NCBI RefSeq assembly: GCF_023065955.2
Contig: NW_026622874.1
Coordinates: 81,304,917 to 81,368,916, forward strand
Length of the DNA: 64,000 nt
Reading direction: 5' to 3'
Source: Ursus arctos
Taxonomy: Eukaryota > Chordata > Mammalia > Carnivora > Ursidae
This document shows positions 1-64,000 of the stretch, one piece after another (the stretch's first letter is position 1; each line of letters begins with the position of its first letter). The notes below the pieces were generated by a model, which saw only the letters and a program-made list of their open reading frames with translations, was not told the DNA's origin and searched no databases. A program made the position numbers and the translations under genes.

Positions 1-489
1 GAAAAGCGTATGTATGGCCAACTTTATTCCCAGAGTCCCAGAGTCTTGCACTATCAAAATAAAAGTATCTTTGTCTTGGAGCAAGTCTGATGAAGGCACC
101 AAAATCCTATCCTCCCTGTTCATGCAAATGACACTTAAAATGCTCTTATCATCCTTTCAAGATGACCTCAACACTCAAATACCTAAGATCTAGAAGAAAG
201 TTCCAGCCTCATCTGCATTACCAAGGTCCAGTCCATAGCCTTTACCCCTCCCCCAAATCCTTCTAGTCTGGACCACTACTTTAGGAGGATAAAAATATAT
301 TCCCATATTCCCTAGCCATTAAATAAACACAGACATTGGTGCAGGAAGACTCAACATTTATAATACTACTGAACTTTTCAAAACTTAGTAAACCTATGTC
401 CAAAAGTGACTTTCACAGCCTCTTAATATTTATTCTCAATATGGACTTAATATGCAGCCCTCTTTGGTGTCTGTCTCTTCAGCTTTTTT
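1..489. other. Intergenic sequence, no gene seen
   Basis: Only short chance frames occur here and no splice-like or coding pattern was recognised. The last part (about 390-489) may hold the worn C-terminal end of the hAT-like pseudogene that follows on the minus strand, but the match there is too weak to claim. Confidence 0.4.
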
Positions 490-1634
490 CTGTTGTTTTA
501 CCCTGGAGGAAACCTTGAAAAAACTTCCAAATTAAGGGAACCCTCATTGCATGGGAGTGTGAGCACTAAGTTAAGGATATTCTTACTTCACGGAAACCCA
601 GAACTATCAGACTATGACTCACAGAGTTCTTTTTCTTCTGGGGAAAATCTCAGGCTGAGATTCAGAGAAGAGGTTCCTCACCCAGTCATACACCAGTTTT
701 AGGAAAAGGAGGGAAAATGCCATTTAATTTGGCGTTGCAGTTCTTCATGGAGAGTTTTAGTAAAGGCTTCAGACTTGTTGCTATCTTTTCTTCATTCTCA
801 AGCCCAAGGGCTGTGGAAACATTTCAAAAGTTTGGCAAAGTGATAGTTCCAAAGAGACTGTTTCTTTTTAATCTGAGAATCTTATCACTTTCAAGAAAAC
901 ATATTTTATCCAGGACCTTGCAGAAACTTGTTTTATTTGTTCATGTGAAGAAAAATGTCTACTAAATAGCCTAGTTTTTGTAGCCATCCTTCATCTCCAA
1001 AGCACTCAGCAAAATCTGGCCTAGTAGCTCCTTGTGTGTACTCTAGCAATTCACCTTTCAACTCAAATATCCTGTTGAGAACTCTTCCTCTGACAATCCA
1101 CTGGATTTCTGTATGTAGATTTATGTGCCCTTTGTTCAGACTTTAGTTTTGTTTCGTTTGTTTTTTTAAACATTCTTGTATAAATGGGTCTTTAATAAAG
1201 TTAACAATTTCTGCAGCATTATCCAGAACTTTCTCCATTTCATCTCCAAGTGTTTTATATCAGCACCTCTCTGTGAAGAAACCGGTGTGCTGTAACATCA
1301 ACATCAGATTTTCTTTTACCAAAATCAGCAAAACTGATGAGCACCAGGAGTACGGATGGCAGACCTTCAGTCTTCAGATATAAATTTATACTGCCTTTGT
1401 TTTGAGAGGCTCCTCACAGCAGAAAAAGCTTTCTTGAATTTCATCATCATTTACCAATCTTACTAAGGCTCCAGTATGACAAATATTCGTGAACTGCTAA
1501 CGCATCAACCCAAACAAAGAAGCTGCTGCTTTTCAGTTAATTACACAAACCTCGTTAGCATCAGGTGGCATAAGTTATTAAACTGAAAGTGAAGGCTTTT
1601 CAATTTCTCGTACTGTTTCTTGCCCTAGCATTTT

Positions 1635-1831
1635 TTTTTTTTAAAGATTTTATTTATTTATTTGACAGAGATAGAGACAGCCAGCGAGAGAGGGAACACA
1701 AGCAGGGGGAGTGGGAGAGGAAGAGCAGGCTCCCAGCAGAGGAGCCTGATGTGGGGCTCGATCCCAGAACACCGGGATCACGCCCTGAGCCAAAGGCAGG
1801 CGCTTAACCGCTGTGCCACCCAGGCGCCCCT
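1635..1831 (-). repeat. CAN-SINE, reversed, young subfamily
   Basis: T-rich tail and 'aagattttatttatttattt' lead into the body and end at the reversed tRNA-like head 'ccacccaggcgcccc'. A 15-base target-site duplication (ttgccctagcatttt) sits at 1620-1634 and 1832-1846. The insertion interrupts the BED-hAT pseudogene. Confidence 0.93.
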
Positions 1832-1957
1832 TTGCCCTAGCATTTTAACATTATGTTGGTACTAGATTCTTACCGACTATGTGAAATTTTCTTTTCCTAG
1901 TATAAGTGCTGTTACTAAATAATTTGCTTCCTAAACCTTTCACTGAATGTGATTTTT

Positions 1958-2070
1958 TATTTTTTTAAGATTTTATTTTTAAGTAACCTCTACACCCAAC
2001 ACGGGGCTTGAACCTACCACCCCGAGATCAACAGTCTCATGCTGTACAGACTAAGCCAGCCAGGGTGCCC
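1958..2070 (-). repeat. Short CAN-SINE variant, reversed
   Basis: A short tRNA-like SINE with the 'cacggggcttgaac' B-box-like region. It is flanked by a 15-base duplication (ctgaatgtgattttt) at 1943-1957 and 2071-2085. It also splits the BED-hAT pseudogene. Confidence 0.85.
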
Positions 2071-2295
2071 CTGAATGTGATTTTTAAAACAAAACTTCAC
2101 TGTTTTGATATTCCAGATGCCATTTAAAATAACGAACATCTTTACTCATCAAATGGTTATGATTTATAGTTACAATTGCTGGAGCAAATGCTAGGTTTGT
2201 AAGTTGCATTCCACCGACAATATATAATGCAATAAAATAGCTTGGATTTAAGTCCATATAAGACCACTGAAAAGTAGCTTTCACTATAAAGAAAG

Positions 2296-3032
2296 AATTT
2301 GTGTTTCTTGTTGCACTGGCATACTGAAGAAACTCAGAAGACTAATTCTTCATCACTAACCTTATCAGCAATGTCTATAGTTCTATGTCTAGAATGGTCC
2401 TCTTCTATCTCACACCATGCCTTCAAAAATTGCAGCACTGGACCATCAGATTTGTAACAAATGTTAGTAAAATATAACTGGCATAATAACTAACATAATC
2501 GCAAAAAATAGAAAGGTTCATAAAAACAATTCAATTCTAAATCTGTAAGACCCATGTTTTTGCAATGTTTACAACAAAGTGGGAAGGGACAGCTGAGTTG
2601 CAACACATAAAAATTCCTTCCTTAGAATGAAAATGTCCCTATGTGTTTCTCTTTTAGAGTTTGTTTGCTCCCATAAGTCAGATGGCAGCGCAGAAGGGGA
2701 GGCTGGGGAAGGTAATCAGGAAGGAAAGGCCAACATTATCTTCCTTCCACCCTCCCCACCACGAAAGTGTCCATCATTATCCACAGCTTCTCCTAGCTCA
2801 ACCAAATGCATGTGGGCCTAACTGTACCTGGCACAGGGGGCTGAAAAGATCTCCAACAGAACTGTTAATGGGGCTGCTCAATCACTGTTCACTATTGTGA
2901 GGTCAGCATTATGCAGTGCAGAAAGGTCAAAAACAATATATTTTTAGTCACAATTTTATACGGAATCCTAGCAATATCTCACCGAACACCATCTGAGAAA
3001 CCCACCTGCAACACCAAATGAATTTTTTTTTC
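2296..3032 (-). other. THUMPD1 3' UTR/downstream sequence
   Basis: This lies directly downstream of the THUMPD1 stop on the minus strand, and no coding pattern is seen. I found no clear AATAAA on the minus strand (TTTATT on plus) before the pseudogene. The transcript end is therefore unplaced, and the 3' UTR could run into the hAT relic. Confidence 0.4.
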
Positions 3033-6000
3033 TTATGAGATGTCATTTTCATTCGACTCAGATCTTTCTGTGACTTGACTTTCAAGTTCAGGTTTAGCTC
3101 CTCCGTCATTCACCACCTGTGTCTCAGATCTTGGTTTTATCTGCCCCAGTTCCTCATTATTTTCTGGTACCACCTGCTGGTTATTTTTTCCTTCTACTGG
3201 GTCATGTTGACTTGATTTGTCACCAGATTCCAATTTAGCTTCTTTCCCATTTCCTGCTTGCACTGGCTGCTTTGGGTTAAGTTGTGATGGGTCCTTAGCA
3301 CTCTTCACCACCTCCTGGAGATTATATTTTCTGAACAACATATAATCTTTCACAACACTCAGGCAACAGACAGCTTTAATGATTTCTACTACCACTGTGT
3401 ACTGTGGATTGGTAAGATCCACTTTATTTTCCGAATTGAGGCTGCCTACTATTCCTGTAACAAGAAGAGGGAAACACTTAGAGGGAGAAGGATGCCATGA
3501 AGCTTGACAGATACAAATACAATCTTTCATCTTTCCGTTTGGGACTTTCTAAATCAATATATATACTAGTCTACTCTTCTACATGGACCTCAATCAAATT
3601 CTCTGGGCCCCTGGGTGGCTCAGTTGGTTAAGTGTCTGCCTTTGGCTCAGGTCATGATCTCAGGGTCCTGGAACTGAGCCCCATATCGGGCTCTCTGCTC
3701 AGTGGGAGTCTGCTTGAATCCCTCTCCTTCTCCCCCCACTCCCAGCTCGTGCTGTCACACTAATAAATAAACAAATCTTTTAAAAAAATTCTGTGAACGC
3801 TTTCAATAAATAAATAAAAATGAAATCCTGAGACATTTAATCAGAGTACTTTTTTCCCAAAGAAAATTCAATCTTGATGTGGAAGATTTCATATCTACCT
3901 ACCAGAAAGTCTCATATCCAACATATCACAATCTGTTAGGTTTGATATTATTTTAAGGATTTTTTTTTTTTTTTAATAATCTCTGCCCCCAACGTGAGGC
4001 TTGAACTCACAACCCTGGGACCAAGAGTCACATGCTCTGCTTGCTAAGCCAGCGAGGCACCCCTATTTTAAGGACATTTTAATATACTTCTTTTACACCC
4101 AAAAATAAAAGCCTTAAGTTGTAAAAAAAAAAAAAAACCAAAAAAACCATAAAATCAAGAATAAGTATTTAGTATTGCATACTAATGTAAAATTACTAAA
4201 AAAAACATACCTGCCAATTCTTTGATAACTTCTTCTCTATTCGTGTGACTGTTATTTCGAGATTTATACACAATCTGAAATGTCCCTTTGTTTGGAGCTT
4301 TAAACCAGGGTTCCAAAAATGTTTCTGCATATTTTTTCATATCTTCTAAGAAAGCCTTGCATGTGCCTGAAATGGGTAACATATGTAGAATAACCCGAGT
4401 CTTCTTCTTTTTGGTTTTGTACATACCCTGGAGAATATGATGTACCAATTTCTCAGGTTCTAAAGGAAAAAATAAAAGAGTCAGCACAAAGCAAACAAGT
4501 TAAGAATATAAACTCTCGGGCATTTTAGAACCTCTTCAAACTCTCTAAAATGAATTGTCATTGGCAGTGACCCACATCAACAGTATAGAAGAAATTACCA
4601 TAATGAATATTAATAAGTCTAATCAAACATTTTTTCCAACTTTCTCCACTGCCTATGATGATTATTACTATATCTAATATGTTAACTCTTCAGCATTGTT
4701 ACTGCTTTCACTAAAAACAATCGTTCATGAAGACACTGGAGTTAACATTTTTGTGATGTCTCATTTGTCCAACACCACCATACTACTTTCTTATAACAAT
4801 AGCAACTACAAATGTAACATTAAACAGTACACTTTTTTACAAAACAAAAAAACCTGCAAGTCACTTTAAAAGATTTAATTCATCCACTAGTTAAGTTTGT
4901 ACAATAATCTAGATCTCAGAACTCAGAGAAGCCCCAAAACCATGAATTACACAAGATCATGAAATGGTCCTTCAGCCATCCTCACTACCTACAAGTCTGT
5001 TTGGGGCCACTCAGTGTTTTCAATACTTTTAAATTAGTTAACAGCATTAAAAATCTAGAACTTCTTCAAATTTCCAACTTCTTTTGAAAAACCAGAAGAT
5101 CTAGCCCTACAGGACTACATTCCAGATGGCTGGAGCCATTCCAAATTGGCTGGCACTGAAGAGCAGCTGCTCCTCTTAAACAAAGTATGTACTCTTGTCT
5201 CACCTAAAGTTACAAAGAAAATGGCAAAGCCAGGTTTCCACTCTTAAGCCAATGTGACGTTCACCACCCATTCTACCTTTCCGTATGTCTAGTGCTAGAA
5301 CAGTGTGGAAAAGATCAATCAAATGATTAACTGAACCATAACCATCAAGCCATTTTGTAGGCAGTGTTCTGAGGCAAGGAGATGTCCAGATATTATAGGC
5401 TTAATAATCTTAAGGTTTATTAGTCAGACATACCTATTCCAAGTGTCCTGATGAAGACTACATTATTTGCTCCACTCTCCACTGACTGGAATCTTCTTAG
5501 CTTCATCTCTGTTGATGCTTTAATGTCACCAACTTCTTTCTTCAAGGCAGCCTCCATATCATCATCTTCTCCCTCACTTCCAGAGGGATGCTGATCTTTG
5601 TCCATAAACTGCATGAAACAGATGAGCAGAAACGCAAAAATAGCTCAAGTTAAAAGGATAATTAACTACCTATGTGAACTCTCCAGTGGCAGATGGATCA
5701 ATACTGACAATAAAGCTTTTTATTAAGAAACTGACACATCGCTTCCTACAAAATGTGGAGGAAAAAGGGAGTTCCCTCAGACTGGCACACAGAATTTGAA
5801 AATGTTTTCAAAAACATCTTAACATTCTGGGACACAGGGTAATGTGCTCACCAGATGAATTAATTCAAGACAGACCTTAATCCTATCACTAGGTATCTTT
5901 GTGCCTAATAAGACCATCTCCTTTTGGTGAGATTATGATGAGGGAGCAGAAGGCAGACAGAGGACAAAGCCCAAGCTGACACCCCACAAACCCCAGCCCC

Positions 6001-7728
6001 CACCCAGGTGGGATATGTGTGACAAATCTCAGGCACTCCTGGCTGCCCTAAAGCTAAGGGAAGGAAAAACAAATGGTTAACTAACAGAGATCGCAATACA
6101 ACAAGACATGAGTCTCCCTTGGTTTACAAAATGTCTGAGTGATTTACCAGAAAAAAAGCATTCTTATCAATAACTTAACTTCCAGAAGGAAACTCCCAAC
6201 TGTCTTACTATTAACGCTTTACTAGAGGGGAAAAACCCTAACTCGATAAAGGCAAGGTCTCTAATCTTGTAGGTCCTCTTTAGCATACAAAAGCTCTTTT
6301 GAAAACCTCCCTTTTCCCTTACCTCCCCTCAACTCCCAAGTATATAATCAGTCACCCCTCACAGCCCCCGTGCAGCAACTCCTGCCCACAGGTCCTGTCC
6401 CCCTGCTTTAGTAAAACCACTATTTGCACCAATAACGCCTCAAGAATTCTTTCTTGGCTGTCAGCTCTGGACCTTACCTACATTAAAAAACTACATCAAC
6501 TAGACCAAAGAGTTATGGCATAAAAAACCCCTTACCTCTAGTCTACTAAGGAACAGGGAACAGAAACAGTAAAGAATTTTATCAAAGTACCAGTGTTAAC
6601 AGGGAACTCACTTGCTGTGCAGTTCTCTGCCCCACCATTATTAGTCTGCAAGACATGCACTAATTAATAATTATACACATTTATGGAACCTTTATGCCAG
6701 TATGTATTTTATATACATAAGCAACTTTTAGGCCAACATTCAGTACATTATCATTTTTCTTTTTTATTTAGCTCAGCAAAATGAAATAATACGCCCATGA
6801 CCAAGCCCTAAAACTAGTAAATAATGGAACTTGAACCCAAATCCTCACTGTATTATCCTCCCCCTTTTAATTCATTGAGGTGTTTGTGTATGTATTAGTC
6901 CAGATCCTAAGCCAAGACTATAACGATTTCCAAACTGTGATGGGAAAATTAGGTTTTAGGTGGTATGAGTACAAAAGCTTTTACTTTTTAAAGTGTATTT
7001 ACATGCGCATTTGAAAAATAACTAGCACTAGTACTAAATCCACTATTTCAGACACTGCTTAGGACAAACATCATTACAACCATGGTGTAAAAGTCGTGGT
7101 AAGATATGGCAAAAACTACGAGGACAAATTAAGTTTCCCTTACGAACTTGGACCGTTTACTTAACCAACTTGCGCTTCAGTGTTCTGGTCTACATTACTT
7201 CACAAGTCTAGTAGTAAACGTTTGAGAGCTTCAGAAACACAACACGTGGACCGCAGAATCAACCTATAAATAGGAACCACTATGATTACTAATGGGGGGA
7301 ACCCCAAAGCTCCTAGTTTTTCAAGCACACGACCCGGCAGGGGTCTGCAACCCAGATATGGCAAAGAGGCGGCAACACAGGCGAGGCCACACCCCTTAGC
7401 CAGCTCGGCCACAAAACGCGCGCACGCGTACGAGAAAGCCGGCCTTGCAGCATTCCCTCACTACTCAAAGGCTGCTTGCACTCTCCCGGGCGCGTACCTT
7501 TTCCGGCCCATACATGTCGTCGCCGTATTCGTTGAGCAGGCTGTAGGCCTCCTCCACGCACTTGCGCTCGTTCATGTTGCAGGTAATGAGAATACCCTGT
7601 AGCCCGGGTTCCAGCTGCCGGGGCCCGCCGCCGTCGCAGCGCCGAGCCCGCTTGGCCTGCACATATTGAGTTTTGCCTTTGCGCTTTCCGCCGCTAGACT
7701 GAGGAGGCTGCTGGACGGGGGTCAACAT
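3033..7728 (-). CDS. THUMPD1: THUMPD1, tRNA acetylation adaptor
   Basis: Four coding exons on the minus strand with GT/AG borders: 7498-7728, 5434-5608, 4211-4459 and 3033-3454. The sum is 1077 bases, giving 358 residues plus stop (human is 353 from memory). The start MLTPVQQPPQSSGGKRKGK lies in a CpG island and aligns with the human N-terminus. Exon 1 carries GLQGILITCNMNERKCVEEA. Exon 2 carries an acidic stretch, then SVESGANNVVFIRTLGI. Exons 3-4 carry the THUMP-type RNA-binding part (KKKKTRVILHMLPISGTC; ETFLEPWFKAPNKGTFQIVY; NPQYTVVVEIIKAVCCLSVV). The tail after about residue 270 is low-complexity. In the family, THUMPD1 binds tRNA and brings NAT10 to make N4-acetylcytidine in serine and leucine tRNAs. 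The reading frame is intact. A few extra residues (around PVQA) sit in the C-terminal tail compared with human. Confidence 0.95.
3606..3786 (+). repeat. CAN-SINE, forward
   Basis: Head 'cctgggtggctcagttggtt', C/T-rich middle and A-rich tail. An imperfect 9-base duplication (aattctctg / aattctgtg) flanks it at 3597-3605 and 3787-3795. It lies in the last intron of THUMPD1. Confidence 0.9.
3960..4063 (-). repeat. Short CAN-SINE variant, reversed
   Basis: T-rich tail and 'gaggcttgaactcacaaccc' body, ending 'agccagcgaggcacccc'. The 11-base duplication tattttaagga is at 3949-3959 and 4064-4074. It lies in the last intron of THUMPD1. Confidence 0.85.
6178..6510 (+). repeat. Solo endogenous-retrovirus LTR, copy A
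   Basis: This segment is clearly homologous to 15,838-16,170. Shared landmarks are the TATA-like 'gtatataatcag', 'cacaggtcctgtcccc' and 'caagaattctttcttgg'. It is inserted antisense to THUMPD1 in intron 1. The poly(A) hexamer position reads agtaaa rather than aataaa. The true 5' edge probably lies upstream (about 5,870-6,180) but I cannot fix it. No internal retroviral genes accompany it. LTR identity is inferred from the TATA/poly(A) architecture and the repeat copy. Confidence 0.6.
6640..6860 (-). repeat. Possible worn MIR, reversed
   Basis: The phrases around 'ggaacttgaacccaaatcc' resemble a reversed MIR tRNA-like end. The rest is strongly diverged, so this is a weak call. Confidence 0.35.
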
Positions 7729-7990
7729 GGCGCGTGAGAACGGAGGCTAGCGAGAAACGTGTTTCTCCACTATTCCCGGCTTCCTCGCCTCTGCCGGCGC
7801 GAGCTGGCTTACGTCATGCGTGCGCGACGGCCTCCCCTAGTCCCGCCTCCAAGTTCCAGCCGGTGCTGCGCGGGGTCCTAGAGCCGGTAGGTGGCAGGCT
7901 GTGGGGAGGTGGTGCGAGGCCCGCCTCTCGCGACGGTTGACGGGCACTTCTTACTGCTCACCAGCCCGTGCTCTCTGGAGTTCCTAGGAA
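7380..7990. promoter_or_regulatory. CpG-island promoter of THUMPD1
   Basis: CpG-dense and GC-rich, in contrast to the AT-rich surroundings. It covers THUMPD1 exon 1 (start codon at 7726-7728) and about 260 bases upstream. No TATA box is evident, as is usual for a housekeeping gene. The plus-strand side has short open frames (7734-7940) that I do not regard as genes. Confidence 0.75.
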
Positions 7991-8089
7991 AGCGGCCTTT
8001 GGGTGGAGCCGCTCTGTAAACGTACATGCTGGCCTCCAACTGGATGTAGATAGTACTTGTAAAGAACGGTTTCATTTACCATTCATATT

Positions 8090-11000
8090 CTCTGATTCCT
8101 TCAGTTAATGTTTATTAAGTACCTATGTGCTAGTTATGGACCTATTAAATACTAAGGTTGGCAAAGCAAGACACTTCATATACATCTTGTCCTTCTAGGC
8201 CAATGTTTCTTAGAAGTCACTGGGGGCCTTCCAAACCTATTCTACTTACTTTTTGCTCCTGGTGGAATGTGCATAATCAATAGACTTTAGTACTCCTGTT
8301 GAAGGACCCCCCCAGAGGTACAAAGAAAGGACAGAAAGTATAAGGAACTCCTAAGTCAGAGACTTGATTACCAGAATGAGAAATATAAAATACAGGGAAA
8401 CCTGGACAAACTTCTTAGCATTAAATTGTCACTACGGGAACATTTTAACTTGTAAAATATATTTCCATTCATACCCAAGATATTGTCTGTATCAATTTCT
8501 TCACATACTTTTGTTTGACGCCGATGTTATAACAAGTGACATTTTGGTGAATTATGGTTCCAAGTGCACTTGGTTGTGGAGTGGATGGTAGCAGAAAGTC
8601 AGAAATAAAGAATAAAAAAGTCAGAATAAAGAGCCTGCGTCTCTCTAATTGACATTCTTGTGACTCCCATGACAAAGTAATGCTGATATGAAGTAATAGT
8701 CTAGAAATCCATATACATATAAAAGAATTTTTGCTACTAGTAAGGGGAAGTATTCATATTCTTTTCTCCAATGAAATATATCTTGCTATTTTCTTTTCTT
8801 CTTATCTGTCCCCCAAAATGTTTAAGAATGCACTTATTAGTCCGGATAGGTAAGCAACCCCTTCATAGTTAACATCATAATATCCCCCATACCCGAAAGT
8901 CAGGAATCCAGCTCCTTATATTTCATGCAATTAAAAGTCAACTTGAACTTTATAAATCCCTTGTGTTGGTGTTCTGCCTTTGACAGTGTATTGCTTTGGT
9001 GAGCAAAGGCAGGAACACTGTGCATTTTGCTGACCTAGATATTTCAATCTCACATTCTGAGATTTAATTGTTATGTGTGAAACAACAAAATACTAGAAAG
9101 AGGAAAAGTAATTAGCCTGATGTTGAACTTGATGGTTAACTGGTTTTTTTCTTCATTATATGTATATGTAAGCACGTATGTATATGTATGTGTATAGTTG
9201 TATATATACATATATATGTATGTGTGTGTATATACATATTCTTTGTATAACCGTATCTTTCCTGAGGTTCTTTCCCTTAAATTACTAATATTAATACTAC
9301 TGTTCCTGATTAGTGCTAGGTGTTAACTGCCCTATTCCACACTGCAGAGGACAAATGGAAAACATTAATCTCCCTTTCAGGGTGCCCCCTTCTGGCCAAA
9401 TATGGAAGCGATTTCATAAGAAATGGAATCTGAGGAAGTGTTTTCCAATGTCTTTATTTAATACTGTTACTCTAGGGGCGAAGGTAGAGAAATAATGAGA
9501 TTCTGTCACCAACAGGGGAAGACTGGGGTAGAACACATACAATAACCACCTATGACTACTTCCTCTTGAGTTTTTGTCTACATTATGGTTGACATTTATT
9601 GTTTTTGTTTGCTCAATAAATGAACCCCCTTCTGTAGAAGGAGGTAGAATCCATCTTTGGATAAATCTGAGTGGAAAGCAGGCCCACCTTGCATCATGGA
9701 AGCTTGAAATCTCAGGTATCCCTTCTTCCCACCCTGTAAAGTGAGCACATCACCACAGCTTCATCAACTGGATGCTTCTGTCTGGGACTGAGAATTGGAA
9801 GCAAATGGGTAAAGAGGCAGTGCCTGTTCAGAATTCATCCCGCCAACGGCAGCGGCATCCCAAATCCAGTATCAACAGCTTTGCAGCCACTCCAGAAGTG
9901 GTGGCAGTGCCAGACTTTCTAGAACAATGATCTAGTTGCAGCCTCCTAGCTCCCCCAGCCATCCTTGGCACCTGTTCCTTCAGCCTTCCCTATAATTCTG
10001 TCAGCTTCCCACAGGATTCCAATAAGTACCTTTCTAGCCTAAATGTGCCGGAATACGTTTCAATATTACTTACAACCAAGAATGTTGGCTTCTGTAAGTG
10101 TTTCACACTGCTTTCTCTGGGGTCTTTTTATCCATAACTTTAGCAGCTTCAAAAGTGCTCCCCGTACTCACCTGCAGCTACTCCTCAGACACAGAGTTGC
10201 TGCCAGATTTGAGTTCAAAGAAATTCTAAAAGAGGGAATCTAAAATTGCACAGGGGCACTGAAATAATAGTCACTAATCTTTGGTTCTAACCCTGGATCT
10301 ACCACTATTTCCAAAAATCTTGTCATCATCTTATTTTTTCTTCCATCTATATAATCAGTACAGCCTTTACTTTTCAGAATGGAAATTTCATAGCATAGAG
10401 TTCTGGAGGTCCTCAGCTGATTATGAAGAACAGTTTCATTATGCTGGCATTGCTGGTGGTATTTACAGGCATAGAGCTGACTGAAACTCGTTCTTATTTT
10501 TCTTTTCATGTTCAGTGCCTAGCGTAGTGCCTGGTCTATAGTAAGTACTCAAAAAATGCTACTGAACATTTGAACTCAACCCCAAAAAATGTTCAGTAAA
10601 GGAAAAAGGTTAAGACTCATGCTGTTAAGAAGGGAAGTATACCAAATCCAGATCACATAAAGCCCCACCATAGGAGCTAAAAAAGAAGCTAGGAATTAAG
10701 AGAGAGATTTCCCTGACAATGCTGGAAACACATTTGTGTAAAGTTTCTAGTCATGTGAACTTTCACCTCCTTCGGTTACCAGTCATGGTCAGTGGTCTGG
10801 TGTCTATCACTGGGCACCAAGGGCTCTGTGATATGGCTTGTAATGGTTTAAGGAAGGAATGGAGGAATGGTTTAAGACATTCTAAATTCTCTTTCCCTTT
10901 CTCTTCCTAACCTTAAAAGTTACTGCCATGTAGTTTCTACTTGTATGTTGAGGACGGAATCCATCCTGGTCCTGAACACAAACAGCAGACACTCATAGAT

Positions 11001-11160
11001 TTTGCTTGTGTTCTGACTGCACTATCCACCCAGCATTTCCTGCCTTATTCTCTTGTTACCCAGCATTTTCAGGGGATAGATGTCTTGACACAGTAACCCT
11101 GGTCACCTGCTGACTTGATTTTTCTACACCTGCCACCCTCAGAGTTGGTATTATGTGTTT
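8090..11160. other. Intergenic, no gene seen
   Basis: AT-rich unique-looking sequence between THUMPD1 and the repeat-rich block. No exon pattern was recognised. It contains a TA/TG-rich simple tract at 9,159-9,240 and a short MIR-like end near 10,510-10,560 ('gtgcctggtctatagtaag'). Confidence 0.5.
9159..9240. repeat. TATATG-rich simple repeat
   Basis: Irregular run of tatatg/tgtata units with tgtgtg patches. Confidence 0.85.
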
Positions 11161-11560
11161 AATCAAGAATCCAAATTCTAAAGCCAAACCAGGTTCAAAC
11201 CCCAGTTCTGCCATGTTCTGGCTGTGGGACTCCAAGCAAGTTTTAAGTCAAATTTCCTTATTAGCTTAAAAAAAAAGTATTTATTTATGAGGGAGAAGGG
11301 ATAGAGGGAGAGAATCTCCAGCAGACTCCATGCTGACTGCAGAGCCCAACATGGGGCTCAGTCTCACAAGCCTGAGATCATGCCCTGAGCTGAAACCAAG
11401 AGTCAGATGCTCAACCAACAGAGCCACCCAGGCGCCCCCCCCAATTTTTTTAAATTAAGGTAATAATAAAATACCCATTTTCTGGGTTACTGGGAGAATT
11501 CATTAAGATCAGGCATGACAAGTGCTTAGTTCATAGTCACAGTTCAGTCAATGTGGACTT
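11160..11560 (+). repeat. MIR, split by a CAN-SINE
   Basis: Left part has 'aaccaggttcaaaccccag' followed by 'tctgccatgttctggctgtg'. The right part resumes after the SINE with 'gaattcattaag' and 'gacaagtgcttag'. This matches MIR's tRNA-like and core regions from memory. Confidence 0.6.
11266..11445 (-). repeat. CAN-SINE, reversed
   Basis: A-rich 'aaaaagtatttatttatga' start, body with 'gcccaacatggggctcag', and reversed head 'gagccacccaggcgcccc'. It is inserted in a MIR. Confidence 0.9.
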
Positions 11561-12792
11561 AAAAAACAGCTGGTTTGGGGCTCAGTTGTGACTCACTGAG
11601 GTCTAGTATTTTTGGTATTAGTATCCATTCCTCAACCCAACCCCCTGAATGCATTATTTGTCCCCTAATCTCTTATCTCAGTGTGTCACTTATTGAAAGC
11701 AAAATTTAATCCTTCTAGGAAGGAGGCCAGAAGGGAAATAAATTTTAAAAATAATATAGTGTGAAGTGAAATAGGATAAAATACATAACACCTGCATGCC
11801 CTTACCTCTGCCACCTGGCTCCTGCCTTCCATTTGATTGAATGACACCCCACACCTTTCACTGGTTCTGTGCCCACAGCACTTGTGCCACACATGCACTT
11901 TCATTACACCTCAAGTTGCACAGGAAACATGCCCAACAGCCTGAGCCCCAGATTGGAGCCTGACTCTCAAGCCACGTGAACTTGGGTCTATCCGTGGGGA
12001 AGCCACATTTGGTCTGGTTCTTTGTTCCCTCCTGCATCTTTGCTCAGCCCTGCTGCGTGTCCTGAGCTCCTGATCCCAGCGTCCCTCAATGTGCTTCATC
12101 CCACCACTGCTGGAGACTCATTTTGACAGGTATGCTTCTCTAAGGCAAACTTGGCATTTTACAGACATAGGTTCTTGAGGGCAAGAGTGAATAAATCTCT
12201 TTCCCTCCAATTTTCTTTTCCAGTTTTATACCCTACACTGCATGAGTCTTTCTCCCTAAAACTTTTCCTGAGGATTCATGGGTACTTCCTTCCTACTTCT
12301 CTGAGATTTGGTTAAATAATTTATGTCTATGTTAAAATTGAATTGTTTTACTATTTAGTTCCACTTCTTTGACCACTTCTAGATCCTCCTCCTGCTCCTC
12401 TTACTTTCCACTTTAGTCAGTGCTCCTAGAATGGATCCCTAAAGGTGGAATTTCGGACAGTTCAACAAGTTAGAAATATATCCATTTGGAACTGAAATCA
12501 TCTATGAACTGCACACTCCACCAAAGCCTAACCCTAGCACTGGATAAAGTACAAATGCAAGAAATATAAATTTCAGAGTAGGTACAGTACACGTTTAAGA
12601 GTTCAGGGTGACTGAGGTTTAGAGGATCTTTCAGCACAGATGAGACCTACATAAGAATCTACATGAGTGGTCAGGCTGAATCATTTATATTTAAATTAAA
12701 ACTTGGAGGGAAGTCAATGAGAATACAGCATTCAGTGTACAGATGAACAGAGACAAATTGATTAAGAATATACATTGAGAATCAGAGAGTTG

Positions 12793-12942
12793 GTTTTTTC
12801 ATTTGAGAGAGAGAGAGCAGGGAAGAAGAAGCAGACTCCCCACTGAGCAGGGAGCCCGACGTGGGGCTCTGATCCCAGGATCCTGGGATCATGAACTGAG
12901 CTGAAGGCAGACACTTAACTGACTGAGCCACCCAAGTGCCCC
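12793..12942 (-). repeat. CAN-SINE, reversed
   Basis: Body with 'gtggggctctgatcccagga' and reversed head 'gagccacccaagtgcccc'. The flanks share an imperfect agagagt-like duplication. Confidence 0.88.
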
Positions 12943-12949
12943 AAGAGAG

Positions 12950-13200
12950 TCAGATAGTCTTGTGTTTAAATACGAACTCTACCACTTTCCTAGGTCTCAA
13001 GACAGTCTTGTGTTTAAATACTGACTCTACCACTTTCTAGCTCTATGACCTTGGGCAAATTAACTGTTCTAACCTCATATTCCTCATCTGTAAAATGGAA
13101 ATAGCTATAATATATATCTTATAGGCCATTGTGAGTATTGAATAAAATAATTCATACTAATCACACATGGAAATATTCAATAAATGTTAGCTACTGCTGT
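12950..13200 (+). repeat. MIR with an internal 48-base tandem duplication
   Basis: MIR landmarks: 'ctatgaccttgggcaaatta', 'cctcatctgtaaaatggaaa', and an end near 'caataaatgttagc'. The segment beginning 'agtcttgtgtttaaatac' occurs at 12,956 and again at 13,004, giving a 48-base period. Confidence 0.75.
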
Positions 13201-13204
13201 TTTG

Positions 13205-15835
13205 TTGTGACTGTTGGTAATTGGGAGGTTTGGTGAGGTTAATTTATAATCAAACAAGAGTTGAGGTGAAGACCCAGGCTTTTTGTGTTGCTCAGTTCGC
13301 TTGAAAGGGTCTCCAGCCATCCCTTATTAATTTCCAGTACCCAAGAGAAGCCTTATTTTATCTAAATGTGCTAATATGGAAAAATCTATAAGATACACTG
13401 GAAAATGAAGGGGAAAACAGTAAGGTATGCGTACTGTAAGCCGATTCATGTTTTAAAAGGGAATACACACATCCATATGTGAGTATACACATAACATATA
13501 CACTAACATATATATGTTTTAATCCTACATGTATATAAAAATGATGCTTAGTAAGACTTCAGGTGTTTCTTCATATTTCTCAACTAAAGCCCAAAGCTAA
13601 GGATTAAGAGGCATTAAGGCACTGCCCTTTCCATTCTAAAGAGAGAACTATCAAAAAAGACTAAGTTAGGTAACTCTACCTGGTTTGTGAAAATGTGGCT
13701 CAACTGGTCCTGCAAACCTGACACCACTCTGCTTTGGGACCTACATCAGAAGCGTGGTAATGGGAAAGCAGAGAGTACTTTCACACCCTTTGCTGAGAAG
13801 GACACTAAGGGAATCCCTCATAAGGGTTACAGGTGCCTGGAAGAAGACGTTGGCATCACATTCCTGGGACAATGTCCCCTTCTGCCTGGACAAGTGTTGA
13901 AATGAGCCAGAAAGAGAAATAGAGACACATGGCAGAGCACAGAGAGAAAGATGGGGTGGAGAGACAACAGAGGAGAGGCCTGCAGCCCAACACACGGTGT
14001 TCTAAAGATGTGTGAGTACTTTGTGTGTCAAGTAGACTCCTAGGAGGTACCTGGGCTTGAACAGGTAGACCCAACAAAGGATTAAAGTCACAGCCAGCAT
14101 GATAAATCCTCTTGCCCTAGTCTTTTCTCCTTACCCCAACAACAGAGTATCTAGAGCTTAGAAGTGGGAAGGGGAAAGGTGTCTGGGAGACAGACAAGCC
14201 ATTTGTCTTTATTCGAGGTGACAGAGTGGGAGGAGTGCAGAAGAGTGGCCAGTGCTCCTGTCCACTGCTGGTCCCCAGAAGCACAGAGCAAGCCTATGTT
14301 GGGGAGAAGGGAACAGGTGCAATGTACATTGAGTTTGTGATTAACAGTTTTAAGTGGGCAAACTTTTGTAACTAAAAGTGATTGTGAATTGAATTGTGGG
14401 ATCATCACAAGAAGTCACTAAGGGATAGAAAAGGGATATTGGATACAGCAGGGGGAAAACAGAAATTGGGAGGAAGAATAAAGTTTTGATTTAAGAACTG
14501 TTTGAAAAATTAGTTACATATAGATTCTACCCCTTCCCTGCATACACACAAGCCAACCCTTGTTCTGCAACACATTTGGTAACTACTCTTTTATATCATT
14601 CTCTTTTATTTTTATCCATATGCGTGTATTATTTTTATGTTAAAATAAACTGTTGCTTTCTTGATGTGGATGCTCACCGAAGTATTTCTCTTCATCCTGG
14701 GTCCACAGCTAGGCTAATTTCTCACCTCCCTATAAGTGAAGGTGGAGCACCGAAATGTGGGCAGAAGTGACTAAATTCATATGAGATCCTCCACAGTTCC
14801 AAGTAATGCAAGGAGAGGGAGGAGTGGGTGGGGGTATAAATGAAACAAAATTGGCCATGTGTTGACAATTGTTGGAGCAGAGTGATGGATACATAGGGAT
14901 TCGTTATACTATTCTAGCTACTAGTATATATGGTTGAAATTTTTCCATAGTAATGTAGGAAGAGAGAAAGAGAATAAAGAAGTAAAGATAACAAGTTGGA
15001 TAACTATTTTGAGAAATTTTGCTATAAAAAGAAGAGGAATGAAGAGGTGGAAGAGGACACGATATTTTAATAAAGGAGATATTACCATGTTTGTGGCTGA
15101 CTCTCTTTACCACAATTCATAGTCCAAACAAAAGGAAGAAATGGATGGTACAGGAGAGAGATAGAGAGTAATGTTCTTGAGTAGAGGAGAGCAGATGATG
15201 TCAAGGACGCAGTTGAGAGGGTGGCCCAAGCTAGGAGCTTGACAATATTCATTGTCACAGGAAGGAATGCAGAGGATGTGGGCAGAGTTGTAGGAGTACA
15301 GGTTGATTAGGTGCTATGGGGTTGAGGACATTCTCTTCTGGCTACTTATAAATCTCAGTGAAATAAGGGGGAGAGGAGAGGTGAAGGTTACAGAAACAGA
15401 AGGTGTCAAATGGTTATCTCCAACTACAGATATGTAATGGGGTTATCAAGCAGTGAGGAGGGCCTGCTTGGATTTTTTAAGACCATTAGCAAGTGTGATC
15501 AACAGCCTAAGTGCAGAACCACGTTTCCGCAGAACCATTTCTCCAGAACCATGTTAAGCTGCTCATGTGCAGTCCCAGAGTAGGGAGATAGCAATCAGTT
15601 TTGCAGAGAACTGGGCTCTGCCAGATGAGTATGGTGAGGGAGAGCAGTGCAAAGTCGCTGAGTAGTACCTAGAATCCAAGATGGGCAAGAGGTAAGTGAG
15701 GGTATAAAGAAGGCAGTGTTGAGGTCAGTGGACTAAAGATTTTAGTGGTATCGAGGAATTACTGTGATAAAAACAGTAAAGGCCAACAAACTGGGAAGAC
15801 AGGAAGAAGATACAATTAAATGTCCTTATAATCTG
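13205..15835. other. Intergenic, no gene seen
   Basis: No coding pattern beyond short chance frames, and no confident repeat call. The purine-rich stretch at about 15,140-15,720 has the feel of an old, unclassified interspersed repeat. Confidence 0.4.
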
Positions 15836-15837
15836 CA

Positions 15838-16170
15838 GCCTTCAGGAAGTTCCCAACTATCTTCACGTTAATTCCTTACTAGACTCCTAAACAACCTTAA
15901 CTTGACAATGGCAAGGCCTCCAGTACCCTGTGAGTCTTCTTTAACATATGAAAGTATTTTCTCAACCCCCCTTTTTCCTTACATCCCCCAACCCCATAGT
16001 ATATAATCAGCCACCCCTCACAACCAGAGGCAGCAGCTCTTTCTGCCCACAGGTCCTGTCCCCGTGCTTTAATAAACCACCATTTTGCACCAAAGACGTC
16101 CCAAGAATTCTTTCTTGGTCGTCGGCTCCAGACTCCATCCCACTGAACCTCACCTATATCCCACAACCTC
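15838..16170 (+). repeat. Solo endogenous-retrovirus LTR, copy B
   Basis: Homologous to copy A at 6,178-6,510 and in the same orientation. TATA-like tatataa lies near 16,000, aataaa at 16,071-16,076, and 'caagaattctttcttggtcg' follows. The short TATA-to-poly(A) distance fits an LTR promoter/R region. No retroviral coding sequence is attached. Confidence 0.6.
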
Positions 16171-16499
16171 ATCACTTTGTGGGTCTCCCTTGTGCTCAAG
16201 CATAAGCCACAATAAGAGCCCTGCCTGGAAATTCCCATTTGGCCCCAATTTGTATTGCTTGCAGAGCCCTAGGACCCAAGTCAGTAACATTACCAACAAG
16301 AATGATGGAGAAATTATAATAGAAAATGACCATAAACTAGCACAACAGAGAAAGAATCTGCAGAACAATAGAACACATTTTGTTCCAGGTAAGACCTGAT
16401 ATAGTTCTAACAACATCAAAACATCTCTGGCTGAAATTAATTAATTTATGAATAAAGAAAGAATTACATAATTACCCAGGCAGAGTAAGTGAGGCTCTA

Positions 16500-17190
16500 C
16501 AATACTACATTTGAATTCAGTTCTGACACTAACTGGCATTAGCGTCAGACCCCACAGCTTTAAAGGCACAGTCCCCACAAGACTTCCCTTACTTCAGATG
16601 TTAACTGCGAGTTCAGGGGTCCCCAGCCACGCAAACCTCTGGCCAACTGGCTACAAAATCAGCGAGTCCCAGAACTCCTACATGTTCCTTAAGTCACTAG
16701 AACTCAAAGAAGTGTTATACTTAGGATTACAGTTTTATTATAAATGACATAGATCAGGACCAACCAAATGAAGAGAAACATAAAGTCTGAGAGGGTCCCA
16801 AATGTAGAGCTTCCATGCCCCTTCCCTGTGGAATCAGGGCATGTCACCCTCCCAGCACATCCGACATGTTCACCAAACAGGAAGCTTCACCGAGTTTTTA
16901 TCAGGGAATCATTAGCCAAGTGACTGCAGTCAATCTCCAGTCCCCCTTCTCTCCCCAGACACTGGGCTAGCTTCAAAACTCCAACCCTGTAATCACATTG
17001 TTGACCTTTCTGGTAACCAGACCCTTCCTCCTGAGTCACCTTCTAGCATAAACTCTCAGGTGTCATTTAAGGGGTTTCATGAATAACAAAGGCACTCCTA
17101 TTACTCAGGAATTCTAAGGATTTAGTCTCCTGTGACAGGAACCAAGGACAAAGGCCAGTCAAATTTTTTATTATGCAACAGACACATACC
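16500..17190. repeat. Possible old LTR-type repeat
   Basis: Phrases such as 'tttaaggggtttcatgaata' and 'gacaggaaccaaggacaaag' recall a known mammalian LTR family that I cannot name with certainty. No coding content is seen. Confidence 0.35.
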
Positions 17191-17509
17191 AGGAGAAAAG
17201 AAATTGGTTGACCTTGGGCTTCTCCAAAGTAATATTTAATGCCAAATAACAAGGTCCACAATTTTCTGAGGGAAAGAAAATTTAACATAAGAAACTCAAA
17301 CCCAGCCAAGTTATTCCCTATATAAAGTCAGAGGATAGGCATTATCAACTAAGCAAGGGAACACAGTCATAAGCTCTTGTGAAGAAAAAAAAAAAAAACT
17401 ACTAGATGTCAAATTCAGCTAATGAAGAAAAACAGTAAAGAATACAAGGAAAGAGAAGCTATGTGAAAAAGGCTCTTGGTGAGCATTGACTCCCACTTAC
17501 ACATTAGGT

Positions 17510-17727
17510 CAGGGTTTCTTAGCCATAGTTGCACTTAAGTTTGGGGCTGGGTAATTAATTCTTTGTTGTAGAGGCTGTCTTGTGCATTTTAAGTTGTTTA
17601 GCAGCACTCCTACTCTCCACCCACTAGATGCCAATAGCAGTCCCCCCAAGGTGTTACAACCCGAAATGTCTCCAGACATTGCCCTACATCCCCCTAGGGC
17701 ACAACTGCCCCCAGCTGGGAATCAGTG
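17510..17727 (+). repeat. MER20 (hAT-Charlie DNA transposon)
   Basis: Begins 'cagggtttcttagcc' and ends 'gctgggaatcagtg', a worn terminal inverted repeat pair. The core has 'ctttgttgtagaggctgtc', 'agatgccaatagcag' and 'aatgtctccagacattgcc', matching MER20 from memory. Confidence 0.8.
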
Positions 17728-18002
17728 ACATAAACTAAGGCTTCATAATTGAGGAAGTTATGGTTACAGAAGAGAATGCACAGGTCTCCAAACCTGACAA
17801 TAATATAACAAAAACCGAGGGGCTAGGGGAAGGGAGATAAGAGAAACAGAACATATCAATTGATTAATTTCTTAAAGTCGATATTGATACAGTTTAACTA
17901 GAAAAACGTAGTTTTTAAAATTACTCCAGTCACTTAACGTTTTCTTAACTTTGGTGGGATCTTTTAGGAACTAATGACATGTCTAGTTAAGAAACACCTA
18001 CC

Positions 18003-18155
18003 TGGGGGGTGCCTGGGTTGCTCAGTCAGTTAAGCATCCGACTCTTGATCTCAGCTCAGGTCTTGATCTCAGGGTCGCGATTTCAAGCCCCGCACTGGGC
18101 TCCACACTTGGCATAGAGCCTACTTAAGCAAAAATAAAAAATAATAAATAAATAC
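18003..18155 (+). repeat. CAN-SINE, forward
   Basis: Head 'gtgcctgggttgctcagtca', body with 'ttcaagccccgcactggg', and A/T-rich tail. The body is short and older in look. Confidence 0.85.
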
Positions 18156-18289
18156 CTCCCTGGTATTTGACTATTTTTTAGTTTTACTTCAATTGTTTTT
18201 CCATGGGTTAAAGTTCAATATCATTTTACTTTAAATATTATGTGTATCCCAGATCCATTTTTTATCAGTTTATCTACCTACCTTCCATC

Positions 18290-18445
18290 TGTAAATATGC
18301 CTGGTGTAATATGTAAAATGATGTGAGCCCAGAGTTATGAACAGTTGTTTCTTCGTGGTGAGATTTGAAATTGTTTTTTACCATCCTCTTTGTATTTTTC
18401 TATGTTGTTAGAATTTTAAAATCAACATGAATTACTTACACGTAA
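18290..18445 (+). repeat. Possible L1 3'-end fragment
   Basis: 'gtgagatttgaaattgtttt' and 'tgtatttttctatgttgtt' resemble old L1/HAL1 3' UTR sequence. Strongly diverged. Confidence 0.35.
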
Positions 18446-18826
18446 AAACACTTATTCTCCATTGTTTTCCTGGTTTTTTTTAAAGTATATCATTTTCATA
18501 GATATGGCTTCTTCACTCACTCATTTAACAAATATTTACTGAATGCCTGTTATGTGTTGTGCCCTGTTCTACTATTTGAAATTCAGTCATGAGTAAACAG
18601 TTAAGTACTTGCATTCTAGTTGGCCTGGAATGGGCTGACAAAGACCTTTGGTATAATATTAATTAGGTATAGCGATTACAGCCTTATTCCTGATTGAATG
18701 AAACGCCTCTAACATTTCACCATGAAATATTTCTAATGTTTCAATATCAAATTAAGTTGTTGATGTCCATTATTTACCACATACAGAAATTCCCTTCTAT
18801 ATGTATTTACTTTTGGAGGCAATGAG

Positions 18827-18863
18827 CCCCCCACTTAACTGACTGAGCCACTCAGGTGCCCCT
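18827..18863 (-). repeat. Truncated CAN-SINE head, reversed
   Basis: Only the head remains: 'cttaactgactgagccactc' followed by 'aggtgcccct'. Confidence 0.7.
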
Positions 18864-19067
18864 CTTTTTACCTTTTCTTAGGATAAACTCAAACTGGTCG
18901 TAATGGATGTTTGGTTTTTGTACATTGCTGATTCCAGTTGTTAATAATTTACTTTTGACTTTTTACTTATGTTCACAGTTTTTCAGTTGCCTGTGATTTT
19001 CTTTTTAGCAGTGTCCTTGTCTAAAAAATGCTATCAATGGTATTCTAACCTCAAAAAGTGAGATGGA

Positions 19068-19280
19068 AGCACCTGGGTGGCTCTTGGTTAAGCATCTGCC
19101 TTTGGCTCAGGTCATGATCTCAGGGTCCTAGGATCAAGCCCTGCATTGGGCTCCCTGTTCAGTGGGAAGTCTGCTCTAGATTCTCTCTCTTCCTCCACCT
19201 CTGCCCTCCACCCACTTGTGTGCACGTGCACTCTCTCTCGCTCTCTCTCTCAAATAAATACATAAAATCTTTTTAAAAAT
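19068..19280 (+). repeat. CAN-SINE, forward
   Basis: Head 'agcacctgggtggctcttgg', the usual body, a CT-rich tract at about 19,228-19,250, then 'aataaatacataaaatc' and an A-rich tail. Confidence 0.9.
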
Positions 19281-21345
19281 GAGGATGGGATGACTTCTAC
19301 TCTGGGAAGATTGAGTTGACAGACCTTTCTCTTTTCTCCTGCTAAGTACAACTAAAAGCGCTGGACATTATATATAAAACAAACATAAGAAGACTCTGGA
19401 AGGTATAGAGAGGAAGGCAGACTGGTTACAGACTTTGGGACCTAAGGAATGACACAGAGGTCAGTTCCCTGGGTTTTCTTTTGGCCTCACATACCCTAGA
19501 CTTGGGAGTTGAAAAAGCCAAAAACCTGGAAACACCAATGGTACCAACAATAAAAGCCACAGAAAAAGCCTGCTGTCTTTCACCAAAGGACCAAGTAAGG
19601 AGCAGCCAAGCAAGACAAAAACTTTTAAACATCAACTGCTCTACTCTAGCCAAATACCACAGAAAAAAAATCATGGCTCTACTCATCTTTATCTATGCCA
19701 ACAAAGGTAGAGTGGGAAGCCTAGACTTCTACTCTCATGAATCTGTAACAAGGTGTCCCAATACCCTCCACTGGGATAGTATCAGAGAATGCCAAGTAGG
19801 GGACAAGCCAGTGTCAGTAGAGACCCCATGAGGAGTTGGAACTCCTATCCTATCCAGCACTAAAAAGGAACTCCTCCCAATCCCAGTTTCATTGGAGACT
19901 TAGCAGAGAATCTGGACTTCTATATTCATCTGGCATTAATGAGGTGGTACCCTCTCACTTCCCCTGCCAAAACAGTGTCGAATAAAGCCAGCTAAAAAGG
20001 AAGCTTTAAATGAGATTGAGAATCTGATTACATAATATAAAAATATCCAGGTTTCAAATGAAAATCACTCATCATACCAAGAACCAGGAAGATCTCAAAC
20101 TGAATTAAAAAAATAATCAATAGATGCCAACACCAAGATGACAAAGATGTTAGAAGTATCTGACAAAGTTTTTAAAGCAGCCATGATAAAAATGTTTCAA
20201 CAAGCAATTACAAATACATATGCTTGAAATATCAAAGCCTCAGCAAAGGAATAGACAGTATCAAAAAGAACCAAATGGAAATTCTAAAACTAAAAAATAC
20301 AATTAGAAAATATGATAAGAGAAATAAAAAGCTGATTGGATGGACTCAACAGCAGAATGGGAGGAAGAGAAGAAAATAATCAGTGAAACTGGAAGATAGA
20401 ACAATAGAAATTACCCAATATTAACAACAGAGAGAAACCAGGCTGAATGGAAAACAAAACAACAAATAATGACAGAAAACCCCCACAAAAACAAAAACAA
20501 AACAAAACAAAACAAAAAAAAAGAAAAGAAAAAAAAAGGAATAAAAAGAACGGAGCCTCAGAGAACTGTGGGGCTATCACAAAAGATCTAACATTGTGTC
20601 ATCAGAATCCCAAAAGGGGAGAGAGAGAGGGAGGGAAGCCAGGGCTGAAAAAGAAATAATGACTGAAAATTTCTCAAATTTGGCAAGAGATATAAACTAT
20701 AGAAGTCATCAATATATATAAAAATATATATACACAAGAACCAACAGGGGTTTATTTCAGGGAAGCCAGGTGGTTCAGTGATTAAAAATCAATCAGTGTA
20801 GGGGTGCCTGGGTGGCTCAGTTGGTTAAGCACCTGCCTTCAACTTAGATCATGATTCTAGAGTCCTAGGATTGAGCCCCACGTTGCATCAGGCTCCCTGC
20901 TCAGTGAGGAGTCTACTTCTCCCTCTCCCTCTCCCTCTGCCCCTTCCCACCACTCATGCACTCTCTCTCTCAAATAAATAAACAAAATTAAAAAAAAAAA
21001 ACAGTGTAATCCACCTTACTGATAGGCTAATAAATAAAAATCACATGATGATATTAATCGATGCAGGAAAGGTATTTGCCAAAATTCAAGGCTTATTCAT
21101 GATAAAGACTTTCAGAAAAACAGGAAAAGAGGAGACCTTCCTCAACTTGATGAACAGTATCTACAAAAAACCTACAGCTCACATAACCCCCAAGCATTAA
21201 AGACTGAATGCTTTCCCCCTAATATCAGGGAAAATGCAAACATATCTGCTCTTACCATTCTTATTCAACATAATATTGTAATTCTAGCTGATGCAATAAG
21301 GCAAGAAAAGGAAATGAAAGGCACATAGATCTGCAGGAAGAAGTA
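19281..21345 (+). repeat. Old L1, left part, internally deleted
   Basis: 19,281-20,700 resembles the 5' region of an older L1 (for example 'ggccagtgctcc'-poor, A-rich sequence with 'tttctcaaatttggcaagag'). At about 20,740 it jumps to ORF2 reverse-transcriptase sequence. Reading 20,740-20,800 and 21,005-21,330 gives RT-like residues such as NKNHMMILIDAGKVFAKIQ. A CAN-SINE interrupts it at 20,801. The old L1 resumes after the younger L1, at 28,097-28,190, in the same sense. Confidence 0.7.
20801..21000 (+). repeat. CAN-SINE, forward, inside old L1 ORF2
   Basis: Head 'ggggtgcctgggtggctcag' and a (CTCCCT)-rich body with poly(A). Short flanking repeats (cagtgta) are seen on both sides. Confidence 0.9.
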
Positions 21346-22992
21346 GGGGGAAGTGTTAAGATGGCAGAGAAGTAGGGGACTCTAATTTTGTCTGGTTCCT
21401 GAAATTCAGCGAGACACTTATCATATCATTCTGAACACCTGTGAAATCAACCAAAGATCTGAGAAAAGACTGTTAAAATTCTACAAATAGAAAAGCAACC
21501 ACTTTTTGGAAGGTAGGAGGTGTGGAGACATGAATCTGAGGCAATATATCAGAAGATAAATGCGGGGGGAGGGAGCCTCCATAAGCTGGGTACTGAAAAG
21601 TATTATAAGCAGCAAAGCACAAAATCAGAAATTTTAGAAGTCTTCCTGAAAGGTGTTCAGGGTGTGAAGTAGGGGTGGAATCCCAGTTGAGATAGCATGG
21701 TCTCGGGATCCCCAGGGTCACAAAAAGAATGGGGGTGCCTGAGTGTGGCAGAGTTCCCCAAGCACTGCAGTAGGGAAGCTGGCTGCAAACAGTGAGTCCA
21801 GGTGCCGGCTTTCTGCTCAGTGTTCCATAAACCTCAAACCGCTGCACCTCTGGTGACTGCATTCTCAGCTGGGGCGCAGCAAGAGGCAGAACCCTGGAGA
21901 GCCCCCCCCCTCCCCTGGGAGGACTGGCGCAGGTTTGTGCCACAGGAGTCTGTAAGTTTGGAGATTCTAAACAGGGTCGTGTGCCTGAGCTAAAAACGCT
22001 CAGTCACAGGCTGAGTGAACCCAGAGTTCAGACAGAAATCAGGGAGACTAGAGTGATTCACTGTTTTCTGTGAGGGCCCACTAAAGGGGGGTGCACAAAC
22101 TTTCAGCTCTGGGGCTTGAGATCCAGGCACCGCTATTTTCATCCCCGATATTGGCTCCGGAGCTACTTGCACTGAGCCCACCCCCCTGGCAAGGTTGTTG
22201 CAATTCCGCACAGGCAAAGACACCTAAGAATCAGTGCAACAGGCCCCTTCCCCAGAATACCAGCAGGAACTTCCAGCTAATACCAAGTTTACCGATCAAA
22301 TAGAACTGCAAAACTCTAGCTCTTGCAGAAAGCAGTATTAGCATTCATGCTTTTTTCTTATTATTCTTTAGTTTCTCAGTTTTATATTTTTTTTCCTTCT
22401 CAGCTATTTTCTTATTTTATCAATTCTTTTTTTAATTCTCATTTTTACATTTATGTTTTATATATGTATTTTTCATTTGTGGTTTCCAACATTGTATTCA
22501 ATTTTATTTTTGTATATATATAAGTTTATCTTTCTTTCCTATTTTGGGATCTAGTTTCTTCTAACAAACACACCAAAATACACCTAGGATCTAGTTTATT
22601 GTTCTATTCTGTTCAACTTCTGTTTGATTTTTTAAAAATTTGGGGGGGGGGTTCTGTTCTCTTTTGATTTGTTTAGTGTATATTTTTCTGGTGTTGTTGC
22701 TATTTTTGTATTTTCTCTCTCTTCTATTCTTTTCTGGAAACAATGACAAGATGGAAAAACTCACCCCAAAAGAGAAAACAAGAGGCAGTACTCACTGCCA
22801 TGGATTTAATCAATATGGCTATAAGTAAGATATCAGAACTAGAATTCAAATGATTATAAAGATACTAACTGGGCTTGGAAAAAGCATAAAAGACACTAGA
22901 GAATCCCTTACTGGAGAAATAAAACAACTCAAATCTAATCAGGTCAAAATCAAAAAGGTTATTACTGAGATGCAATCAAAAACAGAAGCTCT

Positions 22993-23210
22993 GGGTGCCT
23001 GAGTGGCTCAGTTGGTTAAGCTTCTGCCTTCAGCTCAAGTTGTGATCCCAGGGTCCTGGGATTGAGTCCCATATCAGGCTCCCTGCTACATGGGAAGCCT
23101 GTTTCTCCCTCTGTCTCTGCCTCCCTTTCTCTCTCTCTCTCTCTCTCTGTCTCTCATGAATAAATAAATAAAATCTTTAAAACAAAACAAAACAAAACAA
23201 AAAAAAAACA
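22993..23210 (+). repeat. CAN-SINE, forward, inside L1 ORF1
   Basis: Head 'gggtgcctgagtggctcagt', a CT microsatellite, 'aataaataaataaaatcttt', then an AAAAC-rich tail. A 15-base duplication with one mismatch is at 22,978-22,992 and 23,211-23,225. It is younger than the L1 it sits in. Confidence 0.92.
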
Positions 23211-23814
23211 AAAAACAGAGGCTCTAACTGCTAGGATAAACAAGGCAGAAGACAGAGTCAGTGATACAGAAGACAAATGATGGAGAATAAGGAAGTTGAG
23301 AAAAAGAGAGATAAACAACCACTGGATTATGAAGGGAGGATCTGAGAGATCAGTGATTCCATAAATCAAAACAATATTAGAATAATAGGGGTCCAGAGGA
23401 AGAGGAAAGAGAGAGAAGGAGAAGGTTTATTTGAACAAATGATAGGTGAGATCTTCCATAATCTGGGGAAGGAAACAGGCATTCAAACCCAGGAGGCATA
23501 GATAACCCCCTTCAAAGTCAATAAAAATAGTGCAACACACCTCAACATATAATAGTGAAGCTTGCAAATTTCAGAAATAAAGAAAAATCTCGAAAGCAGC
23601 TCAGGACAAGAGGTCCTTAATCTACAAAGGTAGAAACATAAGGCTGGCAGCAGACCTGTCCACAGAGACCTAGCCGGCCAGAAAGGACTGGCATGATATA
23701 TTCAAAGTCCTAAATGAGAAAAATGAGCAGCCAAGAATATTTTATCCAGCAAGGATGTCAGTCAGAATAGGAGAGATGAAGCACTTGCAGGACAAACAGA
23801 AACTAAAAGAACAG

Positions 23815-23846
23815 AAAGGAAGGAAGGAAGGAAGGAAGGAAGGAAG
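23815..23846 (+). repeat. (GGAA)n microsatellite
   Basis: About eight tandem aagg units inside the L1 ORF1 remnant. Confidence 0.9.
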
Positions 23847-23995
23847 CAAACAAACTAGAAGAATTTGTGATCATTAAACCAGCCCTGCAAGAAATATTAA
23901 AGGGGATACTTTAAGCAAAGAGACAGCCCAAAAGTAACAAAGACCAGAAAGAAACAGAAACAATAAACAGAAGCAGTGACTTTACAGGTAGTACA

Positions 23996-26900
23996 GTGGC
24001 ACTAAATTCATATCTTTCAATAATTACTCTGAATGTAAATGGGCTAAAACTCCACTCAAAAGACACAGGGTATCAGGTTGGATACAAAAACCAAGAGTCA
24101 TCAATATGGTGCTTACAGGAGACTGATTTTAGACACAAAGACACCTCCAGATTGAAAGTGAGGGGATGGAGAACTATTTATCATGCTATTGGATATCAAA
24201 AGAAAGCTGGGGTAGCAATCCCTATATCAGATAAATTAGATTTCAAACCAAAGACTGTAATAAGAGATGAAGAAGGACACTATATCAAAATAAAAGTGTC
24301 TATCCAACAAGAAGATCTAACACTTGTAAAAATTTATACTCCTAACATGGGAGCAGCCAAATATATAAACCAAATAATAACAAAACTAAAGAAACATATT
24401 GATAATAATACAATAATAGTAGGGGACATTAACATTCCACTCACAGCAATGGACAGATCATCTAAGCAGAAGATCAACAAGGAAACAAGGGCTTTGAATG
24501 ACACATTGGACCAAATGGACTTCACAGATATATTCAGAACATTTCATCCTACAGCAACAGAATACACATTCTTCTCAAATGCACATGGAACATTCTCCAA
24601 AACAGATCTCATACTGGGTCATAAATCAGGTTTCAACCAGTACCAAAAGACAGGGATCATTCCCTGCATATTTTTGGATCACAGTGCTTTGAAACTTGAA
24701 CTCAATCACAAGAGAAAATTTGAAAGGAACACAGATACATGGAGGTTAAAGAGCATCCTAATAAAAAATGAATGGGCCAACCAGAAAATTAAAGAAGAAT
24801 TTTAAAAATTCATGCAAACAAACGAAAATGGAAACACGACAGTTTAAGACCTCTGGGATGCAGCAAAGGCAGTCCTAAGAGAGAAGTATATAGCAATACA
24901 AGCCTTTCTCAAGAAACAAGAAAAGTCTCAAAACACAACCTAACCTTACACTTCAAGGAGCTGGACAAAGAACAGCAAATAGCAAATAAAGCCTGAATCC
25001 AGCAGGAGAAAAGAAATAATAAAGATTGAGCAGAAATCAATGAAATAGAAACCAGAAGATCAGTAGAATAGATCAATAAAACTAGGAGCTGATTCTTTGA
25101 AACAATTAATAAGATCAATAAACCCATAGCCAGACTTATCAGAAAGAAAAGAGAAAGGACCCAAATAAATAAAATCATAAGAAAGAGGAGCAATCACAAT
25201 CAACATCAAAGAAATACAATTATAAGAACATATTATGAGCAACTATATGCCAACAAACTAGGCAATCTGGAAGAAATGGATGCATTCCTAGAGATGTCTA
25301 AATGACCAAAACTGAACCCGGAAGAAATAGAAAACCTGAACAGACCCATAACCAGCAAGGAAATTGAAGCAGTAATAAAAAATCTCCCCAAAAATAAGAA
25401 TCCAGGGCCAGATGGCCTCCCAGTGCAATTCTACCAAACATTTAAAGAGGAAATAATACCTATTCTTCTGAAGGTGTTTCAAAAAATAGAAATGGAAGAA
25501 AAACTTCCAAACTCATTCTATGAAGCCAGCATTACCTTGATCCCAAAACCAGACAAAGACCCCAACAAAAAGGAGAATTACAGACCAATATCCCTGATGA
25601 ACATGGATGCCAAAATTCTCACCAAGATACTAGCCAATAGGATCCAACAGCCATTAAAAGGATTATTCACCACGACCAAGTGGGATTTATCTCTGGACTA
25701 CAAGGGTGGTTCAATATTCTCAAATCAATTAATGTAATACACCACATTAACAAAAGAAAGGACAAGAACCATATAATCCTCTCAATAGACGCAGTAAAAG
25801 CATTTACCAAAATACAGCATCCGTTCTTGATTAAAACTCTTCACAGTGTAGGGATAGAAAGAACATACTGCAAGATGTTAAAAGCCATATACTAAAAGCC
25901 CACAGCGAATATCATTCTGAATGGAGAAAAACTGAGAGCTTTTTCCCTAAGGTCAAAAACACGGCAGGGATGTCCACTCTCACCACTGTTGTTCACCATA
26001 GTACTAAAAGTCTTAGCCTCAGCAATCAGACAAGAAAAAGAAATAAAAGGCATCCAAATCAGCAAAGAAGTCAAACTTTCACTCTTCACAGATGACATGA
26101 TACTCCATGTGGAAAACCCAAAAGACTCTACCCCAAAATTGCTAGAGCTCCTACAGGAATTCAGCAAAGTCACAGGATATAAAATCAATGCACAGAAATC
26201 AGCTGCATTTCTATGCACTAACAATGAGACAGAAGAAAGAGAAATCAATGAATCAATCCCATCTACAAATGCATCAAAAACCATAAAATACCCAGGAAAA
26301 AAACTAACCAAAATGGTAAGGATCTGTACTCCAAAAACTACAGAACACTTATGAAAGAAATTGAGGAAGACACAAAGGAATGGAAAAACAATCCATGCTC
26401 ATGGATTAGGAGAACAAATATTGTTAAAATGTCTATCCTACCCAGAGCAATCTACACATCTAATGAAATCCCTATCAAAATATCATCAACATATTTCACA
26501 GGGCTGGAACAAATAATCCTAAAATTTGTATGGAACCAGAAAAGACCCTGAATAGCCAGAGGAATATTGAAGAAGAAAACCAAAGCTGGTGGCACCACAA
26601 TTCTCGACTTCAAGCTGTATTGCAAAGCTGTAATCATCAAGACAGTATGGTACTGGCATAAAAACAGACACATAGATCAGTGGAACAGAATCCAGAATCC
26701 AGAAATGGACCCTCAACTCTATGGTCAACTATTCTTTGACAAAGCAGGAAAGAATATCCAATGGAAAAAAACACAGTCTCTTCAACAAATGGTTTTGGGA
26801 AAATTGGTCAGCCACATGCAGAAGAATTAAACTGGACCATTTTCTTACATCATACACAAAAATGAACTCAAAATGGATGAAAGACGATGTGACACAGGAA

Positions 26901-27806
26901 CCCATCGAAATCCTAGAGGAGAACATAGGAAGCAATCTCTTTGACCTCAGCTGCAGCAACTCCTTGCTAGACACATCTCCAAAGGCAAGGGAAAGGAAAG
27001 CAAAAATTAACTATTGGGACTTCATCAAGATAAAATCTTTTGCACAGCAAAGGGAACAGTCGACAAATCCAAAAGACAACCAACAGAATGGGAAGCCATA
27101 TTTGCAAATATCTTTTCAGATAAAGGGCTAGTATCCAAGATCTGTAAACTCAATCCAAAACTTACCAAACTCAACACCCAAAAGAACAGAAAATCCAGTC
27201 AGGAAATGAAATTTCTCCACAGAAGACATACAAATGGCCAATAAACACATGAAAAAATGCTCAACATCACTCAGCATCAGGGAAATACAAATCAAAACCA
27301 CAATGAGATACCATCTCACCCCTGTCAGAATGGCTAAAATTAACAAGTCAGGAAACAACAGATGTTAGCGAGGATATGAAGAAAGGGAAACCATCTTACA
27401 CTAATGGTGGGAATGCAAACTGGTACAGCAATTCTGGGAAATAGTATGGAGGTTCATCAGAAAGTAAAAAATAGAGCTACTCTATGACCCAGCAATTGCA
27501 GTACTTGATATTTACCCAAAGGATACAAACATAGTGATCTGAAGGGGCACCTGCACCCCAATGTTTATAGCAGCAATGTCCACAATAGCCAAACTATGGG
27601 AAGAGCCCAGATGTTCATTTACAGATGAATGGATAAAGAAGATGTGGTATATATACACAACGGAATATTTCTCAGCCATCAAAAAAAAAAAAAAAAATCT
27701 TACCATTTGCAATGACATGAATGGAACTAGAGGGTATTATGTTAAGCGAAATAAGTCAATTGGAGAAAGATATTTATCATATGATTTCACCCATATGTGG
27801 AATTAA
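23996..27806 (+). pseudogene. L1 ORF2 remnant (endonuclease/reverse transcriptase)
   Basis: The expected start codon reads GTG at 23,996. The first 269 codons are open and hold the endonuclease part: ITLNVNGL, CLQETDF (catalytic E), VGDINIPL, MDRSSK and LDHSALKLEL. A stop at 24,803-24,805 ends this. Reverse-transcriptase motifs follow in several frames: [20 protein letters not shown] (about 25,540), LSIDAVKAF (about 25,780) and LFTDDMIL (about 26,085; the usual FADD box reads FTDD). The C-terminal part ends at a stop near 27,806. At least five frame changes make it non-functional. Confidence 0.85.
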
Positions 27807-28096
27807 AAAACAAAACAGAGTGGGAGGGAAAAATAGGACAAAATCAGAGAGAGAGACAAACCATAAGAGACTTTTAACTATGGGAAACAAACTGAGGGTT
27901 GCTGGAAGGGAGATGGATAGGGGAATGGGGTAAATGGGTGATGGGCATTAAGGAGGGCATGTGATGTAATGAGCACTGGGTGTTATATGCAACTGATGAA
28001 TCACTGAGCTCTACCTCTGAAACTAATAATATGCTAGATGTTAATTAATTGAATTTAAATTAAAAAATTAAATTGTTAAAAAAAATGAAAGAAGTA

Positions 28097-28190
28097 AAAC
28101 TGTCCCTATTTGCAGATTATGTGATTATCTACATAGAAAATCCCAAGTAATCAACAACAACCAAAAACTCACAGAACCAAAGAGACCAAT
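28097..28190 (+). repeat. Old L1, right part after the nested insertion
   Basis: Sequence after the second target-site copy continues the old ORF2 frame: KLSLFADYVIIYIENPK, which joins in sense to the codons just before 21,346. Confidence 0.7.
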
Positions 28191-28249
28191 ATATTCCTCA
28201 TTCTGTTTAAGTGACTCTAAATTGGGCTTCTGTCACATGTAATTGGAAG

Positions 28250-28760
28250 CGTCATTTATTTATTCATTAACCCATCAAATATTTATTGAATGCCTAAAAT
28301 TTGCCAGTTACTGTTCTAGAAAGTAGTGATGCATCAGCAAACAAAACCAAGTTCTTACTCTTAAGGGTGGTGGTAAGAGATATAAAAAGTTAAAACAGAT
28401 TAAAGAGAAAAATTGAGGGGTGCTATTTTAGAAAATGTAGAAAGAAAGACCTCTTTGATAGGCTGCCTCATAAAATGGGGATTTAGCCAAGGGGGTATCT
28501 AAGGTAAGTGCATTCCAGGCACTGGAAAAAATCCCAAGGCTGGAACATGCATGGTATGTTCAAGAAAAACCAAGGGTACTAATGTGGCTGCAGCAGAGTA
28601 AGGGAAGGAGGAGCAGGTGGTGGGTCAGAGAGGACCCTGTGCCAGATCACGCAGTTCCTTGTGGTCCATGTAAGGACTTGAGATTTTACCTGGAGTGAAC
28701 TAGAAAGCATTGAAGGGTTTGAGCAAAGGAGCAACCTGAGTGCATTCATGTTTAGTCCTG
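28250..28760. repeat. Old interspersed repeat, family uncertain
   Basis: 'catcaaatatttattgaatg' at the left and 'gggtttgagcaaaggagcaa' at the right are familiar from an ancient, widely dispersed mammalian repeat. I cannot name the family safely. Confidence 0.45.
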
Positions 28761-28979
28761 ACCAGTTCAACAGATAAACAAAGCAACTGGTTCTCTGAGA
28801 CCTAGAGCAACCCAAACCTACCATTTAACTTCTTTCTTTTCCATTTCAAAACCCTTCTACGTTCTCTTCCATCCTTTTTTCTTTCTTCCTCTATCCCTTC
28901 ACAGGACCAAACCCTCCTGCAGCTCCATGGGCACTTTCCTACTTTCCTTCCTGTGAATAAATCACTTTCCCAGCAACCC

Positions 28980-29283
28980 CCACCCCCCAGCAAAAGGTTG
29001 CAATGTATTTAAATCATTAACTATGATTGGAGGGTGGCAGGAGATTGTGTAAACTTTCAGCGTGAACTTAGCCCAGCATTCCTGCTCCTCCCTCAGAACG
29101 TCTCCACCAATCCAGGAAAGGCCCTCTGGCTATGTCTTGCTTCTTCCAATTGTCAGACTACTACTTCTCCCTCTTTTGGCTACTACCAGGACTAAGCAGA
29201 AGTGAGAGTTCAAGTTTCAGGGCTGCTCTTCTAGGACACCGGTCTACCATCACCTCCAGCTGTGTCGGAATCTGTCACTTCAG
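28980..29283 (+). promoter_or_regulatory. Candidate ACSM3 leader exon and promoter
   Basis: Unique-looking sequence with CCAAT-type motifs and an HNF1-like half site 'aaatcattaac'. It ends at a good donor (ctgtcacttca followed by gtgagtac at 29,284). The placement upstream of the coding exons fits an untranslated first exon of a liver/kidney gene. I have no transcript evidence and other positions are possible. Confidence 0.3.
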
Positions 29284-29289
29284 TGAGTA

Positions 29290-30345
29290 CTTCCTTATCT
29301 GTCTTCTCTGAGAGGTTTGCTGGTTTGGCACGCAGGCTTTTGAGCAAAGATAACAAACGAGCAACCAAAACCAACAGATCAATAATGCTCTCATGGAAGT
29401 TTTAGGCAGCCCAAGTGTTTCTATCAGAACTTCTCAGCTGTTGTGTAATCCTATCTAGTTAGTGGCCAGGAGTATGTACACACAAAAAGCTACAAACATA
29501 GCAGCTAATTTTTTCATTTTAAGTCTTTTGGTACCATGTAATTTTTTAAAAACTATGTGCATGTGGTAACTTGGTAAAATGTCCTGGGAAAAAAATTGAA
29601 TTCGGTCCAAGGAGCAGCTGAGTTTTGCACTGTATTGTCTACTTCGCTCTCCACCTTGCTCAGTGGCAGATTGGAATCCATCTTCTGCATCATCTGGGAA
29701 GTATGCATATATGTCTAGGGAAATTTCGGGGAATATATACATGAAAATCCAAGGAAATAATCCTGGGGTAGCCCCTCTCTCCATGAAATGGTCAAGAGAA
29801 GCTCCAAAAATCCTGTATAGAAGTTTAGGGTAGGATCTTGTTAGGGCTGGGGGGAATAGTAGGGGCTTCACCTTGCTTTGAGGCTATATATACCGAGCCA
29901 ATGTTATTACTTGGATTATTTGGTGGGAGAGATGTTTATGGAGATGTAAGGAGGCTAAAACTTCCTGTGCACTGCTGTTTATATGCGTGTAGAGTTTGCA
30001 TTTCAGATGAGACCTTAAATACTTTCAAGCCCCACTGACCAGCAGTGGTACTTTCTTTCTTAGAAGAGTTTTCTGTGGCTCGGTACAAACATCTGGACTC
30101 ATATCTCAGCTCTTTCACCTACAAAGAATATTGGAAACCTGGGAAATAGATGTTGTGAAGTGCTAAGATTACTTAAAAAAAAAGTTTTGTTGAGGAGAAG
30201 GCAATCTTATTTTCTCTAATCAGGAGGATGCTGATATCTTCTTTTCGGTAGAACAGAATGGTTAGGCTCATTTTAAGCTCCAACTGACTGGTCAATTTTC
30301 TTTTCAATGTATATTTGAAGGATTCTAAATGTGGTAAAGGAAATA
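29290..30345. other. No gene seen
   Basis: Unique-looking AT-rich sequence. A 138-codon minus-strand frame at 29,455-29,871 has no recognisable domain or splice context and is probably chance. Confidence 0.4.
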
Positions 30346-30349
30346 GTTT

Positions 30350-30990
30350 CAAAATTTCATCTTAACTGCACAATAATGGAAACAATTCAAATAACATCAA
30401 TAGGGGACTGGCTTAAGAAATTATGGTGTAGTTGTTCTTTGGAATGCTGTGCGGCTCTTAAAAAAAAAAAAACATAAAATAAAAACAAAACCAAAACAAA
30501 ATGATAAAGATCCTCATGTATTGACATGGAAGGACCTTCAAAAATATGTTGTAAAAAATTTTTTTTAATGGGAAGAATAGTGTGTATTCTAGGCTACCTG
30601 TTGTGTCAAAGTGGTGGAGAAATAAGAATTTATAGTCATTGGCTTAAATACATGGAAAGAAATCCTGAAAAGATCCATAGAAGTAATCATAGTTCGTGGA
30701 GGGAGTAGGTTGGGATAAAACTGGGCTGCTGTGAGATGGGGGTGGGAGGGGGCAGATGTTTTTTAGAGAGGGTGGAGGGGCAGATGGAGAGGGAGAGAGA
30801 GAACCTTAAGCAGGCTCCGTGCCCAGTGTGGAGCCCGATGTGGGGCTGGACCTCACAACCCTGAGATCATGACTTGAGCCAAAATCAAGAGTCAGGTGCT
30901 TAACAGACTGAGCCACCCAGGCAGGGGGCAATTTTTCACTGTAATTTTTATGTTTTTGGAACCATTTGAAGACACTCTCTAAAAAATTAA
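30350..30990 (+). repeat. Old L1/HAL1 3'-end, split by a CAN-SINE
   Basis: 'ataggggactggcttaagaa' and 'tattgacatggaaggacctt' match the old L1/HAL1 3' region. The element continues after the SINE with 'tttttcactgtaatttttat'. Confidence 0.6.
30757..30927 (-). repeat. CAN-SINE, reversed
   Basis: Body with 'gcccgatgtggggctggacc' and reversed head 'agactgagccacccaggc'. It lies in the old L1/HAL1 end. Confidence 0.88.
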
Positions 30991-31279
30991 AAAGAAAGAG
31001 AAAAGTTACAACACTAAAAACATGTTTTAAGTACTACTTAACTTCTTCCTTCAGTTGAAGGAAACCTGATGCTAACTCCGTAATAAGGGAGATAACTGCC
31101 AAATGGGTGGGCTATAACTTGCTGGCAAACAGCAGAGAAGGGTGGTTCCCTCTCTACTCAACCCCACTGCCAAACAAGACAACAGTGAAGGCAGTGCTTT
31201 ACTAATCCTGAACCCTTAAAAAAATCTTATCTGGGAAAACCTTCAGCTCAATTTTCCTGTATTTTAATGTTTCATATCG

Positions 31280-31480
31280 TCCAGTTCTGAGCTGTTATCA
31301 GTATAGATCAACACTGTCCACAAGAATGTTTTGCAATGATAGAAATGTTTTGTGTCTGCAGTTGCCTATATGCGGTAGCTACTAGTCACGCATGGCTGTT
31401 GAGCACCTGAAATGCAGCTAGTGTGACTAAGAACTTACTTTTAAATAGTATTTAAATTAATTTAAATTTAAATAGCCGTT
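31280..31480 (+). repeat. MER58-type hAT-Charlie element
   Basis: 'aacactgtccacaagaatg', then 'gctgttgagcacctgaaatg' and 'cagctagtgtgactaagaac', with an AT-rich end. This matches MER58 from memory. Confidence 0.65.
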
Positions 31481-31725
31481 TAGGAACAGTGCAGGTAGTC
31501 ATATAAATCTGGTTAAGCAACAGAGGCACTTCTCAGGTCTACTATAACCCTGAGCTGTTGAAATAAACCATATACAAAGTTCTCCCTTCTGAAAACATCA
31601 TTTATTCATTCAACAAATAAGCACATACTGTGGGCCAAACACTATGTTATTTCCCAGGGATAGTACCATGAACATAACAGACAAAACACCCACCCAAGTA
31701 AAACCTACACTCTAGCACCAAAGAT

Positions 31726-32268
31726 CAGCAAAGTATAGCCCATGAGTTAAATCCAGCCCTCTATCTGTTTTTATACAGGCTGCAAACCAAGAATGGTTTT
31801 TATTTTACATTTTCAAATATTTCAAAAAGCCAAAAGAGGAATACTAATTCATGACATATGAAAATTACACATGGGGCACCTGGGTGGCACAGTCAGTTGA
31901 ACGTCCAACTCTTGGTTTCGGCTCAGGTCATGATCTCAGGGTCAAGAGATAGAGCATGTGTGAGGCTCCACCCACAGTGGGGAGTATGCTTGAGATTCTC
32001 CCTCTCCCTCTCCTTTTGGCCCTCCCCCTGTGTGCTCTCTCTCTCTCTCTCTCAAATAAATCTTAAAAAAAAAAAATTACATGAAGTTCAAGTTTCAGTA
32101 TCCATAAATAGGTTTTGTTTGGAACACAGCCATGCCCATTTAGTCATGTATTATCTGTCAGTGGCTGCTCTCTCAACCAGAGTTGAGGTAAGCAGTTGCC
32201 ACAGAGACTATACGGCCCACAAAGCCATATTTACTATCTGGACCTTTACAGAAAAATTTTGCCAACGA
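31726..32268 (+). repeat. hAT-type non-autonomous DNA transposon, split by a CAN-SINE
   Basis: Begins 'cagcaaagtatagcccatga' and ends 'acagaaaaattttgccaacg'. The core has 'ggaacacagccatgcccatt' and 'actatacggcccacaaagcc'. The family name is not assigned. Confidence 0.65.
31869..32072 (+). repeat. CAN-SINE, forward
   Basis: Head 'gggcacctgggtggcacagt', CT-rich tract and poly(A). The flanks share aaaattaca. It is inserted in the hAT element. Confidence 0.9.
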
Positions 32269-32444
32269 CACCATCATAAGCACTTTGCATGCATTATCTC
32301 ATTTAATCTTCAGGACAATTCTCTGATAGAGGTTTTATTAGTCATTACATTGGTAAAATGGGAAACGAGGGTCTGAGAATGTGCATTTCTAACCAGCTTC
32401 CAGATGATGGTGATCTGCTGGCTCACAGATCCCCATCTCTGGAT

Positions 32445-32652
32445 CAGTGATTCTCAACTTTCATTGACATTAGCATCCTCTGAGGAAATTTTTAAAAATA
32501 TGATGCCCTGGCCTCCCACCCTCAGAGATTCTGATTTAATTGGTCTAAGCCCCGGGCATTGGTTTAAAAAAAAAAAAAAAAAAAACAAAAACAAAAACAA
32601 AAAACAACTTTCCTGGTAATTCAAAGGTACAGCCAGGGTTAAGAATCACTGC
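32445..32652 (+). repeat. MER5A (hAT-Charlie), with A-tract expansion
   Basis: Starts 'cagtgattctcaactttcat' and ends 'cagggttaagaatcactg', an inverted-repeat pair. The middle has 'agagattctgatttaattgg'. An A-rich/AAAAAC tract (32,564-32,605) has grown inside it. Confidence 0.8.
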
Positions 32653-32659
32653 TCTACTG

Positions 32660-32830
32660 AATCGAGAACATTGAAATGGGAATCCAAAGATATGAGTTCT
32701 AGTTCTAACTCTGACATGACCTATTGAAGCGAGCTGCTTCCCTCTCTGGGGCCCTATTTTCTTTGCAGGTGAAAAATAAGGAGCTCAAACCAGATGATCT
32801 CAGAGGGCTCACACTCAGTGACTTGTCAGG
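32660..32830 (+). repeat. MIR
   Basis: 'gagttctagttctaactctg' and 'tttgcaggtgaaaaataagg' resemble a worn MIR. Confidence 0.45.
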
Positions 32831-33045
32831 TCCTCACATAAAGAGGTGGGCAGGTCAGAAGTACCGGGGTCTCCCAGTGTATTGGGTGCAGCAACACGAT
32901 GCCCAAACACCAGGCCCATTTAGGATAAAACTCATGGGTGACATCCATTATTTGGCAACGCATCAATATCAATATAGAAACTCTTCCACACAGCCATGCT
33001 GCCTTACATACTACACAGAGTTGCAGTTAAAAATGATTTAATGAT

Positions 33046-33210
33046 AGGGTGCCTGGGTGGCTCAGTCGGTTAAGTGTCCCACTCTTGATTTCGACTTAGG
33101 TCATGATCTTAGGGTTGTGAGATCGAGCCCTGCATTAGGCTCCATGTGTGGAGACTGCTTAAGATTCTCTCTCTCCCTTTCCCTCTGCCCCTTCCCCTCC
33201 CTCTATAAAA
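33046..33210 (+). repeat. CAN-SINE, forward
   Basis: Head 'gggtgcctgggtggctcagt'. A perfect 17-base duplication aaaaatgatttaatgat is at 33,029-33,045 and 33,211-33,227. Confidence 0.95.
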
Positions 33211-33739
33211 AAAAATGATTTAATGATTGTGAGAGTAGTATTTCATTGTAGGAAATTTGGAAAATTACAGAAAGTATGAAGAAGAGAACTCTATAATCTT
33301 TAGAACCATGTTTTTAACAACCTTGTTTATGAGACCTCAGCCAAGTAAATGACATCATGATCAAATGATTTCCCACAGAAGCAGGGAGGGCTTTGTGGCC
33401 TGGAGGATCCTCCCCCACAAAAGTCCCAAAGGTTAAAGCCCTATTTTGACATCTCTGGTAAATGCAGCTCCAAGTCCGGACTCGAAGGTTGTGTGGGCTC
33501 CTATTGGGAGCATGGGAACCACAGCCTATAAACTAAATGATTTTTGACAGTTCTTTCATGCCTAATTGGTACTCAGTTACTCTATTAATTCACTGTGGAT
33601 TACCCACTGTGGAAATTTCTCCTTAACATGTCTGTATGACTTTTGAAATGCAGGTGAAAGAGATTAGATATCTTTGCTTTCACTGAGAGTAACTGGGTGA
33701 CCCAGATCTTTACTTCTTTAGAAATGCATAGGGGAAACA

Positions 33740-34335
33740 ACAGCATGTAGTACATAGTCAGGAAAATGGGCTGGGACCAGACAGTTCTAGGTTCAAATCC
33801 AACCAATGCCTTTGTTGTGGACTGAATGTTTGTGTCTCCCTCCAAATTTATATGTTGAAACCCTAATCCCCAAAATGTCATGGTATTTGGAGGTGGGGTC
33901 TTTGGGAGGTAATTAGGTTTAGATGAGGTCATAGTGTGAGGCCCCAATGATGAGATTAGTATTCTAATAGAAGGGGAAGAGAAACCAGGACTCCCACATG
34001 AGGACATAGAGTAGTCATCTGCAAGTCAGGAACAGAGCCCATATCGGGGAACTGAATTGGCTAGCACTTGGTCTTGGACTTCCCAGCCTCCGGAACAGTG
34101 AGAAATAAATGTCTGTTGTTGAAGCCATCCTGTCTATAGTATTTTGTTATGGTGGCTGGAGTTCACTAAGACAGTCTCTTATTAGTCATTTTCTCCTTCT
34201 GTAAACAGAGATGATAATATCCACTTCACAGAGTTACTCTGAAGATTTAGTGATAATTTGTATGTAAGTAAAGCACTGAATACAGTGTTCAAAACATATT
34301 GAGTGCTCAGAGAATGGCACTTGTATGATGATTAT
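33740..34335 (+). repeat. MIR split by an LTR
   Basis: Left part has 'agttctaggttcaaatccaa'. The right part, after 34,173, has 'attttctccttctgtaaaca' and 'gtaaagcactgaatacagtg'. Confidence 0.65.
33813..34173 (+). repeat. Solo MaLR-type LTR (MLT1/MST-like)
   Basis: 361 bases from 'tgttgtggactgaatgtttg' to 'gttcactaagaca', with TG...CA ends. Internal landmarks are 'tttggaggtggggtctttgg' and 'gtgagaaataaatgtctgtt' (poly(A) signal). Matches ERVL-MaLR LTRs from memory. No internal region is present. Confidence 0.8.
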
Positions 34336-34338
34336 AAA

Positions 34339-34339
<1 letters not shown>

Positions 34340-34382
<43 letters not shown>
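34340..34382 (+). repeat. (AAT)n microsatellite
   Basis: About 14 aat units just upstream of ACSM3 exon 2. Confidence 0.95.
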
Positions 34383-34502
34383 CTTAGCTACTTTGGGGTC
34401 AGGCTACCTTTAGGACAGAGACAAATGTATGTCCTTTTGCTTGTCTTTTAGATGGATTGGTTTCTGTGGAAATCCTGAGTGCTAACACATCCAGCAAGAC
34501 TG

Positions 34503-37500
34503 ATGCTAGCTCTTGTCACCATGGAGACATTACTTCGTGCCAGGTGTTTTTGGCGCCTAGCAAGCCCTGGTTCTATGACAGTACTACATAAAGATTATAG
34601 AACAGTGCCCCCTCAGAACTTTTCCAACTACGAATCCATGAAACAGGAATTCAAACTGGAGATTCCAGAGTATTTTAACTTTGCTAAAGATGTCCTGGAC
34701 CAATGGACCAATATGGAAAAGGTATGGAGCAAGGGCCAGTCCAACTGCAGTTTCTCAGATGGAAGTGATTTTTGCCCCCAGGGCAAATGTCTGCAAACAA
34801 TTTTGGCCGGGGATGCTGCTATGTATCCTCTAATACACAGGACAGTCCCCCATAGCAAAGAATTATCTGGCTCAACATGTTAATGGTTCCATAGTTGAGA
34901 AAGCCTGGGTTATAAAAATGTATGATTATAGGTTAACTTCTTTAAAAACCCAAAAAGTAGTAGTATGAAAGTCAGAAATGGTCAAAAATGGTAGGGAATG
35001 AGGCATAGACATAGCATTGAGAGAATATAAAGGGATGCAAGAATTCTAACTCTTTGGAAAAACAATGAGGCTAAATGAGAAATGACATGGCTCCCAACAG
35101 CTAAAAAATAAAGACCCCGGAGTTATTTTCAAATATCCCATGCGTGTCCTAACTAATGACCTGTGAATTTTCTTCTGAAAAAATATTCCACTGAATTCCA
35201 CTTAAAATAGAATTAAGCTGCATAATGACCTTTAAATCATCTGGTCTGTCTTTCCTCAGGCTGGAAAGAGACTTTCCAATCCAGCCTTCTGGTGGATAAA
35301 TGGAAATGGAGAAGAAGTGAGATGGAGTTTTGAGGAACTGGGATCTTTGTCTAGGAAATTTGCCAATATACTTACAGAAGCCTGTTCCCTGCAAAGAGGA
35401 GATCGAGTAATTGTGATTCTGCCCAAGATCCCAGAGTGGTGGCTTGCAAATGTAGCCTGTCTGAGAACAGGTTAGTAGTATTTGCAATCTGATTACATTT
35501 AAAGTAGGCTGGATGGGAGATCTTCCAAAACATCTAAGTAATCATGAGACATTTATTTGGGTAAATTATTTGAGGAACTGCACACAATATAGTATTATTC
35601 TCAGGAACCTTAGAAATGTGTTGGAAACATGCCATATCTTTTGACCTAAACTATGAGTTGCGTTTTTCATAATGAAATAGGTTTATTAACCAAATGCCAA
35701 TCAACAATTGAATACCCTCATACCTACCACTTTTCTCTTCCTATAGACCCATGGTCATCTGAAACTCAGTGCAGCCACAAACTCAAAGTTCTTATTTCAC
35801 ACCTTTATTTCTCTCGTGGTCAATTGCCATTCATCTGATGCCCAAAGCAAGCAGCTGCTACTCCTCCTTCCAAATCAGTTCCTCCATCCTGTAAATTTGA
35901 CTTCCTACATGTCCCCAGAGTCCCTCTTCTTCTCCAATCCCATTGCCATTGCCTTACTTCACGTTTACCATCTCCTGAATGGATTTGCCCAAAAGTCTCC
36001 CTAATTCTGATCTTGTGTGGGCCCACAACTTATTCCAATCCAATTCATCCTCAATATCTAGTTTTATTTCTAGAATGCACATTTTATCCTGTCAATATGC
36101 TGCTTGACATTATTTAATAACTCTCCATTGCCTACCAGGTAAAATCTGAGCTTCTTTAGGTGTATCATGGAAGGTCTGAGCTATCCTCCCTTCCTTGTTT
36201 TCATACTCTCTGCTCCAGCTATATCAAATGGTTTCCTATAAGGTTCACGATCTTTCTCATTTCCTGGATTCTGTGCACACTGTTTCCTGTGCTTGGAAAG
36301 CATTTCCCTCACATGTAACCACCTGGACAACCTCTATTAGATTTTTAGGTCTCAACTCTAATGTCACTTCTCAGGCAACCCCACCCTGACATCCCAATTC
36401 AGGTGCTTTCTTTTTTGACCTCCTCTAGAAAACATGTATGTATTTCTATGTTAACCTGTACTATATTATCTGAGTATATTATTTTTTTAAAATTTGGCAT
36501 TCCCCTAGGACTTCGTATGTTTCTAAAAGCCAATGACTATGAGATAGCCATGTCTGTACCTCCAATTATTGGCATATCGTAAATGCTCAGTAAAATATTT
36601 GTTGAATTAATATCCCTACTGTTATAATCAATCATTATGTTGAATAAACATTCTTAATTCACCATAATTACTTGCATTTGAGAGTTACATGTTCTCATAT
36701 CATATGTACCTATAAATTGTATACTGGAGTAGCAGAGCCCACTTTTAGAGTTTTATTTTAACAAAACGATAGCTTTCATGAATGCTGCTTAAGCTCACTT
36801 TCTTAGTAAAGGGGCAACATGTTGGACTGCCAGGACCAGAAATCCATTCATATTAGTTCAATAAGGAAGGAGAATTATTGAACGTCTACTGAAGAATCTA
36901 CAGGGGAAAAAAAAAGTGCAGACAGAGCAACTGGCTTCCTTCTCTATTTCTTTTGCTCTGAAGCCATAGGGCCTCTTGTCTCTGTCTCTCTTAAGCATCT
37001 GTTCCTTTGACTTTCTGCTGACACATGATTTCTTTGCTCCCCTTCATTTTGACTGACACATGGCTTGGTTTGCTACACAGATACCTTGGGCCCTAATTTT
37101 GTATGTCCCAATCCACTGAGTCTCTTAAATTAAATACTTGAGGCAGAATCTGACTGGCACGGCTTGGGTTAGGCTAGTCAGAAGTGGTCAGAGGCAGGTT
37201 CATTTGATAAAAAACATGGTCACTGGGGCTGCAGAAAGGAAGGCAGATTCTCTTAGATGGGAGAAAGAAAGGGAGAGAGTAAATGGTAAATCTAATATAC
37301 TAACAATGCTGAAAATAAGCATTATCTACCACCTAGAGGGATGGGTGGATGGGCTAGGCTTTCAAATCCTGTTGCCAAATTGAATTATGAAAGTTACTTC
37401 TTTTGTCCACCAAACAAACTCCTGGAAAAACTTTGTCTTTTCATGTAGATCTGTTAACAGGGAGAGAAGGGGCTACTAGTGCCAGTCTTTTGACCCTTCA

Positions 37501-40500
37501 TGCAAATGTATATGTTGGTAATATCATTTTGTACACCCTGTATTATCAACATGGTAATGAGAGGCCTCCCCCAAGATTTCAAGTAACATTTTAGAATGGA
37601 AAAAATTGACAAGGCAAGAAACAACAAATGTTGGAGAGGATGTGGAGAAAGGGGATCCCTCCTACATTGTTGGTGGGAATGCAAGTTGGTACAGCCACTC
37701 TGGAAAACAGTGTGGAGGTCCCTTAAGAAGTTAAAAATTGAGCTATCCTATGACCCAGCCATTGCACTACTGGGTATTTACCCCAAAGATACAGACGTAG
37801 TGAAGAGAAGGGCCATATGCACCCCAATGTTCATAGCAACATTGTCCACAATAGCCAAATCATGGGAGGAACCGAGATGCCCTTCAACAGATGACTGGAT
37901 TAAGAAGTTGTGGTCCATATATACAATGGAATATTACTCAGCTATCAGAAAGAACGAGTTCTAAACATTTGCTGCAACATGGACGGCACTGGAGGAGATA
38001 ATGCTAAGTGAAATAAGTCAAGCAGAGAAAGACAATTATCTTATGATTTCTCTCATCTATGGAACATAAGAACTAGGAAGATCGGTAGGGGAAGAAAGGG
38101 ATAAAGAAAGGGGGATAATCAGAAGGGGGAATGAAGCATGAGAGACTATGGACTCTGAGAAACAAACTGAGGCCTTCAGAGGGGAGGGGGGTGGGGGAAT
38201 GGGATAGACTGGTGATGGGTATTAAGGAGGGCACGTATTGCATGGAGCACTGGGAGTTATACGCAAACAATGAATCATGGAACACTACATCAAAAGCTAA
38301 TGATGTACTGTATGGTGACTAACATATCATAATAATAAAAAAAAGTAACATTTTGCTACTTGGCAAGAAACTATGTAATGCTTCCCTAAATGATTAATTT
38401 GGACAGGAAGTAATTTTAATAGGTAAGACTGATCACTATTAATAGGTTCTTTTATTTTTTATTTTTATTTTTTTTTAAAGATTTTATTTATTTTTTTGAC
38501 AGAGAAAGAGACAGCCAGAGAGAGAGGGAACACAGGCAGGGGGAGTGGGAGAGGAAGAAGCAGGCTCCCAGCAGAGAAGCCTGATGTGGGGCTCGATCCC
38601 AGGACTCTGGGATCACGCCCTGAGCTGAAGGCAGACGGTTAATGACTGAGCCACCCAGGCGCCTCTATTAATAGGTTCTTTTAAAGATAGGGTATGAATA
38701 ATATATTAGCAGAAATTAATTATCTAAGGGTGATGTGTTTAAATAAAGTGCTTCTACTAGGCATGAAATGCTGGCAGTGGGCTTGTTCTTAGAGAGTGCC
38801 TCTAAATTATAGAAAACTGTTAAGCCATGGTAGGCTAATTACTTATTCCCAGATGGAACATCGCTAAGGAATAACCATTGGAATTAAGGACTATAAACAT
38901 TGCTGCATTGCCTGATTAGAAAAGAAAGATATTCTGAAAACTTTGTGTTTTGGTCCTGGTTGTCTGTTTCTTGAAGAACTCCACTGGAGGGGGTTATCCT
39001 TCCCCAGATGGAAAGACAAGCCAGTGTCCAGGGATGACCAGGTATGTGTTCTTCAATCTTCTTTTCCTGAATTGTGAAGTGCATACCTTCCACCCTCTCT
39101 TTAGGGTCTGGACTTAACAATGGTAGAGCCCTAATGATGTACTGTATGGTGACTAATGTAACATAATAAAATTAAAAAAAAAAAAAAAAAGAGTGGTAGA
39201 GCCCGAGATATAGATATGGACACATATAACTATAGAGATACATATTCTTGAAAGTCCATTAATCCTTTGAGAAAATAATAGCTAAAATTTATTCAGCCTC
39301 TTTACACATTTTAACTCATTTACTCCTCATTAATCTTATAGAATCCCCAATATACAGATGCAGAACCTGAGACTCATGGAGATAAAGTGGCTTGTCCAAG
39401 GCCAAGCTATAAGACTGTTTGGCTCCAGGACAGACTCTTAACCATTATACTACACTTACAGTATAATTTATGGCAGGGAGAAGTAGAAGGACAGAAAAGA
39501 TGCATGACTCAATTGTTCCCTTTGGAAAGAAATCATACAACATTTATGTATGTTTTAAAAGGTGCTGGACTGAAGTAGTTAAGTGTGCAGCTCTGGGGTC
39601 AGGCTACAGGGTTCAATCACTGGACTGCCACTTTCCACTCCAGTGATCTTTGGCAAATTATTCATAGATTTTATGGTTTTTTTTTTTTTGGTAGGGATTA
39701 AATAAGTTAAAACATGCAAAACACTTAAGATAGCATCTAGCATTTAGCCAATAAATATTGGCTAATATTACTCTTCAATAAAAACTCTCTTCCAAAGAAA
39801 TGAAAGGAAAAAAATACCTGTCTTCAAGCTGAATGTTATGAATGGTCTCCAGATAGAAGAAAATTATCCAGCATTTAACATGCTTTCATATTTGGTCAAA
39901 AGGGCCACAGATATTGAGATGCCTTGAAAGGCAAAAGCAGAATAATGAAAGGAAGGCAAATAGACAACTAGAATAGTAAACTCATTCTGGGACATTGAGA
40001 GTACACCTGAGCTCTCTATTCTACTGTAACTAATATGATAAAGAAAATCCTTCCTTCTAGACATCGTTTCTTTTCTGCTCCTTTAGGGACAGTTTTAATT
40101 CCAGGAACCACTCAGCTGACCCAGAAAGACATTCTCTACAGACTACAATCTTCGAAAGCAAAGTGCATTATCACCAACGAAGTTTTAGCCCCAGCAGTAG
40201 ATGCTGTTGCGCCTAAATGTGACAATCTGCGCTCCAAGCTAATTGTGTCTCAGAACCCCAAAGATGGGTGCGGGAACCTCAAGATGATGAAGTGAGTAGT
40301 CATAACTGTTGTAAACAGCTTTCCCAAAAGAAAGGCAACATTGAAAAGATATTCAACCCAGAAGTGATCAGAAAAATGAAAATTAAAACAAGGCAAAGGG
40401 AACAACTGGTGATTATTACTGCACTAATCACCTGCAAAGCTCTGAGGCAGGAAGGAGTTTGGAGTGGTTTTTGTATGTTAGGATTTTTTTTTTTTTTAAG

Positions 40501-43500
40501 ATTTTATTTATTTATTCGACAGAGACAGAGACAGCCAGCGAGAGAGGGAACACAAGCAGGGGGAGTGGGAGAGGAAGAAGCAGGCTCATAGCAGAGGAGC
40601 CTGACGTGGGGCTCGATCCCATAACGCCGGGATCACGCCCTGAGCCGAAGGCAGAAGCTTAACCGCTGTGCCACCCAGGCGCCCCTGTATGTTAGGATCT
40701 TGAAGGAAGTAGGCCCTGAGATAGATATTAGTTGTGTAAGAAGTTTATTAAGGATTTGTCCTGGGGTCAACACCCGTGAAAAAAGGGGAAGGATGTGGCA
40801 TTGGGCAAAAGAAGAAATTCATCTGCCATGCACTCCCAGAAAAACCTTCAGCTAATCCACTAGGACCTCTGGGGCTTGGATAGTCTTTCAAAGCTGTTCT
40901 CAGATAAAGCAAAAGGTCCTGGCCTTTATATATCCTTACTGATCCATAACTGAGTGTGGGCTTTCCCTAGAAGGAGGGGTGACCTTGAGCGAGGCAGCTC
41001 TCTTCAGCCAAAGCAATCTCCAAATACGGCTCCCAGCACCTGTGGGGAGTAAGTCCTTTGTTCCGGCAGCAGGATCTAAGAGGGGCATTCACAGCACCAA
41101 CCACAGAACTGTTATCATCTCCCAGAGAAACTGATCATAATCAATTCTTATGTGTAGGCTACATCATTTCCTTGCAGATAGCAACACTTCAGGTTATAAA
41201 TAAGAAGAACACTTAATGTTAATGGATGCAATTATAAAACTAAGTTACACTGATGTTCAGCCCCTGCTATGGAATGCTTCCAGGGGTCACTTAGCACTCT
41301 TGCCAGGTATTGGTTCTACCTTAGCTTTAGGTTGGCAGCCAGTTTCCTCTCTAGAATGAGCTTCCCACCTTTACTCAAGGATTTGGGAGCATATCTGCAA
41401 CTACAGACTTATTCCTACCTCCTCCAAAAGAGCTAACATTTATTGAGCTCTTACCGAAAGCCAAGTACGTTCTAATTAAAAATGTTATAATTGCAACTTG
41501 GGTAACATTTATATGGCATTCGTTATGTGCCAAAAACTGTCCCAAGCATTTCACACATATTAACTCATTTACATGTCACAATAACCTAAGAAGCGGGTAC
41601 TACAGTAATACAGATGAATAAGGTCAAATGCTAGGATCTGGCAGAGCTGGGTTTCAAACCCAGGGAGTCTGGCACCTGAGCTCACGCTCCTAACTGCTAT
41701 GTTTACTGCCTCTGATGGTGAGAGATTGGTATGATAACCTCGCCTTAGGCTTCTATCTACAATAGAAGTGATAGGTACCCAGCTATAGGTACTATTTTTA
41801 AGGAAGAAAATTATGGAATCATACACTAAACACTTAGTCTAGCTTTATTAGACTTTTAAAACAGCTTTTCTATAATTCTTGTGGCCTGGATGTTTTGAAT
41901 TCTAATGTTTCATTCTCAGCCCAATACTCCCAGATAAAATCTCTATGCTTCTTAGGCACTGTGTGTGCGGAATTCACTGCCTCTCAAGTGCCCTAATGTA
42001 TGACCTATTAGCAGCCCAGTTATCCTTTGGAACTACAGCTGATTCTTAAACAATGTGGGAATTACCAACCTGCCTTATACCATTATCCATGACTTCTATT
42101 CACATATTTACTCTCTTAAAAAAAAAAATCACTTGAAAACATCCACAGTAACAGGGAAGGAGGAGTTCTCACATAGCCTTGATTCTAAGATCACAGACTC
42201 CTCATTCTGCTGACGGAATGATAAACCACTGGAGTTTTTAAAAATGCTTCAGCTCTTCTTCATCATACAATAAAAAGCTATGAAACCAACTATTATAAAT
42301 GGGCTTTGATGATAAAATTTAGTGTAATTCCAGAAAGCACCTATGAAGATGGAGAAAGAGATGACTTTTACCTTGGAATTCAACCCAAGTCCCTGGGGCC
42401 TGAGCCATGAGGTGAAGATGTCCGAGTAGATGGTTTCTTGAATTCTCTTCTGGGGTAACAGTTTATGACGCCACATGCAATGGGCAGAATCATTGTAGTT
42501 CTTCCTTTGTAGACACGCCAGTGACAACCACACCTGTGTGAAGACAAAACATGATGAGATGATGGCCATTTACTTTACCAGTGGAACAAGCGGATCTCCT
42601 AAAATGACGGGACACACGCATAGCAGTTTTGGTTTAGGATTATCTGTAAATGGAAGGTAACTTCGCAGAACTCCAGCTTGACATGTCAAAACTACAAAGG
42701 GGATGATTCGTTTATTGGTCTTATAAATGTGTTTTCCTTGTACATATCATGACTATTCTTTGTTTTCCCAGGTACTGGCTGGATTTGACTCCTTCAGATG
42801 TGATGTGGAATACCTCAGACACAGGCTGGGCGAAGTCTGCATGGAGTAGCATCTTTTCTCCATGGATCCAGGGAGCATGTGTATTTGCACATTATTTGCC
42901 ACGTTTTGAGCCAACTTCCATCCTGCAAGTAAGGCAGATCACAAGAGGTCACCATTTAGGAATGCTTTAGCAGCATCCCTGATAGGACTGATGAACAAAG
43001 TAACCTGCAGAAATCAGAGTAGCCAAAGTGATTTAAGATATTTCACATCTGGAAAGTCAATTATCCTGAAAAGACATACAGAAGAAAGGTGTGAATGCAT
43101 TTATGTTAGAATAAACAACGTTTAAGTTGTGCTGTGCCTACCATAAGCATTTAGGGACTTATTACAGTTGTAGGAAGACTAAGAGTTTACTTCTAAATTG
43201 CAGACCCTTTCCAAGTTTCCCATCACAGTCTTCTGTTCAGCACCAACTGCATACCGAATGCTTATACAGAATGATATGACCAGGTAAGAAAGGTTGGTAA
43301 AGAGGCACTTAGTGGGGGTAGGGGAAAGGAAGGGGAAGCCATAAAATAAAGGATCTTTCTGCCTAAAAACATAGTTCCACATTAGTAGGTATGGAATTTA
43401 ACAATCTCTTGTCCCCCTTCTCCTTCTTGCTTTCATTCTTTAAGTCATAATTGTTACGTCCAGGGCAGGCTTCCCCAAGCAAGGAGAGGAAAGAGAAAGT

Positions 43501-46500
43501 TCAGCCATGGGTATACCCTTGAGCCCAGTGGTTATGGATAAAAAGGTGTTTAATCTTTTGGATGATGAATGTTACCTGAACTGAGGAACTACAGAAATGA
43601 CCCCCTATTTGGAATCCTATCCCAGCAAATAGGAAAAAGGATATAAGTCTTTTGCTCTATTACTGATTCCATTTGAAAGAGTGCATTGGTAAATATTTTT
43701 AAATTGCTAAAACTGAAATTTTTTTGAATAGGAAATACTTCATATGACATAAAATTCAATAGGCATATAAGAATATAGAGTGAAAGGTCTTCCTCCAAGC
43801 CTTATTCTCAGTCTCTGTTCTCCTTTTCCATGAAATCTGTGCAAACACAAGCCAATATGCCAGTATTCTCACCCTTTTAAAAACATTAATGGAAACATAA
43901 CATGTTCACGGTTCTGCACCTTCCTTTTTTTGCCTAACAATACATCCTGGAACTGTGTGCTATCCAATTCTATCCAATAGGGTAACCACTTGCCACATGT
44001 AATTACTTAAATTTAATTTTAATTAATTAAAAATTCAGTTCCAAAGTTGCACTAGCCATGTTTCAAGCACTCAATAGCCACACAGGGCTAGAAGATACTG
44101 CAGTGGATAGTGCAGATAATAGAACACTTTGTGGCAAAAATTTCTATTGGACAGCACTGTCTAGGAGCTCCCTTATTCTTTTTTTTTTTTTTTTTACAGC
44201 TCTATAGTATACCATTGCATAAAATTCCACAGTCAATTTAACCATATAATTGATAAATTTTTAATCACTGATTTAAAATGTTATCATGCAGCACCTTCCC
44301 TGAGGATGACATGGCTTTTTTTTTTTTTTTTGCAACAGATCACACACTCCCAAAAAATAAAAGTGGAAAAAAATGGATGTCTTGGGGGTCATTTTATGAT
44401 GTTAGAATTGTTTGTTGATTTTGTATTGGAGAGGGGAGAAAGGAGGGAACTAAAACACACTCTATGTTGAATTTCATTAGAAATAACTCTGATTTTCATT
44501 CCTCCCCATTTTTTCTCCTAAATTTAACTTATCTGCTTTCTGAGAAGCTATAAGTTCAAAAGCTTAAAGCACTGTGTGAGTGCTGGCGAACCAATCAATC
44601 CTGAAGTGACTGAACAATGGAGAAAAAGGACGGGTCTGGATATCTATGAAGGATATGGACAGACTGAAACGGTATAGGACCTCATTGAAAAGACAGGGCT
44701 GGACTTGACTTAGCTGGATAAATAAAAACTGATAAATAAATGTAAATAACTGATAAATAAATTTTAAAATAAGTATTTATTATATCCTTATGATTATGTG
44801 AGGGATAGGGAAGTAGATGAGTGGTTAGAAGAATAGTCAGGAAAAAAAAAGTTGGGAGAGAAGCTAGTTGCAAAAAAGCTCTGTAACAGACAGTTATTTC
44901 ACCATTCATTGAGAAAAGCCACTATAGAGCTGATCAGAGTGAGAGCATTAAAATATATTTTAAGTGAAAGAATCTATAGTGAAAGATTTCTCCTTACGTA
45001 AGAGGGAACTCTCTTAGTCAGGGCTGCCTCAAAAATGGAAAATGCTGAGTTACTTGAAATATTATAAGTTCACTAGATAACTCCTTGGCAAGAATACTCT
45101 AAAAAGGGTTATTTAAAGAGCTTGTAGAAATAAGAATAAGAAGAAATTCTAGAGGAAGTGAATAAACTACTAACAAAACTGGTTATTATGTAAGGAAAAG
45201 GAGGCATACAATAAAGCAGATAAGGGAAAGGCTGAAAGAAATTTTTCATAGTTTGCCTTTTTATAGTGCTTCTATTTATAAACCACGAGAATGTAGTACC
45301 TGGTTAAAATTAAAATTGACAGATGTATTAAATAGGAACAGCATAACAAGTATCATGCTAATATGGGTACAAATGTTTTCATAAATATGGATATTTTAGT
45401 AATTATCAATTTATTAAGTGTTATCACTTTACTATATGTATTTATTTAGTGTCTCTCTCTACATTTCACGAGAGCAGAAAATTTGTTTTATTTCGAGCCT
45501 CGGTCATCATCATAATGATGATCATCAATAAATATTTGTTTAATGAATGCATGGTAGATGAACAGAATTTTAAGCTACCTGTAATGTTACTTTCTCCTTC
45601 TGAACTAGGTGCTAATCTGTGGAAATTTTAAGGGAATGAAGATTAAGCCTGGCTCAATGGGAAAGCCGTCTCCTGCTTTTGATGTTAAGGTTTGCACATC
45701 TCCTTCTAGGAGAATATTTAACAACCCAATCTGTTTACCATTTACCCCACTGTGCCCTCCCCTACACTCCTACTTTTGGTGATGACTTCATGCTACTTCT
45801 ATGATATTTTAATTTCCATGTAATGGAAATGGATTAGGGACATTAGTTTAATGGTCTCCATTTTTTTATTTTTTGCAAAGTAGTTTCTTGTGCCAAGCAG
45901 GTCTAGGCATTTTATAAATATCAATCTATTTGATTGCCAGAAAGAACCTGTGAGAGACATACCAATATAAGAACCATTTTACAATGGCTAAAGGGAAGTA
46001 GGAGACACAGGCTTCCAGTTATAGAATGAGTAAGTTGCAAAGATAAAAGATACAGCATAGGGATATAGTCAATGGTACTGTAATAGTATTGCATGGTGAC
46101 AGAGGGTAGCTACACTTGTGGTGAGCATAATACATAAACTTGTTGAATCACTATGTCGTACACCTGAAACTAATATAACATTGTATGTCAACTGTACTTC
46201 AATAAAAAATTAAAGAACCATTTTATAGATGAGGCACAGAGAGGGAAAGAATTCACCAGAGGTCACACAGCTAGGAGCTACTAGTGCTGGGATTCAATCC
46301 CAAGCAATCTGGTTCCAATATCTGTACTTTTTTTTTTTTTTTTTTTAAGATTTTATTTATTTATGTGACAGAGAGACAGCCAGCGAGAGAGGGAACACAG
46401 CAGGGGGAGTGGGAGAGGAAGAAGCAGGCTCATAGCGGAAGAGCCTGATGTGGGACTCGATCCCGGATCGCCAGGATCACGCCCTGAGCCGAAGGCAGTC

Positions 46501-49500
46501 GCTTTAACGACTGCGCTACCCAGGCGCCCCCAATATCTGTACTCTTAACCACAACACCACATTGCCCTCTCTGATAAGGGAGGTCAAGACCTTCTAAGGG
46601 GTTCAAGTAGGCCAAAGGAAGGTACAGTTTACAGTAGCTGAAGTATTTTTTTCCTTCCCCAGCCCTTCCTGGCCATTTCCTGGCTCTCTGTAACCATGGC
46701 TGTTATTACCACCTGATCCCTAGGGAGCATCCTATTATCCCATCTGCACACTTAGTACAGGGTTAGAATTGTTCTCAGATCAGCAGACCCAAAGCTAGGT
46801 ATAGTCAAAGGAACTTACACTAATACATAAGAGAAAACCACAGCATAGCAACAAAAACACAAAATGGATGAATTTACAGAATGGAGCGCTCAAAATCAAA
46901 CCTAAATGAAGGGTAATTATAGATGAAATCAATGTTCCCAAGGTTTTCTGATCATAAGGATTACATGGACACTTGTTAAAAAATACTAATTTTCAGGACC
47001 CTTCTAGGTGGGACCCTGAAATCTGTGTTTTAAACAAGCATCCCAGTTCTTATGATCAGGTAAGTTTGAGAAAGTTAGAGTAAGTTTGAAATGGATTGCT
47101 GATATCAGTGTATAGAATAAGCCAGATCTGAGTTCTTTCCCTCACTTTAACTTTGCTGAGAACCTTGTCTAAAGATGGGCTGGCCTGGTGGTTCAGGTCT
47201 GGCTCTGAGCTTCATGAGCTGAGTGTCTTTGGCTGAGTGTCTTTGGGGAAGTTATTAAAGTCTCAGTTTCCTGATTTGTAAAATAGGGAATAGGGTGACC
47301 AACTTGTCTCAGTTTGCCGGGGACTTACTTGGTTTTAGCATGGAAAGTCATACATCCCAGGGACACTCTCCTGCCTCAGTCCTGGGCAAACTGATGGTTG
47401 GTTGCCCTAATAATAATGGAACTGATACCATAGGTTTCTTGTGAGGATTAAATAAGATAATATCTCTAAAGAGCATAACAAAGTGCTCAGCACATAATAA
47501 AGGTCTAAAAGACAGGTGTCATTATTATCATTCATTTCTCCCTTGCATTCCCTTCCTTTGAAAAGCTTTTCTAAGAAGAGATGGTAGGGGAGCCCTGGTT
47601 ACATTCTGTAAAGAGGCTTAACAATAGTTCATTGGTTTATAGGCTGCCTTAGGTTGGAGAAAGAAAAATTAGTAATTAAGCATTATCATGTCTGCATTAT
47701 AAGTAATCAAGCTGGCATTTCACAAAGCTGTGTTCCTTTCTTCCCTCTTAATGACAATTCCCAATATGCATTGCTGTGAAGGTCTCACAGGTGCAGCTGT
47801 ACTCAGAGCGATCCAACAGCAGTATCTCACCACCACCCCACTAATTCAAGCCCAGTGGTTTTCTGGGGCAATTATATTTGAATGCAGAAAGGGTGTGGCC
47901 AAGAGGAGAACTGCTCTGTCATGCATTCCCAGTTAGCATTACTACCTTCATTTTTCCCCAATCTTAAATTATAATAAAATACACATAAAATGTACCATCC
48001 TGACCATGTTTACGTGCATAGTTCGGTGGTATTAAATACATTCATAATATTGTGCAACTATTACCATGATTTATCTCCATAACTCTTTTCATCTTATAAA
48101 ACTGAGACTCTGTATTTATTAAATAATAACTTCCCATTCCCCAATGCCCCTAACCCTGGCAACCACCATTCTACTTTCTACCTCTGCAACTACTATTTAT
48201 AAGTACCTCATATTAAGTGGAATCAGTGTGTGTTTGTCTTTTTGTGACTGGCTAATCACACCTTAGCATAATGTCCTCAAGTTTCATCCATGCAGCATGT
48301 GTCAGAATTTCCTTTCTTTTTTAAGGCCGAATAATATCCCATTGTATGGCTATAACAAATTTTGCTTTTCCATTCATTTGTCGATGGGTGCTTGGGTTCT
48401 TTCCACATTTTAGCTATTGTGAATAGTGCTGTGATCAACATGGGTACACAAATATCTCCTCAAGACCATGCTTCTAATTCTTTTGGGTATATGCTCAGAA
48501 GTAGAAATGCTGGGGCGCCTGGGTGGCACAGCGGTTAAGCGTCTGCCTTCGGCTCAGGGCGTGATCCCGGCGTTATGGGATCGAGCCCCACATCAGGCTC
48601 CTCCGCTATGAGCCTGCTTCTTCCTCTCCCACTCCCCCTGCTTGTGTTCCCTCTCTCGCTGGCTGTCTGTCAAATAAATAAATAAAATCTTTAAAAAAAA
48701 AGAAGTAGAAATGCTGGCTCATATGGTAATACTATTTTTAATTTTTTGAGGAATTGCCATACTGTTTTCCACAAAGTGGCTGTACCATTTTACATCCCAC
48801 AACAGTGCACAGTGCCCAATTTCTCCACATCCTCACCAACACTTATTTTCTGTGTTTCTGATAGCAGCTATCCTAATGGGGGTGAAGTGGTATCTTCTTT
48901 TGGTTTTGATGTGCATTTCCCTAAGGTAGCTACTTTCATTTTTATCTTTTCCCCCAAGGGCTCTTATTACTGCTCTTGTTTATGTAGCTAAGAGCATCTG
49001 CAATGACAGCATGGCATCTGGGGATGTGCTCCAACCAGCTGGATATCAGATTCTTGCAACTTCAAAGCCCAAAGCCCATAATTTTCATGTTTAAAGATTT
49101 TTAAGGCCACTTGAACAATAAAGAATGAGAATCTCTCCAGAAATAGAACATTTTGCCTCTTCCCATCTATTAAAGAGTAGTCTAAGTATCTGGAACTCTG
49201 AAAACATCTCCTTTCCATCAGTAATTTCTTGATTCTGGAGCCAAATGTTCTTTAGATGACTGGGCGGGAATTTATATTTTTTTATTTACAAGAACTTTAA
49301 AGTAAGATTTTGCATTTAGAATTCCTCAGCCTTTCAAGTTTCCCTTTGGGGACACAGCCCATTTCCATTTGGAAAGTGCCAAATAAGTATTACACCCTAT
49401 TTTCCACACAAGCCACATCTCAGGTTTGAAGGCTCTTGGTGGATGTATATAAAGGCAAAGTAGAGAGTTCATATGTAAAGACAGCTAAAAGTTATTTAAG

Positions 49501-52500
49501 GCAAAATCTGGTACATGAGTTAAGTAACCAATCTGAAAAATGTTAATCTGGGTTTTTAAAAATTGGATTGAACTCCCTGGAAAGATTCTATAGAGAAGTT
49601 TAGTGATAAAAAGGGCAGGATCTGGAGTGTGATTGCTTGAGATTTGAATTCCAGCTCAGTCATATACTGTGTTGCTTAAACTCTGCACCTCGGTTTCCTC
49701 ATATGTAAAATGAGTGTAGTAATAGTGCTAACCAGATAGGGCTGTTGTAAGGACTAAAGAAAACAATACATGTGAAGTACTTAGAGCTGTAGCATTTATT
49801 ACTTGGAATGCAGTCAGGGCCTATGAAATGCTAGCTGCTGGAAGGTACTTCACTGTTAGGTACTTCGGGGAACCAGGAAGACTGGGGAAAAGGTAAGAAA
49901 GCAAGGCTTCTGGCATACTCACCAGTGTCTCAACCAGAGAACATTCCCCTTTCTCTGCTTACTTATATTGGGCTCCTGAAGTAAGGTTTTATTTGTTCTA
50001 CAGTTAAACAAAGTTTGAAAACCACTAATGAAATATTTACTTGAGAGTAAAAGATAACCAAGACATATTGCAAATTGTAAAAGAAGGTTGTAAAACAGTA
50101 TATTATAAAGTGATCCTATTTTTTCCTATGTCTATCTATATTGTCTCAAAAGATATCACCAAAAATGCGATTATTGCTAGATAGACTTAAAGACAATTTT
50201 TATTCTTCACATTTTGCTAACTTGCATTTTATAATATATTTTACACTAAGAATTTAAATAAACACATTTTCTTGGGAATTTAAAGTATACTTAATTTTTT
50301 TTGAAGTCTGCATTCTTAAATGGCAAAATTCAAAACAAAACAAAGTAAAATTTTAACATGTACCTTTACATAAAAATCTCCTTAAATAAATTGTTCTATT
50401 TTATCCTAGATTTAGATGTAAATGGCAATGTTCTACCTCCTGGACAAGAAGGAGATATTGGCATTCAAGTTCTACCTAACCGACCGTTTGGCCTTTTTGC
50501 TCATTATATAGTAAGAGACTTATTAAATAACCTCTTATTTCCTATTTATTTCTCAAAAGTGCTTGGTAACTATCCCTATTTGCCACAAAACACACCTAGG
50601 ATAGGTGCTTGGACTTTTCTTGAGAGATTCATTGTCCTGAATAGTAATGCCTCAGAGAGGAAACTGCAGAAACACCTAAATGCTTGTTCTCCCTGGGCTA
50701 GATCATTGCTCCAGGCTCATGAAGGTAAGAGAAGTGAGCCCTAGAAAGACAGCCCTTTTTGTATACACTGATCCTCTACATGATAAAACAGCACCTAATC
50801 ATTTTCCTGAAATCTGATTAGTGGTCTTCCTTCTTGAGTGAAAGGTATAGAAAATGTGCAGTGAGATTAAGAAATGTTTTTCACTAGAGGCCTTCCAAAT
50901 TCCCTACTGTTTGCAAACCCATTTTCACCTCTAATGGAAGTATACAAATTGTAACAAAGTTTACATTGATATAATCAAAGGTCCAGGTTCTACTCGTCAG
51001 TGAATTTTTTAAGTTTTTATTTTATTTTTTTTAAGATTTTATTTATTTGGCAGAGATAGAAAGAGTACAAGCAGGGGGAGTGGCAGGCAGAGGCAGAGGG
51101 AGAAACATGCTCCCTCCTGAGCAAGGCACCCCATGCAGGACTCAATCCCAGGACCCTAGGATCAGGACCTAAGCCAAAGGCAGACACGTAACTGACTGAG
51201 CCACCCAGGTGTCCCAACTTGTCACTGAATTTTACATAATGTAACAATACTTCCTTTTTCCTCCTGCCAAAGTTACAGAACCAGTTCTCTGTTTTTGTGT
51301 AAAACAACAAAATACAAAAACAAAGTTTATTCTTTGGTTTATTAGGTGCTGGTGCTTTCATTTAACTCTTGAGTATTCACCTCTCTCTTTCCCTACCTGT
51401 ATTAAACACCTAAAAGACTTAATTAGCCCACACTCTGGATCTCTGAACTCCTGCAGTGTTTAGTGATCCATCAAAGAAAATTCTCAGGGGGTGCCTGGTG
51501 GCTTAGTTGGTTAAGCATCCAACTCTTGGTTTCCTCTTAAGTTGTGATCTCAGGATCCTGAGATTGAGCCCCGTATTGGGCTTTGCACTCCACATGGGGT
51601 CTGCTTGAGATTCTTTCCCTCTCCCTCCCTCTGCCCCTTCCCCACTCCCATTCTCCCTCAAATAAATTTTAAACATCTTTAAAAAAGAAAAGAAGGGCAC
51701 CTGGGTGGCTCAGTCAGTTAAGCATCTGCCTTCAGCTCAGCTCGTGATCCCAGGGTCCTGGGATGGAGCCCCATGTCGGGCTCTCTGCTCAGTGGGGAGT
51801 CTCCTTCTCCCTCTCTGTCTGCCCCCCCCCCACCATTTGTGTTCTCCCCCTTGCTCTCTCTCAAAATGAATAAATAAAATCTTTAAAAAAGAAAAGAAAA
51901 TTCTCACGATGGCAGCATGCCTAGTCTTTGTAACTGTAGTTTACCTTTCTTTGCTTGGGCTAGCTCAATGCTGGAATTTCATCCTTATTTCATTTGCTGG
52001 CTCCTCTTCATTCCAAGGTTTCTCAAAAAAACCACTTTTTTTCCCCCTTGAACATCTAAAAATCCAACCAAACAGAAGAATCACATTCACAGTAATACAA
52101 ACAAAATGCTATTTGTTTCACAGGATAATCCTACAAAAACAGCTTCAACCCTACGAGGCAATTTCTACATCACTGGGGACAGGGGCTATATGGATGAAGA
52201 TGGCTATTTCTGGTTTGTTGCAAGATCAGATGATATCATATTATCTTCTGGGTAATTTTTCATCTGCGTATATGTCTACATTAATTGATCGTCGTGTTCT
52301 GGAGTGGACCTGCTGCTCACTTTTATAAATTCCTGTCATATGTTTTATTTCCCAGTTACAGAATTGGACCATTTGAGGTAGAAAGTGCCCTGATTGAGCA
52401 TCCTGCAGTTGTAGAGGCAGCAGTTGTCAGCAGCCCAGACCCCATCAGGGGAGAGGTAAAAAAAAAAAAAAAAAAAAAAAAGATTCATTTCCATTTTATA

Positions 52501-55500
52501 ATTTGTTGGCAGTCTAACGCATACTTTTCAACAATTCATCGAAACAGAATTACCCAAATGATTCACTCACTAACTGCAAGCCAGAGTCATTAGTAACTAT
52601 GCTAGTCAGAAAGAACTGCTAAAAATAAGACTGAAAATACGTATAAGGAATTTGAATCCTTTCCATAGAGGGATGGTGTGAATGCCAACAACCCAGGCTC
52701 ACAACAGGATAGGATGCCAGATGTCAGCTAGATAGGATTAAGTTATTACCCAAGTCTGGAAACCAACATGGTCTCTACTGTAGCTGAGGAGGATAGGCTG
52801 GCATCAGATATCAGGGGTGGAAGGAAGGTCAGAGATAGGAACTGAGGTGACCAGAAGTAGGCTGGGTACGTAGACAAGTGGAAGATTCAGGAAATAAGCT
52901 GTGAATAAGACAGTCCTTAATAGCTCATTCCTTTTTTTTTTTTTTTTTTTTAAAGTAAGCTCTATCTATGCCCAATGAGGGGCTTGAACTCATGACCCCG
53001 AGATCAAGAGTCACATGCACCCTTGAAAGTTCATTCTTATTGGGGCTGATCAGAGGGTAGTTTGAGTTTAAAGTTTCCACGCTACTCTTCGGGTCCCCTT
53101 TGCCAAGCAGGGCCTCCAATATTCCAGATAGATGAGAGAGAGAATTGATTCTGTGATTACTGAAGTTTATCCTTTCACTCTGAACTCCACCGGTAGTATC
53201 ACAATGTTCTTTGGAATTTGAAGACCATAAGTCACTATTGGACTTACGCAATGATGGAAATGTTCTATATCCACACCACTCGATACAATACACACGGCTA
53301 TAAGGCACTTGAGATGTGGTTGGTGTGACGGAGAAAATGTTTATTTCATTTTAATTAAATTTAAATAGTTACATGTGGCTAGTGGCTACCATATTAAGTG
53401 GCACAACTGTAGACTTATAAAAATGCAGAGTTTTGCAGAGAATTTTACAGAAACTTTGAAGCCGATTTAAGGATTTTAGTTAAAAGAAAAATCTTGTACT
53501 TCTAATACTACTACTACTAATACATAATATTTCTGATGACTTATTCTGATGTTCCGGGTATTATAAGCCCTACACAGGGCCTGTATAGGCCCTATTTAAT
53601 CCTTACAACCTCTCTTTTTGGAGAAGGAAACAGGCACAGAGAGGTATCCTAACATTCTACACAACGAAGTGTGATTTGAACCCAGGCCATCTGACTCTAG
53701 AGTTCATGCCCTTAATCATGTTAGCGTGCTCCATATTAATTTATGACCTTCTGTAATGGTGTATAAACATTTTTATAGGGGCACCGGGGTGGCTCAGACA
53801 GTTGAGCATCTAACTCTTGATTTCAGGTCAGGGTCATGAGATCAAGTTCTGAGTTGGGCTCTGCACTCAGTGTGGGGTCTGCTTCAGATTCTCTCCCTCT
53901 GCCCTTCCCCCGACTCCTGCGCACACATGCACTTGCGGTCTCTCTCTAAAATAAATAAATCATAAAAAAAAACTTTTATAAAGATACAGTAGACGTTATC
54001 CAAGGTGTAGAAGTCATCAATATGCAAACCAGTAAGTATAAACATTAGTTCTTAAAATAATCTGCCTCTGAATGATTCACTTATAGCAAGGTTACATTTT
54101 TTTAATTCATAAAAATGTTGATAAAGCAGAAGAGCCAGTATAAACACAAAAACATTTTATGAAATATTAAAAAATGGCTTTGATAAAATTATAGAAAGAT
54201 AGTCCAAAAACTGGGCAGGGCAGGATTTCCCAAAACATTTCAAGGAATGAAAACAGGATTTGTGAGCATAAAGTAATGAAGTCCTCCCTGTCTCCTGCCA
54301 ATTAGAGAGCAAGGACCACCACCATTTTCTACTCTTGCTTCTCAGGTTCAGGTAAATTGGTCAGAATAATAGCAAAGGGGCTGTTGGAATCTTCACAGCC
54401 TTATATCAACATAAGTATCTCTGAAATGAGGAGTGCACAGCATCAATGAACTGTTCCTTTCAATAAGAATATAGCAAACTCAGTGTGAATACTCTTTACA
54501 AGGGCCACACTGAGAGGTGGGGACCAAGAAACTAGGCTAGATCAGGCTAAGATGTTACCCAAGAGGCTGTGCTTAGTGCATTGTTGAATTTCTAAAAGGA
54601 ATTTTTTTTTTTCTAAAAGGAAATTTTCTTGAAGGAGATGAGGCAAGAAGTCAAGAAAGTCAAAGAAAGATGAGGCAAGAAGTCAAGAGCAAAGACAGCT
54701 CAGAAACAGAAGGTCAGAAAGCAGAGTTCAAGATGTAGTTAGATGAGAAAGTTCTAGTTCATTAAGATCATTAACAAAGCAGGGTTCCCAGAAACCCTCT
54801 TGTATTACAGAACAGGAGTTATGGGACTCAACTGGCTGACTTAAGAGCACAGAGCTGGGATCAAACCCTATGAAGCCTTCTGGCCCACCCCAGCAGGCAC
54901 TTAGATTCCCAGTTAGAGAAAGTAAAGAAACACACTAAAACATAAAAATATACAACTCATCTTCCTGGTGTTTCAAATATTTTTTTCAGGTGGTAAAGGC
55001 TTTTATTGTTCTGACCCCTGATTACAAGTCACATGATCAAGAACAACTAAAAAAGGAGATTCAAGAGCATGTAAAAAAAACTACAGCACCTTACAAATAT
55101 CCCAGGAAGGTAGGTATTCTAATTATGATGACAATTTGCTTAGTGTTCTGACAAATTTCAGCTGTTTTTTTTTTTTAATTTTAATGAACACTCTCCTCAA
55201 ACATGCTACACAAAATATTCCAAACTGAACTAATGACATGGATAAGAAGCAGAATCTTTGAGATTAAAATGGAACTCTTGACATAATTTGCTGGGTCATT
55301 TGGCTTACTGGACTTGTAGTAAATACTAAATATCAAGCAACATCTCCTCAACAATACCCCTCTCCCTTTTTGGTTGCTACCAAAACCCACCAGATGGGTG
55401 TCCTAATTCTTTCACCTAGAGATAATAAAACTGCTATATAACTGACTTTGTCTCAAGATGAAAACTTCTGGGCTAATTTTTTCCCTTGATACCAACAGGT

Positions 55501-55585
55501 GGAATTTGTTCAAGAGCTGCCAAAGACTATCAGTGGGAAGATAAAAAGAAATGAACTGAGGAAGAAAGAATGGGAAACAATTTAA
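34503..55585 (+). CDS. ACSM3: ACSM3, mitochondrial medium-chain acyl-CoA synthetase, with frameshift
   Basis: ACSM3 uses ATP to join butyrate/medium-chain fatty acids to CoA in the mitochondrial matrix. Coding exons with GT/AG borders: 34,503-34,721; 35,260-35,470; 40,087-40,291; 42,513-42,656; 42,772-42,928; 43,204-43,283; 44,548-44,671; 45,609-45,689; 50,410-50,510; 52,124-52,251; 52,356-52,455; 54,990-55,109; 55,499-55,585. I chose ATG 34,503 because [16 protein letters not shown] matches the human start; the GTG-led frame upstream is not a plausible start. Adenylation motifs seen: [10 protein letters not shown] (A3), YEGYGQTET (A5), [17 protein letters not shown] (A7), [12 protein letters not shown] (A8) and [11 protein letters not shown] with the catalytic Lys (A10). 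Intact, the protein would be 585 residues. The exon at 50,410 is 101 bases where 102 are needed, so the given sequence stops at codon 409. Gene identity is very sure; its coding status is in doubt. Confidence 0.93.
35720..36612 (+). repeat. L2 LINE
   Basis: L2-like 3' ORF/UTR features: 'ctctccattgcctaccaggt', 'tgtttcctgtgcttggaaag', 'aatgtcacttctcaggcaac', ending 'taaatgctcagtaaaatatt' and 'tgttgaatt'. It lies in an ACSM3 intron. Confidence 0.7.
36700..37580. other. ACSM3 intron, nothing specific seen
   Basis: Unique-looking intronic sequence up to the L1 target site at 37,581. Confidence 0.4.
37593..38342 (+). mobile_element. 5'-truncated L1, about 750 bases
   Basis: Holds the last part of L1 ORF2 plus 3' UTR, ending 'catcataataataaaaaaa'-like A-rich sequence. 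A perfect 12-base duplication aagtaacatttt lies at 37,581-37,592 and 38,343-38,354. ORF2 C-terminal codons are open from 37,596 to 37,964 (for example [31 protein letters not shown]), so it is a fairly young copy. Confidence 0.93.
38455..38664 (-). repeat. CAN-SINE, reversed
   Basis: Perfect 19-base duplication (ctattaataggttctttta) at 38,436-38,454 and 38,665-38,683. Body and head are of the younger subfamily. Confidence 0.95.
39132..39193 (+). mobile_element. Extremely short L1 insertion (62 bases)
   Basis: Only 'taatgatgtactgtatggtg' plus about 25 more bases of L1 3' end and a poly(A). It is identical in its first 24 bases to the L1 end at 38,299-38,322. A perfect 11-base duplication tggtagagccc is at 39,121-39,131 and 39,194-39,204. 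Confidence 0.9.
39272..39435 (-). repeat. MIR, reversed
   Basis: 'ttttaactcatttactcctc', 'atacagatgcagaacctgag', then 'tcttaaccattatactac'. It lies in an ACSM3 intron. Confidence 0.65.
39570..39770 (+). repeat. MIR
   Basis: 'tctggggtcaggctacaggg', 'tggactgccactttccactc', then 'agggattaaataagttaaaa' and 'agcatctagcatttagcc'. Confidence 0.6.
40485..40685 (-). repeat. CAN-SINE, reversed, young subfamily
   Basis: A 13-base duplication tgtatgttaggat is at 40,472-40,484 and 40,686-40,698. The body is nearly the same as the copy at 58,761, which points to recent activity. Confidence 0.95.
41490..41705 (-). repeat. MIR, reversed
   Basis: 'cacatattaactcatttaca', 'ggcagagctgggtttcaaac' and 'cctaactgctatg' match reversed MIR. 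Confidence 0.65.
43700..44330 (-). repeat. Old L1/HAL1 3' end, reversed, split by MER58
   Basis: 'tctatagtataccattgcat' and neighbouring bases resemble the reversed old L1/HAL1 end. It lies in an ACSM3 intron. Confidence 0.45.
43955..44166 (-). repeat. MER58-type hAT-Charlie element, reversed
   Basis: 'aagcactcaatagccacaca' and the end 'tctattggacagcactgtc' match reversed MER58. Confidence 0.65.
45982..46212 (+). mobile_element. 5'-truncated L1MA-like 3' end
   Basis: 'caggcttccagttatagaat', 'gatatagtcaatggtactgt' and 'tgtcaactgtacttcaataa'. A perfect 13-base duplication aagaaccatttta is at 45,969-45,981 and 46,213-46,225. Confidence 0.88.
46329..46529 (-). repeat. CAN-SINE, reversed, young subfamily
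   Basis: A perfect 14-base duplication ccaatatctgtact is at 46,315-46,328 and 46,530-46,543. Confidence 0.95.
47160..47530 (+). repeat. MIR split by a small palindromic element
   Basis: 'agtctcagtttcctgatttg' on the left; 'gtgaggattaaataagataa' and 'aagtgctcagcacataataa' on the right. Confidence 0.65.
47291..47409. repeat. Small inverted-repeat DNA element
   Basis: Ends tagggtgaccaac and gttggttgcccta are inverted repeats with two mismatches. Inner blocks (tcagtttgcc... / ...gggcaaactga) also pair. It looks like a non-autonomous DNA transposon of about 119 bases; the family is not named. Confidence 0.6.
47963..48930 (-). repeat. Old L1 fragment, reversed, split by a CAN-SINE
   Basis: Reversed L1 ORF2/3' features: 'ccattgtatggctataacaa', 'tagctattgtgaatagtgct' and 'ggaattgccatactgttttc'. 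It lies in an ACSM3 intron. Confidence 0.75.
48514..48700 (+). repeat. CAN-SINE, forward, young subfamily
   Basis: Head 'ggcgcctgggtggcacagcg'. A perfect 17-base duplication agaagtagaaatgctgg is at 48,497-48,513 and 48,701-48,717. Confidence 0.96.
49605..49800 (+). repeat. MIR
   Basis: 'ttgaattccagctcagtcat', 'tcggtttcctcatatgtaaa' and 'ttgtaaggactaaagaaaac'. Confidence 0.65.
50410..50510 (+). other. ACSM3 exon with one-base deletion
   Basis: The acceptor 'ttttatcctag' is normal and the donor is gtaagag. The exon opens 'atttagatgtaaatgg'. The family reads I-V-D-V-N-G here, which needs 12 bases to the G of AAT-GGC's context, but only 11 are present. The first frame therefore gives ATT then TAG. 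From the third codon on, the other frame encodes [19 protein letters not shown] without a stop. Confidence 0.8.
51009..51219 (-). repeat. CAN-SINE, reversed
   Basis: Body with 'tgcaggactcaatcccagga' and reversed head 'gagccacccaggtgtccc'. Flanks share gtca(g/c)tgaatttt. Confidence 0.9.
51487..51892 (+). repeat. Two CAN-SINEs in tandem
   Basis: First head 'gtgcctggtggcttagttgg' at 51,490; second head 'gggcacctgggtggctcagt' at about 51,695. A perfect 14-base duplication aaagaaaattctca at 51,473-51,486 and 51,893-51,906 encloses both. The second copy sits in the A-rich tail (aaaaaagaaaagaa) of the first. Confidence 0.9.
52458..52481 (+). repeat. A24 homopolymer at an ACSM3 splice donor
   Basis: The donor of the exon ending 52,455 reads gag|gtaaaa and continues directly as 24 adenines. 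Confidence 0.95.
52930..53022 (-). repeat. Short CAN-SINE variant, reversed
   Basis: T-tract, then 'gaggggcttgaactcatgac' and 'gagatcaagagtcacatgc'; the head is truncated. Confidence 0.75.
53235..53412 (+). repeat. MER58-type hAT-Charlie element
   Basis: 'caatgatggaaatgttctat' and 'gtggctagtggctaccatat' match MER58. Confidence 0.65.
53530..53725 (-). repeat. MIR, reversed
   Basis: 'tatttaatccttacaacctc', 'gtgatttgaacccaggccat' and 'catgcccttaatcatgttag'. Confidence 0.65.
53779..53968 (+). repeat. CAN-SINE, forward
   Basis: Head 'gggcaccggggtggctcaga' and A-rich tail after 'aaataaataaatcataaa'. Flanks share a ttttata-type duplication. Confidence 0.9.
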
Positions 55586-55711
55586 ATCCATTCTATTATT
55601 TATCACAGTATCTATAAAACTAAGACTCTGTCCAAACCACAAGAGTATAGGGAGGTGATTAAAACTGTGATAATATACTTACAAATTGTTGATTTAAAAT
55701 ATCTTGTGGTT

Positions 55712-55831
55712 GGGGCACCTGGCTGGCTCAGTCAGTAGAGCATGCACCTCTTGATCTCAGAGTTCTAAGTTTGAGCCCCATGTTGGATGTAAAGATTACG
55801 TAAAAAAATAAAATCTTTTAAAAAAGTAAAA
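55712..55831 (+). repeat. Short CAN-SINE in the ACSM3 3' UTR
   Basis: Head 'ggcacctggctggctcagtc' and an A-rich end. An imperfect duplication of aaaatatcttgtggt occurs on both sides. It starts 127 bases after the ACSM3 stop. Confidence 0.85.
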
Positions 55832-55872
55832 TAAAATATCTCATGGTTATAACATCAGAGGCTGAATTGTGA

Positions 55873-55878
55873 AATAAA
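55873..55878 (+). terminator. Likely ACSM3 poly(A) signal
   Basis: AATAAA 288 bases after the stop, outside the SINE. Another AATAAA at about 56,077 is an alternative. Confidence 0.5.
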
Positions 55879-56177
55879 ATATTTAGTAAATTCCTCTGCA
55901 TTAGTGTCAATATTCTTATGATTTTGGTAATATAAAAAGAATGCCATCAATTGCTGAGAAATTTTTAAACATAAAGTATCTGAACCAAATTTCTGACTTG
56001 TTGGTTTTCAAATTCTAGTTGAATAATTCTTCTGATATGTTGATATACAAATTAGAACGAATCTTCAAGTTTTGAAATAAAACTAAACAAATTATTAAAG
56101 TTTTTAGAAAAACAAAAAGTTAGAAAATGATCATAATTCTCAAAGTTAAGTATCTACCTGAAAACAGGCCAGGGATT

Positions 56178-56198
56178 TTTATTAGTCACATTTTTATT
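56178..56198 (-). terminator. Likely ERI2 poly(A) signals
   Basis: Two TTTATT blocks on plus (56,178-56,183 and 56,193-56,198) read AATAAA on the minus strand, about 500 bases past the ERI2 stop. Confidence 0.5.
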
Positions 56199-56509
56199 CA
56201 AGTAACTTAAAAATAGCTTAAATTCATTTCGAGGTCTAACTAAAAGAAGAACATCATACTACTGTTGCTTGTATCTAATCAAATGCAGTATACAAAATAT
56301 TTAATTTGTGGTTCTTCAAGAAAGTTATGATAAATTTGGCAAGTGTTCATATATGAAATAAAAATAAAACAGTGTACAAGTATTATCAGAATACTCATGA
56401 TGTTTGGAAATTCAAGGAACAATCAGAATTCATACATGAACAGAAGACAAATGTTGGATAACTGATGAATGAAATTAGAAGCCTGTGAAATTGATTTTTT
56501 CTCTATCTT

Positions 56510-56511
<2 letters not shown>

Positions 56512-56547
<36 letters not shown>
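56512..56547. repeat. (GT)18 microsatellite
   Basis: Pure gt dinucleotide run in the probable ERI2 3' UTR. Confidence 0.97.
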
Positions 56548-56550
<3 letters not shown>

Positions 56551-56684
56551 TAATAGCCCAATACAGTCTACAGAACTCAGATATACTAAGTCCCCATAAC
56601 TTGTAGCCCTATACACTTTTTCCTGTTTATCACACAAAAAGTCATATTACAGTAAAACCACAGTTTGGATGTACAGAAAGTTTA

Positions 56685-59600
56685 TCAATTCCTCATTGAA
56701 GGTCTGAGTCTCAATGAATTTTTAGTAGAAAAATTTACATTTCTGTCACAAATATGGCTTATTTCTGGGGAACTAAAAGTGAGTCCCCCTGGGGAATGAG
56801 ACAGAACTCTGCTGTTGGCTCTCTCCTTTTGAAGTGTTTGTTCCCATTTGAAATAACCACAACATTTTCTGTTTTCTTGGTATTTCCCAACTGGGCAACA
56901 ATAGAAGACTTTTCCATGGTTTGGGCCATTATTAGAAACAACAAGTCTCTTAGATCTTCGGCCACACTTGCATAAAGGCGGTGTCATTTTCCCACTCTTC
57001 CAAGGCTCTTGCGGGTTAACTGTAGAAGCTAAGATAGAGGGGAGGACCTTCTGGGAACAACTTCTCACTGGGGAGCCATCAGATGATGTAGGCTTTTCTT
57101 CATGAACAGTGAGGATCTGTTTTTTTGCTGATGGGAAAGATAGAGGACTGGACAGACTCCTTTTAGTACTCCTTTTAGTACTATCTAAAAGGAGGGGATA
57201 TTTCCCCAATACTGAAGGATGGGACATAGTGGCATTAACACTGTTGAAGCTACTTGGTTTGCATTCAGGTAATTTAAAGTCAGAAACATCCGAATCTGGA
57301 TCTTTGGCTTCTTTCACGTGATAAATAGTAGTATGTGGACTCTTATATACAACAGACTTAGAGGTCCCATATTTTTGAGGAGTTTCTTCTGTGCCTTCTT
57401 TTAAAACCATTAATCTTTCTATAGAATTAAATGAAGTGTCTAAGTTTGAGTCACTAATGGAAGGTACATAATCTATACTCTGCTCAGGCTGAGATGCTGG
57501 CAGTAAAGCTACATCCTCCCAATCAGCCAACATAGGTAAACAATCAAGAGCATAACTCATTTCTGTATCAGAAACATGATTAACAGATGAAATGGTAGTT
57601 GATACAAGTACCAATTCTGAACCAACTGCTGAAGACTTAGATTTGGCATTAAACGCAAGGTGTTCGTTTCTTACGTGCTTCTGCACAGGTGTACTCAAGC
57701 TGGCAGATGGCAACTGCTCCAGAGAAGTAGAGGATTTTGTATTAAAAAAAGATAAATAGCTTTTGCCATTGTGAAGACCTGCTTTTACACTGCTCTTTAG
57801 TTGGAACTGATCTTGCTGTACCTTTATAGGAGAATTCACACCAACTGACCTCATTTGAACTTTTCCATGAGAATTTTCTGTATTTTTAGGCTCCCTATCA
57901 TATGTGCTCAGACCCTGAATGCTACTCTTGCAGGCTGATCTTTCTTCAACTTGATTCGTATTCAAATTTCTGGCCAAAACGCTGGAATTCTTCTTAGTGG
58001 GCACCTATGATTCCACAGACAAATCCAATAGCTTTAGAAACTATGCATTTGTAATCTTTTTAGTACACAGTATATGATTTGACAAAAAAGAAAAATGTCA
58101 TCATTCATTGATTTATCAATTATTCCACACATGATATCTATATTTCAATGAACCTATGATTACTTCTGGAGTTTGAGGTGACAGAATAAAGAGGCAAGAC
58201 ACCACTAACCTTGTTCAAGAACCTTGTAATTTTCATTAAGCAACCATCCCTGATCATTTTCCAAGCAAGTAGGGCAGTATTCCGAGAATCATCCAACCCT
58301 GAGGAAACAGATATCAAACACGGAATTTAGTAGTACCAGTGTAAAGAAATATAGCAAAAATAAGAAATCACAATTTATATTGGAACATACTATTAGTTTT
58401 ATGATCATCTACTAATTTTAATCGTGATAAATTGGATTAGCACATGCTGTTGCAACCTTACCAATGAGAGACAAGATCTCCCACATTTACAGAAGAGATA
58501 AAAATTTGTTACAGTTCTCAAAAAGGTAAGCAACATTCTGTAGGGACCATGCTTTGTGAGTAATCCAATGGCCTTGTTCAGTTTTTTCACGAATTCGCTG
58601 TGTTGTTTGGGCATTTGTTTAATCTCCATTTGATTTAGCTCATTTTTATTCTTTTTTACAACTAGAAAGCCACTAGATGGCAGTCTTTATCTTATACTAC
58701 TTTACAGTAGTATAATTTGAAAGTCAGAAATCTTTGAATTGTATAGATTAGGAACTTTTTTTTTTTAAAGATTTTATTTATTTATTTGACAGAGATAGAG
58801 ACAGCCAGCGAGAGAGGGAACACAAGCAGGGGGAGTGGGAGAGGAAGAAGCAGGCTCATAGCGGAGGAGCCTGATGTGGGGCTCGATCCCATAACACCGG
58901 GATCATGCCCTGAGCCAAAGGCAGATGCTTAACCGCTGTGCCACCCAGGCGCCCCAGGAATTTTTCTTAGCTTGAAAGGATAGTCCTTATTAATGACATC
59001 ACCAAAACCATGAGATTCATATGAAAGACTTTATAGAAATAAGATGACTTACATAGTAAAATTATTTTCAATTTATACTAACCAGAATGTTCTCGTCCTA
59101 AGAATTGTATTCCCACTTCCTGCAGGGCACCACTAAGTCCTTTTGGTTTTCTTCCATAGAAAATCTAACCAAACGAAAGAAACATATCCAAAAAAAGGTT
59201 ACTATTAGAAAGGTTATGTATTAACCATTTACTTTTCATAATTTTTTGTTCTATTAGATTTGGAATGTACTTATTTTATTGTCATTTTTCATAGTTTAAG
59301 AAATGTATTTATGTGAAAATTTAAAATAACATTCTATTTATGTAACCTATACCATGTATGGGATGAAGTTTAATCATTTTTCAACAGAAGGAAAGTGACC
59401 ATGCCCCCATCTTTGACCCTTACCTTGTAAGTGACTCTGAGATCAATCCAAGAATTTAAGAACACGGGTTTTAACAGTTGTTTTCTCTTACACTCATACT
59501 CCAGGCAAACCCCCAAGTCCCAGTCTGCATTAAGGATATTAAAATAGAACAAATTCAGTGATGCCAGCAGTTTTTACTCATGCTATCGTTTATAAATAAA

Positions 59601-62600
59601 AGGTCGAAATATTATATAAAATAAGATTCAGAAAGACGTAATATATATAATACTATATAGTATACTATCATCACGTGCTATATACTGAAGTGTAATATGT
59701 ACTATATATAGAATGTAAGCTATACTGTATTGTATATACTATAACAATATACTATATAAAACAAGACAGTAGGATTTAATTGCTGTTAATATCTAACAAT
59801 TATCCACTTTACATAACTTACCATTAAGAAATTATGTTGGTAACTAAGTTTCTAAATGATTTCTTAAACACCCAATTAAACATACTGAGTATTTCAGAAA
59901 GAAGAGTACGGTCAAGTTACAAGGCCACAAGGAGAAGGTTATCTGCTTTTAACATTCTAGAAAATACTAATGTAATTGGAAACCAGACATCTTATAGAAA
60001 CCTGAAACCAAAAATACGACTATCGATGGCACAGCATTGCTATCAACGACTATTAATGGCAATGCTATAACACAGGCATACAAAAGATCTACTTTAATGG
60101 CCTATTTTTCCTAGTGTGAAAGTTTAAAGCAAAGGATGTGAGTTGAATGAAGACTCTTTTTATTCAAGGTTGTAGAAAGTAGCATAAGAGTTTTCACTAA
60201 ATCATCTTTGCTTGGAGTCAGAAGAACAGGGAGGAACAATCCAGAAAGATTCTTAAAGTTAAGTCTTAAAAAATTTTTAAGTATCCCAGAATGGTAAAAT
60301 TTGAAAAATATGAATAAATTTACTTTCCTTGGTTAACATCTGTCAGGCACTGAGATTTCTCTTCGGGGCGTAAGAGGTTAACAAGTACAATTCTTCCTAC
60401 AGATAAAGAATTACATAGTGGTAACTCTACTCATTTATGATTGATAGATATGACTTATTTTTTACCTGACCAAGTAACAAATGCACATAATTTTACTTCG
60501 GAATTAGGCAGATCTGGAATCCCAGTAGCAAAAATAATTTTCTTCTCTTGCTGAATCTTCTGAATCCATTTACAGAACTGAGATAAGCAAATCCTCAGAG
60601 GGACTCCTTCATCAACCTGAGCCTGAGTAAAGTCACAAAATCTGAATTCAACAATCGAATTCCATAATTATTGAACACATCATTAGCACATAATTAGGCA
60701 CTATAGGGGGATATAAAAAAGAAGAGGTTCTGGGTGCCTGCGTGGCTCAGTTGGTTAAGCATCTGCCTTTGGCACAGATCATGAGCCCAGAGTCCTGGGA
60801 TCACGTCCCGCATCCAGCTCCCCACTCAGTGGGGAGTCTGCTTCTCCCTCTGCCCCTCCCCCCACTCGTACACACGCTTTTTCTCTCGCAAAAATAAATA
60901 AAACCTTTTTTAAAAATTTACAAAAAAAATATACTAATTAAATCCTGACTGACAGAAATTTGATGTCACTTAATTTCCATGAAGTAAGTTTGACATTCAT
61001 TTTTACAACACTATTTTATCTAATTTTTAAAGATTCCAACAGAGTGCTGGAGGGAACATTATTTCTAGCAGTACACAAATCTAATTCCAAATGGTATATA
61101 CTTTTTATTTTCTTTTAAAAACTGATTTCTGAATTTTAATATTTGCATCATACTTTCTTGGGTTTTGTTTGGGGGGGGGCAGGGTGAGAAGAGAGGTAGG
61201 GAAAAGAGAAGGGCATACCTGTTTTATGCCTGTGAGTTCCATGCAAAATTCAGAAAGAATTGGATGTTCTTGAGGCTGAACGTAAGCATGGAACTCAGAT
61301 TCAATCTCTCCAGTTGATGTGTTCAGCAATACTGCTGGAAATTCAACTACATGAAAGAATTATCAATTGACACTTAAATACAAAATTGTTAAATTAATGC
61401 TGTAATCACTCTAAACATATTTCGCCATCAGATAGCATTATTAAACAATCATTATTTCAGTAAAAGCTTATTAAAATGACCAAAGCAGTGTGATATAAGT
61501 TATAATAAAATTATGCCAAAGAATAAGCCAGAATATTAAAGTTATCAGTATTTCTACTTAAAACTCTTGAATATATTTCCATAATTAAATATGAAGACCA
61601 TATGGAAGTTAAAATATACTCCTTTTTGCAAAGGTATTTTTTCAGTTCCTATGCAATCGAGATTTTGTATGGAATTCTAAGATAATTATTTTATATGATA
61701 CTTTTAGATATTAGGTTTTTGTTCTTTTTTTGTCGAGTCAGGTTTTACAGTAAACTACCAATTCACAGGGCATCTTGTTTTCTTTAAACTAATTGTTGAC
61801 TATTAAAGTGACTCCTCCAGGGCTGGCTTTGGCCACTAGAAGTCCAGACTTACTTATTTCTTGGCTCTGGTGGCGTTTCCCATCATTCCAACATGTGGAC
61901 TCAAAATCAATGACAATTAAGTAGTCAAAGAACTGCTCTGCAAAAACAAAGGGTATCCTTATGCTTTATCAATGTTAAAAGTGCAAGGATACAAAATGTA
62001 AAGAAATGAAGCACACTACTTACTGGATTTGCTTCTTCCTAGATTTCCATTTGCTGGTGCAACTGACTTTCTTCTAATTAATCCAAGCTGCCTAAAAATG
62101 TAAAACAACCCAATATGTTCAACAAACTCAGTCACACTCCTGTTGGAATATGCTAACAAACTAATGGTATAACCCTCATTATTAATGTATTAATGTGAGT
62201 GACAGGAAATTGAACTAGGCTTTGAGAGCTGAAGACCTTGGTTCTTATATGGACTGCCACCCTCTCTTAATAGTCATTTCACCTGCCTCAAAGTTCATAT
62301 TTGCAAACTTAGACTAATTCCTTCTGCTTTCCTTATTTTACAGTAAATACTGAGGAACTTGAGTGATTGCAGAGGTAAAGATGTATTGAAAAGCTTATTT
62401 TCTGCCTTTGCATTTTTCAAGCCCTTGCTACGTGCACAGCCCAGTTCTGAGGAGATACGGCTGATCCAGTCTTCCAGGAGCTCAAAATACGGCTGGGTAA
62501 AGAAACTAGACATCCATGGCAAACCACTGTAAAGTAATATATGACAAAGGATCCGCAAAGGCAATAGTTGAGTTCATAGAAAGGGATGAGCCTAATGAGG

Positions 62601-63390
62601 TGTTAAGTAAGACAACTATGAGGTACAGGTCCTAGAGGAACAGGTGGAGTTTAAGCAGACACTTCCTGTTGTCGTTTTTTGTTTAAAACGTGATGGGAAG
62701 TGCAAGGAGTTGGGAATAATTGCGAATATTTATTTGATTTCTTACTAAATAGCAGGCACTGAACTCTGGTGATCTCACTTAATCCTCAACACTGTACGAG
62801 ATAATCACTTTTGCTACTTCTATATTATGGATGAGATAACGAATTCAGTAATTTGCGAAAGAACACAGATTTGGTATGTGAAACCCAACTCTGAAGCCAA
62901 TGCTATTTACGAATACATTACAACAGTGCTTCTAGAAATCAGAAATGTGCACAGCGTGACCAGGAATCAGGGAGAAGGACACAATAAATAACATTACTAA
63001 TTAAACGGATCACTAGGAAGTGGTGGCGTGTACAGCTTGACGGGTGAGGTGGGGGCTGCCTGAAACCTCGGAACGGCCTACGAGGTGCTGTCATGCCCAG
63101 TTCGTTTCCCGAGGCCTAGAACTGGCTGACAGTGGCTCAAGGCCACACAGCCCGAACCCCGGTTCTGCCACCCTCGCGCAGAAAACTGCCTGAGGCTCGA
63201 GATCGAGATCCAAGCAGAGACCTTTCAGTCCGGCCACACAGTGCACGTCGGAGACGCCGGGGCCGCAGAGAATGAAGGCTGACACCGTGGATGCCCACTG
63301 CCCAGACTTATCGGGGGCGCCAGCACCCGACCAGGAGCCACCCCCAGCCCAGAAACCCCTCGCGTACCGCGCAAGCTTCTTGGTCGCCAT
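56685..63390 (-). CDS. ERI2: ERI2, DEDDh 3'-5' exonuclease with C-terminal zinc finger
   Basis: Nine coding exons on the minus strand with GT/AG borders: 63,368-63,390; 62,024-62,091; 61,854-61,937; 61,219-61,346; 60,466-60,622; 59,424-59,524; 59,083-59,164; 58,210-58,298; 56,685-58,004. Phases agree and give 683 residues (human long form 691 from memory). The start MATKKLA lies in a CpG island. Exonuclease motifs: YLIVIDFESTCW (catalytic D and E), FVTWSDWDLGV (second D), and GREHSGLDDSRNTALL (H and last D of DEDDh). The last exon holds a long, Ser-rich, probably disordered region, then a GRF-type zinc finger (PPLCKCGRRSKRLVV ... GKVFYCCPVGKYQ ... KCCGYFKWEQ). The family degrades RNA 3' ends; the exact substrate of ERI2 is less settled than for ERI1. 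The whole frame is intact. A four-codon tandem repeat (TKRS) is present near 57,168. Confidence 0.95.
58761..58954 (-). repeat. CAN-SINE, reversed, young subfamily
   Basis: Full body with 'gaagcaggctcatagcggag' and reversed head 'gtgccacccaggcgcccc'. Flanks share an aggaa(c/t)tttt duplication. It lies in an ERI2 intron. Confidence 0.94.
59635..59765. repeat. TATA-rich low-complexity tract
   Basis: Irregular tata/actata units in an ERI2 intron, able to fold back on themselves. Confidence 0.75.
60731..60918 (+). repeat. CAN-SINE, forward
   Basis: Head 'gggtgcctgcgtggctcagt', body, then 'aaaaataaataaaacc' and a tail. It lies in an ERI2 intron. Confidence 0.9.
62690..62930 (-). repeat. MIR, reversed, worn
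   Basis: 'gtgatctcacttaatcctca' and 'acccaactctgaagcc' resemble reversed MIR. It lies in ERI2 intron 1. Confidence 0.5.
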
Positions 63391-63900
63391 TCCCGGGACT
63401 CCTTACTCCTCCCAGCCCAACTGCCGGAAGTCGTTGAACTCGCACTTCCGGTCTGTTCAAACGCCTGGCGCGTCTGGGGAGACGGCTGCGGCGGCGGCTC
63501 TGGCTGTGATTGAGGCGGCGGCGGCTGCGGCCTCTGCTGCCTGCCCGGCTTCTCTTCGGTGTTTTCGGGGATCGGGGGGCGCGGGGAGTGTTTTTTGGCA
63601 GGGAAGTCGCTTGGCAGCAACTTTTCCCCTCTTTTTCAACGGGCGGAGGCGCGTGTGCGCCGTTGGGAAACCGTTTCGAATCCGGCCTCCGGCGCGGACG
63701 GTAAAACCGTTGGTCTCGTTGCGGTTTTCTCCGCCGCGGAACAGGGAGGATCGTTGGCGCCCTCGCTTTTCCGGGAGGGTCGGGAGGGTTGGGAGAGTTG
63801 GGAGGGCTCCATACACTGAATTGAGGCGAGGATCTGAGGGAGGCTGTAGGCTATTGAAGCCCCACCTTCTCCCCCGTCAGGAGGCGGCGTTTCCTCAACT
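63020..63900. promoter_or_regulatory. CpG-island divergent promoter, ERI2 / REXO5
   Basis: Dense CpG and GC-rich tract between the ERI2 start (63,390, minus) and the REXO5 start (63,926, plus), 535 bases apart. No TATA box is seen, and GGCGG-type runs are common at 63,490-63,530. A possible REXO5 leader-exon donor is ggacg|gtaaaa at about 63,700. A strong acceptor (ctttctccag) ends at 63,919. Confidence 0.8.
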
Positions 63901-63925
63901 CACGCCGGTCTTTCTCCAGAGGCTC

Positions 63926-64000
63926 ATGGATCCTGAGAGGGAGAGGACAGGGAGGCACCTCAAGAAGGGCAGGAAGAGGAGGAGGGCCCCGAACGCGCTG
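63926..64000 (+). CDS. REXO5: REXO5, RNA exonuclease, N-terminus only
   Basis: The 25 codons to the window edge read MDPERERTGRHLKKG and continue with basic residues (RKRRRAPNAL). This aligns with the remembered human REXO5 (LOC81691/NEF-sp) start MEPEREGTERHPRK. The position next to ERI2 on the opposite strand fits human gene order. REXO5 is a nucleolar 3'-5' RNA exonuclease with a DEDDh domain and RNA-recognition motifs; none of those domains fall in this window. The basic N-terminus would suit nuclear/nucleolar targeting. Confidence 0.88.
   Translation, partial: MDPERERTGRHLKKGRKRRRAPNAL

Follow-up and report, generated by a model that had tools for sequence, protein, structure and literature searches.

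The window analysed here, a 64-kb stretch of brown bear (Ursus arctos) DNA, carries an acyl-CoA synthetase gene on its plus strand from 34503 to 55585. Its 13 coding exons are bordered by a THUMP-domain gene to the left and by ERI2 to the right (Table 1). A protein search with its read-through translation, in which the broken codons were written as XX, places carnivore ACSM3 at the top among the best 120 of 7999 scored matches. Within that set the first six matches are all carnivore proteins, with 92-96% identity and 100% of the query covered. By these full-length best matches, the gene is ACSM3, a medium-chain acyl-CoA synthetase of the ANL superfamily. Mammalian ACSM3 is flanked by THUMPD1 and ERI2, and the flanks in the window agree with this order, the left neighbour being taken as THUMPD1 from its THUMP domain and position only. 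The corresponding search for ERI2 returned no Ursus entry among the best 120 of 410 matches. GT/AG borders are found at all 12 introns separating the ACSM3 coding exons, an arrangement that rules out a processed (retrotransposed) pseudogene, and the 12 coding exons other than exon 10 are all open.

Table 1. Features of the ACSM3 locus and its neighbours, in window positions. Exon numbers 2-14 presuppose a single non-coding first exon.
Feature	Position	Strand	Remarks
THUMP-domain gene, left neighbour	3036..7746	-	THUMP domain; outer bounds set by eye
ACSM3 exon 2	34503..34721	+	coding part, from ATG
ACSM3 exon 3	35260..35470	+	
ACSM3 exon 4	40087..40291	+	205 nt; shorter by one codon (Glu) than its counterpart in almost every retrieved relative
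ACSM3 exon 5	42513..42656	+	
ACSM3 exon 6	42772..42928	+	
ACSM3 exon 7	43204..43283	+	
ACSM3 exon 8	44548..44671	+	
ACSM3 exon 9	45609..45689	+	phase 0 at its end
Cassette exon, 63 nt	46997..47059	+	counterpart of the extra segment in black bear models X1 and X4
ACSM3 exon 10	50410..50510	+	frameshifted; 101 nt versus 102 in relatives; TAG at 50413-50415
ACSM3 exon 11	52124..52251	+	in-frame junction with exon 9 if exon 10 is skipped
ACSM3 exon 12	52356..52455	+	
ACSM3 exon 13	54990..55109	+	
ACSM3 exon 14	55499..55585	+	carries the normal stop codon
ERI2, right neighbour	56688..62099	-	matched in pieces to P0134 residues 6-679

Exon 10 breaks the reading frame of this otherwise homologous gene and gives the ACSM3 copy a disabling change. 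The exon has AG/GT borders, starts in phase 0 and is one base shorter than its counterparts. In the protein rows where it can be measured, the exon 10 segment comprises 34 residues, the exceptions being P0001 and P0080 (55 residues, with an extra 63-nt exon) and P0132 (28 residues). The eight coding exons upstream total 1221 nt, or 407 codons; ATT (codon 408) and TAG (codon 409) come next, and the product stops after 408 residues, reading K-I-TAG. Both the one-base deletion in this exon and the ATT TAG stop after codon 408 had been proposed in a preliminary description of the DNA, and both are confirmed. Carnivore proteins with exon 10, black bear included, start this segment with I-L-D, and I-V-D occurs mainly in primates, so the family code I-V-D-V-N-G assigned earlier to the exon start does not hold for carnivores. 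The ancestral sequence was likely ATT TTA GAT, whose four consecutive T residues (T4) were reduced to three (T3).

The consequences described for the deletion, namely truncation, loss of the C-terminus and expected mRNA decay, follow from the sequence. ACSM proteins carry a catalytic lysine motif near the C-terminus, and in the window copy a continuous frame through both AMP-binding domains to this lysine is absent, with the stop at codon 409 intervening whenever exon 10 is included. The last base of the TAG lies 95 nt upstream of the exon 10 end, beyond the usual 50-55-nt rule for nonsense-mediated decay, and four further coding exons lie downstream; decay of exon-10-containing mRNA is therefore expected. 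Two other statements need correction. Exon 10 is not the sole exon of unusual length, as exon 4 is also 3 nt short. The intact length of 585 residues holds for a read-through of the window copy, whereas P0002-P0006, five models from carnivores that include exon 10 and end in the usual C-terminus, have 586-590 aa.

Alternative splice sites do not repair the frame. Sites were scored with simple weight tables from recall, keeping positive-score sites and single shifts, over 50200-50504 for acceptors and 45615-45899 for exon 9 donors. None of the six alternative acceptors or three alternative exon 9 donors with a positive score restores the frame; transcripts with a frame-keeping acceptor had been named beforehand as an observation that would speak against truncation. 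Shifts of the exon 10 donor would fall downstream of the TAG. Cassettes of 20-300 nt were also assembled from sites with scores higher than 4 (43 acceptors, 26 donors), and two of them, 46579-46606 and 46579-46621, restore the frame on paper. As a repair these two are weak and hypothetical, and such an insert occurs in no bear protein row. The 63-nt cassette exon, with the donor CAG/GTAAGT and a first codon for Asp in the window versus Ala in black bear, is unable to repair the frame because its length is divisible by three.

Skipping of exon 10 keeps the frame, predicts a protein of 551 aa and is the most plausible in-frame outcome as judged from the sequence. Translated without exon 10, the window copy is identical to P0007, 'ACSM3, mitochondrial-like isoform X1 [Ursus arctos]', over 551 of 551 residues, the match by which the analysis assigned the window to brown bear. 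A bear protein ending at residue 408 does not occur among the best 120 of 7479 matches to the 408-residue query. Exon skipping was not considered in the preliminary description, yet it is annotated in the database for the window copy.

Models without exon 10 are found across relatives as well. In a set of 133 proteins, which are cluster representatives among the matches listed for the read-through and 408-residue queries, exon 9 is joined directly to exon 11 in 27. Exon 10 is present in 102, partial in two, and absent through different ends in the remaining two (P0121 and P0122). Twenty-one of the 27 skipped models are labelled X2, X3 or X4 and four are unlabelled; only P0007 and P0008 are called X1, as expected if neither sequence allows a full-length form. 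The X2-X4 models of felids, elephant seals, mustelids, horses and others share the 9-11 junction and the 34-residue gap with the window copy, but their numbering implies a longer form, whereas a full-length form of the window copy is impossible.

The exon 9-11 models extend across mammals, and a pigeon protein (P0054) is among them; skipping of exon 10 is thus either common or commonly predicted. A humpback whale ACSM3 model marked 'LOW QUALITY' (P0126) lacks two residues at the exon 10 start, exactly where the bear base is lost; a stretch of residues near the missing exon 4 Glu is also absent from it.

Ursus arctos has further ACSM3 models. P0010, 'ACSM3 isoform X2 [Ursus arctos]', has 552 aa, also lacks exon 10 and lies on a contig of 104,128,533 bases, equal in length to the contig of P0007. 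By database custom the label X2 implies a longer X1, and a longer X1 is thus implied for the P0010 locus. In view of P0010, a new loss of ACSM3 from the animal, one of the options offered earlier, is too strong a reading. P0008, from a contig of 57,977 bases, differs from the window product only at residue 287 and lacks both exon 10 and the exon 4 Glu. At this position the window copy has Ile, in contrast to the Val of P0010, P0008 and black bear. P0010 combines the Glu with Thr190, Trp205 and Ser394, versus no Glu, Asn190, Cys205 and Pro394 in the window copy.

The codon missing from exon 4 follows residue 209 and encodes Glu in 119 of the 133 proteins among the matches listed, with another residue in 10 and no residue in four. 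These four comprise the brown-bear models P0007 and P0008 together with P0115 and P0126, whose rows contain larger gaps; the codon is present in black bear and P0010. At residue 205 (40269-40271) the window copy shares Cys with P0008 and black bear, whereas an invariant Trp occupies this position in 35 aligned ACSM3 proteins, and Trp is also present in 14 of the 14 outgroup rows compared. With Cys205 common to the window copy and black bear and Trp found in outgroups, the pattern fits a history in which the window copy corresponds to the black-bear gene and P0010 branched off earlier.

The comparison with American black bear (P0001), like those with the brown-bear sequences P0008 and P0010, is one of protein models, and it bears on the age of the deletion. 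P0001 reads Q|ILDVNG at the exon 10 start, and in both P0001 and P0080 exon 10 is in frame after the 63-nt cassette. Black bear exon 10 should be intact, because a 101-nt exon would put N-A-T, never Ile, before Leu. At the level of these models, the window copy equals P0001 except for the exon 10 frameshift, the Glu, residue 287 and the cassette exon, and this near-identity argues that the loss is young, in agreement with the recent origin suggested for it at the outset. Dog P0002 (586 aa) and black bear P0001 have the same exon-encoded segments and both Pfam domains, with 94% and 96% identity, respectively, to the read-through protein. Unlike dog and black bear ACSM3, the window copy lacks one exon 10 base and one exon 4 codon.

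The segment encoded by exon 10 aligns with residues 390-420 of human ACSM2A chains of solved structure. Across 79 full-length proteins, 14 of its 32 columns are at least 95% conserved, and only two of the 13 coding exons (range 0.766-0.960) have a lower mean conservation than its 0.856; measured in this alignment, exon 10 is constrained yet not outstanding. Without it, the Pfam AMP-binding match ends at profile position 354 versus 373 in dog and scores 198.2 bits versus 223.5. Because black bear ACSM3 with its cassette reaches no more than 201.4 bits, this drop is weak evidence alone. AlphaFold models reach a mean pLDDT of 41.3 for the 551-aa form (36-row alignment) and 44.0 for dog ACSM3 (35-row alignment), values useless for judging the fold. 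With 34 residues missing near the end of the AMP-binding domain, the 551-aa protein is probably inactive. It might still be in use, given that most coding exons are better conserved than exon 10 and that skipped models make up 27 of the 133 proteins listed.

On balance, the frameshift is probably a recent event that inactivated one of two ACSM3 copies in the brown bear. The loss of one base in exon 10, probably germline and from T4 to T3, precludes a full-length enzyme from the window copy. Transcripts containing exon 10 end at codon 409 and should be destroyed by nonsense-mediated decay, and those skipping it stay in frame and would yield the 551-aa protein, 34 residues shorter and probably inactive. 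Judging from the protein models, the loss would postdate the split from American black bear, and it would probably be tolerated because of a putative second ACSM3 copy. Duplicated genes in which a frameshift has recently turned one copy into a pseudogene are a known general class, and the window copy likewise combines one disabling change, an otherwise healthy gene and, probably, a related copy. It departs from that class in retaining a predicted in-frame isoform, so complete silence is not implied. The event looks like ordinary lineage-specific decay of a single copy, not loss of the enzyme.

The same observations can be read in other ways, beginning with the quality of the sequence itself. 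An assembly or base-calling error, already raised in the preliminary description, would mean a true exon of 102 nt and an intact ACSM3. One base altered in a short stretch of T, with the other 12 coding exons open, fits such an error, but T3 or T4 is no long homopolymer and the adjoining ERI2 matches its seal relative. P0007 and P0008 weaken the idea further, as they come from two contigs, stand one residue apart and are both X1 models without exon 10, while the other labelled skipped models (21) are X2-X4; they may nevertheless derive from one animal and one annotation and are not fully independent. An error therefore appears improbable. The deletion could instead be real and segregating, a loss-of-function allele with an intact version of the window copy in other brown bears. 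The otherwise intact copy agrees with this, and Ile287 and Val287 indicate that two versions of it exist; both known versions, however, lack exon 10 in a model labelled X1, and this leaves segregation a minority possibility.

Duplication and function allow further alternatives to a recent loss in one of two copies. False duplication could have kept two haplotypes of a single gene, P0007 and P0010, apart on one scaffold, one allele broken and the other intact. The two proteins differ outside exon 10 at four residues and one missing residue, each ACSM3 match occurs only once in the 64-kb window, and no long direct repeat of ACSM3 was found within 33000-57000. So many amino-acid differences are, in our judgement, high for alleles, Cys205 in the window copy and black bear but not in P0010 fits an older split, and the database name '-like' treats P0007 and P0010 as two genes; haplotypes of one gene are thus a conceivable account but not a probable one. 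It is doubtful that the copy is not lost but locked into an exon-10-less isoform with a job of its own. The symmetrical exon 10, its frequent absence among the listed proteins, its modest mean conservation and the open remainder of the gene would suit such a role, but nearly half of the exon 10 columns are strongly conserved, its loss takes away part of the AMP-binding domain, and models are no proof of protein. Highly improbable, finally, is a pair of ACSM3 genes of which the one between THUMPD1 and ERI2 makes only an exon-10-less non-catalytic or regulatory partner, or in which the loss of activity serves reversible insulin-resistant winter metabolism.

Acsm3 knockout mice are described with glucose and lipid abnormalities and a build-up of hepatic lauric acid (PMC10897460), and because of these metabolic effects ACSM3 dosage in a hibernator is worth knowing. 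A true loss in a hibernator would be interesting; the second copy would make a true loss unlikely. Among the titles and abstract openings listed in a literature search, none concerns ACSM3 loss in bears. The locus also illustrates that a database model with a skipped exon can conceal a broken exon. Elsewhere in the window, open pieces on the minus strand at about 870-1412 resemble, by eye, a transposase-derived reading frame, and open pieces on the plus strand at about 23996-26660 resemble, again by eye, LINE-1 reading frames.
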